NCBI GenBank assembly: GCA_035236585.1
Contig: CP141135.1
Location: 1,584,001-1,648,000 of the forward strand
From: Warburgia ugandensis
Lineage: Eukaryota > Streptophyta > Magnoliopsida > Canellales > Canellaceae
Reading direction: 5' to 3'
DNA length: 64,000 nt
Shown: piece by piece, positions 1 through 64,000 of the stretch
Position numbering within the stretch: position 1 is the stretch's first letter
Layout of the letters: every line of letters begins with the position of its first letter
Translations under genes and position numbers: made by a program
Notes under the pieces: model-generated
The model's database searches: none
Told to the model about the DNA's origin: nothing
What the model saw: the letters and a program-made list of their open reading frames with translations, nothing else

Positions 1-454
1 GTCACTACCATGTTACTGCTGGGATTCTATACTAACTCCCAAATTTATTAAAGATGTACTGAAACCATGAAACAATCTCCTACATGATGGGTACAGAAAA
101 TCCTTATGATAAATCCTCCTTGCCTGTTTGGCTGGCAGTAAATGGATAAAGATTGATTTTCACGGAAAAAGGATTTCTCCGTGAAAAATGTCTTGATATT
201 GAATTATACCAGAGTCCCAAAAATGTTAAATGGGGTAACATTGTTGGGTCATTAGCATAAAATATTTTCTTGTGGACTCTTGCTTTTTTCTTTTTCTTTT
301 TTTATGGAAATCAATTTCCGTCCATTTCTTATTAACCAAACACGTTAAGAATTATCTTATGCTCTCACGGAGGGACTGCTACCTAATCGTCACAGGACAG
401 GTTGATGGACATGCCTTGATAGAACCAGGTGAAACATGTGAGGAGACTATGAAT
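1..454. other. Intergenic, nothing recognised
   Basis: AT-rich sequence with only short open frames. I see no gene, RNA or repeat similarity to the rest of the window until about 455, where the outer inverted-repeat arm begins. Confidence 0.5.
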
Positions 455-1670
455 GAAGTATTGGCTTGTGTGTGGAAAATATGCAATTCGATTAATGCAC
501 CTCACATGCAATTCTATGCGCCCTATCTCATTGATAAACGAGTTACGATTGATATGAGGTTGTCCCCACTAAGTTTGACCATGCTGTTTGTCCACCGTAG
601 ATTGTCTGGAGCCAATCTCTATAGACCATATCCAAGCAGGGCGATCAAGGTTGACTATAAACATCAAACTAAGGGCCCACTTGTACAAATATAGGAGATC
701 TACCCAGATGTACTTGCCTCTTGCTAAGGGCTTCTTCTTCAATATATCCGAACAATATATTGTTGCCAAATCAAATTTCATGGTCCACATTGATTGAGAA
801 AAGTGGCCACAAACTAAAATGTTAATCGGATTGACAAGTGAGGTTGATTAGGCTTATTTTTGTGATTAACAACTTCCTTTAGTGCTAACCTTTTTTCTTT
901 TTTTTTTTAATAGGGAATTCCTTGCATCTGAAATGACCAGTTGAATTAAGAGAATTCATCTCATTTGGGTATTTTATTTATAAGATAAGAAAATTTATAC
1001 TTTTTTTTGTTGTTGTAAATATGAGTTGTTTGTTATGTATGTGGTATGTATTTTTGACCATTTGATTACGATAATTAATCACATTTCTTTAGAGAGAAAG
1101 AGAGATTTATTTGAAGGATCCTTCTCTGCCATAATGAGCTGTCACCTTTTGAATGTGTGCTTTCGATATATTAGTTGCACTGTTGTTTTGGTTTCCTCTA
1201 ACACTTCAGTTTTACCACCACAACGGGCAGAACGTAATTTTGTAAATCCACTATGAGAAGAATATAATGTAAACCCACTTTGAGGAAATATTAGCTCCCC
1301 TATTTAATTAGGTATTTGATTTCTCCTTTGGAAGGTCAAGGTTTAAGTCTGCTCATGGGTGCGTAACTAACTTTCAAAACAAAATAAATAAATTATCCAA
1401 TAAATTACTTCATTTCAATCAATACCAGTATTTATAATATAAACTTTGAAATAAATAGCAAACATATGTTTGAACTGCAAGCAGAACAATATGACTCATC
1501 ACAGCCGTCAGATCTGATCTCAGAGGCAAGAAGGTGGGATCTGTTTGCTGGAAGCTGAAACATGGACGTTGGAACACAATGAGGTAGATTGCGAGTTGGA
1601 TGGACCACTTGGCTTACTGGATGAATGATCTCCTTGTTCATGGTATGCAAATTGATATCTGTTGATTATG
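455..1670. repeat. Outer inverted-repeat arm, left
   Basis: Blocks of this interval recur in reverse complement, in mirrored order, at 12.2-14.1 kb. Positions 460-625 match 13985-14105, 905-985 match about 12812-12895, 1180-1300 match about 12650-12800, and the polygalacturonase tail at 1523-1650 matches 12300-12428. Identity is clear but interrupted by indels. The segment from about 1290 onward also matches 4480-4800 in direct orientation, so it is the same duplicated unit as the inner arm. Confidence 0.8.
1523..1650 (-). pseudogene. Polygalacturonase 3' end fragment (copy 1)
   Basis: The minus strand encodes the last roughly 40 residues of a plant polygalacturonase (glycosyl hydrolase family 28), including the SNSQSTSLCSNVH stretch and the terminal PPSCL followed by a stop. 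It is the most truncated of four copies of this exon in the window. Upstream (higher coordinates) the frame shifts near 1650 and similarity is lost by about 1675 in a short sequence shared with 1065-1095. The GH28 catalytic motifs lie in earlier exons and are absent. This is a remnant, not a gene. Confidence 0.75.
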
Positions 1671-1903
1671 ATAATTAATCACAATTCTTCAGAGAGAGAG
1701 AGAGAGAGAGGCATTGTTCCATCTATCAACGTATGTGTGCCCCACTTTTAGTTATGGAACCCATTTTGCTCCCCTATATCAGTTAAGTTCCAAAATTCTA
1801 ACCACTGAGGACTATCTAATGAATGAGAATTTTGAGATTTCTGCCATCTTACAAGCTTGGACTGTTGAAGCTCACATGAAAGGATGCACTACAATTCGAA
1901 TTT

Positions 1904-1907
<4 letters not shown>

Positions 1908-1979
<72 letters not shown>
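1908..1979. repeat. (GA)n microsatellite
   Basis: Uninterrupted GA dinucleotide run of about 72 bp. It lies at the outer edge of the left duplication block. Confidence 0.97.
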
Positions 1980-1981
<2 letters not shown>

Positions 1982-2329
1982 AAACTCGAGATCCACTTAC
2001 ATCGTGTACAGTACATGTTGAGGTGGTGTCATGATTATATCTAAGTATAAGCGAAACTTAATTAACATGAGTGGCTGCCCATGTTTTGATCATTAGGCCA
2101 CCAGGGGGCTATTTAGGGTGCAATTCGTCACAGTCACACCCGCCACATCATTTTCGTTAGCATACTTGACAAAGCGACTTATAACAATCCCATGCCCTGA
2201 TCTACATAAATATAGATGTTTTAATTGACGGGTCTAATGGAGTTGCGATCTTTACTAGTGCCAATCACCGATGAGATCCTAACATTGTTAGAGTTGACCA
2301 TGCGAATTCCATATGTGTTAGAGCTGTGT
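1980..2329. other. Intergenic spacer
   Basis: Unique-looking sequence between the microsatellite and the inner inverted-repeat arm. No coding or RNA signal seen. Confidence 0.5.
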
Positions 2330-2599
2330 ATCAATGCCAAGATCTTAATTGATCAAATGGTTATGTTACTCAATCAGAAAATGTTCATGTAGAAGTACTT
2401 GATATTAATGGAAGACCTGGATCTTATGGATTGTGGATGAAGTGAAGACAAAGAATGAATGTGTTAGTTAAATAGATGAAAGATGCCCAAAGTTCATGAA
2501 ATAGTTCTAAACCTTGCAAGCCAACTTAGAAAACTTGTCCAACTTACTCAACTTGGTAGCAAATCGAGCAACATATTGAGTTGACTCGCTATGTGCTAA

Positions 2600-2668
2600 A
2601 AACATTTTATTTTTGCTTAGATTTGAACATAAGACCTCCCCACGCAACAATAGCACATCTTAACCAAC
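2600..2668 (-). repeat. tRNA-like (possible SINE head)
   Basis: On the minus strand a TTGGTTAAGATGTG stretch resembles a pol III A box, and GTTCAAATCTA about 30 bp further resembles a B box. The same sequence lies in the right arm at about 9405-9470. No clear SINE body or tail follows and the match is degenerate. Confidence 0.3.
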
Positions 2669-4735
2669 TCAATAGATTGTATGTGTGTATTTAATGTGAA
2701 ATCTTTAATATAGCAAAAAGTAAATAAAATATTATTAGAATTTCACTGGAGTAATTTTGAGTCATCTAGGAGTGGCTTCTAAGTCAAATCAACTTCCCTG
2801 ACTTTCTAGTAAAATCAAGTTTTCTAGTTTTTAATATGCATAAAGTAACTCCGACTTGTCAAATGATCAAAATGATTGACTTAGTAGATCTTGGCATAGG
2901 TGAGCCATAATCTCAAAATTCTTGTTCATTGACTCAGCCCACTTGAATTGTTAGTCCAGAGATAACTTGGGATTTCAAATTCTAAAAAAATAGCTTTTTC
3001 ACTGCTAAACTTAGCCAAGAATAAGGACTCTCTGTTGGACGTCTGGCCAAAATTAAACATCCGTAGCCACCTCTATTTGGCCCATAATGAAAGACAAAAA
3101 TTATCTCACCTCTTTACATTGATCATTCCAAGAAGCCGATGTTTTGGTTTCCTCCAACATTTCAACTTCACAGCCAAAAACAAGAAGTTTTTGAAGTTCT
3201 CAATCTTGACCCCCTAAAATTAAAAGAGTGTAGGTCTTTTATCCAACTATACTACAACTCTTACAAATAAATTTCAGAAGTTGCAGCAGTACTTATACAT
3301 ACTAAGTCATGCCAAAAATTGTATCCTAAAGTTTGTGATTCTCAACAAAATATGCATAGGGTAAGCATGTTAACCTCATTCGTTGAATTGAAACTACCAA
3401 AAGCAGTGCTGGCCCATTTCAAAAACCATTCATTTCATTATCGTGCTCTGTCATGTGAGATTGTTGTCATGCATATGAACCGGATTCACGTTAAGCATCT
3501 TAAAGCCTTTTCATAACATTTTCTTCCATGGCCAAAAATATCTTACTTATCAAGCAATTTCTTGCAATATCTTTGTAGCGGTGATTAGGCTCATCTTTTG
3601 TAATTAACCTCTTTGTTGTCATTTTGATTTTTGGTTTTTCCAGGGTTTGACGGATTAGGCAAATAGGTTATGGGTTATCACTAAACCAATGAGCGTACTT
3701 GAACCCGTGACCACAGGAAGGAACCTTTTTCTTTATTAAATTCAGAACTATACACCCATGCACAAGGAAAAAAATACCCTTCTTATGTCAATTCGTCGTC
3801 TTTTTTTCCCCTCCTTAACTTGGAAATTTCTACAATCTAAAAAAGCTGAGTATTAATGCACCTCATTTGCCTACAATTTAGAACAGTTGGTCGTGGAAAC
3901 CTTAATTCCAGGTTCGAGTCATCGCATTCCTATTTGGCCCAATTACCTTTAGAAGAGTCTTACCATAATCTGATTTGTAATTCCATGGTTGGAGGTAGTG
4001 CATCCCATCTCTTTAGGGCATTTTTGGCGCTTTCACGTTGAGAAGGGTATATTAAGGATACATTTGGTAAGGGTGTATGATAAGGATGGAATGTGAACCA
4101 ATAAATATATGAAAAATGGTGTACATATCAAGATCTATAAGATGTTTAAGTTAACAAACAAGCAAAAAGAGAAATGCCTTATTTATTAGTGAAGCTGATA
4201 TTCCCACACCCCTTTGTACTAAAGTAAATCACTTCAGTACACATTATCTAAATATTGATTCATTTAGCTATTTTTAATGCCACTGATTTTTTTTTTTTAC
4301 AGTTAATTTTAGAAATCAAAGAAAGTAATGGTACAATCATTTAATGTGTGTGATTTTTGGACTAGACCTCATTTACTGCAAAACAACTAATCGGATAAAC
4401 GGTTTGATCATTCAAAAAATAGTCCCCGCGCATACTTTTGGCACAAAGCCCCAAAAGAGGATGAGGCATAGTTACGAAGGGTTGAGGAAATATTAGCTCC
4501 CTTATTTAATTAGGTATTTGATTTCTCCTTTTGAAGGTCAAGGTTTAAAGGCTGCTCATGATGTGTGTATCTAACTTTCAAAACAAAATAAATAAATAAA
4601 TAAATTATCCAATAAATTACTTCATTTTAATCAACATTACTAGTATTTAAAATATAAACTTGGAAATAAATAGCAGACATATGATTTGAACTACAAGCAC
4701 CACAATATGACTCATCACAGCCGTCAGATCTGATC

Positions 4736-4999
4736 TCAGACACAAGAAGGTGGGATATATTTGCCGGAAGCTGAACCATGGACGTTGGAACACAACGAGG
4801 TTAATTGAGAATTGGATGGACCGCTTGGCTTACCGGACGAAGGATATCCTTGTTCCTGGTACTGCAAATTGATATCTATAAGACCCACATTCTCACATGG
4901 TACATCTTCACTACACAACATATTGACTGCAACTTCCGATGCCGAGGTGCCGGATATGCGTCTGAAAGTAACATTACGGATTTTAACATGTGAGGGGGT
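4736..4999 (-). pseudogene. Polygalacturonase last exon (copy 2)
   Basis: An 88-codon open exon on the minus strand preceded by a good acceptor (CAG at 5002-5000) and ending in PPSCV and a stop. It carries the C-terminal beta-helix signature of plant GH28 polygalacturonases: VKIRNVTFRRISGTSASEVA, then CSEDVPCENV and DINLQYQ. The exon is undamaged by itself. No catalytic exon lies upstream in the expected position, where sequence matching the right arm has been deleted. It is therefore an orphan exon in the left arm of the palindrome. Confidence 0.85.
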
Positions 5000-5563
5000 C
5001 TGCGAAATAAAAACAGAGACACCAAAACTATGAGATTCCATCCGTGTTTGGACTGTCTGCAGGTGCAGAGATCTCAACCTACCGAATGGTTATGTGACTT
5101 GATTCATAAATACTTATGTGAAAGTACTTGCTGTTGATGTAAGCTATGCCTTTGATCCCTGCATCGGTGACATAGTTGAGTTTTATAGACTATGGATGGA
5201 GAAAGCACAAACAAAGAACAAATGGGTTAAGACAAATAGATGAAGAATGCACAAAGTTCATAACGTAGATCCTACTTATCAAATGATCAAACTCATTGAT
5301 TTAATAGATTGAGGTAAAGTTAGGGCATAGTCTCGAATTTTTCCTTCATTTGACAATCCTAAGGCTATGATGTGTGGAGCAGAGTCACAAAGTTCAGATG
5401 TAAGAACAAATATGCAAGCCAAATATTTGCAAAAATTCAGAAAATGTTAATGAAAATTTTGTAAAAAAGTCATAATTCAGATATGAATTAAAGCTTTTCA
5501 TTTGAATGTTATTTAGATTATAAATAATATTTGAGAATTTGGCTACTAATTGTAAAAGTTGAG

Positions 5564-5760
5564 TTTAAAAACAAAAGGCAGCCCGAAACTCCCGCTTATG
5601 TGGTTTGACACTAAGTGGCACATGGGTACTAGGTAGGTACCACTAAAGATTTATATTACGATGCTTACCTCGCATTGTAAGAGGCTGTTTTTATGACTCA
5701 AATCTGTAACCATGAGTTCACGTGGCGACAACTATACCGTTGTACCAAGGATCCTTTTTT
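5564..5760 (-). mobile_element. Au-type SINE with perfect 15-bp TSD
   Basis: A tRNA-derived short interspersed element on the minus strand. It begins with the CCTTGGTACAACGG A-box region and ends in the GCAGGAG...GCTGCC tail typical of plant Au SINEs. The direct repeat attgtaaaagttgag flanks it exactly at 5549-5563 and 5761-5775, marking target-primed insertion. It sits in the spacer between the two inner inverted-repeat arms, and a diverged copy of the same insertion is at 11307-11509. Confidence 0.9.
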
Positions 5761-6159
5761 ATTGTAAAAGTTGAGCTCTATTGGGTATTTTACATTTATT
5801 TGCAAATATTTTACTTGCATATTTGTTCTTACATATGAACTTTGTGAATCTGCTCCACACATCATAGCCTTAGGATTGTCAAATGAAGGAAAATTTTGAT
5901 ATTATGTCCTAACGTTACCAAGATCTATTAAATCAATGAGTTTGCTCATTTGATAAGTAGGATCTACGTAATGAACTTTGTGCATTCTTCATCTATTTGA
6001 CTTAACCCATTTGTTCTTTGTTTTTGCTTCCTCCATACACAGTCTATAAAACTCAACTATGTCACTGATGCACGGATCAAAGGCATATCTTCCATCAACA
6101 GCAAGTACTTTCACATAAATATTTATGAATCAAGTCACATAACCATTTGATTGGTTAAG

Positions 6160-6529
6160 ATCTCTGCACCGGCAGACAGCACTCAAATGATGTTGGAATA
6201 TCCTCGTCAGTGATTGGCACCGGCAATGATTGCGTCTCCATTTGTCCCGGCAGTTCAAACATCAATATTGACAACATATTATGGGGACCAGGCATGGGAT
6301 CAGTATAGGTAGCCTTGGCAAGTATACGAATGAAGATGACGTGGTGGGTGTGAATGTGATAGACTGCACCCTGAATGGCACCACCAATGGTCTAAGGATT
6401 GAAACATGGGCAACTGCATATGCTAGTTCAGCTTCTCATATCTCCTACTCGGATATAATCATGGACAATGTCTACACTCCACTTATCATCAATCAGAAGT
6501 ACTGTCCAGATGGATACTGCAATCAACAG
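6160..6529 (+). pseudogene. Polygalacturonase catalytic exon, disabled
   Basis: This is the catalytic exon of a GH28 polygalacturonase, which hydrolyses homogalacturonan in the cell wall. Visible in order are an APADS stretch, SVIGTGNDCVSICPGSSN, HGISIGSLGKY, NGLRIETW, and a donor site at 6530. All four family signatures are damaged. The NTD region after APADS is scrambled. The catalytic DD is ND (codon at 6225-6227). One base is missing near 6293, so the GHG motif is split between frames. The substrate-binding RIK is RIE. It is dead as an enzyme and supplies the parent identity of the four 3' fragments. Confidence 0.9.
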
Positions 6530-7084
6530 GTAATATGCATGGGTTAGTGGATCTTCGATTCTCTCTCTTGAAACTATGCTGTTGTATTATAGGCAAACAA
6601 AAAAGTGAGTGAAGGGTCCACTTTTTACATTTCTTTCCACGATCCAAATTATTCATCAGATTTGCCTTATCTTGGATGGCTTCAATACTTGGGCATAATT
6701 AGGTCCTTCATTTTTGAATATTTTGAAGACAAAAATAGAGACCCAAAAAACTGCATACTATTTGTTTTCTTTTTTTACTAATATTTCAAATGGCCAAAAA
6801 TGAAGGGCCTAAATGCATCTAATACATGTGAAATTTTGTACCTAGGTCATCTGAGATTTTGATGAATGGTTTGCATCTTGAAAAGAAATGCAAAAAGTGA
6901 ACCCACCATTCACCTTTCTAGTACGCCTGTGATGAAATCGGTAGATTAACAGTTCTGGCTAACCATTGTTTGATCCCACTAATGAAATTAGTGAATAATA
7001 GATCCTGTCATTTATAACACTTAATTTTGATTATTGAATGTGGCATGTTCTCATACTTTTGGTGTCTCTGTTTCTGTTTCTCAA

Positions 7085-7360
7085 ACCCCCTTGCATGTTA
7101 AAATCTGTGATGTTACTTTCAGATGCATATCTGGCACCTTGGCATAGGAAGTTGCAGTCAATATGTTGTGTAGTGAAGATGTACTGTGTGAGAATGTGGA
7201 TCTTATAGATATCAATTTGCAATACCAGGAAAAAGGACATCGTTCATCTAGTAAGCCAAGCGGTCCATCCAATTCTCAATTAACCTCGTTGTGTTCCAAC
7301 GTCCATGGTTCAGCTTCCGGCAAACAGATCCCACCTTCTTGCCTCTTAGATCAGATCTGA
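7085..7360 (+). pseudogene. Polygalacturonase last exon (copy 3)
   Basis: Terminal exon downstream of the catalytic exon, separated by an intron-like 555 bp. It is broken in three ways: the acceptor AG seen in copies 2 and 4 is AA here (7083-7084), codon 21 is a TAG stop at 7145-7147, and the normal stop is lost so the frame runs on for a few codons to 7360. The CSEDVLCENV and SNSQLTSLCSNVHGSASGK segments are otherwise preserved. Confidence 0.85.
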
Positions 7361-9404
7361 CCGCTGTGATGAGTCATATTGTGCTCCTTGCAGTTCAAAT
7401 CATATGTCTCTATTGATTTCAAAGTTTATATTGTAAATACTCGTAATGTTGATTAAAATGAAGTAATTTATTGGATAATTTATTTATTTATTTTGTTTTG
7501 AAAGTTACATACACACGTCATGTGCAGCCTCGAAACCTTCACCTTTCAAAGGAGAAATCAAATACCAAATTAAATAAGGGAGCTAATATTTCCTCAACCC
7601 TTCGTTACTATGCCTCACCCTCTTTTGGGGCTTTGTGCCAAAAGTATGTGCGGAGACTACTTTTTGAATGATCAAACCATTTATCTTATTAGTTGTTTTG
7701 CAGTAAATGAGGTCTAGCCCAAAAATCACACACATTAGATTATTGTACCATTACTTTCTTTGAGTTTTATAATTAACTATTAAAAAAAAATCAATGGCAT
7801 TAAAAATATCTAAATGAATCAATATTTAGATAATGTGTATTCAAATGATTTACTTTAGTACAAAGGGGTGTGGAAATATTCCGTAATAAATAAGGCATTT
7901 CTCTTTTTGCTTGTTTGTTAACTTAAACATCTTATAGATCTTGATATGTACACCATTTTTCATGTATTTATTGGTTCACGTTCCATCCTTATCATACACC
8001 CTTACCAAATGTATCCTCAATATACCCTTCTCAACGTGAAAGCGCCAAAAATGCCCTAAAGAGATGGGATGCACTACCTCCAACCATGGAATTACAAATC
8101 AGATTATGGTAAGACTTTTCTAAAGGTAATTGGGCCAAATAGGAATGCGATGACTCGAACCTGGAATTAAGGTTTCCACGACCAACTGTTCTAAATTGTT
8201 GGCAAATGAGGTGCATTAATACTCAGCTTTTTTAGATTCTAGAAATTTCCAAGTTAAGGAGGAGAAAAAAAAGACGACGAATTGACATAAGAAGGGTATT
8301 TTCTTTCCTTGTGCATGGGTGTATAGTTCTGAATTTAATAAAGAAAAAGGTTCCTTCCTGTGGTCACGGGTTCAAGTACGCTCATTGGTTTAGTGATAAC
8401 CCATAACCTATTTGCCTAATCAGTCAAACCCTGGAAAAACCAAAAATCAAAATGACAACAAAGAGGTTAATTACAAAAGATGAGCCGAATCACCGCTACA
8501 AAGATATTGCAAGAAATTGCTTGATAAGTAAGATATTTTTGGCCATGGAAGAAGAATGTTATGAAAAGGCTTTAAGATGCTTAAGGTGAATCCGGTTCAT
8601 ATGCATGACAACAATCTCACATGACAGAGCACGATAATGAAATGAATGGTTTTTGAAATGGGCCAGCACTGCTTTTGGTAGTTTCAATTCAACGAATGAG
8701 GTTAACATGCTTACCCTATGCATATTTTGTTGAGAATCACAAACTTTAGGATACAATTTTTGGCATGACTTAGTATGTATAAGTACTGCTGCAACTTCTG
8801 AAATTTATTTGTAAGAGTTGTAGTATAGTTGGATAAAAGACCTACACTCTTTTAATTTTAGGGGGTCAAGATTGAGAACTTCAAAAACTTCTTGTTTTTG
8901 GCTGTGAAGTTGAAATGTTGGAGGAAACCAAAACATCGGCTTCTTGGAATGATCAATGTAAAGAGGTGAGATAATTTTTGTCTTTCATTATGGGCCAAAT
9001 GGAGGTGGCTACGGATGTTTAATTTTGGCCAGACGTCCAACAGAGAGTCCTTATTCTTGGCTAAGTTTAGCAGTGAAAAAGCTATTTTTTTAGAATTTGA
9101 AATCCCAAGTTATCTCTGGACTAACAATTCAAGTGGGCTGAGTCAATGAACAAGAATTTTGAGATTATGGCTCACCTATGCCAAGATCTACTAAGTCAAT
9201 CATTTTGATCATTTGACAAGTTGGAGTTACTTTATGCATATTAAAAACTAGAAAACTTGATTTTACTAGAAAGTCAGGGAAGTTGATTTGACTTAGAAGC
9301 CACTCCTGGATGACTCAAAATTACTCCAGTGAAATTCTAATAATATTTTATTTACTTTTTTCTATATTAAAGATTTCACATTAAATACACACATACATTC
9401 TATT

Positions 9405-9470
9405 GAGTTGGTTAAGATGTGCTATTGTTGCGTGGGGAGGTCTTATGTTCAAATCTAAGCAAAAATAAAA
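9405..9470 (+). repeat. tRNA-like (possible SINE head), right-arm copy
   Basis: Mirror copy of 2600-2668 within the right arm. The same degenerate A-box and B-box spacing is followed by an A-rich stretch (aaaaataaaatg). Confidence 0.3.
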
Positions 9471-9700
9471 TGTTTTTAGCACATAGCGAATCAACTCAAT
9501 ATGTTACTCGATTTGCTACCAAGTTGAGTAAGTTGGACAAGTTGTCTAAGTTGGCTTGCAAGTTTTAGAACTATTTCATGAACTTTGGACATCTTTCATC
9601 TAATTAACTAACACATTCATTCTTTGTTTTCACTTCATCCACAGTCCATAAGATCCAGCTATGTCACATATACATAGAGGGAGTGCAGGTCTTCCATTAG

Positions 9701-11053
9701 TCCCCATTAAATGCTAAAAAACCTAGGAGGGGACGAGACTAATTCACTCTAAGGTAACGGATTTGTCATTTCCCTTTAACGAAACCTCCTTCATCTATGT
9801 AAGAGTCTATTATCGCATGGACTCCAATGCATGGGATAAAAATAGTAGTTGATATGTCGTTACTAAATATTAAAAATCATATATAGAATCATAATATGTC
9901 CATTTCATATCTTAATACAACATTTTATTTCTACCGTATTCTTGATAGGCTTAGAAACACCGGTTTCTTATCTTCTTAAATGTGTGATTGCAAAGTTTTC
10001 ATAAATATTATTGCCCTACTTCCTATCAATTTAAGTTTTTAAGTCCAACTGATTATCCGATAGTAAGCCAATTCATGAAAATAGTAATCTGTGGTGAATC
10101 AGTGATGGCTGTCCCTGTGTCAAACAGCCCATTTGTGAGTATTCGGTAGAGTCTCCAGCCAATGGTGCAAGATTGACAAAAATGAAACATTCTTCACTGT
10201 TTGATCTGTACTCTAAAAAGTTAATGGACATCAAAATATATCACCAAATGCTCAGGAATTCCTCTATTCAATCCTTTGTTGCTTGATATCTCGTGCAAGT
10301 TCATATGTATTAATTCTATGCATTTGAAGTCATTGTATATGAACTATCACACTTGTTGCAGTTCATGAGATGATTATAAATACATTTAGTATATTTAAGT
10401 TGCAGACTCGCACCAATTGTTAGATTAGCATTGAACGGATGAGATCTAGTACAGTGGGGCCCAGCGGCACTAGATATAAGTTTTCTTTGCAATATTCTAC
10501 TGGGTTTATGCCTTCTACTTAATGCCCCTAAATTTGATCAGCTGTAGTGAAAATGTATTGCATAGATTTGCGTTGAACGTTTAGATCAAGACTATTGGGC
10601 CCACCTTCACTGGGTATGGGTTTTCGTTAGAAGGAATTGGTGCTTTTCATGGAACCTACCTTGTCCGGTGGATCAAACAAGTAGCCTAAATCCTAGGCTA
10701 TATCAACTTTGGGCAGGATTCAGATCAACGTCAGCAATTAGGATTACCCGGCAGGATCATGATTTGATTAAGGAAGTCTATAAAAATTATGCCATGGTTG
10801 CTTTCCCGCTCTCATTATCTTAAGACAAAAATTTTCCTAGTTTAAGGGGTTAAAATTATCTTTGGTATGAATCTTGTTTAGGAGGCGAAATTATCTTTCC
10901 ATTGATCTCAAAACATCTGTCGGCTTCAAGTCTAGCTACTGGTTCAATCCTAGCTATTCATTTACTGGACATACTGCGGATGGGGCTCTGCACTTGCTTT
11001 TATCTAGGCTTTGAATGCACTGCCAGAACAAAGACACCCAGTAACACTTAATC
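9701..11053. other. Intergenic between duplication blocks
   Basis: Apparently single-copy sequence separating the inner right arm from the outer block. I see no gene, RNA or repeat in it. Confidence 0.5.
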
Positions 11054-11174
11054 AACTAACCAAATGCTTATTATAGGTCCAGTTTTGGGGCCCTCAAACC
11101 TTTTGCCTGCTAACCCTTGGTATGGAGGGAAGTCCTACCCCAGAACTGGACCTATAGTAAGCATTTGGTTAGTT
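11054..11174. repeat. 37-bp inverted repeat (foldback)
   Basis: The first 37 bp (from aactaaccaaatgcttatta) and the last 37 bp are reverse complements with 2 mismatches, around a 47-bp loop. A transcript would form a long near-perfect hairpin. It may be a tiny MITE or a foldback. No clear target-site duplication is visible. Confidence 0.85.
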
Positions 11175-11306
11175 TCCTTCTTCTTTTTTCTTTTTTTACG
11201 CCTTAACTTTTTCGTAAAGAAGTACCGAGTTTCTGTAATTTTTTAAATTCAAAGCAAAATTCGATAAATAAATGTAAATTACCCAATAGAGCTCAACTTT
11301 TACAAT

Positions 11307-11509
11307 AAAAAAGGATCCTTGGTACAACGGCACAGTTGTTGCCACATGAACTGGTGGTTACGGGTTCGAGTCATAGAAACAGCTTCTTACCATGCGAGGT
11401 AAGGCATCATATTATAAATCTTTAGTGGTTCGCCACCTACCCAGTACCCACATGCCACTTATAGTATAACCACATAAGCAGGAGTTTCGGGCTGCCTTTT
11501 GTTTTTAAA
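11307..11509 (+). mobile_element. Au-type SINE with 15-bp TSD
   Basis: Full-length-looking Au SINE: CTTGGTACAACGG, then the B-box region ACGGGTTCGAGTC, then GCAGGAGTTTCGGGCTGCC and a T-rich tail. Flanking repeats are ctcaacttttacaat (11292-11306) and ctcaactgttacaat (11510-11524), one mismatch. The paralogous sequence near 32526-32550 lacks the element and shows only one copy of the target. Confidence 0.9.
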
Positions 11510-12164
11510 CTCAACTGTTACAATTAGTTGCCAAATTCTCAAATATCATTTATAATCTAGATAAAATTCAAATGAAAAGCATAAATTCATATCTGAATTA
11601 TGATTTGTTTACAAAGTTTTCATTAACATTTTCTGAATTTTTGCAAATATTTGGCTTGCATATTTGTTCTTAAATCTGAGCCTTAGGATTGTCAAATGAA
11701 GGAAAATTTTGAGATTATGTCCTAACTTTACCATGATCTATTAAATCAATGAGTTTGATCATTTGATAACTAGGTCCTTCATTTTGAATATTTTGAAGAC
11801 AAAAATAAAGACTCAAAGGTACTGGATACTGTCTGCTCTTCTTTTCTTTTTTACTTCAAATGGCAAAAAATGAAGGGCCTAAATGCGTCCAATACATGTG
11901 AAATTTTATACCTAGGTCATTTGAAATTTTGATGAATGGTTTGCATCTTGAAAAGAAATGTAAAAAGTCAGCTCACCATTTACCTTTCTAGTACGCCTGT
12001 AATGAAATTCGTAGATAAACAGTTTTGGCTAACCATATTTTGAGCCCACTAATGAAATTAGTGAATAATAGATCCTTCCATTTACAACTCAATTTTGATT
12101 ATTGAATGTGGACCATCAGATTAGCATGTTCTAATAGTTTTGGTGTCTCTTTTCTGTTTGGCAG

Positions 12165-12428
12165 ACCCCCTCCCATGTTAAAATCCATGATGTTACTTTC
12201 AGATGCATATCCGGCACCTCGGCATCGGAAGTTGCAGTCAATATGTTGTGTAGTGAAGATGTCCCGCGTGAGAACGTGGATCTTATAGATATCAATTTGC
12301 TGTACCAGGAACAAGGAAATCGTTCATCTGGTAAGCCAAGCGGTCCATCCAATTCACAATCTACCACATTGTGTTCCAACATCCACGGTTCTGCTTCCGG
12401 CAAACAGATCCCACCTTCTTGCCTCTGA
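12165..12428 (+). pseudogene. Polygalacturonase last exon (copy 4)
   Basis: An open 88-codon terminal exon with a good acceptor (GCAG at 12161-12164) and a stop after PPSCL. It aligns over its full length with copy 2. The cysteine of the CENV motif is replaced by arginine (VPRENV), which would remove a conserved disulfide residue. No catalytic exon precedes it. Upstream sequence instead joins to a copy of the SINE block, so the gene is truncated. Confidence 0.85.
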
Positions 12429-13598
12429 GATCCAATCTAATGGCTATGATGAAGCATATTGTGCTTCTTGCAGTTTAAATCATATATCTGTTATTTATTT
12501 CAAAGTTTACATTATAAATACTTGTAATGTTGATTGAAATGAAATAATTTATTGGATAATTTTATTTATTTATTTTGTTTTAAAAGTTAGATACACGCCC
12601 ATGAGCAGCCTTGAAACCTTGACCTTCTAAAGGAGAAATCAAATACGTAATTAAATAAGGGAGCTAATATTTCCTCAAAGTGGGTTTAGATTAGATTCTT
12701 CTCGTATTGGGTTTACATTAGATTCTTCTCGTAGTGGGTTTACATTCTTCTCTTGGAAAAATTCCATTCTGCTCGCTGTGGTGGTAAAACTGAAATGTTA
12801 GAGGATAATTTTTCCTATCTTGTAAATAAAATACCCAAATGAGATGAATTCCCTTAATTCAACCGGGCATTTCAGATGCAAGGAATTCCCTATGAAAAGA
12901 AAAAAAAAAAAGGTTAGCACTAAAGGAAGGTGTTAATCACAAAAATAAGCCTAATCAACCTAATAAGATTAACCTCAAAAACAGTTTTTTGGGGAGCTGG
13001 TTGTTGGCCAGGAAATGCTTGATCAATTGACGCAATCGCTTAGGAGCATAGGCTTTACCAGCTGCCCTAATCCATAGTAAATTATCTTCCATCCACCAAC
13101 CTACAAAATCACAAATTAAATGAAGATTAGTCGGTAGACATTTGTGACTGAGGAAAATATACTATGAAAAGGCTACGACATGCTTAAGATGAACACGAGT
13201 CACAGGATGAAATTACGTAGTGAAACTTAAGTTACAACAGATGATCTCAATGGCACAAATAGGCAGATAATGAAAGATGAATCTAACAACCCTATAGGCG
13301 ATTCAGGTCCAACTTTCATGCTCTTATATCATATTAAGTATTTTTCAGTGCCATTTCTTTATTCTTATTTCATAAACCATCATCATCAGGGTGTTAATCC
13401 CAATTAGGGGTTGGGATAAAATTTAAATAACTTAAGAACTAATTAATACCTGCTGTTTGCTATACCACGGAGTCCAACCCCACAGAGTTGCAGGTTCTTC
13501 CCTCGTAACAAAAGATGAACAAATAAAATTTGCACAAACAATTTGCAACTTCTCAAATATTATTACATGTAAATCTCCAAATTTTTTTCTAATATTTT

Positions 13599-13937
13599 TT
13601 GTATATCTGCCTTGGTGATTTATTCTTGAATCCTGAACATGTGATTGTGCTTGTGATTCAATTGACCAATTTGATCGATTACTGTTTTCAAGATGATAAT
13701 TCTCTTAATCTGGATCATGCAACAAAGGACCTACTAGTGGATCAGATGATCCTAGCGATTGAATCGATCTCCTATAAATGCTTAAATAGGAAATTACTTT
13801 TTCCAAAATTCGCAATTCCAATAGGACAATTTTGTCTCATTGGAGGGAGTAGAGGGCTCTACTCTGTTCCGTTGCTTGAAAACTTAGACTTGCAAACGAA
13901 AACTCATCCGGGAAGATCTTCCAAATCGAATATATAA
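13599..13937 (+). other. Unrecognised 112-codon open frame
   Basis: An ATG-to-stop frame inside the outer duplication block. The predicted protein shows no motif, signal peptide or family resemblance I recognise, and no promoter or splice support is visible. It is listed only because it is longer than most chance frames here. Confidence 0.1.
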
Positions 13938-14271
13938 AACATTTATTATCTTTTTAACAACCTAATAAATAATTCAATTTATAGAGTTTGGCTGCCGGAC
14001 AATCTACAGTGGACAAACAGTATGGTCAATCTTAGTGGGGCCAATCTAATATCAATCGTAACTTGTTTATCAATGGAATTGCATGTGAGGTGCATTAATG
14101 GATGTGCAAACGTGAGAAAATAAAAAAGAAAGAGGAAATCTGGGTGGATTTCTCAAGGGTTTTATCAATGCAATTCCAAGCATCTTCCCCCTTTTAGCTC
14201 TAAAGCAAGCGGGTAAAAAAGTCCCCATTTGGTACAGGGAGAAATAATCTCAATTTCACGAGGATTCTATT

Positions 14272-16139
14272 AACAAAGGAAACAGTGCAAAAAGCTATTA
14301 AAGAAAAACGAATGCATTTTAAAGCGTGACAGAAGATTAGAAATTATGAAAATTATGAACAATATAAGAATGCTAAAAACGTTGCTAAGAGAATAGTAAG
14401 TGAGGCAAAACTTAAAGCATATGATGAGCTCTATAATAGACTAGGAATAAGAGAACAGAAGGGTAAGGACTTAGAGCATGTTAGGTGCATTAGAAGCGAT
14501 GATCAAAAGGTATTAGTCAAAGATTATGAGATTAAACAAAGGTGGGAAATATACTTTCAAAAATTGTTAAATGACAATGGCCGTGAGAATATAGGGATTG
14601 AAAATACTATAATTCTAAATAACACTGGATATTATAGATATGAATGTAGGATTAGAATGCTTGAAGTAAAAGAGGCCTTGAGAAAGATGAAATCAGGAAA
14701 GGCCATGGGGCCTGATGGTATACCAATAGAGGTTTGGAAGCATATGGAAGATAGTGGAGTAGTTTGGTTGACCAAGTTGTTTAACAAGATAATAAAATTA
14801 AAGAAAATGCCTGATGAGTGGAGGAAAAGCTCTATTGTACCAATCTATAAAAATAAAGGAGACATTCAGAGCTGCACTAATTATCAAGGGATCAAACTTA
14901 TGAGCCACACCATGAAACTTTTTGAAAGAGTGGTTGAGAAGAGGCTACGACATGAAACAAGTGTATCAGAGAATCAGTTTGGTTTCATGCCTGGGAGGTC
15001 TACCATGGAAGCTATTTTCTTACTAAGACAATTAGTAGAGAAATATAAGGAGAAGAGAAAAGACCTACATATGGTTTTTATTGACTTAGAGAAAGCTTAT
15101 GATAGAGTCCTTAGAGAGTTAATATAGAGCGTATTGGGTGTTAAAGGGGTTTCTCAGGGGTATATAGACATAATTAAAGATATGTATGAAGGAGTAGTAA
15201 CAAATGTTAAGACCACTAGTGGCGTGACTGGTGATTTTCCTGTCACTGTCGAATTGCACCAAGGATTGGCATTGAGTCCATACCTTTTCACATTAGTTAT
15301 GGATGAGTTAACAAAACATCTGCATGAGGAGATTCCCTAGTGCATGCTATTTGCAGACGATATAGTCCTACTTGATGAGACAAGGGAGGGTGTAAACATA
15401 AAGCTAGAGTTATGGAGAGAAGTATTAGAATCGGAAGGATTTAAAATTAACCAAACTAAGACAAAATATATGGAATGTAATTTTAGTAAGGAGAGTAGGA
15501 GTGGAGCACTAGTCAAGATTGATAACCAAGAGGTCCACATGAGAGACTACTTTTGATACTTAGGATCATTGATCCATGAGAGTGGAGAGATTGAGAGGGA
15601 GGTTACCCAGAGAATTCAAGCGGGTTGGAACAAATGGAGATGTGCATCGGGTGTTTTATGTGATCTGCAGGTGCCACTCAAACTAAAGGAAAAATTCTAT
15701 AAGATGGCTATAAGGCCAGTTATGCTCTATGGATCAAAGTGTTGGGCAGTTAAGGAACATCATACTCATAGGCTGAGTGTCGCAGAAATGAGGATGTTGA
15801 GATGGATGAGTGGTAAGAGAAGAAAGGATAGAATTAGAAATGAAAATATTAGAGGAAATTTAGGGATAGCACCAATAGGTAACAAGATGAGGGAGATTAG
15901 ACTTAGATGGTTTGGACATGTTTAAAAGAGGCCAACAATGGTACCAGTTAGAAGGAGTGAGGCAATACAAGTTGAAGGTTATAAAAGGGCAAGGGGAAGG
16001 CCCAAAAGAACGTGGATAGAAGTGGTGAGGAAAGATTTAAAAACTTTAGGACTAAATGAAACCATAATATTTAATAGAGTAGAATGGAGGAATAAGATTC
16101 ATGTGGCCAACCCCTAATTGGGATAAGGTCTTGATGATG
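14272..16139 (+). mobile_element. 5'-truncated RTE-clade LINE with 14-bp TSD
   Basis: Non-LTR retrotransposon. Frame 2 carries the fingers/palm of a LINE reverse transcriptase: GKAMGPDGIPIEVWK, the QFGFMPGRST block, FIDLEKAYDRV, the catalytic FADDIVLL (Y/FxDD) near 15350, then the RTE-type C-terminus (AIRPVMLYGSKCW, RLRWFGHV, RGRPKRTW) and a short 3' end with TGATGATG. The apurinic endonuclease domain is missing through 5' truncation. Premature stops at 14327, 15125, 15338, 15554 and 15923 interrupt an otherwise indel-free frame to a final stop at 16115. The 14-bp acgaggattctatt flanks it at 14258-14271 and 16140-16153. Inactive. Confidence 0.96.
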
Positions 16140-16153
16140 ACGAGGATTCTATT

Positions 16154-19148
16154 TTTTATATTTCTGTGGATGGTTGACCATTATTAGCTAAGGAGTTAGA
16201 GCTTGAAAATTATTTTTAAGAAAAAAAAATTATAGAGACACCCACTTTGAATATCAAGAACAACACTATAGATGTGACTTCATGCTTTTGAAAAGTCAAA
16301 CAAGTGTGAAATAGGTGGGTGTTGATAACAGGGATTGCAAAAATACAATTACATTTTGGCATTTTTTCAAAAAAATCTAACATTCTTTTTAATTTTGCAA
16401 ATTTACCATTAAGTTTTTAAGAATTTTACAAAATTTTCATTCTATTAGTTTACCATCCTTTTTTCTTATTAATTTTTACTAAATGATAATATTACCCGTA
16501 TCTCTTTGGACAACCCCTATTTTCAGCACCCCAATGTCTCTACTGAGGAGACTATGGTGTTACCCAAACCCTAGATCCCCCCGCCGGGGCTACCCAAATC
16601 GTCATTTCCGACCAGCGCTATCCAAATCATCTCCTCCACCTGAGGCTACTTAGACCATTATATATTATATTAACTCTAGTGGAATATCAAAGTTCTCCAA
16701 TAAAAGAAAATTCACCAAATGTTATAAGAAAAGTCCTAAAGTTATAATTTAACAAAGGGATTTTTTTCGTATCTAATACTAGAAATAGCAATTCATGATA
16801 AATCAATTTATTTGGATAATTCTAACTACTTGTTTTAGAAATAAAAAAACAGTAAAATAAATGATGATGATGATTTTTAATTTAAAGAAACATAGCCAAA
16901 ATTACTGAGTATAAAACTTGTTGCACGACACATGAGGAGCAGATACTCCAGAGAAATATAATGAAATTAATACATTCTGATTTTGAAGTTGCTTTCGTTC
17001 TTTTTTTTCTTTTTTTTTTTTCTGTTGGAATCATCAGCTAGCTGATTATCTAAAAGAAGAATATGCCCACAGAATCTGAACGCAAATCTCATCAATTCCC
17101 TTAAAAAATCACCATGAAAGCTTGGAGGGCTTTATGAACCAAGTGATTGTTTGCGAGAATCTCCTTCCACAATGAGATTGTTAGTAAACTCTAGCAACCA
17201 ACTTAAGATACCAGTTTGGATCATCACAAGGTGCTCCTATTCATGTAAAAGTGAGGTGCCGCTCGGCAACTTGCCCACAGTATTGCTCTCTATAATACCA
17301 TGGAAAAATGATGATGTTTGAGGAGCATGCTTTCGACCCTGGATTGGTTATCTCCAAAAACTCACATTCCATGACTATAACCTATGTTACTTTGGGCCAA
17401 AAATTATGAACATTGGTTACGACGACCGAAGCCAATATTAGTTAGACCCTCTATCCTAAACAAGATGGGAACCATAAAATGAATGACTTAGATCTTTATG
17501 AAAACGCGTCAAATTTGGAGTCTCCCGTCCGATATTATTCCTCTCATTTTAGAAACGCAGAACTAGTCATCCCATCACGGGATCAAATTTCAGAACCCTG
17601 ATCCAACAGACCAATGCACTGAGCCTTACAAATTTCCATCTTAGAGCCACTAGTTCTAAATCTAACACCATTTGATGTTCCAGATTTTTGTAGGTCACAC
17701 CAGGCATGGCATGATGGCAGGTGCACCACCAGCAGTCATGGTAGGCTAACTAATTTCCCAAGTGGTCAAAAGAAGAAGGAGAAAGAGACACGATGAGGCA
17801 TCATTGGACGGTGTTTCGCGTGAAGAGGGACGACCCCCCGGGACAAACTACCTTTATCATCGTTTTTTCCCCTCTTATAATTACTATCCGCACGCCTCTT
17901 TTCAATGGCTGATCTTCCCACGTGAACCCCTTCTTTCCACGCTGCTCTGACGGCATTCTACTCGGCAGAGAGTTTAGCAGATACTTTTCCTGGAAGGTTC
18001 CAGGGGAAGAAAGTGCACCTAGGAGACGGGAAAATTTCTAGATAATTAGGCAATCCATTAGTCCAATTTCTATAGTGGGGCCGTCGTACAAATGGTTCCA
18101 AATATCCAGACCGTTGACATGGAGATGGTACCAAGCTTAGATATCAAGATTCCATCAAACCCCAAAGAAAATCTTGCTCTTAATTAACAATGTTTTTGCC
18201 AACTAAATCCTAGCCGTTCATCTTCGGTGACCCAAAACAGATTCAAATGGATATTATGATTGTCCAATTGGCATCTCTTTTGAGCTATTGAAAATCTAAT
18301 ATGGTCTGCTATATGGATTCCCATTTCTTTTTAGCGGTGGACACACGCACTCAAACACACACTCAACGAGTATTAAACTCCTGACTACTGCACTTTAAGC
18401 AATATTTTTTGCTGCAAGCTATCTCCATGTATTTTGCTTCTTAATTAGATGATCTCTTTTTTGGGCAGATCTAACGGTCAGATATGTCCACGGACCGCTT
18501 TCTGGCTCTGATTTATCCTTATTTGAGTTTTTTCCCAAGTTGAATGGCAATCTAGTGTAATGACTTCAGCATATGAATGCAATTTCTTCCATTACTTTTC
18601 GGAAAAAACTATCTCCATGTATTTTACCATATACACTTGGAAGATAGACTTAGAAGGGAGAAGTCCAGCAAATTGATACCCACACATCCATTTCTCTTCT
18701 TGAGAATTGCCATCTGGACTGAGTTTTGGGTCAACCCTGCCTAGCCTAGCCGCATCTTTAAGATGATCTGTCCGAATCATCCCATTGGCCTCTCCTATTT
18801 AGTCTATTTTACATAAATCATGCCCTTTGGATGCCTTCACTCACTAGTTTTTTAGTCAAAAAGTCAAATCGTCACCATTTAAAAAATCAAAACACATAGC
18901 TAAGGTCATTCTAGAGTCATAAATATTTTTGTCTCCCGAATCTCAGGAACAAGACAGACAGGTCGGGTCATCCGAAGGTAGGGTTAGCAGGGCTGAGCCA
19001 ATACAATGGTCTTCTTAGTGACATATTGGCCTTCTAATGATATATTTAGGCACTATAAGATGGATTCATCAGCAATCACTTCTATTGATGGCCTTAGTCT
19101 CAATTACAAATTACAATTCACAAACGCCGTTGAGATACCAAACGAGTA

Positions 19149-19152
<4 letters not shown>
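16154..19152. other. Intergenic
   Basis: AT-rich sequence between the LINE and the carboxypeptidase gene. It includes a pyrimidine/T run near 17000. No gene, RNA or named repeat was recognised. The last few hundred bases probably contain the 3' UTR or terminator of the minus-strand carboxypeptidase gene. Confidence 0.5.

Positions 19153-19194
<42 letters not shown>
19153..19194. repeat. (GA)n microsatellite in SCPL 3' region
   Basis: GA run of about 42 bp only 12 bp beyond the stop codon of the minus-strand carboxypeptidase gene. It would appear as a CU-rich tract at the start of the 3' UTR. Confidence 0.95.
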
Positions 19195-19197
<3 letters not shown>

Positions 19198-19205
19198 AAA
19201 CTGAA

Positions 19206-22200
19206 CTAGAAGCGAGAAGGTGGCAAGGTTTTACCACCGAGGAAATGGGAGAAGAGAGAAAGGGACTGGTCAGGCGCCAAGACCGGGACTTGATGACCCG
19301 CGCCTCTCACGGTAGCTAGGGTCAATCCCTCGTACTCCACCACCCATCCAGCAACTTGCTGCTTGTGAAACCAAGCCTTCCATCCATCCTTCACCCCCAA
19401 ACCCAACGCGTTAATGCTGTATCTCGTCGATGTCACCGGGACCCGCCCGTCCGTGTCTCCGCTATCAACAGCCACAACATTGAAAGTTACGTTTCATTAC
19501 AACCTAGATCTCCAAATCCCTCGATCAATGATAATCTCAACAATTGGCTCTCTAGATCTCAAGGGAAAATTTAGTCACCCATCATATTCGAGACCCACCT
19601 TTGAAGAATGATAGGACTTGTTCATGTCATTTCTCCCACTTTAGATGTATTATAGATCAAAAAGCTAAGAAATCTAAAGTTGGAGCAATGACACAAATGA
19701 GTCGGGTGATCCAAAGGTGGGCTCCAAATATTTGGGTCCCTGGACCGCACCTCATGGTGTTCCTCTAATTTTAAAAAGAAGAATCAAATTTTCAAGTATA
19801 TAATTGGAGAGATTGACAGAATAAATGTGGGCCACAAATGATTAGAGCCATTGATCTTCTAGACCCTGCCTCAGATAAGCAATTGCATGACAACAGCCTT
19901 TTCGTTTTGAGGTGTAAACTGGACATCTTAGAGTTTTCAAGAAACAAATCGGATGAAAGTTTCAAAATTGAAAGTCCAGTGGATGGCTATGACTATCTAG
20001 AAAACATAGTCCATGGCCCACTGCTGATCCTACTTGAGGCCAATCAGCTGGATAAAATGAGTGATGGGACCCACTCAGGTTGGGGTCTACACGTTAAGGG
20101 ATTTGACAAACTGTTTGAGTTAGTGAGGTACCTGTAAACCCAGATCCTGAGGCCAGCCTTTACGAGCTTCTTGATGATGGGGAGGATGGAGTCGGGAGAA
20201 TCATTCCATTTCCTTATAACTTCGCTGCACTCAAGGACAACCCACATTAACTAACTGATGTTTACTGTAAAAAGGAAAATGGGCGCACGGCCAACGGTTT
20301 AGAAGTGATGGTCCTGATGGAAGTGTTTTAAAAAGGTTGGAAGTATATTACCCTCGCGACAGAAGGGATTTATATCAGCTTTAATAATGATTAGGACCCA
20401 CATTTTGACATTGGAACTGTTATGTCACTAGAGTGTCTACAGCCGATATGAGACTTGCAGCAGCCTTAAAATACTAATTTTAGCAATTCAAAAAGATAAA
20501 GGAAAAGACTATTAATATAGATTAGAGGCCTTGCAGATAACTTGGTCTCTCTTCTGTAATATGCTTGGTCGCAGATTTGAATCGTTGCCTTTCTCTTTAA
20601 TGAGGAAATAGATTTAGGACTGTAAGTGAGAGTCTGTGATTTGCTCTGAAATTCTTGGCTGGTACCTAGAAAAGAAAAAAAAAAAAAAAAGGGGGCAAAA
20701 AAAAGGATCGGGGTACTACAATCAAATGTGGTAGTGCAAATATCATTTCCATAGTTTTAGCGAACGTATGTTCTCGGATCCACCAAGGTAATGACACAAA
20801 AAACACTGCTTGATACTACTAGTCATATGGAGTTATGGACGTGAAAAGAGCTCTCCTCAAACTATTTTAAACCTCAGGCTTTATCTCCCTATTTGGAAGC
20901 TGATTAAACCTAAGATCTTCGAAGATCTTTAACGAATACGAGCCGATAATCTGGGTAAAAAGGTAAAACAGTCTGGGCTATCGCACATTATATATAGGGA
21001 GGCACATAAAAGAACAGGTCATTGATCAAGTGGCCACCACTTGTACAGTTGTACTATTCCGTCTGGTGCATTCTCCCATATAAGGCTCTTAACTCGTATC
21101 CTTGATAATACTGGTGTATGGACTGATCCTGAGCTCAAGTGATAGGGATGACGCTTCTCGAACTTACATACAGAGATAGATGGATATGGTAGCAGATATT
21201 ACCAAGAAATTATTGGTGGTGAAAAGTACGAAAGAGAAAGGTCGAGAATCGGGTATTTCGACAACTTATGGCAGAGTATCAGACAGCTCCAGTTCGGAGG
21301 TTCGAAAAATAGAGTAAATGCTGGAAAGTTCCAGTTGAGGGAGTTTTGCAGAAGCCCAGCTGCAAAACTACAGACAGAATGAAAGAAATGTCGAAATAAA
21401 TGAGAGAGATAAATGCAAATGGGGAGCAAGAAGAAGCCTTGACGTGAGACCCAGCATTGGGTCCTGTGCCACCTGGTACTGGTATAGTTAGGACCCGACC
21501 AATCGAAATATGACTAGTGAAAGTATCTTTATCTAGCTCAATTAATAGCTTATGAAATAAGAAGCAATGGTTTAGATTCAAGATCAGAAGCATCTAGTTC
21601 AAGTAAACACAAGTAGGTGGTGCAAGGCCTTCAGAAAATAAATGTAAGAGAAAATAGGTGGAATTTATACCTGCAAGGTGAGTATGGATAGGACAGTTTG
21701 GTGACATTGGCGTGCAAGGCCTTCTGAACATCTTCCCTGTTGAAATAACGCTCCACATAATCCTCAGTGCAGGGATCGTAACCGGACGGTAACTTATGCC
21801 AGAGATCCTGAAATCAATACACACAAAATTTAAGCTAAACAGTTGAACCGCATCTTTGTTTGGGGTAGAAACAAACTTACGTGTTGTGACAAAGACCGAG
21901 GGGCAGCGAGGAGCTTGGGAGCAGTTTTCCTTTCGAAATCACTGAGGCAGACAGGCGCGTAGATGCTGTAGATATCAATGTCTGAGTAAGCTTGAAGAAA
22001 GCTCTTGATGGCTGAACTGCAGAGAATAGTCTGATTGCCACTCTTGAAGTTGCACTGCTTGTTTATGCTGTGGTAGAGCTGATCTGAGATAATGGCGTGG
22101 CTCCATGCGTACTCAATCATGCCTATTTCATCAGTTTCGTCATTCAATACTGCATTTCCAATCTGAACACCGAAGGCGGAAATTTCAGTATCACAGGATT

Positions 22201-25200
22201 GAGAAGCTCCCAACTATGGCCAGATACATGACAATTTGACCTGGTTCAGACTTGATATAAGCATGATCCAGACCCTTCATCTGTGGTGTAATACCATTAA
22301 TAAAAGGCCCATATGACGCAACTGTCAAGTGGGAGGGCCCGGGTTGTGCTTCTGATCTTTCCCACACTATCACTTCCTCCGCCTTTTTCTCTTTGCTCGT
22401 TGACTAACTTAGTAAAGAGTAAAAAGAAAGGACAAAAAACAAACTAATAGGATGGGACAGCCGCGGTGAATGAAGCTCTCCCTATACAGGGTCCCAGGCA
22501 GGGGCAGACCATAAGGGCTTATAAGACAAGATTTACTTCGAAGAAAACAAAAGCAGACCATGGGTTGGTTCTTACCATGAAACCTTTGAAATTAATGTAA
22601 GAATCTTTGCTTGCTTGCTTGTTCCTGTCGTAGATGAGTTCGGAAAGCTGGGGAACATAGTGTCCTGCAAGTGCAAAAGAAGACCAGGGGTTGGTTTCTT
22701 CCCACCCATTTACAAGGAAATTAAAGGAAGTAAAAAGACGCGGCTCAACGCAAAGAATGGAAATGAAAAATCTTATTCTTATCCCCTTGTTCTGATAATG
22801 GTACTCCTCTCTTTATTTTGCAATTTGCAGTTTTTGGTTGTTGATTAGCGGCTTATTACTAGTCACTGACAACAAATGAAATATGTATTCAATAGAGAAA
22901 GGAGTGTTATTAGTGGAAGACCGAGTTTTGATCATATTTCCAGGCCAAAAGTTAGAAAACCTTACCTGCATAGCTCTCTCCGGCAATGTAAAAATCGTGA
23001 GACTTGTAGCTGGGGAACTTCTTGAACCAGTTGATTAGAAACGCATGAGAGTCTTCTGCCGCAACCCCATCACCCAATTTAGCTAAATCCTCCGTTTTGT
23101 TTGTATAAGAAAAGCCAACGCCAACAGGAGCTTCAAGAAATAGGAGGTTCGCAACTGCACTCAAGTAAAACGGGGAGATGAGATCAAATTTGATATTGAC
23201 ACCCCTAAATTTAGGTGCCGAAACCTAGGCGTAGGAACAATGTATAAGATCCGTGCCTTTATTCCAAGAGCACCGGTTAAGCATAAGCTTTGACTGGTTA
23301 CTTCTTACGAGGAATGGCCCCAACTCCTGAGCGGCTCCGTAGGCAACGGAAGAGCAACCTGGGCCTGCATTTTCCATTTAAATCATATCAGATAAACGAG
23401 AACGTACATGCTACTATCAAGTGTTCGGGTGGCTACCAAACTCAAGTGGGTGCCTGATTTTGATGATCTGAAGGCATGGCCCATCTAAAACATGGGCTGA
23501 AGTTGGATGGTCTGGATCACTGAAATTCAGGTTCTACTTGTACTTTTGCACGGATTTACTCTGAAAATTTTCAATGTTCTACAGTTTGACCAAGCAGAGA
23601 GCAGTGTTCTTAGAGTTCGAAATGGCTCAATAATGGATTGTCTCCTTGTTTGCAGTTCAATAATCAGAAATGTGTTAAACAACGAAGTGCAATCATCAAA
23701 GAAGGCAGTGGAGATGTCATCTCCACGTAGGACTCCTTATCGCCAAACATATAGGACTACCCGTCTGTTTTACCTAGACCCTAACTCACAGGGGGGTCTA
23801 CCAATATAAGAGGTGCAGCTGGATACTACTCTTTTGTTCTCCATCATCAAGAGCTCCACCAGTACCGTTGTAGCAGTTCAGAGTCTCAGACGCTTTGCAA
23901 ATCCCACTGGAGAAATGATGGCACCACGGGAGCACTGTAAACCAGCTAATCATTCCAAATCTACAGGACCTGTGGACTAGCTCATTTGGTACTTCCCCCA
24001 AGTTCTCCTCCATGAACCAATAACATAGATAATGATATATTCTCCTAGACTTCTCGTTCTTAGGAAAAACCAATAATATTTGTTGCTATCTTGAGTTGCT
24101 CGACGATGAAAGCTAGATCTCAAGAAACCCAGGCTATTGGCTACTCTACACCAAGAGGCTAACCTTATTCAATCTCTAATCTTAAATGTCCATTAGAAAT
24201 TGCCATCCAAACTTTTTCTAGCTTTTCAATCTATCTGTTTCTTTTGGTTTCTTCATAGGGGACCAGGGAAGAGGTGAGCTAGAAGGGCCATTAGTACATA
24301 GCCTTACCTTACATTTTTTGTAAGAGGCTGTTTTCATACCTACCCTAGACCTCCATGTCACATAAGGGTAATTCAACCATTGCACCAAGGTCCAGAAAGG
24401 CAATAATCCAACAGGTCTCAAATTTCCAGTCATATCAGCTTGACCATGGAAACAATCCATATGAAAGTTCCTCAAAACACAAGTATACCTTTCTTGTTTT
24501 CAACCTCTAATCCACATTAGGACAACTCTAATATCTCAAAGTGTTTTCCAATTCTCCATAATTGGGAACAGATGGAAGAGGCAAGTTTGAATACCTCAAG
24601 TCTATTCCAATCCTCCAGAATTGGGAACAGGTTGGAGGGCAAGTTTGAAGAAAGAAAAACATGGTAGAAGCATAAAATTCTGTCAGATCACCTTGACCAT
24701 GAAGCCCACGAAAATGAAAGTTCCACATAGCTACATAACACTAGCACCTGTCTTGTTTCAACCTCTACTTCACATAAGGACAGCTCTAATATCTCAAAGT
24801 GTTTTTCTTTTCTCCATAACTGGGAACAGATCGAGAGGCAAGTTTGAATACCTCAAGTCTGTTCCCATCCTCGAGAGTTACCAACAGGTGGGAGAGGAAG
24901 TTTGAAGAAAGAAAAACATGGTACAAGCATCAAATCAGTCAGATCACCCTGAACATGGAACACATGAAAATGAATGATCCGCATAGCTACATAATAGTAA
25001 TACCTGTCTTGTTTTTAAGTTTCAATCCTCCACAATTGGGACCAGATGGAAGAGGCAAGTTTGAATACCTCAAGTCTGTTCCAATCCTCCACAGTTGGGA
25101 AAGATGGGAGGGCAAGTTTGAAGAAAGATAAACACGGTACAAGCCTCAAATTCAGTCATATCAGCTTCAGAATATTGCCCATGAAAACGTAAGTTCCACA

Positions 25201-27577
25201 TAGTTACATGATACCTGTCTTGTTTTCAACTTCTAATCCGCGTGAAGGACAACTCTAATATCTCAAAAGTCTGTTGTAAATCCACTTCCACAATTGGGAA
25301 GACATGGACAAGTTTGAAGATAGATAAATATGACGCAAGTATCAAATTCCTGGAACAATATTTAGTATTTTGCTTAGGAAATCCTCATCGACTACCTCTG
25401 GAAAAGTCTATGGTCTTTACCTGACACAAACAGTTAAAAGACGCCTCTAGAATTCCTATATAAGACGCTCTGATCGAAGGCATTAGTAAAGGCTAAAAAA
25501 TGCCTCTAAGAGACGAGAAATAATGCCGACAAGCCCAGCACACGCCTAGGCCAAAAGATATCTCCAAACATATAAAAGAGAACACTGACAAAAGCTCACA
25601 GGCTCTCCTGGTTGGCTCACAAAGACAAGAGAAGATAAGAGCTACTGCAAACAGGGACTTGGTTTCAAAACCCAATGAGCTTACTCTATTTTAAGAAGAC
25701 AAAAGTTTTTATACACAGCGAAACATCACTGCAATGTCGGACCATTATCCCTTGTATAGAATTTCCAATGGGAACCGGTAGGAGATAATTGGGCCCACCC
25801 ACGTGGTACTAGTGTAATACAACTATTTATCGAGCGGGTCGTTGAAGGAGATACATGTGACCAATTTGTAGTTATCGAATGATCCCAAATATCTGATGCA
25901 TGAAAATGAACTTGGACAGAAGGAAATTGAACTTTAATTTGGTGTGAAAAGGAGGTGGTGCTATCAAAAGTTGGATTATGTTTGAACAGATTGATTCTCG
26001 TGTATCACTTAGACCGTATTTTATCTCTATAACTACATCAAGTGGAGTCCATTTGTCGAGATGGAATTGAATTCTGTGGTGGATTCCACGCTGTTGTAGA
26101 ATGCACTCTTAAATTCACGTGGACCTTAAATCCACGTAAAGGTTCCACCTATCATGGATCTGAAATCTGAAATATGGTGGAAATGGAATCCATCATAGAA
26201 TTCAAGACGGAATTGAATTCTGGGGCCATCCCACCCTTTCGAGGAATGTTCTCTTGAATTCCCCTGGACGTGAAATCGTCAAAATTAGATTCCACCAGTT
26301 AAGGAATCAACATAGAACGGGGGAATCCTCCATAGAATTCAATTACCTCTTGACTACATGTCCTATTTACAAAAAGAAAACCAAAAACTCAATTGCTTTT
26401 AGGTCCGCATTTGCTGCCACAGCTCCTTGACAAGTGTAGCAGCTAATAGAGAAAAATCTGAAACAGATAGGGGGTGGAAATATCAGTTTCAGCAAGAAAG
26501 AAAATGGCGTTTCGGACCTAAAAAATCAATTCTTTCGCGGAGACGAAGCTATGTACAGTAGATGGATATTTTGTGTTAAAACTGGAGAATAATCACCGTA
26601 AAAATGCAAAACACACACACACACACGCACAACAAAACTTATTAAATTATTGGAAATTCAGTACCAGCAGTATTGAGCTTGTCAGATTACAAAAAATGGG
26701 CAATGAAAATCAAATTTGGAGAAAAATGGATAAAATTCAAAAAGTACATCTACTGGAGTCATATTTCAATAGAAGTTGGAAAAGGAATGAACAGAGCGGT
26801 CAAATCAGGGAATTTTTTTCCCCTGTCAAAGAATCCGTAGAAACAATGGCGAAAACTTGTATCAGAAGCTCAAAATAAAGAGAAAATGACTGGAAAAAAA
26901 GTCTCATCTACATGAACGAACTCAAAGACCCATGGGAAACAATTAAAAGATCCAAAAAACAGTCAAAATCATAAGGAATTTACGCTCTGTGAACAAAAAA
27001 CTAACAAAATAGGAATCACTTCTCAAATTCAGATATTTCCATAAAAAACTCGCCCGATTCAATCGATTCTTCAAAAATTATCAAGATCTTTCCAAAAACA
27101 CAATCTTTAAAGAAGAAAATCTAATCTTCCGCAAAATGGATGACATTGAGATGAAATAAACTAATATTCGAAAAACACGATCTAATTCTCAACATTAATC
27201 CGTGAAATTGAGGAAAATGAGCTGCAAAACACTATATTTACTGAGAAAACAATCAAATCCTCATTGTTAATCCATGAAACTGAAAAAACCGACCAGAAAA
27301 ATGAAATCCATGTACCTCCATTGAGCCAGAGAACCAGAGGCTTCTCCGTAGCACCTTTTTCAGCTTCGAAGAACCAATAGAACAGCGCCTTCTCGTCTTC
27401 TGGCCGGAGTTTGACATATCCAGCGTAATGCTGGAAATTTACAGCAGGTTGTCCTGGCAAGCCTGTTACTCTGTCCGATTCGCCGGCATTCAGCTCACGA
27501 CTTGCAGCTTCCCGGAGGGAAGACACCGTCAGAAGGAAAACCAGAAACCGGAGGAAACAAGAGCGAGAAACTTCCAT
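19206..27577 (-). CDS. Serine carboxypeptidase-like protein (subfamily II type)
   Basis: Secreted or vacuolar alpha/beta-hydrolase of peptidase family S10. Eight exons on the minus strand: 27316-27577, 23257-23364, 22966-23154, 22576-22664, 21881-22162, 21671-21807, 20132-20224, 19206-19461. They sum to 1416 nt (471 aa plus stop) with every phase closing. Residues 1 to about 26 form a signal peptide. LNGGPGCSS is the oxyanion-hole region, GESYAG has the nucleophile Ser184, SGDTDGRVP carries the catalytic Asp near 389-391, and GAGHQVP has His443, so the triad is complete. Length and the [11 protein letters not shown] / [10 protein letters not shown] segments fit the carboxypeptidase-II-like plant group. 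Substrate is unknown: SCPL proteins can be peptidases or acyltransferases. Introns are canonical except intron 2, which starts with GC. Intron 1 (3951 bp) holds a SINE fragment and tandem repeats. Confidence 0.93.
20519..20692 (+). repeat. Possible degenerate SINE with poly(A)
   Basis: In intron 7-8 territory of the carboxypeptidase gene (antisense to it), a CTTGGTCGCAGATTTGAATC stretch faintly resembles a B box and the segment ends in a run of about 18 A. It matches no other copy in the window. Confidence 0.2.
24240..24400 (-). mobile_element. Au-type SINE fragment in SCPL intron 1
   Basis: Minus-strand similarity to the other Au copies: CCTTGGTGCAATGG at the 5' side (about 24392), AACAGCCTCTTAC, then AAGGTAAGGCTATG. 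The B-box region is eroded and the 3' end is missing or scrambled. It lies in the same orientation as the host gene inside intron 1. Confidence 0.7.
24413..25350. repeat. Tandem repeat, ~215-256 bp unit, ~3.7 copies
   Basis: Within intron 1 of the carboxypeptidase gene a unit recurs with landmarks CAGATCACCTTGACCATG-like at about 24427, 24682, 24938 and 25153. Each unit contains TTGGGAACAGATGGAAGAGG-like, GCAAGTTTGAA and CATAGCTACATAA segments. Units differ by point changes and small indels, and an internal half-unit duplication (GGCAAGTTTGAA twice per unit) is visible. Confidence 0.9.
26040..26350. repeat. Degenerate GAATTC-rich palindromic element
   Basis: Clustered, mutually inverted variants of TGGAATTGAATTC / GAATTCAATT and TGGATTCCA over about 300 bp in intron 1. 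This resembles an old foldback or MITE. Related words (GGTGGAATTCCAC) occur in the tandem repeat at 45240. Confidence 0.35.
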
Positions 27578-27781
27578 GGATCTCCCCCTCTCACTAGGTT
27601 CTCTCTCTAGAGATTCTCGTTCTTGCTCTCTCTCCCTCTCTTGTTTCTCCGGGGAATGGAAGTTTGGTGAAGAAGGCTGGAAATTTTTGCAGCGAGTGGG
27701 AGTGGCTTTTGTAGGAAAGAGAGGGAAAGTGGTTAAAGAATTGCAATGGACTGATAGGAGGAGTTGGAATTGGGTGGCTTC

Positions 27782-27793
27782 TTTTTTATATTG
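27782..27793 (-). promoter_or_regulatory. Candidate TATA box for SCPL gene
   Basis: On the minus strand an AATATAAAAAAG sequence lies about 210 bp upstream of the carboxypeptidase start codon. The intervening leader is GA-rich on that strand, as is common for plant 5' UTRs. Position is plausible but unverified. Confidence 0.35.
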
Positions 27794-27899
27794 GCACTCT
27801 ATTTCCTTTGTTTTGATTGCACGGAGTTCTTATATGGTTTTTGGGCATGTAGACCAGTGCATGATTGACTCCAGCTAAATCAACGTGTGAGGCCCATTG

Positions 27900-30250
27900 G
27901 TTTGTGATCTGAACCGTTGATATATTCACCAAGAATTTCCCAGAACAGTCGTGTATAGGAGATTATGCATTTGTAACTCTCGGATGTCAGATTATGAGTT
28001 TCTAAACCTTTTGAACCCTTCATTTTCTAGTGAATAACGATGGTGATAAGGATCATTTTCATGCAGATTTCTTGTGATTTTTCTCTTATGTTTGCCGAAT
28101 ATTACAATTTTTGCCTTATAGATTTTATTCCCAAATCCAAACTTTGTAACTGTGCTTTTAACATGAAGAGATCCAAATAACGATCTACAGCTGAAAACAT
28201 TAGCCGTAGATTTGTCGGCAATCTGAAACGATCATCTCCAGGGCCACAATGCAGATAAATCATGTCCCTAGACGTGCGGATCATCCGATTACATTTTTTG
28301 TGATCCATGCATTGCCTAAGACGATTGGTATGGCTCACCAAACTCGTCCACAGATCCTCATTAACGAATGCAAGCCATTGCACTGATCTACACGCACGTA
28401 AGAAAGAGAAGGAGCCAAGACAACGGCTGCTTGAACGGAAAGTGGTTCATTTCTTAACGCACGAGCAGATGCATAATTGCTCGTACAGCCACCTTGCAAG
28501 CATGCGGCCTGGGTGTTACTTAATTAACTCCTTCTGCCCTTAATCTACTTCGATAATCACGACAAATGGAGCCCACGTTTTTTAATGATCCAGCCCTTTA
28601 TCCAAGGTGAATAAAGTGGTCCAGATGAAATCATGACAAATATGTTCATCCACCTCCTAAGAAAGGAAATAATAAGGAGAATTAAGCATTTGCTTGGTTA
28701 AGAGTAACCATCACTTGCTAGTGCAGTTGGGCACAGACTAACCACTCGGCAGCCCTCTTAAATAATGCTTGGTTCAAGTTTGGATAAACGTAGCTACTAG
28801 AATCATCCAATTCATATGATTTTTCAATGGATAGACATTCGAAGGAAGACCAATCAAATGAATGGATCAGATTATCGAAAGGTGGAGACTGGGCGCTTTC
28901 AATGGAGCAATGGTGAGTAGAATTATGACTTTAAATGGAGCTATCGATGACCAATCAAAAGTGCTTGATAAAGTGACTTGGTGTCATTATTTCCTTATTT
29001 GTATGTATCGTTATGTGGGTATTTTATGAAGAAAACCAGCCCAGGAGAAAGTGACCTTTAGGCTCTTTATCAACGGCCACTTTCGACCATGGAATCTAGT
29101 AAGATAGTCCAAGCCCTTGATCTATCAAGCCTTCTCCACTGGTCCACCAGTTTACAACAAATCGACGATTTACATGCCGCATAATCCAACGGGATGGTGC
29201 GTCAGTTAAATGGATGACCTAGATTGAGCTAGCTTGTCTCTCTTGACTACATAAGATATCTTGATGTGGGACCAAAATTATGATGCTGGATCTCGACGGT
29301 AACATCTCAACCGTTGACTGCAACCACGATGAAGCCATTAATCGGCAAGTCCTATACAATCCAGTTTATTGGAATTTTCCAGATTATTCAAATAAACCAA
29401 GAGACCAGATTATATGAATAAATAAATAAATAATAGCAATTTAGCCCGGAGACTGGATAAATTAAATAATGGATGTAATTTAGCTAATTAATTTGCTTTG
29501 TCCCTTCGCTCAAGTAATAGCCAGCAAATGAAGGCTTTCCAGCAAAAACCATGTTTAAGTAAACTGAATAGATTTGGTGATCATGATTCATGATTTGTTG
29601 GACTTCTGTCATTTTCTCATTTCCTTTCTCCTAATATCTGGAGCCTTTTATTTATTTCAGCGAAGATTTATAAAGCAAAATTATAGAACCTGTTCTCCTA
29701 ATTTTTAAATTTACTTGAAACCTCTCAAAAGGTGTCACTTCTAACCTTAGACCAAGCATAACGAGGAGAGATGCCTTGTATAGCTTTTTATTGGTTAGTG
29801 GCTAAACTCTTGCTCTCCTCTACTAATTATTTCTCACCATTTCTTCTCTTATATACATTTTTCCCTCTATCCTCTTGATTATCTGCATCTACCACTTAAA
29901 TTAATTTTTTCTTGCCTTTCAAAAAATTCCTTGTAATTTCATTAAAATATCTTATATAATCTAATTTTTTTCTCCTCAAGCACACGTACATCTATCTTAT
30001 ATTAGAAATTAGTTTGATAAATAGGAGTTTTAGTGTTCAAAATCATGACCTCTCAATCAATAAGGCGCTGAAAAAATGACATCTTCGAGGACTACCATTC
30101 AAACTAAAAGCTTAAACTGATATGAAGTGGGCCAACAAACATGTGTTTAACTCTCTGTCTCTCTTCCAACCCCCTATTTTACTCTTCAATTATCTTATTT
30201 TCTCTCTCTCGTGGACTAATTTCCAGGGTACGTAGTTAAACATTCATGCA
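27900..30250. other. Intergenic
   Basis: Upstream side of the carboxypeptidase gene. An open minus-strand frame at 28102-28383 (93 codons) shows no family features. No RNA gene or recognisable transposon was seen. Confidence 0.45.
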
Positions 30251-30261
30251 TTCCACGAAAC

Positions 30262-30875
30262 AAAGAGACAAAAAGACTATAAATAGTTCTGCTGGACGAT
30301 TTTGCTCGTAGTTCAGCAATCTTGAGGAAGTAGACATTGAAAACGTATTCAAGCTGGAAGCTGCTGCTTTTGGCAACCACTAACTTAAGGACAGAAATTC
30401 AAAGAGAATTTATTTTGAATTTTTGAATTAAGTAATTGGGTGACTTTATTTATTTCGAATATTATGAAAAACCACGTGAGAGCATAGTTTTCCTTTGAGC
30501 TTAGTTTCTCAGTCCATTCTTTCCAGGCTTGCCCTCGGTACATGTTCAGGTAGATGCTTTGACCCAAGTAAAGGTAGAAATATCAAAATACCTTCTTCAT
30601 ATCTGGCTTATTATATATTTGTATGTTTTTTTAAGTAGAGAAGGGAGCTTTGGGGCAACGGTAAAGTTCATGTGACCTTGAAGTCACAGGTTCAAAGCGT
30701 GGAAACAGCCTCTTGCAAATGCAAGATAAGGCTGTGTACTTTAAGCCCTTGTAGTCCACCCCTTCCCCAGACCCTGCATAGGCAGGAGCTTCTTGCACTG
30801 GGGCTCCCCTTATAGTTTTTCAAGTAGACAAGGAGGAATTGGTGGTGGAATGGATGGCATGGGAAGAGTAGATTG
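30262..30875 (+). repeat. TATA-led dispersed repeat, copy 1
   Basis: First of three related segments (also 35820-36300 and 39925-40420). Shared landmarks in order: a CTATAAATA box, a GAGAGCATAGTTTTCCTTTGA-like stretch, TTCTTTCCAGGCTTG, a TTCAGGTAGATGC-like stretch, GTAGAAATATCAAAATACC, and GGTGGAATGGATGGCATGGG. This copy was later split by an Au SINE at 30644. The arrangement looks like a promoter plus leader of an unknown gene family or a nonautonomous element. Confidence 0.65.
30644..30812 (+). mobile_element. Au-type SINE
   Basis: GGGAGCTTTGGGGCAACGG head, a B-box region CACAGGTTCAAAGC, AACAGCCTCTTGC, and tail GGCAGGAGCTTCTTGCACTG. Flanking imperfect direct repeats (tttttaagtagagaagg about 30627-30643 and tttttcaagtagacaagg about 30816-30833) mark insertion into the TATA-led repeat. 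Confidence 0.9.
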
Positions 30876-31499
30876 GGCACGAGAAGGGAGAAAAAGAAGT
30901 TATTGATACAGTGTAAATTTATTTTGTTTCTTTTTTATTTTGTGAAAATTCGGGGGTCTCATTTTCATACTTACAAATATTTATATGAGAAGAAGTGATA
31001 TTATTAGAAGCTTAAACTGCTTACTCAAATAGAGGCACTGTCTCAGCATGCCAACTGTCCCATTAAACTAAGAGAAAACTCAACTTTAGTTAACCAACTT
31101 TGACTAAGGGAGAAAAATCCCACTTAAATCCCCTATAAAAAAATAACAAAATTTCCGAGTTAACTATTTTTTCTCTTTCTAGCAAACCTGAAGAGATAGG
31201 TGAGCTAAAAATTTTAATTCCAAATAAGATTTTCGTCCGAGTTTCAAATTAGATTTTTTTATGTGAAAATTTGGTCTACTCTCATCTTTATCCTCCCTCC
31301 TTCCAACAAACTTGAAAAAAGAGAGTTGAGCTCTGAAAATCCGTGTTTCAACAGTTTTTGGCAAGGGAGTCTGGGTTTTGATCCAAGTTTCAATCTAAGT
31401 TTGTTAGTGTAAGTTACAACTAATCTGAAAAGGGACAAAATGCTTCGGGAGACATTGTAAGAGGCAGAAGTATTAATGAAGATCTTCTAAATGTAGAGA

Positions 31500-31690
31500 G
31501 ATAGAAGGAGAATCTTAGTGCAATGGTAGAGTTGTCATCATGTGACCTTGAGATTATGGGTTTACGGCATGAAAATAGCCTTTTGTAAAATACAAGGTAA
31601 GGCTGCATACTATTGATCCTTGTAGTTCGCCCCTTTTTCAGAGCCCGCATACATAGGAGCTTTGTGCACTAGGGCTGCCTTCTTCTTTTT
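31500..31690 (+). mobile_element. Au-type SINE
   Basis: Same family: GGAGAATCTTAGTGCAATGG, a degenerate B box ATGGGTTTACGGC, AATAGCCTTTTG, GGTAAGGCTGCATAC, and ATAGGAGCTTTGTGCACTAG. A ttctaaatg-type direct repeat before 31496 and at 31701-31709 suggests the target site. Confidence 0.85.
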
Positions 31691-31714
31691 TTCTTTTCTT
31701 TTCTAAATGCAAAG

Positions 31715-32429
31715 GTTTCTTTGGATAATATTTAGCAGCAGGCGCATTGATTAAGTTAGGTGCTCAAGACTCACTCTGGACAAGGTTAGGATCAGCAAAA
31801 GGATTGAAATTCTTGATTCATCTATTTATTCTACATATGCTGGACTCTATGGTTGGTGGGTAGGTAAAATTCAAGTGAATTATGCTTAAATTGCCTGCCC
31901 TTTAATGTTGAATTTCATCTTATTCAATATGTTTTCATGTTGTTCTTGATAATCTATGTAATCACTTGGGCAATGATTTCAAATTAATGTTAGGACTTGC
32001 CGACAATTGACTCCATGAAGCTATGATTATGATTTGCTTCTTTCATGAGGCTTTGTAGCTTGTATTCTCTGTTTATCGTGAGTTCATTGAATTTGGTGAT
32101 ATTTGCTATTTAGATTACACCGCTATTGCGGCTGGACATAAAGAGGGCGTTTTCAACAATTCATCATATGCTTCTATATTTTGGTCCCTGGTCGTCTTTA
32201 GGTTTTTTGCCGTTCCTGTTATTAATGGCAGTCAATTTTGTACTTGAAAAGAAAGCAGTCAATTTCTTCATATGAGGCAATCCAGATTAGGGCGTAGGTC
32301 AATGTCACCTTATCTATAAGATAATTAAGATGCTTTTTCTTTCTTTTTTTTCTTTGGACTGTACAAGAAAAATAATGGCCGCTTGCTATAGTGAAGAGCG
32401 TTGTCACAAAATTATCTAAATAATTAAGA
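31715..32429. other. Intergenic
   Basis: No coding, RNA or repeat signal recognised. Confidence 0.45.
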
Positions 32430-32660
32430 GAATTTTAAAAACTCCTAACTTTTTCCTAAAGAATCATAAGTTTCTACAATTTTTAAATTTAAAGCAAATT
32501 TCAAGAAATTAACATGTATTTACCTAACAAACTCAAATTTCACAAATAATTTGTCAATTTCTCAAATGATATTTATAAATTGAGCTTAAACCCATACCTG
32601 AAAAATGAGATTTTTCCTTTTTCCTCAATTTTATGAATATTTGGCTTGCTAATTTATTTT
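32430..32660 (+). repeat. SINE-less paralog of the 11.2-11.65 kb sequence
   Basis: Matches 11185-11640 in direct orientation (CCTAACTTTTTCCTAAAGAA, AATTTCAAGAAATTAACATG, TTTCTCAAATGATATTTATA, AATATTTGGCTTGC) but has no SINE where the 11-kb copy carries one. It is a dispersed, older repeat family that served as the SINE target. Confidence 0.75.
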
Positions 32661-32861
32661 ATAATCCAAGCTGTGTGATTATAGTTAAGAGAAGGAACTC
32701 CTAAAATAAAGAAACTTAATAATAATAATAAAAGAGCCTAGTAGAAGATAATCTATCTTTCTATCATATAAGTGCTAAGAGCATTACTTTTTAGTGTAGA
32801 AACAAAATAAAAATAAAAATTTAAGAGGTATTATTTAGCTGAGTTTCTTGAGCATTTTTGA

Positions 32862-33034
32862 TATATCATGACATATTTCAAATGTGCAACTTATTTGACA
32901 ATGATATTTTGGACATATTTGGAATATCCAGTTTATTTAACTATAATATTTTGGGCATATATGAGATATCAAGTTTAGTTAATTGCGATAACTTGGGCAC
33001 ATGTGAGATATCATGTTTATTTAATATTATCGTA
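32862..33034 (+). repeat. 42-bp tandem repeat, ~4 degenerate copies
   Basis: Units of about 42 bp with the core ATATTTTGGGCATATATGAG followed by ATATCAAGTTTATTTAA variants. The array keeps a chance open reading frame because the unit is a multiple of three. The frame is not a convincing gene. Confidence 0.85.
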
Positions 33035-33059
33035 GTTGATATGTTTGGTTTTATCTAGG

Positions 33060-35370
33060 ATATGCCAATTCCTCTTTATAGTGTAAATCTATTTGTTTCT
33101 AGAGAGAGAGAAATATACTTCGATACATGTTTTTTTAGAGAGAGAATAAATGAGTGTCTCCTCTCTTTCGACGAGAATGGTGTAAATAGGGTCCAACTTT
33201 CAAGTCATCTCAACCATTTATCTTGTAAGTCCTCTCTCTCATATTTCACCATGTGATATGGACTATTGATGATAAGCAGGGCCCACACTCTAATGGGGAA
33301 AATGTGAAGGTTTTTCTAATAAGGAAGAGCAAGTAGATATTTGATAAAAATATCTATGAATTTGGAGAAAGATATAATAATCTCACATAATAAATAAAAA
33401 AACTAAATTATTTTTAAAAAATTAAAACATGGCAGACAATGAATCTAGAAAAAATGGTTAGACAGGTTTGCGAGCCCTCCTATCACAATAGTACAACACT
33501 AAGGTTAGTAAATAAAGGAATGCCCTTTCAACAAGAGAGAAAAAAAAGATATGCCCCACTAGATAACAACAAGGGCTATGATATGATGGGGCTTGGATGA
33601 TGAATGGTTCATTGCTCAAAATCTTGGGCCCACTTGTATCTTTAAGTGTCATAAAGAGTAATTGATTCATTTTAGCTGTTTCCATATGGCAATGAATTGA
33701 TTCCTGCTAAAATTCACTAATATACATAGCGCAAACTCTTTTACAATGGGCCTCACGATCTAGATCAACTCATCAAAGGAGGAAAATTATTGGACCCACC
33801 AGAAATGAGTCTTCTCGTAACTAATTGCGAGGTTGGTAGTTTTACTCATTCCTAGTAATAATCAATGTGTCTTGACACAGTAAAAGAGAAGCTCAAAAAA
33901 TAAATAGAGACAAGAAGAATGACCCACATTTCCGTTAGAATTTTAAGTTATAAGTAAGGTTGGGACTTACCAATAATCGAACCATCTATCACTAAATTAG
34001 ATTCTATAAGTTTATTTTAGGCCTTTGATTTATGGCCTAGCTCCAAAGGACGAACAAAGAAGCAAAAGGTAGAAATCTATGTTCATCTATCATAAGATAT
34101 TGTGTCAAACAATATCATCATTATCGCATTTTGGTTAGTTAATCCATTATTTTTATTAAAAAAATATCACAAAAGATGTCATAGAACATATCTCATATAT
34201 CAAAGAACATATGACATATATCTCAAATGTCACAGAAGATAACACAGGAAATAGCACAGAAGATTAGCCAACAGAAATGCCCAAGATATGTGGTTAAATA
34301 AACTCTCCTAAGTGGATACATATGTTAAATATTAAATAAGTATATATATATATCTAATTTTACAAAAATATTCTTATTATAAAATTAAAGTATAATAATG
34401 AACTATGGCACTTTTGGTACATAATTATACGTGAACAATGCCATGTTGACCAATAAAATTTATTCATCAACTACCTTAGCCCAAACCTACCAAGCTAGTC
34501 TCAAACTTTTGCCCCATCACAAATGGGGGTCACTCTCTGCTCTAACCCGCGGGGCGACCAGGTGACGAACTTTAACATGCGCCATTCACTTCATTTTAAT
34601 CGTGACCGATAGACCTCTTATATTTTATCCCAAAAAAATTTGACGGATTCATTTTTGAATAAAGGAGAAGATAACACCTAAATAGACGTTGGATTTGCAT
34701 TGATCATTTATCACAGCTTGTTCTCTTGTTTCGTTGTCTTAATTAATATCCATGTCTATCTTTGTATTCCACATCCGTGGTGGGCCAAGCAGTCGAGCTT
34801 TCTGTGAACATCCATCAACAGCTGGACCCATAAGGCAAATGCTTACAATCATAAGAATGTCATATGATCCTTCCAACGTTTGAAGTAACAAAAAGTGGGC
34901 CACTTAGTGGGTAGGCCATCAAATTTAAGTAACCTTGTCCTAATTAGGAGTTGGCCACGTAAATCTTGTTCATCCATTTCTCTTATTAAGTACATGACTT
35001 GATTTAGTTTTAAAGTTTTTAAATATTTTCTCACCACTTCTATTCACGTTCTTTTGGGCATTGTTCTTTTAGAATCTTCTACTTGTATTGCCTCACTCCT
35101 TCTAACCAGTGTCATTTTGAGTCTCTTTTAAGCGTGCTCAAACATCTAAGTCTAAATTATCGACCGCAAGAGCAGTACAAGTGATAAAGCAATGCCGGTG
35201 TAAAGGGTTTGGCTCCAGCTGCTGTAGGGGAGCGGTACTGTCATTTTGATGTATGCGAAACACAAAATGGGGGGCAAACTTTTCCTAAGGATTTTCACTC
35301 CATACTTTTCCAATGAACCAAATAGGCCAAACTGGAGACATCATTTCAAGTCTATTGAGAAATTCAGGCC
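33060..35370. other. Intergenic, AT-rich
   Basis: Includes a region around 34140-34290 with repeated CATATCTCA / ATGTCACAGAAGAT words (a low-order degenerate repeat) and a (TA) stretch at about 34340. No gene recognised. Confidence 0.45.
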
Positions 35371-35374
35371 AAAC

Positions 35375-35485
35375 GCGTGTTTGTTGGGTCACCACTTATT
35401 TCTTCTGAGTAGACACCCACAAGCAGCTTTAAAACTGTGACCTACCACGGACAGCATTCTACCAGCGCCACTATACTAGAGGGCC
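35375..35485 (-). repeat. Possible tRNA-derived SINE remnant
   Basis: On the minus strand CTCTAGTATAGTGGCGCTGG resembles a pol III A box, and GTCACAGTTTTAAAGC about 35 bp further on resembles an eroded B box. It is not similar to the Au copies. Weak evidence. Confidence 0.25.
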
Positions 35486-35819
35486 TTTGTTCATTGGTTG
35501 AGCCACAACTTCATATTTGGATTTTTGTTCGATAAGGTGAGAGTGTTTCAGTGTAGTGCAAGAGTGGTCTCAATTGTACTAGGCATGAGTCACCCTTGAT
35601 TGAAACCAATAGTGACGTGCTATCTGTAGCCATCCATCTCAAAGTGTTCCCTTAAATGTTCTTCTTTGCCATCTAAAATTCATCACAACCATTCATTGAA
35701 AGAGCAACCATGCATCAAGCCTATGATCTAGAATTTCTTTATGCAAAATATCAAATCCTAGTTTGTAGCCAATAAGTATTCCAGTCATGCTTCCCACGTT
35801 ATCCCAAAACATATCATTT

Positions 35820-36300
35820 CCGCTATAAATACCCACTATCTTTCCTCAAAAGTGAAGGCACTGATGAAAGGAAAAGATCCTAGCAAACTCTACATCATTC
35901 TTACCTTCTCCGTATATATTTCTTCTTTTAAGTTAGAATAAACTCTTTATTTACTTTGGATGTTTTGAAAAAACACAAGAAACAGAGAATTTTTTTTGAA
36001 CTTCACAAGTTTCTCTTTCCATTCGTATAGTGCTTGTTCTATTCTACTATCAGCTTAAGGTTTTCCGTTCTCAACCATGGTGATTTTTCCTTCCCTGCAC
36101 TAGAAGTTCAGGTAGATACTTACGACCAATATATAAAGGGCAGAAAAATCAAAATACCTTATATATTGCTTCTTACTTTGTGTAAAAATATCAAAATACC
36201 TTATATCTTGCTTCTTAATTTCTTACATGTTAGTATGTTTCTTTTATAGGAAGACCACGTTCCTGCGATGGGTGGCACAGGAAAGAATATAGGGTAAGAG
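35820..36300 (+). repeat. TATA-led dispersed repeat, copy 2
   Basis: Begins with GCTATAAATACCC and ends with GATGGGTGGCACAGGAAAG. Shares the TTCAGGTAGATACTTACGACC and AAATCAAAATACC landmarks with copies at 30262 and 39925. A segment of about 30 bp (AAAATATCAAAATACCTTATAT) is locally duplicated around 36150-36200. Confidence 0.65.
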
Positions 36301-38022
36301 AAACAATGTGGCATGGAAACAAACAAAGTGTGGATTTACCATTCAAATGTCATGTGGGAGGAGAAGAGAAGGGTGGAGTAAATGACCCACATTTGTGATG
36401 AGGCAACAGTTTGTGACCCGAGGTGGGTTTGGTAGGGTAGTTGAGGAATAAATTTTATAGGTTGATGCAATACTATTCACATATAATCATATGCCAAAAT
36501 TACCCATAATTCATTACTAAACTTCACTTATAAAATGAGGATATTTTTATAAAATTAGATATATACTTATTTAAGCACGTACCCACCCATAGCAACGTAA
36601 AGCACTTGATCTATTTTGAAGGAGGGCTAGAAGGCCTTTGCTCTTAACACTTACATTAAACAACAACTCAACTCCCCTCCTTAGCTTGGTGAGAGGTTCT
36701 AGATGACACTTTCCTCCTGATTAGGCAGATTTTAGATAGATTTTGGAATTAAAATAAAGAGAGTATTTTATTTTTTGGGTTATGCATGAAGGGTGAATTT
36801 TAATCTTCACATGTGAAACTTTCCACTTTTACTTGTTGTAAATCCAATAGTTATTCATTAATGGGATAGTTCAACCTGCACATCCCGTTTCTTACCCTAA
36901 CAAGAAACCCTAACTGACCAATTAAATAGAAGAAATATTTCGTCACAAGTTAAGCATATCATTGCTTGGTAAAAAGTTGTCTGGTACCGTTAGTTGCAGA
37001 TAATAAGGTGCCTCTTCTTGCTACACTTGGTCAGAGGTTTAAGGTGGCATTTTTTCCTTGTAAGAGAGATCTCAAGTAGATTTTGAGAATAGAAGAATAA
37101 CTTATAGGTAGTTTACTTTGTGATTATTCCTGTGAAAAATGAAAAAAAATAAAAATCAAATCAATACTTGACTATAGTGTTATTAATAGTAAAATTTCTT
37201 CACTTGAGGCTGATAGTGAGTTCGTTAAATTCGCTACCTAGACGATGGCCCGCAAAGAAATATGATAATGGCTACAGAATTGAGAAAAGGGACGTGGGAT
37301 TGTCTTATTGGGAAATATCCTCATTAGTTGATCAATCATCACAGATGTTCTCTTGTTTTGTCTTCTTAGACTCTCCCATTCAATCTCTAGATTGGACAGC
37401 CATGGAAGTCCAATCAGTTTGGCTTTCAGTGAAGATCCATTGACAGCTGAACCAACCAGGTGAATGGTTACGAAAACCATAAGACATTAAGTGAAGTACT
37501 ACAAATATAGGCCTTTCAGTTGGTGTGGACCCCAATCAGCTAAGTTTTCCGGGTCCTATCAAAAGTTGGTCATTCCTCCGAAGATCATCTGCATTTGATG
37601 ATGGACTTTGATGGGAATGACCAAGATCATATCCATTTGCATGACGGCCATCCAAGAGTATAACAATCAGACCTTGTAATCCATGAAATATAAGCAACGA
37701 CAAATCCGCTCACTGCAAACATAGCCCAAGTGATGGAATGGATCCAAATTATTCAAATTACAGGTGCCTGGAAGGATGATGGTTTTCTACATCATTTGAA
37801 CGCCAATGAATCCAAATTATTCCAATTTTGCTGGAGTTCGAGGATCCAATTCGATTAATAATAGGATATGAACCTTATGTTATTGTCTGTCCATTTGAAC
37901 AGAACTCATTTTGAGACACAGAGTTGGATATGATCTAGAATTAACAACAGATTCTGCCATCATTTAAGAACTTACAAAAATACCTTCAGGATGAGTTTGA
38001 TGCTTCTGTAGCATCCTGTACA
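36301..38022. other. Intergenic
   Basis: No gene or named element recognised. Confidence 0.45.
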
Positions 38023-38285
38023 TGTTAGACATATAAATAATGTTGGCCAACTTTTTATGAGCTTAAGCTTTTAGATGAAATGGTAAATAGCATGGTATTA
38101 GAGCATCATAGACCAAAAGGCAGTGAGTTCAAATCTTGAGAGCCCCCCAAGATTACAAATGCAAGGTAGATAAGCATGTGCTTGTGTCCAACTGCAAGAG
38201 CTCCAAAAGGAGCCTTTCATCTGGGATTATGTTACACATATAAATAATGTTGGCCCACTTCCTATAAACTTAGATTTCAAGCCCA
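38023..38285 (+). mobile_element. Very small LTR (SMART/TRIM-like) element
   Basis: Two direct repeats start TGTTAGACATATAAATAATG (38023) and TGTTACACATATAAATAATG (38230) and stay similar for about 55-60 bp. The first is followed at 38093 by TGGTATTAGAGC, close to the plant initiator-Met tRNA primer-binding site TGGTATCAGAGC. The interior of about 140 bp has no coding capacity. This is the layout of nonautonomous TRIM/SMART retrotransposons. The LTRs have diverged, so it is old. Confidence 0.65.
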
Positions 38286-38374
38286 TAAAAAACTAAAAAA
38301 GCATCTAGAATATATCATTTTATCCTTAAAAATAGGCACTAAAAGCCATTAACCACATCCTAAATATATTATTT

Positions 38375-38548
38375 TTTTGTATTTATAAAGCAAAGTATTA
38401 CAAAGCAAATTACTTACTCACGCATACTCCTAAATCTAATCTCTTATCAAAGGAGGAAAATGGTGACTCAAATTTATGGCCAAGCATATTTTACGAGAGA
38501 TGCCTGAATTGTTTGCAACCAACTCCGCTAGATATTTGTTGACTATTA
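38375..38548 (+). repeat. Dispersed repeat family Y, copy 1
   Basis: Shares with 40955-41110 and 58740-58915 the ordered words TTACAAAGCAAAT, CTCCTAAATCTAAT, CCAAGCATATTTTA and GCTAGATATTTGTTG. Noncoding. Partial inverted relatives lie near 40540, 40735 and 60360. Confidence 0.65.
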
Positions 38549-38549
38549 C

Positions 38550-39200
38550 TATATGCTAAACTTTCCCTTGTTGTTACATACAAATGCTTAAAGGTGTCCC
38601 TGAGTTCTTAAATCAAATAGGCATTGCACATTATCTGGATCATCTGATATGTTTAGATCTGATCCAACTAATGATTTGATCTTAAGATATGGACCAGTCT
38701 GACAACAAATTTTGGACCTACCATTCAAGAGAAATGAAAGGGTAGCATATAGGTATTGGACTTATAAATGAAGGTGAACAAATTAATACTGTGCGTAGAT
38801 ATCCCTTCTTAGTACTAATTCGTTAACGCTTAAACATATTAGAGGACTACTTAGGAAAGGCCACCAAGTTGACATCTTGATCTTCTATAGCCCATCCGTG
38901 GTAAGTCTTAGTAGACTAAATGTTCGATCGGAATGATTTGGGGTTACTTTAAGACAGTAAGACATGCCATAGGTATGCTGCCGAATATGGCATAGTTTTC
39001 ACTTACAGTAGATGCGCATTTATATTAGGTTAATGGCCCAAGGCCCATCCTAGGCCCATCAGACATTGTGGACCTAACTTAGCCCAGGCTCAACGAGACA
39101 TGCGAGAATAACTACAGAGTAAGCCAGTTGAATGCAACGTTAAACAAACCGACGCATGCACTAGAACAGGAAATGAGGAGGAACATTCATTTCTTTCTTT
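38550..39200. other. Intergenic
   Basis: Nothing recognised. Confidence 0.45.
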
Positions 39201-39224
39201 CTTCCTTCATATGTTATTGTAGCC

Positions 39225-39350
39225 CATGAGGGAGAGAGAGAGAGAGTGCTTCTCTCAAACTGCATGACGGGACACGCAAACTGATGTTTCTAGTAGAACA
39301 AGAAATGAGGAAGACTATTCTTTAGTTTATTGTAGCCTAACTGAGACTTC

Positions 39351-39422
<72 letters not shown>

Positions 39423-39540
39423 TGTGTGCTTCTCTCAAACTGCATGACGGGACACGCAAACTGATGTATCTAGTAGAACAAGAAATGAGGAAGACTATTC
39501 TTTAGTTTATTGTAGGCAGAACAAGAAATGAGGAATACTA

Positions 39541-39610
<70 letters not shown>

Positions 39611-39760
39611 CTTCTCTCAAACTGCATGACGGGACACGCAAACTGATGTATCTAGTAGAACAAGAAATGAGGAAGACTATTCTTTAGTTTATTGTAGGCA
39701 GAACAAGAAATGAGGAAAACTACACGAGAGAGAGAGAGAGAGAGAGAGAGATTTCCTCCT
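39225..39760. repeat. 180-bp tandem repeat fused to long GA arrays
   Basis: Three units begin TGCTTCTCTCAAACTGCATG at about 39247, 39427 and 39609, a spacing of 180-182 bp. Each has a unique part of about 110 bp (ACGGGACACGCAAACTGATG, ACAAGAAATGAGGAAGACTA) followed by a GA run: 39354-39420, 39544-39609 and 39726-39751. Unique parts are almost identical, so the amplification is recent. Confidence 0.95.
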
Positions 39761-39924
39761 TTGATTATTGTAGCCTTCTAGATACTCAACATGACAAAAA
39801 GGGCTCTTTAGCTTCACCCATGTAAGTTAGTCTTTCATCACCAAATCATAGGCAGTAAGAAAGATGTGGTATTTTCTTCAACAAGTCATATTGCTTCTGT
39901 AGTATTATTGTGTTATAACTGGAA

Positions 39925-40420
39925 GAACATATTTCTATAAATAACTACTGAAACCTATCTTTTATCTGCTCTTAGTCTTGCTATGGACGAGTCCTTCTTC
40001 TTGTGGGCTCTGAACAGGGGGTTATAGAAAAAGGAAATAACCCTGGCAAATTATTATCCTTATTTTTCTCTTGGATGCTTTCTTCTTAAGTTAGACGAAC
40101 CTCTTTGTTTCCTTTGAATATTCAGAAGAAACATAAGAGAGCATAGTTTTTCTCTGAACTTTTCCAAGTTCTTTCGGGGCATTTCTTCCATGCTTGTCTA
40201 TTTTATGATTGTCGAAAGCTTAAGGTTCTTTCCTTTTTCTTCTCACAAAAAAAAAAAGAAAATGATGAGTGCCTCTCTTGGATAAGTTCGGGTAGGTACC
40301 TCATCACCAAAATTAAGGTAGAAATACCTAAATGCCATTTTTATATCCTGCTTCTTGCATATTTTGTTCATTCAGAAGAAGATCACCTTTGTGGAATGAG
40401 TGGCATAGGAAGAGACTATA
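39925..40420 (+). repeat. TATA-led dispersed repeat, copy 3
   Basis: Starts TTCTATAAATAAC and ends GTGGAATGAGTGGCATAGG. Shares GAGAGCATAGTTTTTCTCTG, CATGCTTGTCTATT, AGCTTAAGGTT and TAGAAATACC landmarks with the copies at 30262 and 35820. Confidence 0.65.
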
Positions 40421-40429
40421 GGCACAAAA

Positions 40430-40954
40430 AGTAACAAAAGTAAAAAGTATTCTATAGGTTTGTTAATCAACATCTAGATAGCTGGTGGCAAACAATTTGG
40501 CATCTCTCCTAAAATATATTGGAAGTAGGTTCAATCACTACTTTTCCATTTGGCTTGGAATTAGATTTAGGAGATTGCATAAGTGATCTCCACTTTTATT
40601 AGAAAAAAGAACATGGATCAAATTTTCAAGTCTAACAAACATATATAGACACCATAATAAACTGTTTTAAGAGAATGATAGAGCCCTCATCTTGTTTTAT
40701 TTTTGCTATCTAAATGAAGATATCATTAATCCTCTTTGACTAGGAACTAGTTTTAGGAGAGTGTGTAAGTGATTTGCTTTGTAATTTTCCACTTATTATT
40801 AGGAAAAAAAATGGACAAAATTTTCAAATTTGACTAACACATAGACACCACAATAAAGCTTGTTAAGAGAATGATAAAAGACCTCATCTTAATATATTTT
40901 AAATATTTATATGAAAATATGTTTAATTGTTCTTTTTTTTCTTTTTGGTGCAAA
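40430..40954. other. Intergenic with short duplicated words
   Basis: Contains two similar stretches (about 40540-40690 and 40735-40890) around TTTAGGAGATTGCATAAGTG / TTTAGGAGAGTGTGTAAGTG and CATAGACACCA..ATAA..., a direct duplication of about 195 bp spacing. No gene. Confidence 0.6.
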
Positions 40955-41110
40955 TAAAGAATTACAAAGCAAATCAATCCCACCCTCTCCTAAATTTAAA
41001 TCCCAACCAAAGGAAAAAGTCGCAACTCAAACATGCAACCAAGCATATCTTAGGAGAGATGTTCGAGTTCATCTCCAGCAAATTGCTAGATTTTTCTTGG
41101 CAATTGCTCA
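40955..41110 (+). repeat. Dispersed repeat family Y, copy 2
   Basis: Carries ATTACAAAGCAAATCAATCC, CTCTCCTAAATTTAAATCCC, ACCAAGCATATCTTAGGAGA and GCAAATTGCTAGATTT. Aligned by eye with 38375 and 58740. A chance open frame crosses it. Confidence 0.65.
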
Positions 41111-42125
41111 TTTTTCCTTTTATATTTTAGGTATTAATTCAACTCATGGGTGTACATGACGTCAATTAGAGTGCTTCAATCATAGCTGTTGTGGCTTTGT
41201 TATTCAAAATGGTCCACCACCCCCCTTATGGGTTGGGACTTAAATACTTTGTACCTGACAAGGATTCTATAAAATGTCATCAGACCAAGGAAGAGAAGGT
41301 ATTCAAGAGAAAAACTTGTGTAGGAATTCTTCCATGTTTGTGAGAGGAAGTTGTCAAAATCTTCAAATGTGTTCATCATGCACTAAAAAACCTTCTATCA
41401 CTTGTTCTCTGAATACAACTTTCATCAAATTTTGTCAAAATCTTTCTTTTATGGTGTCGTAACTTGGTTGGAATAGGAAACTATATGCTCCAATTATGTG
41501 TAGAAAGAAAAGTCTGAAGCTATATGCTCCAACTGTGTGCAACAAGAAAAACTAGACTTGGATGAACTTTTTGATACTCTTTTCATAATCCAACTTGTTC
41601 TGCATTCACCTTCCTTCAAAATTGGGGTACCAAAAATCTGTTCCAATAAGCACCTCTTGGGATGCTTCATCTAGTTGAAGTGTGAATGGTAGGAGCTGCT
41701 CCAATTGAAATATAAACATTATTAACAAAAACACTCTCTATAGTTCACATTTTACTTGGAGGCATTCATATCACTTTGCTTGTGAATATGCATGTTCTTA
41801 TTTGCTAGAGGGATTCAAATTAGCTCTGCCTGATCATATTTCTCCCAAGATGAAAGGCTAGATCCGAAATGTATCATGGCCCTCTCTATTCATCTTTTTC
41901 TTGAAAAAAAGAGTTCCACATCTCTATGGGGTCCGGGGAGCAAATAGGTGGCTCCCTACAAAGATGCCCGTTGGATGAGATTTTTAGTACCCTATCTTGA
42001 GGGAGGGAAATGCAATGAATGGGTTAAATAATTGAAAGAGTGTTTAAAAAAATGGGCCAAGTCTGACTTTTCTTGCTACCACAATTGTGGCATATAATTT
42101 CCACACACATAAACAGGAGGCCATT
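41111..42125. other. Intergenic
   Basis: No gene or named repeat recognised. Confidence 0.4.
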
Positions 42126-42129
42126 CATC

Positions 42130-42745
42130 ATTTATATGTTACATTGTGTTATGTGGTACTTGAGGTGATGTGGTTTGTTAGTGGTGCTTGAAATGAGATG
42201 AAGTTATATCTCCTCATTTCACTGTTACTGGTGCTTGAGATGAACCATATCATCTCAGGTCATTGTTATTGATGCTTGAGAAAGCTAAAATGAAAACCAT
42301 CTCTTCTCAACTCATTATTGGTGATGCTTGAGATGAGATAGGATGAAAATCATCCCATTCCAACTCAATATTGTGGTGCTTGAGATGAGATGAGAAATCT
42401 CAATCTCATTTGACCTCATTGTTAGTGGTTTTCATATAGCTTTCATCTCAAGCCTTCTCATCTCATTCCTAGGGTAAAAGAGAACCAGTTCTTCATTTCA
42501 AAATTCAGGCTAATCCTTACATTTTGATTGAGAAGGAAATAAGCCATATTAATTATATGTCATCTCAACTATCTCCTCCAACTCATCTCAACCCGACTTA
42601 AGTGATGTTTTCAATCACCTGCCACCATGTTATGTAATCTTATCTCAACTCAAATCATCTCATGCTAGACCTTATCTCATATTATTTCGAGTTAGCTTAT
42701 CTTATCTCAAACACCACTAGCACCATGTCATGTACATTTTACGCA
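42130..42745. repeat. MITE-like element with GAGATGAG subrepeats
   Basis: The left half has about five 45-52 bp units beginning TGTTAGTGGTGCTTGAGATG-like (42177, 42224, 42264, about 42315, 42367). The right half (about 42550-42745) is rich in the complement, CATCTCAA, and ends in CACCACTAGCACCATG, roughly complementary to the left end. The layout suggests a nonautonomous DNA element with internal tandem repeats. No target-site duplication confirmed. Confidence 0.45.
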
Positions 42746-43204
42746 CTATTATAATCTTCTTGAGACTGATCCAATTAATTAGATAGAGTGACAGAAGGGG
42801 GAGTAGAAGTGCCAAACTGTAGTCCGTGGGTTGTGACTAAAGCAGGTCAAACGGGTATGAATTACACTATCCTTTTATCCGTAGTTAGTAAAATATCTAC
42901 CCATACTTGTGACAGGCAAGTTAACAAGTAAAAGGAGTAAAACTCATCATGTTGACTTAATATACACTAGCATACCAGAAAAGTATTGCTTAGTGTGACT
43001 TGAACCTAGAACATTAAAATAAGGACACCTATATAACTAAGCTATCCTTGATTTGTGCATGTAAAATGAAAGTTTTGTGAACAAATCATACATGTGGCTT
43101 TTGCCCAAGCTTTTTATTTTATTTTATTTTTGATTTAGATATATTGACTAGTCTTTGCCATGATCAATGACTAACCTTACTTCTTACCCTCATTTTTTGT
43201 GACT

Positions 43205-43400
43205 TAACTTACACTACTAAAGTTGGGGCTTAAGGCAAATATAAGACATTTTTACCACAACCATCTTCTATAAAATTTATATAAGACAATTATGGTTACC
43301 CATCTTATACACTATAAACATATAAGATGGGTTTTATACAACCATCTTATATAATTTTATATAAGATGGTTTTGGAAAACCGTCTTATATTACATAGATA
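43205..43400. mobile_element. Possible CACTA-like terminus with subterminal repeats
   Basis: Begins near CACTACTAAAGTTGGGGC and then repeats the word ATAAGATGG / CCATCTTAT at least seven times in both orientations with short spacers, ending ACCGTCTTATATTAC. CACTA-type starts followed by two-way subterminal arrays are typical of CACTA transposons. Only one end is visible and no transposase is present, so this is a remnant at best. Confidence 0.4.
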
Positions 43401-45239
43401 AATATTTACCCTTGCTTTTCTTTTTTCAATCCTTTTGGTGTCTAGGATTGTGTCACATAGGTAGGACTCAATGATGATGTTATGTTCCTTTTATCATATT
43501 TGCCATGCCTGAGATTAGCTAGATATGAAGTTCATGATCATTTTTCTTTAGATTAGCTACTTTGTATTTTGAAGTCATGACTATTGAATTTTTCAACTAG
43601 AAAAATCTGTAGTTGAATAATCCGATAGTCACTAATTTCTGGAGGGATGCTAAAAAAGGCAAACCAAACAGGATAATTAAGTGGAAGAGATCATCTAAAC
43701 TTGGAGCCTAGATGTAGATATGCAAGCTATAATTATAGTATGCATAGAACAATTTAGCTAAGGGCATTCCCCATCAAAACTATATAGGAATAATGGTCTA
43801 TCACAAGTCACGACGAAGAAAGATCGACATATCTACATATAAAAAAAAGGACTTGGACAATGCCTAATGTATCATTTCCTAAGTTTTAATATGTAAACCA
43901 AACAAATAAAATAGAATCCTAACCACATCCGAGCGTCCTAAAGAGTATATGCTATCCTTAGAGCATTTCTAGAAGATGCAAGCTATTTGTCATATAAAAA
44001 ATGTAAAAATTAAGTAACACATGAGATATCGTTGCATGTGGACAATCCTAGCTGAAAATTGTATATAAATGAATGGCCTTGATTTTTTTCAAAGATAAAC
44101 ATATGTTAAAAGCATTTATAGGCCATGAAATTCAATTTCTAACATATTTAAGTCATTCTAAAGACGATGAAATGCTTAGATCAACAAAACATGATTACCA
44201 CAATTGAAGAATGGCTTAGATTTTTTTGGATTGGTTGTGTGAGTATCCTAGTGTACTTGCTAATCTCACTCAGTTTATGGTTTTAAAATTCTATATTTGC
44301 CATATGATAATATCATTGCCATATTTCAAATTCAAACCCTAAAAAACTTGACTTGAAAGTGAGTTCTGTTATATATAAAAGAGTCTCAATAAAAGTTGGG
44401 TACCAAGGCGTGCGAAGAAGCTGACCTTCCATTCTGTGATATATAATGATTTCTTTGTCCGATCTAAGCTTTTCTTCTTGTTTAGACTGACATAATAGGC
44501 TGGATACCAAATTTGAAGATCATTGGATGCTTATAGCCTATTTTCTGTTCACATGAAATCATAGCCATTGGTTTTTAATTGCTTTTAAAAACCAAACACC
44601 CTTATTAGAATCATCTAAATGTGTCTAGGTTTCATGGATGACTTAAATCTCTTGGATACCAAATTTCAAGATTATTGAATGTTTACAGTCTATTTTATGT
44701 GTATTGAAATCAAAGGTGCTTTTTTTTTATAGTTTCTTACAATGACCAAAAGAACAAGTTAGAATCGTCAAATTTTATGTATCTCGTATGGGCGTCCTAA
44801 TTTTGATAAGCCGAACGAGATGAATGGCTTATATCTTAACTTGAATCACAAATTAGAGGGTCAATTATGTAGTAATAGTGTGGTTGGTTGATATCTTATA
44901 ATGCTGCTGGTAAGGTCTTTAGTCGGCAAATACCTACAAATTAAACAGGCCCATGTCCATTTTATATGAGTCGAGTCCAGGCGCAAATACCAGCAAATTA
45001 AACTGGCGGGCCGACTAACGGGTAAATCCTCTATCCGTACCCAGGTGTAATGAGTAGCGGGTAAAACTTGTCCTCCATGGAGAACCGTGGTCTGCAAAAA
45101 GTGTTCTCTTATGTTTGGTGACATCTACAAGGAATTACAGAAGTTCTGTTCCTTAATACGGGGATCATCATACAACGGACTTGCAACATTTCAATGTAAA
45201 AGTAGGAGAAAGGAGAACCACATGCAAGAGAGCACTTTT
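43401..45239. other. Intergenic
   Basis: AT-rich. Two similar sentences near 44500-44560 and 44640-44700 (GGATACCAAATTTGAAGATC / GGATACCAAATTTCAAGATT) form a diverged direct duplication about 150 bp apart. No gene. Confidence 0.5.
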
Positions 45240-45329
45240 TATGGTGGAATTCCACTACTGTTCATCCTTCGCGGAATCGAATTCTATGGTGGAATTCCAC
45301 AACTGTTCATCCATCGCTGAATTCATCCT
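45240..45329. repeat. 45-bp tandem duplication
   Basis: Two 45-bp units beginning TATGGTGGAATTCCAC (45240 and 45285), each with an internal palindrome GTGGAATTCCAC. Confidence 0.9.
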
Positions 45330-45789
45330 CTAACGGTGAAATCTACAGTATTATATTCTCCCAAAATCTGGAGTCAGTCAAGAGGGAATGAATTCTTGAG
45401 TGAATAAATTTCGTCATGACTTGCGCCCCCTAGGTAATGGCGCCACAATCTGTAGGCTGAGAATTCGAGTTGGGAGTAGATTTTTCTGCATGGCCAATCT
45501 TATACCAAGTCCTAGTAATAGATTACTTGGATCGTTTATCACTTGGTGTATCTAGCTGGTTGTTCATGAAATGAACGGTGTTGGATCGCTTGAAATAAAC
45601 TGCTGGGTCCCGCGTTTTCAATGCACAACCTAGTCATCACTTTTCACCCGTTTACGTGCATGCGCCATATAAAAGCTTACATGAAATGACCACCAAAAGC
45701 AAAACTATATGCCTTTCATGTGAAATAACTCATGTTAATTTCATTTCATTTTCGGGAAGCAATCCCAACTGCTTGTCCGATGGGACCCA

Positions 45790-46375
45790 TGAAAAAATTC
45801 TACAGCCATAGATCATCAGATGACCCTAGTCCACCAGGTAAAGAACTTTTTGGGACGCACATGTGAACAGTCACAGATGAACTTGACCACTTGCTCAAAT
45901 TCAACAACTGAGCTCTCTCGAACCTGACGGTTAAGATCATCCGGATTGTGTGGCTCATAACTCGTCCAAGATGGCTCCACAATTCTATCACCCAACTGAT
46001 CATTCGGTAGAGATAGTGTTTGACCAGATATCCAAATTCAACAATCGAGTTCTACCGAATCAGACACCAAGATCATGCTGATTGTCTTTTTTCGAGGAAA
46101 AAAAAAGAGATCATTCAGATTGAGTGGCTTAGAATTGATCCAAGACGGGTCCCCAACAACTGATCAGATAATCCCAGCCCTCCAAGTAGGCAACTTTTGA
46201 CTTTGAGGCCCCACGTGAACAATCGGAGACAATAAACGAGACAATAAACAAACCAAAGATCCAAATTCAGCAATCGAATTCTCTCGAATCAGACAGTAAG
46301 TTCATCATCCAGATTCTGTGGCTTACAATCCATCCAACATGGGTCCCATGAATGTGCCACGTGAATCAGTTTAGA
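45790..46375. repeat. Degenerate direct repeat, 2-3 copies
   Basis: Words such as CAAATTCAACAACTGAGCTC, CTCGAACCTGACGGTTAAGA and GATTGTGTGGCT recur at about 45893, 46033 and 46262 with substitutions. Preceding TGATCAGATAATCCCAGCCC-like text recurs at about 45808 and 46160. An old local amplification. Confidence 0.6.
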
Positions 46376-48200
46376 GTCACACGCATACCTTGGCCCAGAC
46401 CAAAAAGTGTTTGACACGGCTAACATTTCCCTTTACACCAACTTCGTTCCTAACAAGTAAGCAAGAGCTACGGCCATTCATAGCAAGCCAACATCGCCCA
46501 TTTTGCTCGTGGCTGAAGACTAAATTACAAGCGAAATTGATATCCGCACTCCTTCTTATTCCTTTCTCAGAGGAGCTCATACCAACCTAGAGAGGACCCT
46601 TGAACCTGCTTCCTTACCAAAAACAAAAAGGAAGGGAAACCAGAAGTCAGAAGGAAAACAGAAAAGACTTCGGATTTGAGAGGCAGATAACACAGAGATT
46701 TATATGGAAGATTAAGATGGAGGGGGAAAGATTACTTTTGTTCTTCTAAAACCACCTTCACTATTATTGATGCTAACCCAGGAGTATGGTTGCCTGAAGT
46801 TGCACTGTCGATCAACACAGTGGCGGAGCAATAGCCGGCGGCGAGCAAGTTCTTTGCAGAAATTGTAAATTAAAACCCATTTAGATCTCTAGAAAGAACT
46901 ACGAAGTCCAATCATGAGGAAGCCATTTCATCTTCTTTTGGAACACCTAAAAGAGCTTCGTTCTGATGCTTCATGTAAGGTGAGAGAACCATGAAACGTA
47001 GCATATACCATGAAATTTTTTTCTTTTCTTTCAAACTGAATGGGTTTTCAGTTAGTGACCTGCAGAAGTTTAATAAGGGAGAACTAAAACCGCCAGTTGA
47101 GTGTCTGGAGGGTTTTCTTTCAACTCTTCCCTGCCCTAGGAATCTTGGTCCAATAGACAAATCGAGCATTACAATTGGATTGGGGAATATGGAATAAGGA
47201 AAAAAATGAACTAGAAAATATTAATCCGTTGAGGGCCGTTCTATGCTATAAAAAACCCAGTGGGTGGCAGCTGTAGGAAAATTTAATGGGCATCTAGGGA
47301 TATTTTCGTCTTCGTAATTATTTTGTTTCTATGGACAAATATATCCGCACGCCTATCAAAAATAGGCTTGCGAAAAGAAGCTTCAGTTTTCAGTCACTTT
47401 TCTTGTTAGATGTCGATAGCTTCCAAGGAATTATAATAGCCTTTGACAGCTAATATGCAAGCATAGAATAAAAGAAATTATGCTGTTATTAAACAGAGTT
47501 TTTATGCGGTCGTTGGACGACCAAAATCTATAAGACTTTACTTAGGACGATAGAAGTGTAGTGGGCCAGCTTGGAGCAATCTCAACCATTCATCTGCTTA
47601 GCGCGGGCACGTTTCCATGCATGGTTTCCTTCGGAATCGTGATGCAAGAAATAGGTCCCGACTAACGGATTTGATCAAGCCACTAGGCGTTAATCATCTG
47701 TAGACGTTGTCACATCTCTAAGATACCGATGCAGTAACAATCATAGCAAGCAATCTCCTCACGTATCAGTATTTGATCTGATTGGCAGTGGACATCTTTT
47801 GATTAGGTAAAAAGGGGTGGTTGGAAAATTTCCTAAAGATAATAGTACGGAAAGGATCGAGCAATCAGGAGGCCTCGAACTGTTTGATGCATGAAAATTT
47901 TAAGCATATGATATCATATGCAAGATGGGACCCCTCAAATTGTAAAACTCTTTGGGTTGTGGTTGACCCACCAATATAAGAAAACTCCATTAAATAATGG
48001 GATAAAAATTATCATTTTCCAAATAAAAGAATAGAACCAAACTGATTTTTTTTTATATTTTTTTGCAATTTCCCAAAACAGAAAAAATAATAGAAAAGTA
48101 AAAGACACTAGGGTTTATATAGGTCAACTGTCACAACCACCCCTAACTCCCCACCCTTAAGGTTCAACCTAAGATTAACCACATTTCCTAAATCCTTCTA
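46376..48200. other. Intergenic upstream of the P450 gene
   Basis: Two minus-strand open frames (46377-46580 and 46912-47169) look slightly protein-like but have no recognisable domain. No mobile element seen. The last few hundred bases should hold the P450 promoter. Confidence 0.4.
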
Positions 48201-48202
48201 CC

Positions 48203-48210
48203 CATATAAA
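48203..48210 (+). promoter_or_regulatory. Candidate TATA box for P450 gene
   Basis: CATATAAA about 220 bp before the P450 start codon. If used, the leader would include upstream ATGs near 48260, 48363 and 48383. Confidence 0.3.
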
Positions 48211-48428
48211 GACAATTTACATTATTTCTTTAAGCACTTGAAAACCTATTTCAAAGGAATGAAGCTCAATTGATCCAAACTCCTTACTTTCAGCTCACCA
48301 AATCAAACCGCTGCCAAAAGCCTAGCACGCCAAGAAACATAAACAACCACCCCCTATTACAAATGAAACAGCACCAAGTAGCATGTACTCCGCATCTCTA
48401 GAACCTCCCAACTCTCCATCTCCCCACT

Positions 48429-50705
48429 ATGAATTCCACCAATCAAACCTCCCTTTTGGAGGCCGATGTCTCCGCGGGCCATCTCTTTTCCGGCAGACTC
48501 ATATCGGAGATTCAAGCGTTAGAGCTCTTCGTCGCGCTTATCTTCTTCGTCGTCATCCACTCCCTAAGGCAACAGAAGCATCAAGGGTTACCAGTATGGC
48601 CATTGCTAGGTATGCTACCTTCGTTGCTCGTAGCTCTTCGATCGAATAACGTCTACGAATGGATCTCTGGGATACTCGACCTCCAAAATGGGACCTTTAC
48701 GTTCAAGGGTCCCTGGTTTAGTAGCCTTAATTGTGTCGTTACAGCCGACCCACGTAATCTTGAGCACTTGTTAAAGACCAAGTTCCCTAATTTCCCCAAG
48801 GGTGAATACTTTCGGAACACCGTCCATGACCTCCTTGGCGATGGTATTTTCAATGCCGACGATGACACTTGGCGTCGACAGAGGAAGACAGCGAGTATCG
48901 AGTTTCACTCGGCGGAGTTTCGCCAAATGACAGCCGGATCGTTGGTCGAACTTGTTCACTCACGGTTGCTGCCGGTGTTGGAGGATTTCGTCAAAAATCA
49001 AGTTCCCGTCGACTTGCAAGATGTGCTGCTAAGGCTAACGTTTGATAACGTTTGCATGATAGCCTTTGGCGTGGACCCTGGTTGTCTAAGTCCTGGCCTG
49101 CCGGTGATACCTTTCGCTAGGGCGTTCGAAGATGCGACGGAAGCCACGACTATGCGGTTCGTTACACCGTCAATTCTGTGGAGAGTCATGAGATTTCTGG
49201 ATGTAGGGTCAGAGAGAAAGCTTAAGAGGTCGATCAAGGGTGTGGATCAGTTCGCCGATGAGGTGATACGTACAAGAAAGAAAGAGCTGGCTTTGGAATC
49301 CTCCCATAAGAAATCGAAATCTGATCTCTTGACGGTCTTCATGAGATTGAAGAATGATGATGGGCAGCCATTTTCGGATCAGTTTTTGAGGGATATTTGT
49401 GTGAACTTCATACTGGCCGGAAGGGATACTTCATCGGTTGCGTTGGCTTGGTTTTTCTGGCTGCTGGACAAAAATCCGGCCGTTGAGGAGCGAATTCTGT
49501 CCGAGATCCACTCAATACTCGGCCAAAGAGAACCCTCCGACGACGAGGCAAATATTCCGGTTGTATTCAAGCCAGAAGAAGTGAAGAGAATGGACTATCT
49601 CCACGCTGCGCTGTCTGAGGCTCTAAGGTTGTACCCTTCCGTGCCAGTTGATCACAAAGAGGTATTTTCTCGCTCCACGTACATATGCATGTATTTATGT
49701 ACATATAGATGTACTTATACGCGCACATCTATATAACTATATGCAGATATCCAGTATAAATACGTATCAACATTCATGTATATGCACATCTATCTCTTAA
49801 TTTGACGGATTGCATATTTTTGATCGGCTGAAATATCAACTGGAACCTATTTATTCAATGATCAAAACCGATATTTTTTACATTTGCTATGGATTAGCCA
49901 TATTCAGAAAATTTCCTTCGTTTGTCAATTTTAAGCCTTTGATCATGAGAGGCATTTTTTTATGAATTTAGATGGTTGAGTGTAAGTTTTCCAACCATCC
50001 ATTTAAAAGCAAGAAATCAGAGGCCAGTAATCTTCAGATAGAATTGTATTATGTTACATAGCTGACACATAGTCAGTAGTAGATAGATGGTTAGATCATA
50101 AACGGATGGGTGCCCTCCTCATGCATGCCACCTTCGGATCATATAATCATCGTGATCTGTTGTTTACTACATATCCAAGATCAGAGCAATGAGATCAACA
50201 GGCTCGATCATCCAAATGTGTGTCCCATCTATGAAAAATTAGGGACACTCCCTTTGGAACACCCTAATTATAATATATAAGCGTGTTTTCCTCTTACCAG
50301 GTGGTAGAAGATGATGTATTCCCAGATGGGACCACATTAAAGAAAGGAACGAAGGTGATCTACGCGATCTATACGATGGGCCGGATGGAGACCATATGGG
50401 GCAAAGATTGCAGGGAATTTAAGCCGGAGAGATGGCTTCGAGATGGAAGATACATGAGTGAATCTGCGTACAAATTTACTGCATTCAACGGTGGGCCCAG
50501 ACTATGTCTAGGGAAGGATTTTGCTTATTATCAGATGAAATTCGTTGCCGCATCGATCATCTACCGTTATCGAGTCAAGGTGATCGAGAATTTTCCTGTG
50601 AGGCCGAAATTAGCACTTACAATGTACATGAAGCATGGATTGAAGGCAGTGCTCTGCAAGCGAGATGAGGCGGAAATTCGAGATCATCGGAGGATTGATA
50701 CCTGA
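48429..50705 (+). CDS. CYP86B: Cytochrome P450, CYP86B-type fatty-acid omega-hydroxylase
   Basis: Complete two-exon gene: 48429-49661 and 50301-50705, with a 639-bp GT-AG intron in phase 0, giving 545 aa. CYP86 enzymes sit on the ER membrane and use O2 and NADPH-P450 reductase to hydroxylate the terminal carbon of fatty acids. CYP86B members act on very-long-chain acids for suberin. An N-terminal anchor (about residues 30-45) is followed by a LPVWPLLGMLP hinge, the I-helix AGRDTSS (330-336), ExxR as EALR (397-400), PERW (453-456), and the heme loop FNGGPRLCLG with Cys480. The RNTVHDLLGDGIFNADDDTW and ASIEFHSAEFR stretches are CYP86-like. All key residues are present. Subfamily placement is from recall of family sequences. 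CYP86A or C cannot be fully excluded. Confidence 0.95.
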
Positions 50706-50879
50706 TTATGGAAGATTGATGTGATGTATTTTTTTTCCTCAAATTTTTTTACTTGTTTAATATATAAAGGCTTGGATTATTTTACTAGGTGTATTAGAAG
50801 AAAAACGCAACGAGTAGAGTTTAATCAAGTTTGTTTTTAAGGTTGATTTATTGCATAATAATGAGAAGTATATTTCATC

Positions 50880-50930
50880 ATGGATGCATTTAACTTAACA
50901 ATTTTCACTTTTTTTATGAGAAAATATATA

Positions 50931-50976
<46 letters not shown>

Positions 50977-51420
50977 AACAGGCAGGCAACCTCGTTGCTT
51001 CTCTTCTCTTTCACACATGCGCGAGCTCGCCTAAACTAGCCAGCCAGCCGAGAGAGAGAGAGAGAGAGAGCTTGTATTGATTCTCTCATTTGCTTGATAC
51101 AACTTGTGAGTAACCACCCCTATTTATACTAGTAGCACCTCCTTAACCGATGGTTAAGATTGTGCCAACACACCTTTTAATCTTGTGACTACAATTTGTT
51201 ATCTAGATGTCTCTACGAAATATCTAACTCTATTGTCAAAGCATGTAGATATTTCTAATTGACTTTTGTAGCAACACTTTCTAGAAAGTGGGCTTTCTAA
51301 AATATGGGCTAGAAAATGGACTTTTATCTATTCAATGTGAGCCTTCTAGAATATGGGCCCTTACCCAATTAAATTTGGCCCAAATCAAGTTTACATTTCC
51401 AACGCTCCCGTACTGTTGTC
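50880..51420 (-). mobile_element. Possible copia-type solo/partial LTR
   Basis: Read on the minus strand, CGGGAGCGTTGGAAATGTAA at about 51412 resembles a polypurine tract followed by an LTR start of the TGTTGGAAATG type. About 480 bp later the sequence runs through GA/TC runs (51050-51070 and 50932-50974). No internal region, partner LTR or clean target-site duplication is visible. Confidence 0.3.
50932..50974. repeat. (TC)n microsatellite
   Basis: TC dinucleotide run of about 43 bp, 230 bp after the P450 stop codon. A second GA run of about 20 bp lies at 51050-51070. Confidence 0.95.
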
Positions 51421-51747
51421 TTTTATTTGTTCTGTAAATTTACGCAGAACTTTTGTCATTTCTATAATAAGATGGTTGATTGATGAAAGCAAAGAGATAC
51501 AATATTGAGAAAAGATTTACACATAGATGCATGCATGGAGGGAAGGAGGGACACGATGCGTGCACCTTCGCCAAATGTTATGAAATATTTTTGAACAATA
51601 AATCATGCAATGATCAGGCAGACAGATGCAATCAATGGAAAAACAAAACAACAAACTAAAAGACTGAACCTTCTTACGTGCATTTTCAGTTTATCAGAGA
51701 TGAAACCAAGAGCGAAGAAAAAATGAGCAAGAAATAAAAATTGCTAC
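51421..51747. other. Intergenic
   Basis: No further alanyl-tRNA synthetase exon could be found here in the expected downstream position. Confidence 0.45.
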
Positions 51748-53362
51748 CATGTTAGAAGCATCCCGGGATTTCTTTCTGTCTTCATCCATGATAATGTAGA
51801 AACCATCTATATCTACTGTGAGACACCTTTCTTCTGCTATTATCTGATAAGGAAGAATGTAAGAACGCAAAGAAAATCTGTAAATGGTCAAACCACATCA
51901 ATTTCAACATACCTGAATCAGGTCTACTGGCAAGCCACAGGTGTCCCACAAAACAAATGTGTCCTGCAACCATTAGAAGCAAACAATATGAGCTGCAAAA
52001 TGTTAGAACTAAGAAGCAAAAAATGTGAAGGACTCAAAATCCTATCGGAAAAACTACAGCTTCAGGATTAAGAAGAGCTAAGGAAATATACATTTGAGTG
52101 ACAAATTGTTTATCTAAAAGATCATTCAAATGAAGCCTATTTTGTGGAAAGTCAATTGAATGACAACCTAAAGACATCCATTTTGGGGCAACAAAACAGG
52201 ATTAGTATCAGCTACAAGGGAAAGAAAATAAAAAAAATTAAACCACGTAAGCCTGTTGTATGGGGATGACCTGAGTTTATGAATCTGACAAAGCCACAAG
52301 GGGTTTTATTTGGAATCTATAAACAAAAAGAACTATGGTGGATTCAGCAATTTATAGTAATCCATTTATATGATTTAGTGGCTTGGACATGTTGATCTCG
52401 TAAAACAGGTTATATATTGAATTTGTCAAATATTTTATGTAAATGTAATATCTTATGTAGAAATAAAAGTTTACTACTCAAAATTAATGCTAGACGAACT
52501 TTCATGTTTGATGGAAGTTAGAGAACAATAGATAAAAAATGTCTAGAAGTATCACACAGAATTTCAAGGGGTAAAAGAATCTGAAAGACGTCTGCCGGAG
52601 GACTTCACCCATTCAAGATCCTACATGGCGGAGCTGTGAATACATCGCATAGGAATAATAAATCTAGAAGAGAGAAAATAAGACATTTGGTTGGGCAGGG
52701 ATCAGAAGACTGGATAAGAAGCTCACTTTATATGGTATTCATGAAAACTTGGTAACAAAATAGAGAATTGATTCCACAAAATGCTCTTGTTAATGAAGCG
52801 GCTTAGGAACTTAAACTTCAATTTAAAGATTGGAAAATTATGGTTCAACTATTTTTCCTTTCTCTTGGAGAATTGTATAGTTCAATTGTTAAATAAATAG
52901 AACATGGAGCTCCGCTTATGCAATGTTGAGACCTTCACAATCACGCCAAGAAGCAAAAGGCACAGTAGGTGCAATAAAGTCTGATGCATTCACCACAGAA
53001 GATAATATAACCACTTTCTTACTTTTTATATGAAGATAAATGAGATGCATCAGCACTTGTGTGGATCATATGCAGGCTATTGTTAGCCACATCAATGTAA
53101 AATGAAAACAAAATATGAAAGAAGAAAACATGTAAAGCCAAATTTTTAGAGTGTTATCTAACTCATTGTCAAACACTGGTCTACAAGCTTATGACAGACT
53201 ACAGGTGAGGAACATTGTGAAGAGAAAGAAGTCGAGAAAAGGGCAGATATCACGAATTAAAGTGATAAAGTACAATTAAGGATATAAATAACTAGAAATT
53301 TAACTTGCCTGTCCACTGAATATGTTTCCTTGAACCTCAACAGCTTTTTAAACTGTTCTGCC
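51748..53362 (-). pseudogene. Alanyl-tRNA synthetase gene fragment (three exons)
   Basis: Minus-strand remnants of AlaRS, which charges tRNA-Ala. Exon 53309-53362 ends AVEVQGNIFSGQ. Exon 51913-51963 reads DTFVLWDTCGLPVDLIQ. Exon 51748-51843 has AEERCLTVDIDGFYIIMDED and continues to KSRDASNM. All three are joined in phase 0 and correspond to consecutive segments of the region after the AlaRS catalytic core. The first exon has lost one A in the FKK stretch, shifting the frame and giving a TAA if read from its 3' phase. Its donor is GC (AG|GCAAGT). No exons for the catalytic core, editing domain or C-terminus were found around it. Most likely a truncated duplicate. Confidence 0.72.
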
Positions 53363-54936
53363 CTACAAAACATGTCAATAGTACGTCAAATTTCTTTAAT
53401 TCTAACACAAACTCTGGACATTGTTTCTTCGAATTTAAGAAGTCAGAAAACCTAATTAGGCAGCTTTTTTAGTTCCCGATAACAATCCAATAGAATTTAA
53501 ACCTTCAAGCTGCACTAGATTTCTCTCATCAAGGAGATATATTAGATGTATTTTTCTGACAACCATATTTAGTGAGTGTGAGTTGAAACCCTCTTTGCTC
53601 TTACGCCATGAGGTTTCCTTACCCGCAACTTCCACCTTTTGGAAACCAACAACAAGATACAGCATATTAAGCTGAATGGATACAGGCAGTGAATAGTTCC
53701 AAAGCTAGAAGCAAATGCAAGAAGAGACACGGAAGGCTAAAATGGAAAGTGAGGGTCTAAAAGAGAGTAAAAGCTAATGGGAAAGCAATAAGGAGAGCAG
53801 CAAGAAAATATTTGGGAAGAATTATGCAAGTGACTAGGCAATTAGTGTACTTAAATTACCAAAAACTCAAGTTTAAATAGTATTTCAAGTCATGATGTTC
53901 AAACATACATTGGCATTACGGAAAGCAAAAAGCAACCTGTTAGAAAATCAATCATCTAATGGGAAGAGTAATTGTACTTAAAGGGGAGCAAAAGGAAACC
54001 CTAGATTACACTTTAGAAGCAAGTTTGATTCAGCCTCCAAAGAGAGCCGCCCAACCTATTAGGAAGCTTGATGTAGCTATCAGACGTCATATGCATGTTT
54101 CAACTATGATCAAATCTGCTGTGGTTGCTACATTATGTGCTTAGAATAGGTGGTTTAATATCTGAATGAATCTAAAAGAAAGTTGTTCTAGAGATTTATC
54201 ATCATCATTTTAGCCGCAGCACAGCTAAAATGGAGGCAGATTTATCATCATCCTGAGTTATATCCATCCGATGATATCACAACCACTGTTTCCTGGAGTT
54301 TTGAAATTGACGGTAAACAGTTTTATCATCCATTTTTCTTAAATGAAAGAAGCATATATTGTAATAATTCACTAGATGAGATTTTGGCGCATATCTCATT
54401 TAGGGACGAGAACAAGATTGTTAATGGTTTAGATCTTTTAAAAGGCGGGCTCAATCAGAGTTGGGAGTGCCGATATCAGCAGCTAGTATCTGCACATTGT
54501 CTTCTTAAGAAATGGCAATTTTATTGAAGTGGGGAGAAAAGCTCTCCCTGTGGCAGATACACGCTATGATAGACTACGGTGATCATATCGAGTTCAGGAG
54601 TCATACAATATCTGCGGAGCTTGGATACATATTGTAATTCTTCTGCTCTGGTTTTTGAGCTTCTCTGTGACATTCCAAACTTCCAACCAGATAAGAATAC
54701 TGAACGATAGGATCTTCAAGAAGCACCCCTCTCATGTCAAACGGTTAGCATCTTCATTGGCAAATCTTAGGGCGCTGGAGAAGGAGATGTTCCAACGTTC
54801 CAGAGCTTTTTTGATGTAGTCAAGCTAAGACCAAAATCTTTGAGGGGTGAAGAATTGATTTTCAACTATTTGGCTGTGTTATATGAATCTCCTTGTACGA
54901 TTAATAAGAAAAGGGTAGCCTGGTGCAGAAGTTGCT
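53363..54936. other. Intergenic
   Basis: Searched for earlier alanyl-tRNA synthetase exons and saw none. A minus-strand 69-codon frame (53456-53665) and a plus-strand 61-codon frame (53959-54144) have no recognisable features. Confidence 0.45.
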
Positions 54937-55005
54937 ATTAACAAAGGTTAATAGTATGTATGTAGACTTACCTTAGATTTTGCAAGAGACTATTTTCCCA
55001 ATTAA
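54937..55005 (-). mobile_element. Au-type SINE fragment
   Basis: Minus-strand remnant with GCAAAATCTAAGGTAAGTCT and an ...ATACTATTAACC stretch corresponding to the middle of Au. Head and tail are missing. Confidence 0.4.
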
Positions 55006-55429
55006 TACATGGAGATTTAATTTAGACCAATTTTCAACTCCTTTTCTTACTGTAATCATCTCGCTTATGCAGTCTCTCCATATCCTATAAGACCAGCACA
55101 TTTCAACATAAATAAGCCGTTAATTTGAATCTATAAGTAGACTTTTATATCCGCTGGCACTTGGGCTTCCATAGCTCGCCCCATCAAAACTTCATTTGGA
55201 AGTATTTGGTGGGGCAGTATCTCTTGGACTTCCTCTTTGTTTTCTTTCTGCAGCTGCTTTGAGGTGGATGCCCACCAGGCAGCATTCCTAACAGCACATT
55301 GTTAACTAGGATTCAATTGGTTTATCATTAGTAGAATGGTCTACATGGGTGGCTGAGCGGAGGCAGATTTATAATCATCCTAATCAAGAACATGATAATT
55401 TAATCATAGACTTAATCGTAGGCAAGAAG

Positions 55430-55597
55430 GGGAGCCTTGGTGCAACGGTAAAAGTTGTTGTCATGTGACCTTGAGGTCACGGGTTCAAGGCGTAGAATCA
55501 GCTTTTTGCAAAATGCAAGACAAAGCTGCCTACTATAAGCCCTTGTGGTCTGCCCCTTTTCTGAACCCCACATAGGCAGGAGCTTCGTGCACGCTCT
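55430..55597 (+). mobile_element. Au-type SINE with 14-bp TSD
   Basis: The best preserved Au copy: GGGGAGCCTTGGTGCAACGG, a clear B box CACGGGTTCAAGGC, ATCAGCTTTTTGC, CCTTGTGGTCTGCCCC, and GGCAGGAGCTTCGTGCAC. Flanked by ttaatcgtaggcaa (55412-55425) and ttaatcataggcaa (55598-55611), one mismatch. The final GGGCTGCC of the family is missing. Confidence 0.93.
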
Positions 55598-55611
55598 TTA
55601 ATCATAGGCAA

Positions 55612-56135
55612 CTGAACATACAAGTTCCCACTCGGCAGTTGGCACAATCTCTCTTCAAGGACGTAGACTTTTTTATCCATTTCAAGACTGAAGTGGTTGG
55701 AGAACATAATATATATACTTATGCATGCAAAACATTAAAAAAAATACACCAGCATGCAGCTATATCATGTATTAATTAACACGTAAAATAATAAAGAAAT
55801 ACGGTCAATAAAATCGACATCTAAATAAAATAAAATAAAAGGATTAATCTAGTGGGGAGCACGCAATCTAAAACGTGATCCAGGATTTTGTACCGATTAC
55901 GGCATTTTAACATAAATAATTCGGAACGTTTTCGGAGAGCCTTGATTCAAAACCTTTGCATCAATTAATTCAGATAAAAAACTATTATTCAAATATTAGC
56001 AATAAATAGCACCAAGCAGCAGCAGGACGACGCCGTGTCATGGGCAGCTCCAGTGCCGTTCCTCCCAACATGTGGCTCCAACCGGAGCATGACATGTGGC
56101 ATAAAAGATCATTGTCTTACTGTAGCCCTGCACAT
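55612..56135. other. Intergenic
   Basis: No gene or repeat recognised. Confidence 0.45.
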
Positions 56136-56137
56136 GC

Positions 56138-56282
56138 CGGGTCTAGAGAAAGGGTGGATCACAAGGGTTAATAATATATAGCCTTAACTTACATTTTGCA
56201 AGAGGCTGTTTTCACAACTTAAACCAATGACCTCAAGGTCACGTAACAACAACTCTATCATTGCGCCAAGACTCTCTTTTTC
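56138..56282 (-). mobile_element. Au-type SINE, 3'-truncated
   Basis: Minus strand: GAGTCTTGGCGCAATGATAG, GTGACCTTGAGGTCATTGG, CAGCCTCTTGCAAAATG, and CTTTCTCTAGACCCGG. The tail after that point is missing. Confidence 0.85.
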
Positions 56283-56635
56283 TTCATAAATATGCCCTAA
56301 AATACAATAGCATACATCATAATGGTTTACTAGAGTAATTTATTATGATGTTTATACACATGGTATACCTGCATGCAGCTAAAATTACCTGCAGGATCAT
56401 ATTCTAGACAGAAAAAAGAGAACGATTTCGATCTGTTCAACCTCAGATGATCTTGAGCTTTCATTTTTCTCTTCAGAATGTTAGTGGATACAATCATTTG
56501 ACGAAGTTTTGGTGCATGATTTGGTTATCACGTGGCCAGGAGACGACTTGCATGCGATCATCAAATTATGAGATCTTATATACTTAGCACATCTAAATCC
56601 GTGTGCATTCGTATATGCATGTGCGTGTATGCTTG

Positions 56636-56935
56636 AACTTAACATGCCATCAACTGGGCATTTAAATCAAAGAAAATAAATAAGATTAGAACTTAAAATA
56701 ATTTTAGCTGTTCTTTGTAAGTGGTTTTCTTAATTATCTGTATAGATATAACACTGATGCACCCTCTTAAGCATCGCATTTAAAAACTCGAAAAACTTGA
56801 CTAAAAAGTAAGGTAATTTGAGTTAACTCGAAAATAATTGAGCGTGATTCTTAATAATAATTTTTTTTATTATGTATAAAAAATTTAATTTACATCTACA
56901 TCCAAAAGTTGGTGCAGCTAGAGCGTGACAAGTAT
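56636..56935 (+). repeat. ~300-bp direct duplication, copy A
   Basis: Matches 57296-57612 in order: GGGCATTTAAATCAAAGAAA, GGTTTTCTTAATTATCTGTA, TCTTAAGCATCGCATTTAAA, TTTGAGTTAACTCGAAAATA, and TTGGTGCAGCT. Diverged, with indels. Confidence 0.8.
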
Positions 56936-57005
56936 TTCGATTTGCTAATCGGTCAAGTAATTCGCACGAATTTTCCAAGTCAAATGCTTGGCAATTTGGG
57001 TTGGC

Positions 57006-57070
57006 GGGTTGTGTTCGTGTCATGTTGAGACTAACCCATTAGAGTATATGGGTCGACACGAACACAACCC
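57006..57070. repeat. Hairpin of the GTGTTCGTGTC type
   Basis: A 16-bp perfect inverted repeat (gggttgtgttcgtgtc at 57006-57021 and its complement at 57055-57070). It lies inside a stretch rich in ACACGACACG words up to about 57170, a layout common in plant dispersed repeats. It sits between the two 300-bp direct duplicates. Confidence 0.75.
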
Positions 57071-57295
57071 ACTTAACAACCGTGTCAAAAACCCGTAACT
57101 CGAACACGACACGATTATTAAACAAGTCGATACAACACAACTTGCATAACACAATTAAATGAATGTAAAATAATTAATATATGACAGTTTTTCATATAAG
57201 AATAAAGGCGATTAGTTTTTCAAAAACCATAAAAATATAGGACGGTTATGTCGTTCACTACAATTCGTAGATCCATGTGCTCGTAAGTGTGAACT

Positions 57296-57612
57296 GAACA
57301 TGACCTCAAGTGAGCATTTGAATCAAATAAAAAATATGGGATTAAAAATAAAATAATTTAGCATTGATATAATAATTTGTAACTGGGTTTCTTAATTATA
57401 TGCATAAGCATAGCATTGATATAACCATCTTAAGCATCATAGTTTAAAAACTCCAAATTTAACTGGTCGGTGAGCAAAGTTGAGTTAACTCGAAGTGACT
57501 TGTACGTAACTTTTAAAATGCTCGAGTGTAATTTTTAACAAGATTTTATTTAGTTTTAGTTATATACAAAATTTTTACTTCACATATACAAGTGGAAGCT
57601 GGTGCAACTGAT
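57296..57612 (+). repeat. ~300-bp direct duplication, copy B
   Basis: Second copy of the segment at 56636-56935. The copies may be the long terminal repeats of a degenerate element or an unequal-exchange product. No primer-binding site or coding interior was found between them (only about 360 bp). Confidence 0.8.
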
Positions 57613-58143
57613 TGGGGTGTTGTAATGTTGTTTTACAGGTATTGGACCATAAATATAGCATTTTTTTACGTAGCTAGTCGACACAACAATTAACTAGTAC
57701 AAGTTTTTTGCGTTGGTTCTCAAGATTTATAATTATACTAAGCATACTAATACCTCTAGATGCTCTACCAGTGTCAATTGGGTTGTATTCTGGTTGATTT
57801 TATGCACAATCCAGTTGCTTTTGTCGCAAAATCACCCCCAGGATTTGCAGTCGCAGTACATGGCTGGTTAAGACGTAAGACTTAGTCAACAAAAATTAGA
57901 GAGAGAAAATTAAGAAAAACAAAGAAATATGTCAATGTTTTGTAACAAAAAATTGCTTACATGATTACATAAAATGATCAACAAATTCATGAATCTTGAT
58001 AAAATGTTAAAAATATGTATTTTTTAGGTGAAGCATAGGATAATACAAAGAAATACTTAAATTAGGGCGACATAGATTAGATCAGGTATGTGTATATCTT
58101 AGTCGTGCATCACACACGACTTGTATCTTTTCAAACTTATAAA
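57613..58143. other. Intergenic
   Basis: Nothing recognised. Confidence 0.45.
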
Positions 58144-58292
58144 AAGGGCAGTTTCGGTGCATGAAGCTCCGGCCTATGTGGGGTCTGCGAAAAGGGTGGA
58201 CCACAAGGGCCTACAGTACACAGTCTTACCTTACATTTTGCAAGAAGCTGTTTTCATGCCTTGAACCCATGACCTCGAGGTCACATAACGAC
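58144..58292 (-). mobile_element. Au-type SINE, 5'-truncated
   Basis: Minus strand: GTGACCTCGAGGTCATGGG, the B-box region ATGGGTTCAAGGC, CAGCTTCTTGC, CCTTGTGGTCCACCC, CGGAGCTTCATGCACCG, and AACTGCCC. The A-box head is replaced by unrelated sequence. Confidence 0.88.
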
Positions 58293-58739
58293 TTGTATCT
58301 TTTCAAACTTATGATAAAGAAAATAAACAAGAAAAAATGGAGAGATTAGACGGCAGTTCCTTCATGGACAAAAGCTTGCACAGGGGACAACACGTGAGAA
58401 GACTTTGGAATTCTAAGATTTGTTTTAATAAAGTTAAGGCATATTTTAACCCAAAATCACTCCATTAAAAACACAATGTAATGTGGTTGGATTTAATAAA
58501 TAAATAAATAAAGTTCTGTTATTGGGTGTTGTATCATTCGGATTTGCTTAGATCGTAGGGTTTATAGAGCCCGATTGACAAGGGTTATGTCGTTCGGTTT
58601 CTTGGATTATGTCGGATTAAGATGGTTTTGGTTATCAAATTTCAAAATAAGGGAACTGTAATGTACTTTACAGCCGCCTAGATTATCAAGGTTAGGGGGA
58701 AATGGTAGATACAATTATTATATTATATATATTTTTATT

Positions 58740-58915
58740 TTTTATATAAACAAAGAATTATAAAGTAAACCACTGCCGTACTCAAACCCATATAGTCTCT
58801 AAAATCTAATTTTCAGAAGTAAAGCAGTCGAACCTGTAACCAAACATATTTTAACGTAGGTGTAGAATTGCTCTTGCTTGTGACCAACTAGGCTAAATAT
58901 TTGTTGGGAAATATC
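58740..58915 (+). repeat. Dispersed repeat family Y, copy 3
   Basis: Contains AGAATTATAAAGTAAACC, CTCTAAAATCTAAT, ACCAAACATATTTTAACG, TGTAGAATTGCTCTTGC and GGCTAAATATTTGTTG, in the same order as the copies at 38375 and 40955. Confidence 0.65.
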
Positions 58916-59445
58916 TAATTTATTTGCTCAAAAAATAGGTGTGACTTAAATGAATTCACGCGAATAATCCTAACCGTCCAATTAGTCACCTCTAATGGAC
59001 AATTAGAAATTAAGAAGACAATGGTCTATGTTTATTATGACCTTTGCCAGAGAACGTTTACCAAATCATCAAGTTATTAATAAATAATTAATTAGCGGTA
59101 ATCATTTCACATCAAACTGACAGATGGTGAGCCTCCGAAACATCCGTCCATTAAACATATCTATAAATCAAAAGATTGACAAATGGTGTGCGCTCGAGAC
59201 ACGACCAAAATGCTTCCGATCATTCATCCAATAAATGGGCCCCACTTTCCACTAGTATTATACCCAACGAGCAACCTCCCCACTTACGACAAAAACCTCC
59301 ACAAATTGTTTGTTTAGGGGAACCAAACTAGTAAATATTAAGGCAGTCCAGGAGCCCACACCTTTTTTATGTATAAACTTTGCCTCCTAGAATGAACTGA
59401 CCAGGGTACCTATCTCGAAATTGCCCGTGAGATTCTTATGTTCTA
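58916..59445. other. Intergenic
   Basis: No gene or repeat recognised. Confidence 0.45.
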
Positions 59446-59447
59446 TC

Positions 59448-59600
59448 TTAGAAGAGGAATTTGGCGTAATGGTAGGATTATTGTCGTGTGACTTGAGGTT
59501 GTGGGTTTAAGGTTTGCAAAATGTCAAGTCTGCCTCTTTCTTGGACCTTGTATATGCGGGAGCTTCATGTACTGGGTCTGTCCTTTTTTTATTTATATGC
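59448..59600 (+). mobile_element. Au-type SINE with internal deletion
   Basis: Head GAGGAATTTGGCGTAATGG, B-box region GTGGGTTTAAGG, then a jump past the CAGCCTCTTGC part to CTGCCTCTTTCTTGGACC and a tail GCGGGAGCTTCATGTACTGG. Eroded. Confidence 0.7.
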
Positions 59601-59739
59601 CCTACCTTGGCCATACTCTTTACACCACATAAAACTTGTAGAGAACTCCGTTTCATATGAGATCCAGTACGTAGACCATATCAATAAGGTAGAATCATAT
59701 CACTATATGACCGTGACCTGTCCTGCCTAAGGAAGCAAG

Positions 59740-59905
59740 CAATAATATCTCTCTAGGTCTTTACACCATATGAAGGTTGTGGAGGGGCCCGACTTAAACT
59801 TAGTACGACCGGAATAAGGAGGGAATGGTAGTTACGCGAAGGAAACGTCTTTGTATTTTCTAGGTCTTTACACCATATGGAACTTGTGGAGGGGTCTAAG
59901 AATCC
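59740..59905. repeat. ~104-bp degenerate tandem repeat
   Basis: TAGGTCTTTACACCATATGA..TTGTGGAGGGG occurs at about 59755 and 59859, with weaker relatives at 59620 and after the SINE at 60097. Confidence 0.7.
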
Positions 59906-59943
59906 CTTTGGTACGAGAGAGAAATGACAAAAGAATCATTCTA

Positions 59944-60102
59944 AAGGGCAGCCCCAGTACACGAAGCTTCTCTATATATAGGATTTGGAAAAGGAGCAGA
60001 CACAAGAGTTGATAGTATGTAGCCTTATCTTGCATTTTGCAAGAAGTTGTTTTCATGCCTTGAAATTATAATATTAAGTTTACACGACAACAACTCTACC
60101 AT
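59944..60102 (-). mobile_element. Au-type SINE
   Basis: Minus strand: GTAGAGTTGTTGTC, an eroded B box, AACAACTTCTTGC, AGATAAGGCTACATAC, GAAGCTTCGTGTACTGG and GGCTGCCC. The element interrupts the CACCATATGGAACTTGTGGA repeat, a relative of which resumes at 60097. Confidence 0.85.
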
Positions 60103-60129
60103 GTGGAACTCGTGGAAAGGTCCAAAACT

Positions 60130-60713
60130 TCAAGCCTTCTTCTTCTTCTTCTTCTTCTTCTTTTCTGGTGGTGATCCAAACTTCAACCCTAGATAAGATT
60201 AAAATAAATAAAATAATTATTTATATAAAGAATATATATATAATGTATATGTTAGCTTAATTTTTCGTACGTTCATATTTTTACTTGGAAATTTCATGTG
60301 GATGCATGAGTTTAGATGACTTGGCATCTCCCTAGAATGAGGTTGAGGTTGGTTCCAAGCATGAGTCGCCTCTTTTCTTTTTGACTAGGGATTATTTTTT
60401 GAAGTGTGTGTGAGTAAATTGCTTTGTAAATTCTTCAGTTGTACAAAAGACGAAGAAGAAAAAGCCCACAAGCCATGCACCAAAATTGGAACCTATTTCA
60501 CAACTCTAAGCCTTTGATTTTTGTGGTCTTCAAGCCAACGACTAATATTGAGTGATAAATAAAACATCACTAGTTTTCGTTGATCATGCAACTAGCGACG
60601 GATCAAAAGCTAAGCACTGTTTTATCGGTTTCTACCGTGGCAGATATAAATCGAGAGTCAAAGTCTCTTTTTAAAAGATTTACTTTTTTATGGATACGCC
60701 ATTAGTATAGATG
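60130..60713. other. Intergenic
   Basis: Contains a (CTT)n run at 60138-60161. 60360-60435 resembles an inverted piece of family Y. No gene. Confidence 0.5.
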
Positions 60714-60715
60714 GA

Positions 60716-60896
60716 AGGAGAGCCTTGGTGTCATGATTAAGTTGTCCTTGTGTGATTTTGGGGTCACAGATTTAAGGCATGAAAACAGTCTCTTACAATA
60801 ATGCAATGTAAGACGGTGTACTATAGACTCTTTTAGTCCGCCCCCTTTCTCAAACCTTGCATAGACAGGAGATTCGTGGAACCGAACTGCCTTTTT
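60716..60896 (+). mobile_element. Au-type SINE
   Basis: GGAGAGCCTTGGTGTCATG, GGGTCACAGATTTAAGGC, ACAGTCTCTTAC, GTAAGACGGTGTACTATAG, and GACAGGAGATTCGTGGAACC, then AACTGCC. All landmarks of the family are present, with B-box decay. Confidence 0.85.
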
Positions 60897-62335
60897 ATGT
60901 AGTTATTATAGATATTAAAGCTGGCCTTGTAATTCACATGAAACATGATCCAAGCAATCTATCCCGTAGGGTCTATTGAGGATGCTACGACACGAAACTT
61001 TCTCAATCTTGATGAGCCTCATTATCCGATGGATGAGCGTAAATGACACGGTTCACATTTCTCAGGCAAGAGTGCACTTATTAAGAACATATGATCGATG
61101 AGATCTATTTTCCACCAACCATTCAGATGAAATCATCCTAGATGAACTGCTGAGATCTTCCTGCATGACTTATTTGGTGGAATGGTGCCATCGGTCGTAT
61201 TCTATGGAGTCTATGCGCGGCGCCGTACAGAGGAAAGTCATCTTTGAATATAACAAAGTCGTTATACGTAAATGCAGTGTATTTTCCTCAACAACAGGGA
61301 ATTTTGTATTGTTGGATTTTCAACCTTCTGATCAAGATCAGACGTCTCATGGCCCGCCATCTTACCCTACTTTTATTTGCATTTTTTAATTTTATTTTCA
61401 CAAGGTAGGTAGCTACGGATCGAGATATTTAACTCATGACTCATGTTAAATACTTGAGCAACCACTACTGGGGTCCATATAATGAACCACAACATATAAG
61501 TCTAATGTTATTGGGCCCACATCAATCACCACTGCCCTATCTAGACCAGAAAAGCGACTCAATCGATCCGCAACATTTGGCTTGCAATTTGATCACGATC
61601 GGCTCCCCATACAACAAATGGAGATTGAATGCTAGAGAAATATGCCATTCCAATATTCAAGTAGTTACATATCAAACGTCTCGTATCTGACCATCCCTTG
61701 TCGTGGCACAGATCGAATGATCAGAATTCTCAGATGAAGTGTTGAAATTAACCTCGAGGTAGGTTCCAACTAGATGAAGTTGTACCTGAATTACCAATAA
61801 GCCTAAAATTTATTCTTCCAGGTTAATGCTTGAGCAGATCTGATAATCTGGCAGATGGACCCCACGCGGTGTCAAAAATCGACTTCCTCTATCAAATATG
61901 AGCGGAAGTTGATCATAATGGACTATCAATCATCCTACAATTCCTTCCTATTGGATCAGTACCCGTCATATTCGAGAATTGATCAGATCGACTCCACACG
62001 ATATTAAGTCGACGAGTCGGAGATCTCCGGGACATCCATGTAATTTTGAAATAATTCAAGCTTATTTTTGTAATTTCAGAGTGTCAAACACTACCGTGTC
62101 GGGAGGACGACCAAACCGCGCAGTCAAGTCATCGTCCAACTCGCACGACGAAACAACTAACAGACCCTCCCCCATGTTTCCCATTTCTTTATTATTTCTT
62201 TATTTTCAATTAAATCACCATTTTTTTCTATTATTTTTTCTGGCTTTCAATGGAATATAGAGAGAGGGAAGAAGACGCCTTCTTAGACTTCAAACTCCCC
62301 CTCCTTCCAAATTCTCCCTCTTCTTCTACTTCTCC
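60897..62335. other. Intergenic and promoter of the last gene
   Basis: No transposon recognised. The last roughly 100 bases are CT-rich (TTCTTCTACTTCTCC), as in plant 5' leaders. Confidence 0.45.
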
Positions 62336-64000
62336 ATGGCCTCCAAATCCCCCCACAAAATCTCCTGCTTCCCCTCTTGTTTTGGTTCTCGAAAAGAAGG
62401 GAGGACTGGGTCCGAAAGGAAGAAGAAGCCTGGGTATTCATGGACCAGCTTCAGGATGAGAAAGTCTGGGAGAAAGACGGTGCCGGTTGATGCATCTATG
62501 GCTGAGATTGAGGCGCGTGGAGTGGACGGGAGTGGTGAGATGAAGGAGATCGGATCCGAGAGTCAGGAGGAAGTGAGGAAGCGGCAGTTTTCCGACGGAT
62601 CTGACCGGATTGTGGAGATGGTCCGACTTGGGTCAGATCGAGGTGGTGGAGAAAGAGCTAAAACGGTACGGAGAGTCAAAATTGATTTTCTTTACATTTT
62701 GTTTGTGTTTCTCAGCGTTTTAGTTTATGGAATTGATTTCTCGGGGTTTGATTTTCTCGGGAGAATATGGAATTGAATTCCGAACGTGGTATTTTGGTGT
62801 TTCGGAGGAGAAGAGTTTAGATTTCTGGCAAAATGTTGGAAAAATAATTTCATTTTTCTTGTCAGATTGAGAGAAGAGTAGGGTGGGAATCAGTGGTTGT
62901 TTGAGAGGTTTTGGCTAATTTTTTAGTGGGCCCCATTAGATTTAATAAATATTCAAAAATGGAGGTTTTTAGGTTAAATCTGAAACCCTAGGAATCCAGT
63001 ACAGGCGACTCCGTCGGTTATTTAGTGTGATATAGTGGCATAAACTGAATTAGATAAGCCTTTTTAAATGAAAATGATAAAAAGAATACAGAGCAAGTAG
63101 TCTAAACTCTAAGAGAAAATATTCAATTTTGCCAGGATCTTTATTTTCTTTAAAAAATAGAGAAACCATGTAAAATCTTGTTTTTTTTTATCAAGTTTTG
63201 TGAATTTCTAAAGAGAAATATTTTCTCGTTTGGGTTTTTTCTTTTTTGCGTGGTTATTCTCTTTTTTGTTAATTATTTCTTTTTAAGGTGAGACCACACT
63301 TGTTCAGTTCAGTCCTCTTAACTGTTCATGGACTGGGTGTTAGTTTTGGTGGCACATGATGCATCCAAACCTCAAAGTGTGCCGATTGGACAATTTCAGC
63401 CCCTTCCCACGGCTGGGACCCAACAAGAAAATGATTGGATTGCTCAATGCAATGAATCGGCCAGAGTTCAAGATTCTCGATATAGATGATGAACGGATCA
63501 CCTTATTAAGATCTTTGAGCAAAACAAATCTGTACTAGCCAAATCAAAGGGTCATTATCTTTCAATAAAGAGATTCTTAGACTGGGTCCCACATGCAGCT
63601 ATAGATAACGGTTTAGATGTTTTCCAGGAGAACTGTAGGTGGACCCACCCTTATTCCATGCACAAAGAATTTCTCTTAGAAGTTATTTTCTTGAGAAATT
63701 GAAAGAATAAACTTGATACCATCAAGGGCGTCGTTTGGCAATTCTCCTTGTCGATTTTCTCGGCGTACGCTAGCACTCTGACTCATTCCCTGCTAAATTT
63801 TCTCAGGCCAATTACGGAAGCGGCAAATTCCAAGCAGAAATCCAAAAAATTGCAGTCGGAGATTCCTCAACTTCTGCAAAAGATGAAACACCTCAGAAGC
63901 TGCCGGCCGTTGCCTGGAAATCTGACACCAAAAATACCGTTAGTCAACCCATTTCGCCGGAAACCAAAAAGCTGGTTCAAACTACCTCTCCATTTTCTCC
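62336..64000 (+). CDS. Unknown basic Ser/Lys-rich protein, 5' part only
   Basis: Not recognised. Exon 1 is 62336-62665 (110 codons, phase-0 donor GTACGG). Exon 2 starts at 63807 after TCTCAG and stays open to the window end, so the gene is truncated by the edge. The start was chosen because TCCATGGCC is a strong context and follows a CT-rich leader. A longer overlapping frame from 62250 is out of frame. The N-terminus has a short Cys pair (SCFPSCFGS, a possible palmitoylation site by inference), then a highly basic stretch (RKKKPGYSWTSFRMRKSGRK) and acidic/Ser segments. Exon 2 is Ser/Thr/Pro/Lys-rich with no folded domain visible (ETPQKLPAVAW, QTTSPFS). Probably a disordered, membrane-associated or regulatory protein, but function is unknown. 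Confidence 0.65.

Follow-up and report, generated by a model that had tools for sequence, protein, structure and literature searches.

A nested inverted cluster of broken polygalacturonase copies in Warburgia ugandensis and its possible bearing on RNA silencing

When broken copies of one gene face each other in a nested palindrome, have they simply been duplicated and decayed, or could they feed RNA silencing? The question is raised by a stretch of Warburgia ugandensis DNA (GCA_035236585.1, CP141135.1, 1,584,001-1,648,000, forward strand), here called the window, whose 64,000 nt provide the coordinates used below. Four broken copies of a gene for a GH28 polygalacturonase, an enzyme that digests pectin, occupy 455-14105, two on the minus strand (c1, c2) and two on the plus strand (c3, c4). 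The inverted structure is real and the similarity is far beyond chance. The best reading is an inverted and tandem duplication cluster of an already known, ordinary kind: a local GH28 cluster very probably expanded through duplications, some tandem and some inverted, before decaying to pseudogenes.

An earlier note had described a single GH28 last exon present in four copies, two on each strand, and both Pfam and tblastn agree. Above the gathering cut-off of PF00295 (22.9 bits) are the last exons of c2 (4736-5089, minus strand, E 2.9e-9, 36.9 bits) and c4 (12138-12428, plus strand, E 2.8e-7, 30.4 bits) and exon 3 of c3 (87.7 bits). The last-exon pieces of c1 and c3 had no match in the Pfam search, that of c1 having been searched in another frame; in tblastn, both could be aligned with the last exon of c2. 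The GH28 catalytic motifs are NTD, GDD, GHG and RIK, and in none of c1-c4 were all four found intact in one reading frame. Exon 3 of c3 is dead, with a stop, the NTD motif deleted, GND, a frameshift at GPGHG, and RIE; the last exon of c3 has its acceptor changed from CAG to CAA, an internal stop, and the normal stop TGA changed to TTA. In c2, the first third of exon 3 remains and NTD is the only catalytic motif kept. The catalytic exon was thought to survive only in the inner right arm, but a decayed copy is also present in c1 (2415-2030, minus strand), with NTY at the NTD position; c4 is the sole copy among c1-c4 that has no exon 3 at all.

The nesting that the note proposed is borne out by blocks paired in BLAST, c2 with c3 in an inner inverted repeat and c1 with c4 in an outer one. 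The inner repeat (2417-5035 / 7049-9658) is 95.9% identical across an alignment of 2622 columns, with a BLAST E given as 0. Its arms do exist as inverted copies, but instead of running uniformly for about 3.1 kb they consist of about 2.6 kb plus a central stem of 0.4 kb. On the minus strand, the left arm comprises the c2 3' flank (2417-4481) and the last exon (4999-4736, open) with its 3'UTR (4482-5035); on the plus strand, the right arm comprises the c3 last exon (from 7085) with its 3'UTR (7049-7597) and the 3' flank (7598-9658). Identity between the arms steps from about 92% to about 99% near 4197/7880. Last exons in the two arms are 91% alike, against about 99% for the distal arms (2417-4197 in c2), which include a perfect match of 415 bp. 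The flank is native to the gene since it is present also behind c6, a complete copy described below (96.4% identical), and behind a relative on C8 (144 bp, 76%).

Between the inner arms lies a head-to-head stem (5053-5433 / 5799-6179) of 381 bp, 92.1% identical, with a loop of 365 nt. The left side of the stem belongs to c2 sequence at 5053-5801 (minus strand), which holds exon 3 truncated after motif I, intron 2 and some upstream sequence. The right side (5799-6179, plus strand) is intron 2 and the start of exon 3 of c3, an exon that spans 6040-6531 (plus strand; borders approximate, from alignment to c6). About 0.9 kb between arm and stem is kept in c3 and absent from c2. The centre junction (5798-5807) is asymmetric: only the c2 side keeps 370 bp of c6-type sequence, and TTT is common to both sides.

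The outer repeat is patchier and has a private flank. Its paired blocks are 482-623 / 13980-14108 (81%), 841-1001 / 12802-12961 (93%) and 1218-1660 / 12287-12737 (86%). In c1 (minus strand), the first two blocks lie in the 3' flank (482-1001) and recur inverted beyond c4; a partial last exon (coding match 1651-1520) with 3'UTR follows at 1218-1660, and the decayed catalytic exon 3 at 2030-2415, about 75% identical to that of c6, has stops and frameshifts. In c4 (plus strand), intron sequence from upstream of the missing exon 3 (11191-11788) is followed by intron 3, the last exon (12165-12428) and 3'UTR (11766-12678) and by the 3' flank (12679-14108), whose blocks 12802-12961 and 13980-14108 are the partners of those in the c1 flank. 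With very common words skipped, a genome-wide search with 455-1279 matched nothing beyond the query itself, the flank of c4 and an internal repeat of 44 bp. A plus-strand fragment at 10235-10387 is 96.7% like the exon 1-exon 2 interval of the 69-Mb copies, and a LINE adjoins the locus at 14287-16000. In the window, neither tRNA genes (ARAGORN) nor Rfam families at gathering scores were found; 2417-5035 matched no plasmid record, as expected for plant DNA.

The cluster is cut by the window edge and extends about 20 kb to the left. Within about 35 kb, at 1563-1599 kb on C10, a single gene is present six times, arranged as c6(+, complete) c5(-) c1(-) c2(-) c3(+) c4(+), and each of c1-c5 has disabling lesions or lacks exons. 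An intact polygalacturonase of high identity, for which the note had suggested a search, was found in c6, located 17-20 kb to the left of where the window begins. Its complete reading frame of 409 residues is spread over four exons with GT/AG borders and has all four catalytic motifs; identity to c2 and c3 is 91-95%. Beside it, tail-to-tail, is the inverted pseudogene c5; c6 still has its own 3' flank over about 2 kb. Exons 1 and 2 are missing from c1-c4, and these exons of c6, with 500 bp upstream, had no significant match in window positions 1-16000. Searched against the genome, the last exon and 3'UTR of c2 gave 22 rows, grouped here into 11 copies plus short fragments: six copies at the cluster, four at C10:68.5-69.1 Mb and one on C8.

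How might such a cluster have formed? The 3' flanks pair c1 with c4 and c2 with c3, as expected if two older tandem copies had been duplicated together in inverted orientation. That duplication would have gone through an asymmetric junction of short homology near 5798-5807. Gene conversion then probably homogenised 1.78 kb at the distal end of the inner arms. Differences between c2 and c3 amount to 66/829 proximal against 14/1355 distal sites (Fisher P 1e-16). The step is weaker between c2 and c6 (58/829 against 35/1355, P 1.7e-6); as c6 is also closer to c2 in the distal flank, part of the step may reflect a locally lower mutation rate. Trees of the gene parts are less simple. Rooted on C8, c4 groups with the four distant copies (99) and c2 with c3 weakly (59), the latter pair being absent from a FastTree of exon 4 and 3'UTR. 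In last-exon trees the c1+c4 pair is not recovered and c1 joins c4 and the distant copies at 64; the 3'UTR of c1 is nearest that of c2 (94%). With these pairs missing from trees, conversion or later rearrangement has to be added to a simple history, and gene conversion in the cluster was probably patchy.

In favour of decay, dN/dS over exons 3 and 4 is lower when c6 is compared with the four distant copies (0.27-0.30) than when c2, c3, c4 and c5 are compared with c6 (0.41-0.62). This contrast between c6 and the broken copies is a modest one: c3-c6 (0.31) and c5-c6 (0.29) resemble functional pairs if exon 3 is taken by itself, and against one distant copy c2 gives 0.30 and c4 0.36.

Could the palindrome instead be a silencing locus, in which a read-through hairpin from c2/c3 (or c6/c5) is diced into siRNAs of 21-24 nt that target c6 and its paralogues? 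We consider this unlikely. By default the locus would have no product; read-through RNA, if made, is predicted to form hairpins, which might be substrates for dicing. The central stem has a very stable predicted fold (-483.7 kcal/mol for 5053-6052, with 0/20 shuffles as stable), making hairpin RNA from the locus physically plausible, and 3340 of the 13974 21-mers in 1-14200 have a reverse complement in the same stretch. Both a long inverted repeat of gene sequence and a related complete gene nearby with perfect 21-nt stem matches are present. Stem-competent 21-mers in c6 number 36/265 in exon 4, 14/469 in exon 3 and 43/230 in the 3'UTR, and three control GH28 loci on C12 share 0, 0 and 2 21-mers with the locus. 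However, the stem shares none with c6 exons 1 and 2 (0/125 and 0/280), these exons and the 500 bp upstream of c6 are absent from window positions 1-16000, and the last-exon arms are 91% alike. A methylation-type signature was considered as an arm-specific silencing mark, using a consensus made without c1; the four distant copies, because of their close mutual similarity, make a weak control. Pooled over c2-c5, C-to-T changes are in excess at CG (20/93, P 4e-12) and CHG (14/258, P 0.012) against CHH (32/1359). This excess does not mark the palindrome because it is equally visible in the complete gene (CG 5/34, CHG 5/93, CHH 5/468), and the candidate mark was rejected. CpG and CHG depletion showed no clear difference between the arms and c6. 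From its hairpin geometry and 21-nt matches, a siRNA role of the locus would be possible in principle.

Similar arrangements are found in other plants. The rice Low glutelin content1 (Lgc1) allele, from the work of Kusaba et al. in 2003, is reportedly a tail-to-tail gene pair that is said to have lost the intergenic transcription-ending sequence. The pair c6/c5, outside the window, is also tail-to-tail, but there the complete gene keeps its 3' flank of about 2 kb. In soybean, two reports describe siRNAs from the chalcone synthase inverted-repeat cluster and revertants losing the repeat (PMC3534067, PMC3608071), and the first describes an inverted repeat of the aquaporin gene NIP6-1 on Gm14, with 621-bp arms about 1,000 nt apart, a match to the intact gene and about 400 unique small RNAs. 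The Warburgia locus has in common with the former inverted gene copies with intact family members elsewhere, and with the latter an inverted repeat of gene-like sequence matching an intact gene. In rice, two inverted pseudogene pairs with stems of 154-185 bp were picked with small-RNA data, under a criterion of a stem >100 bp and a loop <2 kb (PMC2708354). The stem here is 381 bp and the loop 365 nt, and adjacent opposite-strand paralogous pseudogenes with hairpin potential are common to both. The GH28 clusters of Arabidopsis and rice are alike in local duplication and in truncated pseudogenes beside intact members, with tandem copies less often expressed (PMC1794546); at the Warburgia locus, in contrast, copies alternate in orientation. 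Among 135 listed PF00295 matches (123/234 candidates scored), opposite-strand neighbours <100 kb apart occur only at this locus. No polygalacturonase inverted-repeat siRNA locus was found among the listings and abstract openings of open-licence papers.

Assembly errors are known to arise at palindromes, and reads or haplotypes misjoined as inverted copies could account for distal inner arms that are 99% alike with their 415-bp perfect match. Such an artefact is very improbable because most gene parts of the copies diverge by 8-14% or more; they also carry different lesions, the c1/c4 and c2/c3 flanks are distinct, and independent copies of the same gene exist at C10:68.5-69.1 Mb. A transposon with long inverted ends carrying gene fragments would fit inverted ends that surround such fragments beside a LINE, but it is very unlikely, since introns are retained, the inner arms carry the 3' flank native to c6 and the C8 relative, and no transposase matched among 20 translated pieces searched with Pfam.

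The duplication cluster therefore stays the preferred account, with a more far-reaching proposal as a long shot: the inverted pairs c6/c5 and c2/c3 would be a natural RNA-interference switch, feeding hairpin siRNAs that damp c6 and the copies at C10:68.5-69.1 Mb, with arms kept alike by gene conversion. It would act, for example, in fruit softening, abscission or pollen development. If this were true, a cell-wall-loosening enzyme would join the few plant genes under natural inverted-repeat control, with a complete candidate target, c6, about 20 kb from the repeat. If the ordinary reading is true, the locus would be a well-resolved case of the formation and decay of an inverted gene cluster, showing direct and inverted copies, paired flanks and an identity step within one palindrome arm.

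The coding content of the locus is GH28 polygalacturonase (PG; Pfam), present as four broken copies, c1 and c2 on the minus strand and c3 and c4 on the plus strand. As the earlier note had proposed, all four carry the same last exon (c1, partial, 1651-1520; c2, 4999-4736; c3, from 7085; c4, 12165-12428), and the nested inverted arrangement that it described is borne out by self-comparison of window 1-16000 and a repeat search. In the self-comparison, the inner arms (c2 and c3) pair 2417-5035 with 7049-9658, at 95.9% identity over 2622 columns. Between them a central pair, 5053-5433 and 5799-6179, is 92.1% identical, with 365 nt separating the two sides. The outer pair (c1 and c4) is patchy, with blocks at 482-623/13980-14108 (81%), 841-1001/12802-12961 (93%) and 1218-1660/12287-12737 (86%). 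The central junction lacks symmetry: only its c2 side has 370 bp of the type found at c6, a complete PG gene left of the window. TTT is common to both sides of this junction, a short homology that fits template switching or end joining, yet is easily met by chance.

The cluster extends past the left edge of the window and is more extensive than had been described. The genome comprises 1.12 Gb in 14 contigs (the window is C10:1584001-1648000), and a PF00295 search in which 123 of 234 candidates were scored yielded at least 135 exon-level matches; the best among those scored was C10:1565270-1565800. Examination of stretches from C10:1535001-1584500 identified the intact relative of the arms that the earlier note suggested looking for. 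This gene, c6, has four plus-strand exons (C10:1563640-1563780, from 1564057, 1565279-1565794 and from 1566351), encodes 409 residues, and has GT/AG borders and intact NTD, GDD, GHG and RIK; its start lies 20.4 kb, and its end 17.4 kb, to the left of the window. Next to it, facing it tail-to-tail, is the inverted pseudogene c5, in which exon 1 can still be recognised, the last exon is truncated, and a frameshift and a stop occur. The copies run c6(+) c5(-) c1(-) c2(-) c3(+) c4(+) and, measured from c6 exon 1 until the c4 flank ends, cover about 34.5 kb. When the genome was searched at the DNA level with the last exon and 3'UTR of c2, the 22 rows comprised c1-c6, short fragments, a relative on C8 (C8:23.77 Mb, 80%) and four further copies at C10:68.53, 69.02, 69.04 and 69.07 Mb. 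Among the 135 PF00295 matches (123/234 candidates scored), no opposite-strand GH28 neighbours within 100 kb occur elsewhere in the genome, and in the same table the clusters on C12, C5, C9 and C4 each keep to one strand. C12:57.35-57.54 Mb carries eleven GH28 copies, all in the same orientation; four of equal score, about 10.9 kb apart, suggest recent tandem amplification.

Several other features were seen. Window 14287-16000 is a non-LTR retrotransposon, with a match to reverse transcriptase (RVT_1). To the left of the cluster, C10:1543.6-1560.4 kb has three related copies (90-93%), the middle one inverted. Open stretches match serine carboxypeptidase (S10; 21833-22213 and 27185-27829, minus) and cytochrome P450 (48402-49733 and 50274-50702, plus). 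Window 22719-23083 (365 bp) matches, at 95% identity, DNA lying past the last exon in the C10:69.04 Mb copy (L015 4836-5200), perhaps a shared repeat. A 182-bp tandem repeat of 2.9 copies, with GA runs, lies at 39228-39751.

The catalytic exon 3 had been thought to survive only in the inner right arm, which is wrong: it is also present in c1 (minus, 2415-2030), decayed, agreeing with c6 at 75% of 406 aligned bases, and partly in c2, where the first third alone is kept, ending at motif I. c4 has no exon 3. In c3, exon 3 has an internal stop, has lost NTD, reads GND for GDD and RIE for RIK, and is frameshifted at GPGHG; in its last exon the acceptor CAG is CAA, the normal stop TGA is TTA, and there is an internal stop. 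NTD, GDD, GHG and RIK are catalytic motifs of GH28 enzymes. For exons 3+4, dN/dS between c6 and the four distant C10 copies is 0.27-0.30, from 253 codons with 1 skipped. For the other copies compared with c6, gaps, frameshifts and stops being skipped, the values are 0.62 for c5 (226 codons), 0.41 for c3 (241), 0.51 for c2 (141), 0.46 for c4 (93) and 0.51 for c1 (186). Exon 3 alone gives 0.31 for c3-c6 and 0.29 for c5-c6, and comparison with one distant copy gives 0.30, 0.36 and 0.47 for c2, c4 and c3. The contrast between c6 and c1-c5 is not clean, and c1-c5 are judged dead mainly because of their lesions rather than these ratios.

The flanks bear on how the cluster arose. A genome DNA search with the c1 flank, skipping very common words, returned five rows: itself, three c4-flank blocks and one 44-bp internal repeat. 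A direct repeat (1062-1105/1662-1705, 91% over 44 bp), beside GA-rich runs, flanks the c1 last exon. c2 and c3 have a different flank in common. It recurs after c6 (96.4%) and, for 144 bp of its length, after the C8 relative (76%), and is therefore the native gene flank. An older tandem pair, later duplicated in inverted orientation, would give the c1/c4 and c2/c3 flank pairing, and the pairing is consistent with this. In the tree rooted on C8, c4 groups with the four distant copies (support 99), c1 joins them weakly (64) and c2 joins c3 weakly (59); in a FastTree of exon 4 and 3'UTR, c2 and c3 are not paired, and intron 3 groups c3, c5 and c6. The closest partner also varies by segment: for exon 3 and intron 3 of c3 it is c6 (96%), and for the c1 3'UTR it is c2 (94%). 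These shifts are read as a mosaic history, probably produced by gene conversion, which is summarised for rice gene families, pseudogenes included, in PMC2277409. Between the inner arms, 66/829 sites differ proximal to 4197 and 14/1355 distal (P 1e-16). Fewer differences on the distal side are likewise seen between c2 and c6 (58/829 proximal, 35/1355 distal; P 1.7e-6), so part of the step may come from a difference in local rate. Window 2838-3399, in the 3' flank, exceeds 99% identity among c2, c3 and c6, the adjoining gene parts differing by about 7-8%; this may reflect recent homogenisation or constraint.

The physical conditions for a hairpin are present as judged by folding: RNA 5053-6052 has a predicted energy of -483.7 kcal/mol, whereas shuffled versions average -218.4 (z -40.8; 0/20 shuffles as stable). 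Within 1-14200, 3340/13974 21-mers have their reverse complement inside the stretch. The locus shares 183/469 21-mers with c6 exon 3, 78/265 with exon 4 and 95/230 with the 3'UTR, of which 14, 36 and 43 lie where locus RNA could pair into the stem; for exons 1 and 2 (the latter with approximate borders) the counts are 0/125 and 0/280. Nor does the sequence show any sign of transcription: in window 1-16000, matches to c6 exons 1 and 2 and the preceding 500 bp reach at best E 0.28. Among controls, three C12 GH28 loci share 0, 0 and 2 21-mers, the C8 relative 51/5929 and window 16000-64000 4/47625. By the same measure, a hairpin covering exons 1-3 would come more readily from the c6/c5 pair, which lies outside the window (38/125, 91/280 and 121/469 stem-competent); the approximately 2 kb of its own 3' flank that c6 retains counts against it. 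An excess of C-to-T changes at CG and CHG sites points to past cytosine methylation, but c6 shows it to the same degree. A silencing role of the locus is possible and unsupported.

Inverted-repeat siRNA loci are described in soybean, at CHS and an aquaporin repeat (PMC3534067), and as inverted pseudogene pairs in rice (PMC2708354); the few natural cases are cited in PMC3608071. A literature search, covering titles and the openings of abstracts of open-licence papers, listed no polygalacturonase inverted-repeat siRNA locus. PMC1794546 describes PG clusters in tandem that include truncated members. Any action of the locus would resemble that of the rice and soybean repeats. It shares their geometric features; what defines such loci is transcription, small RNAs and an effect on a target. 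The inverted structure itself is real, and the likeliest reading is that of an ordinary inverted cluster in which PG copies have decayed, with a complete gene nearby.
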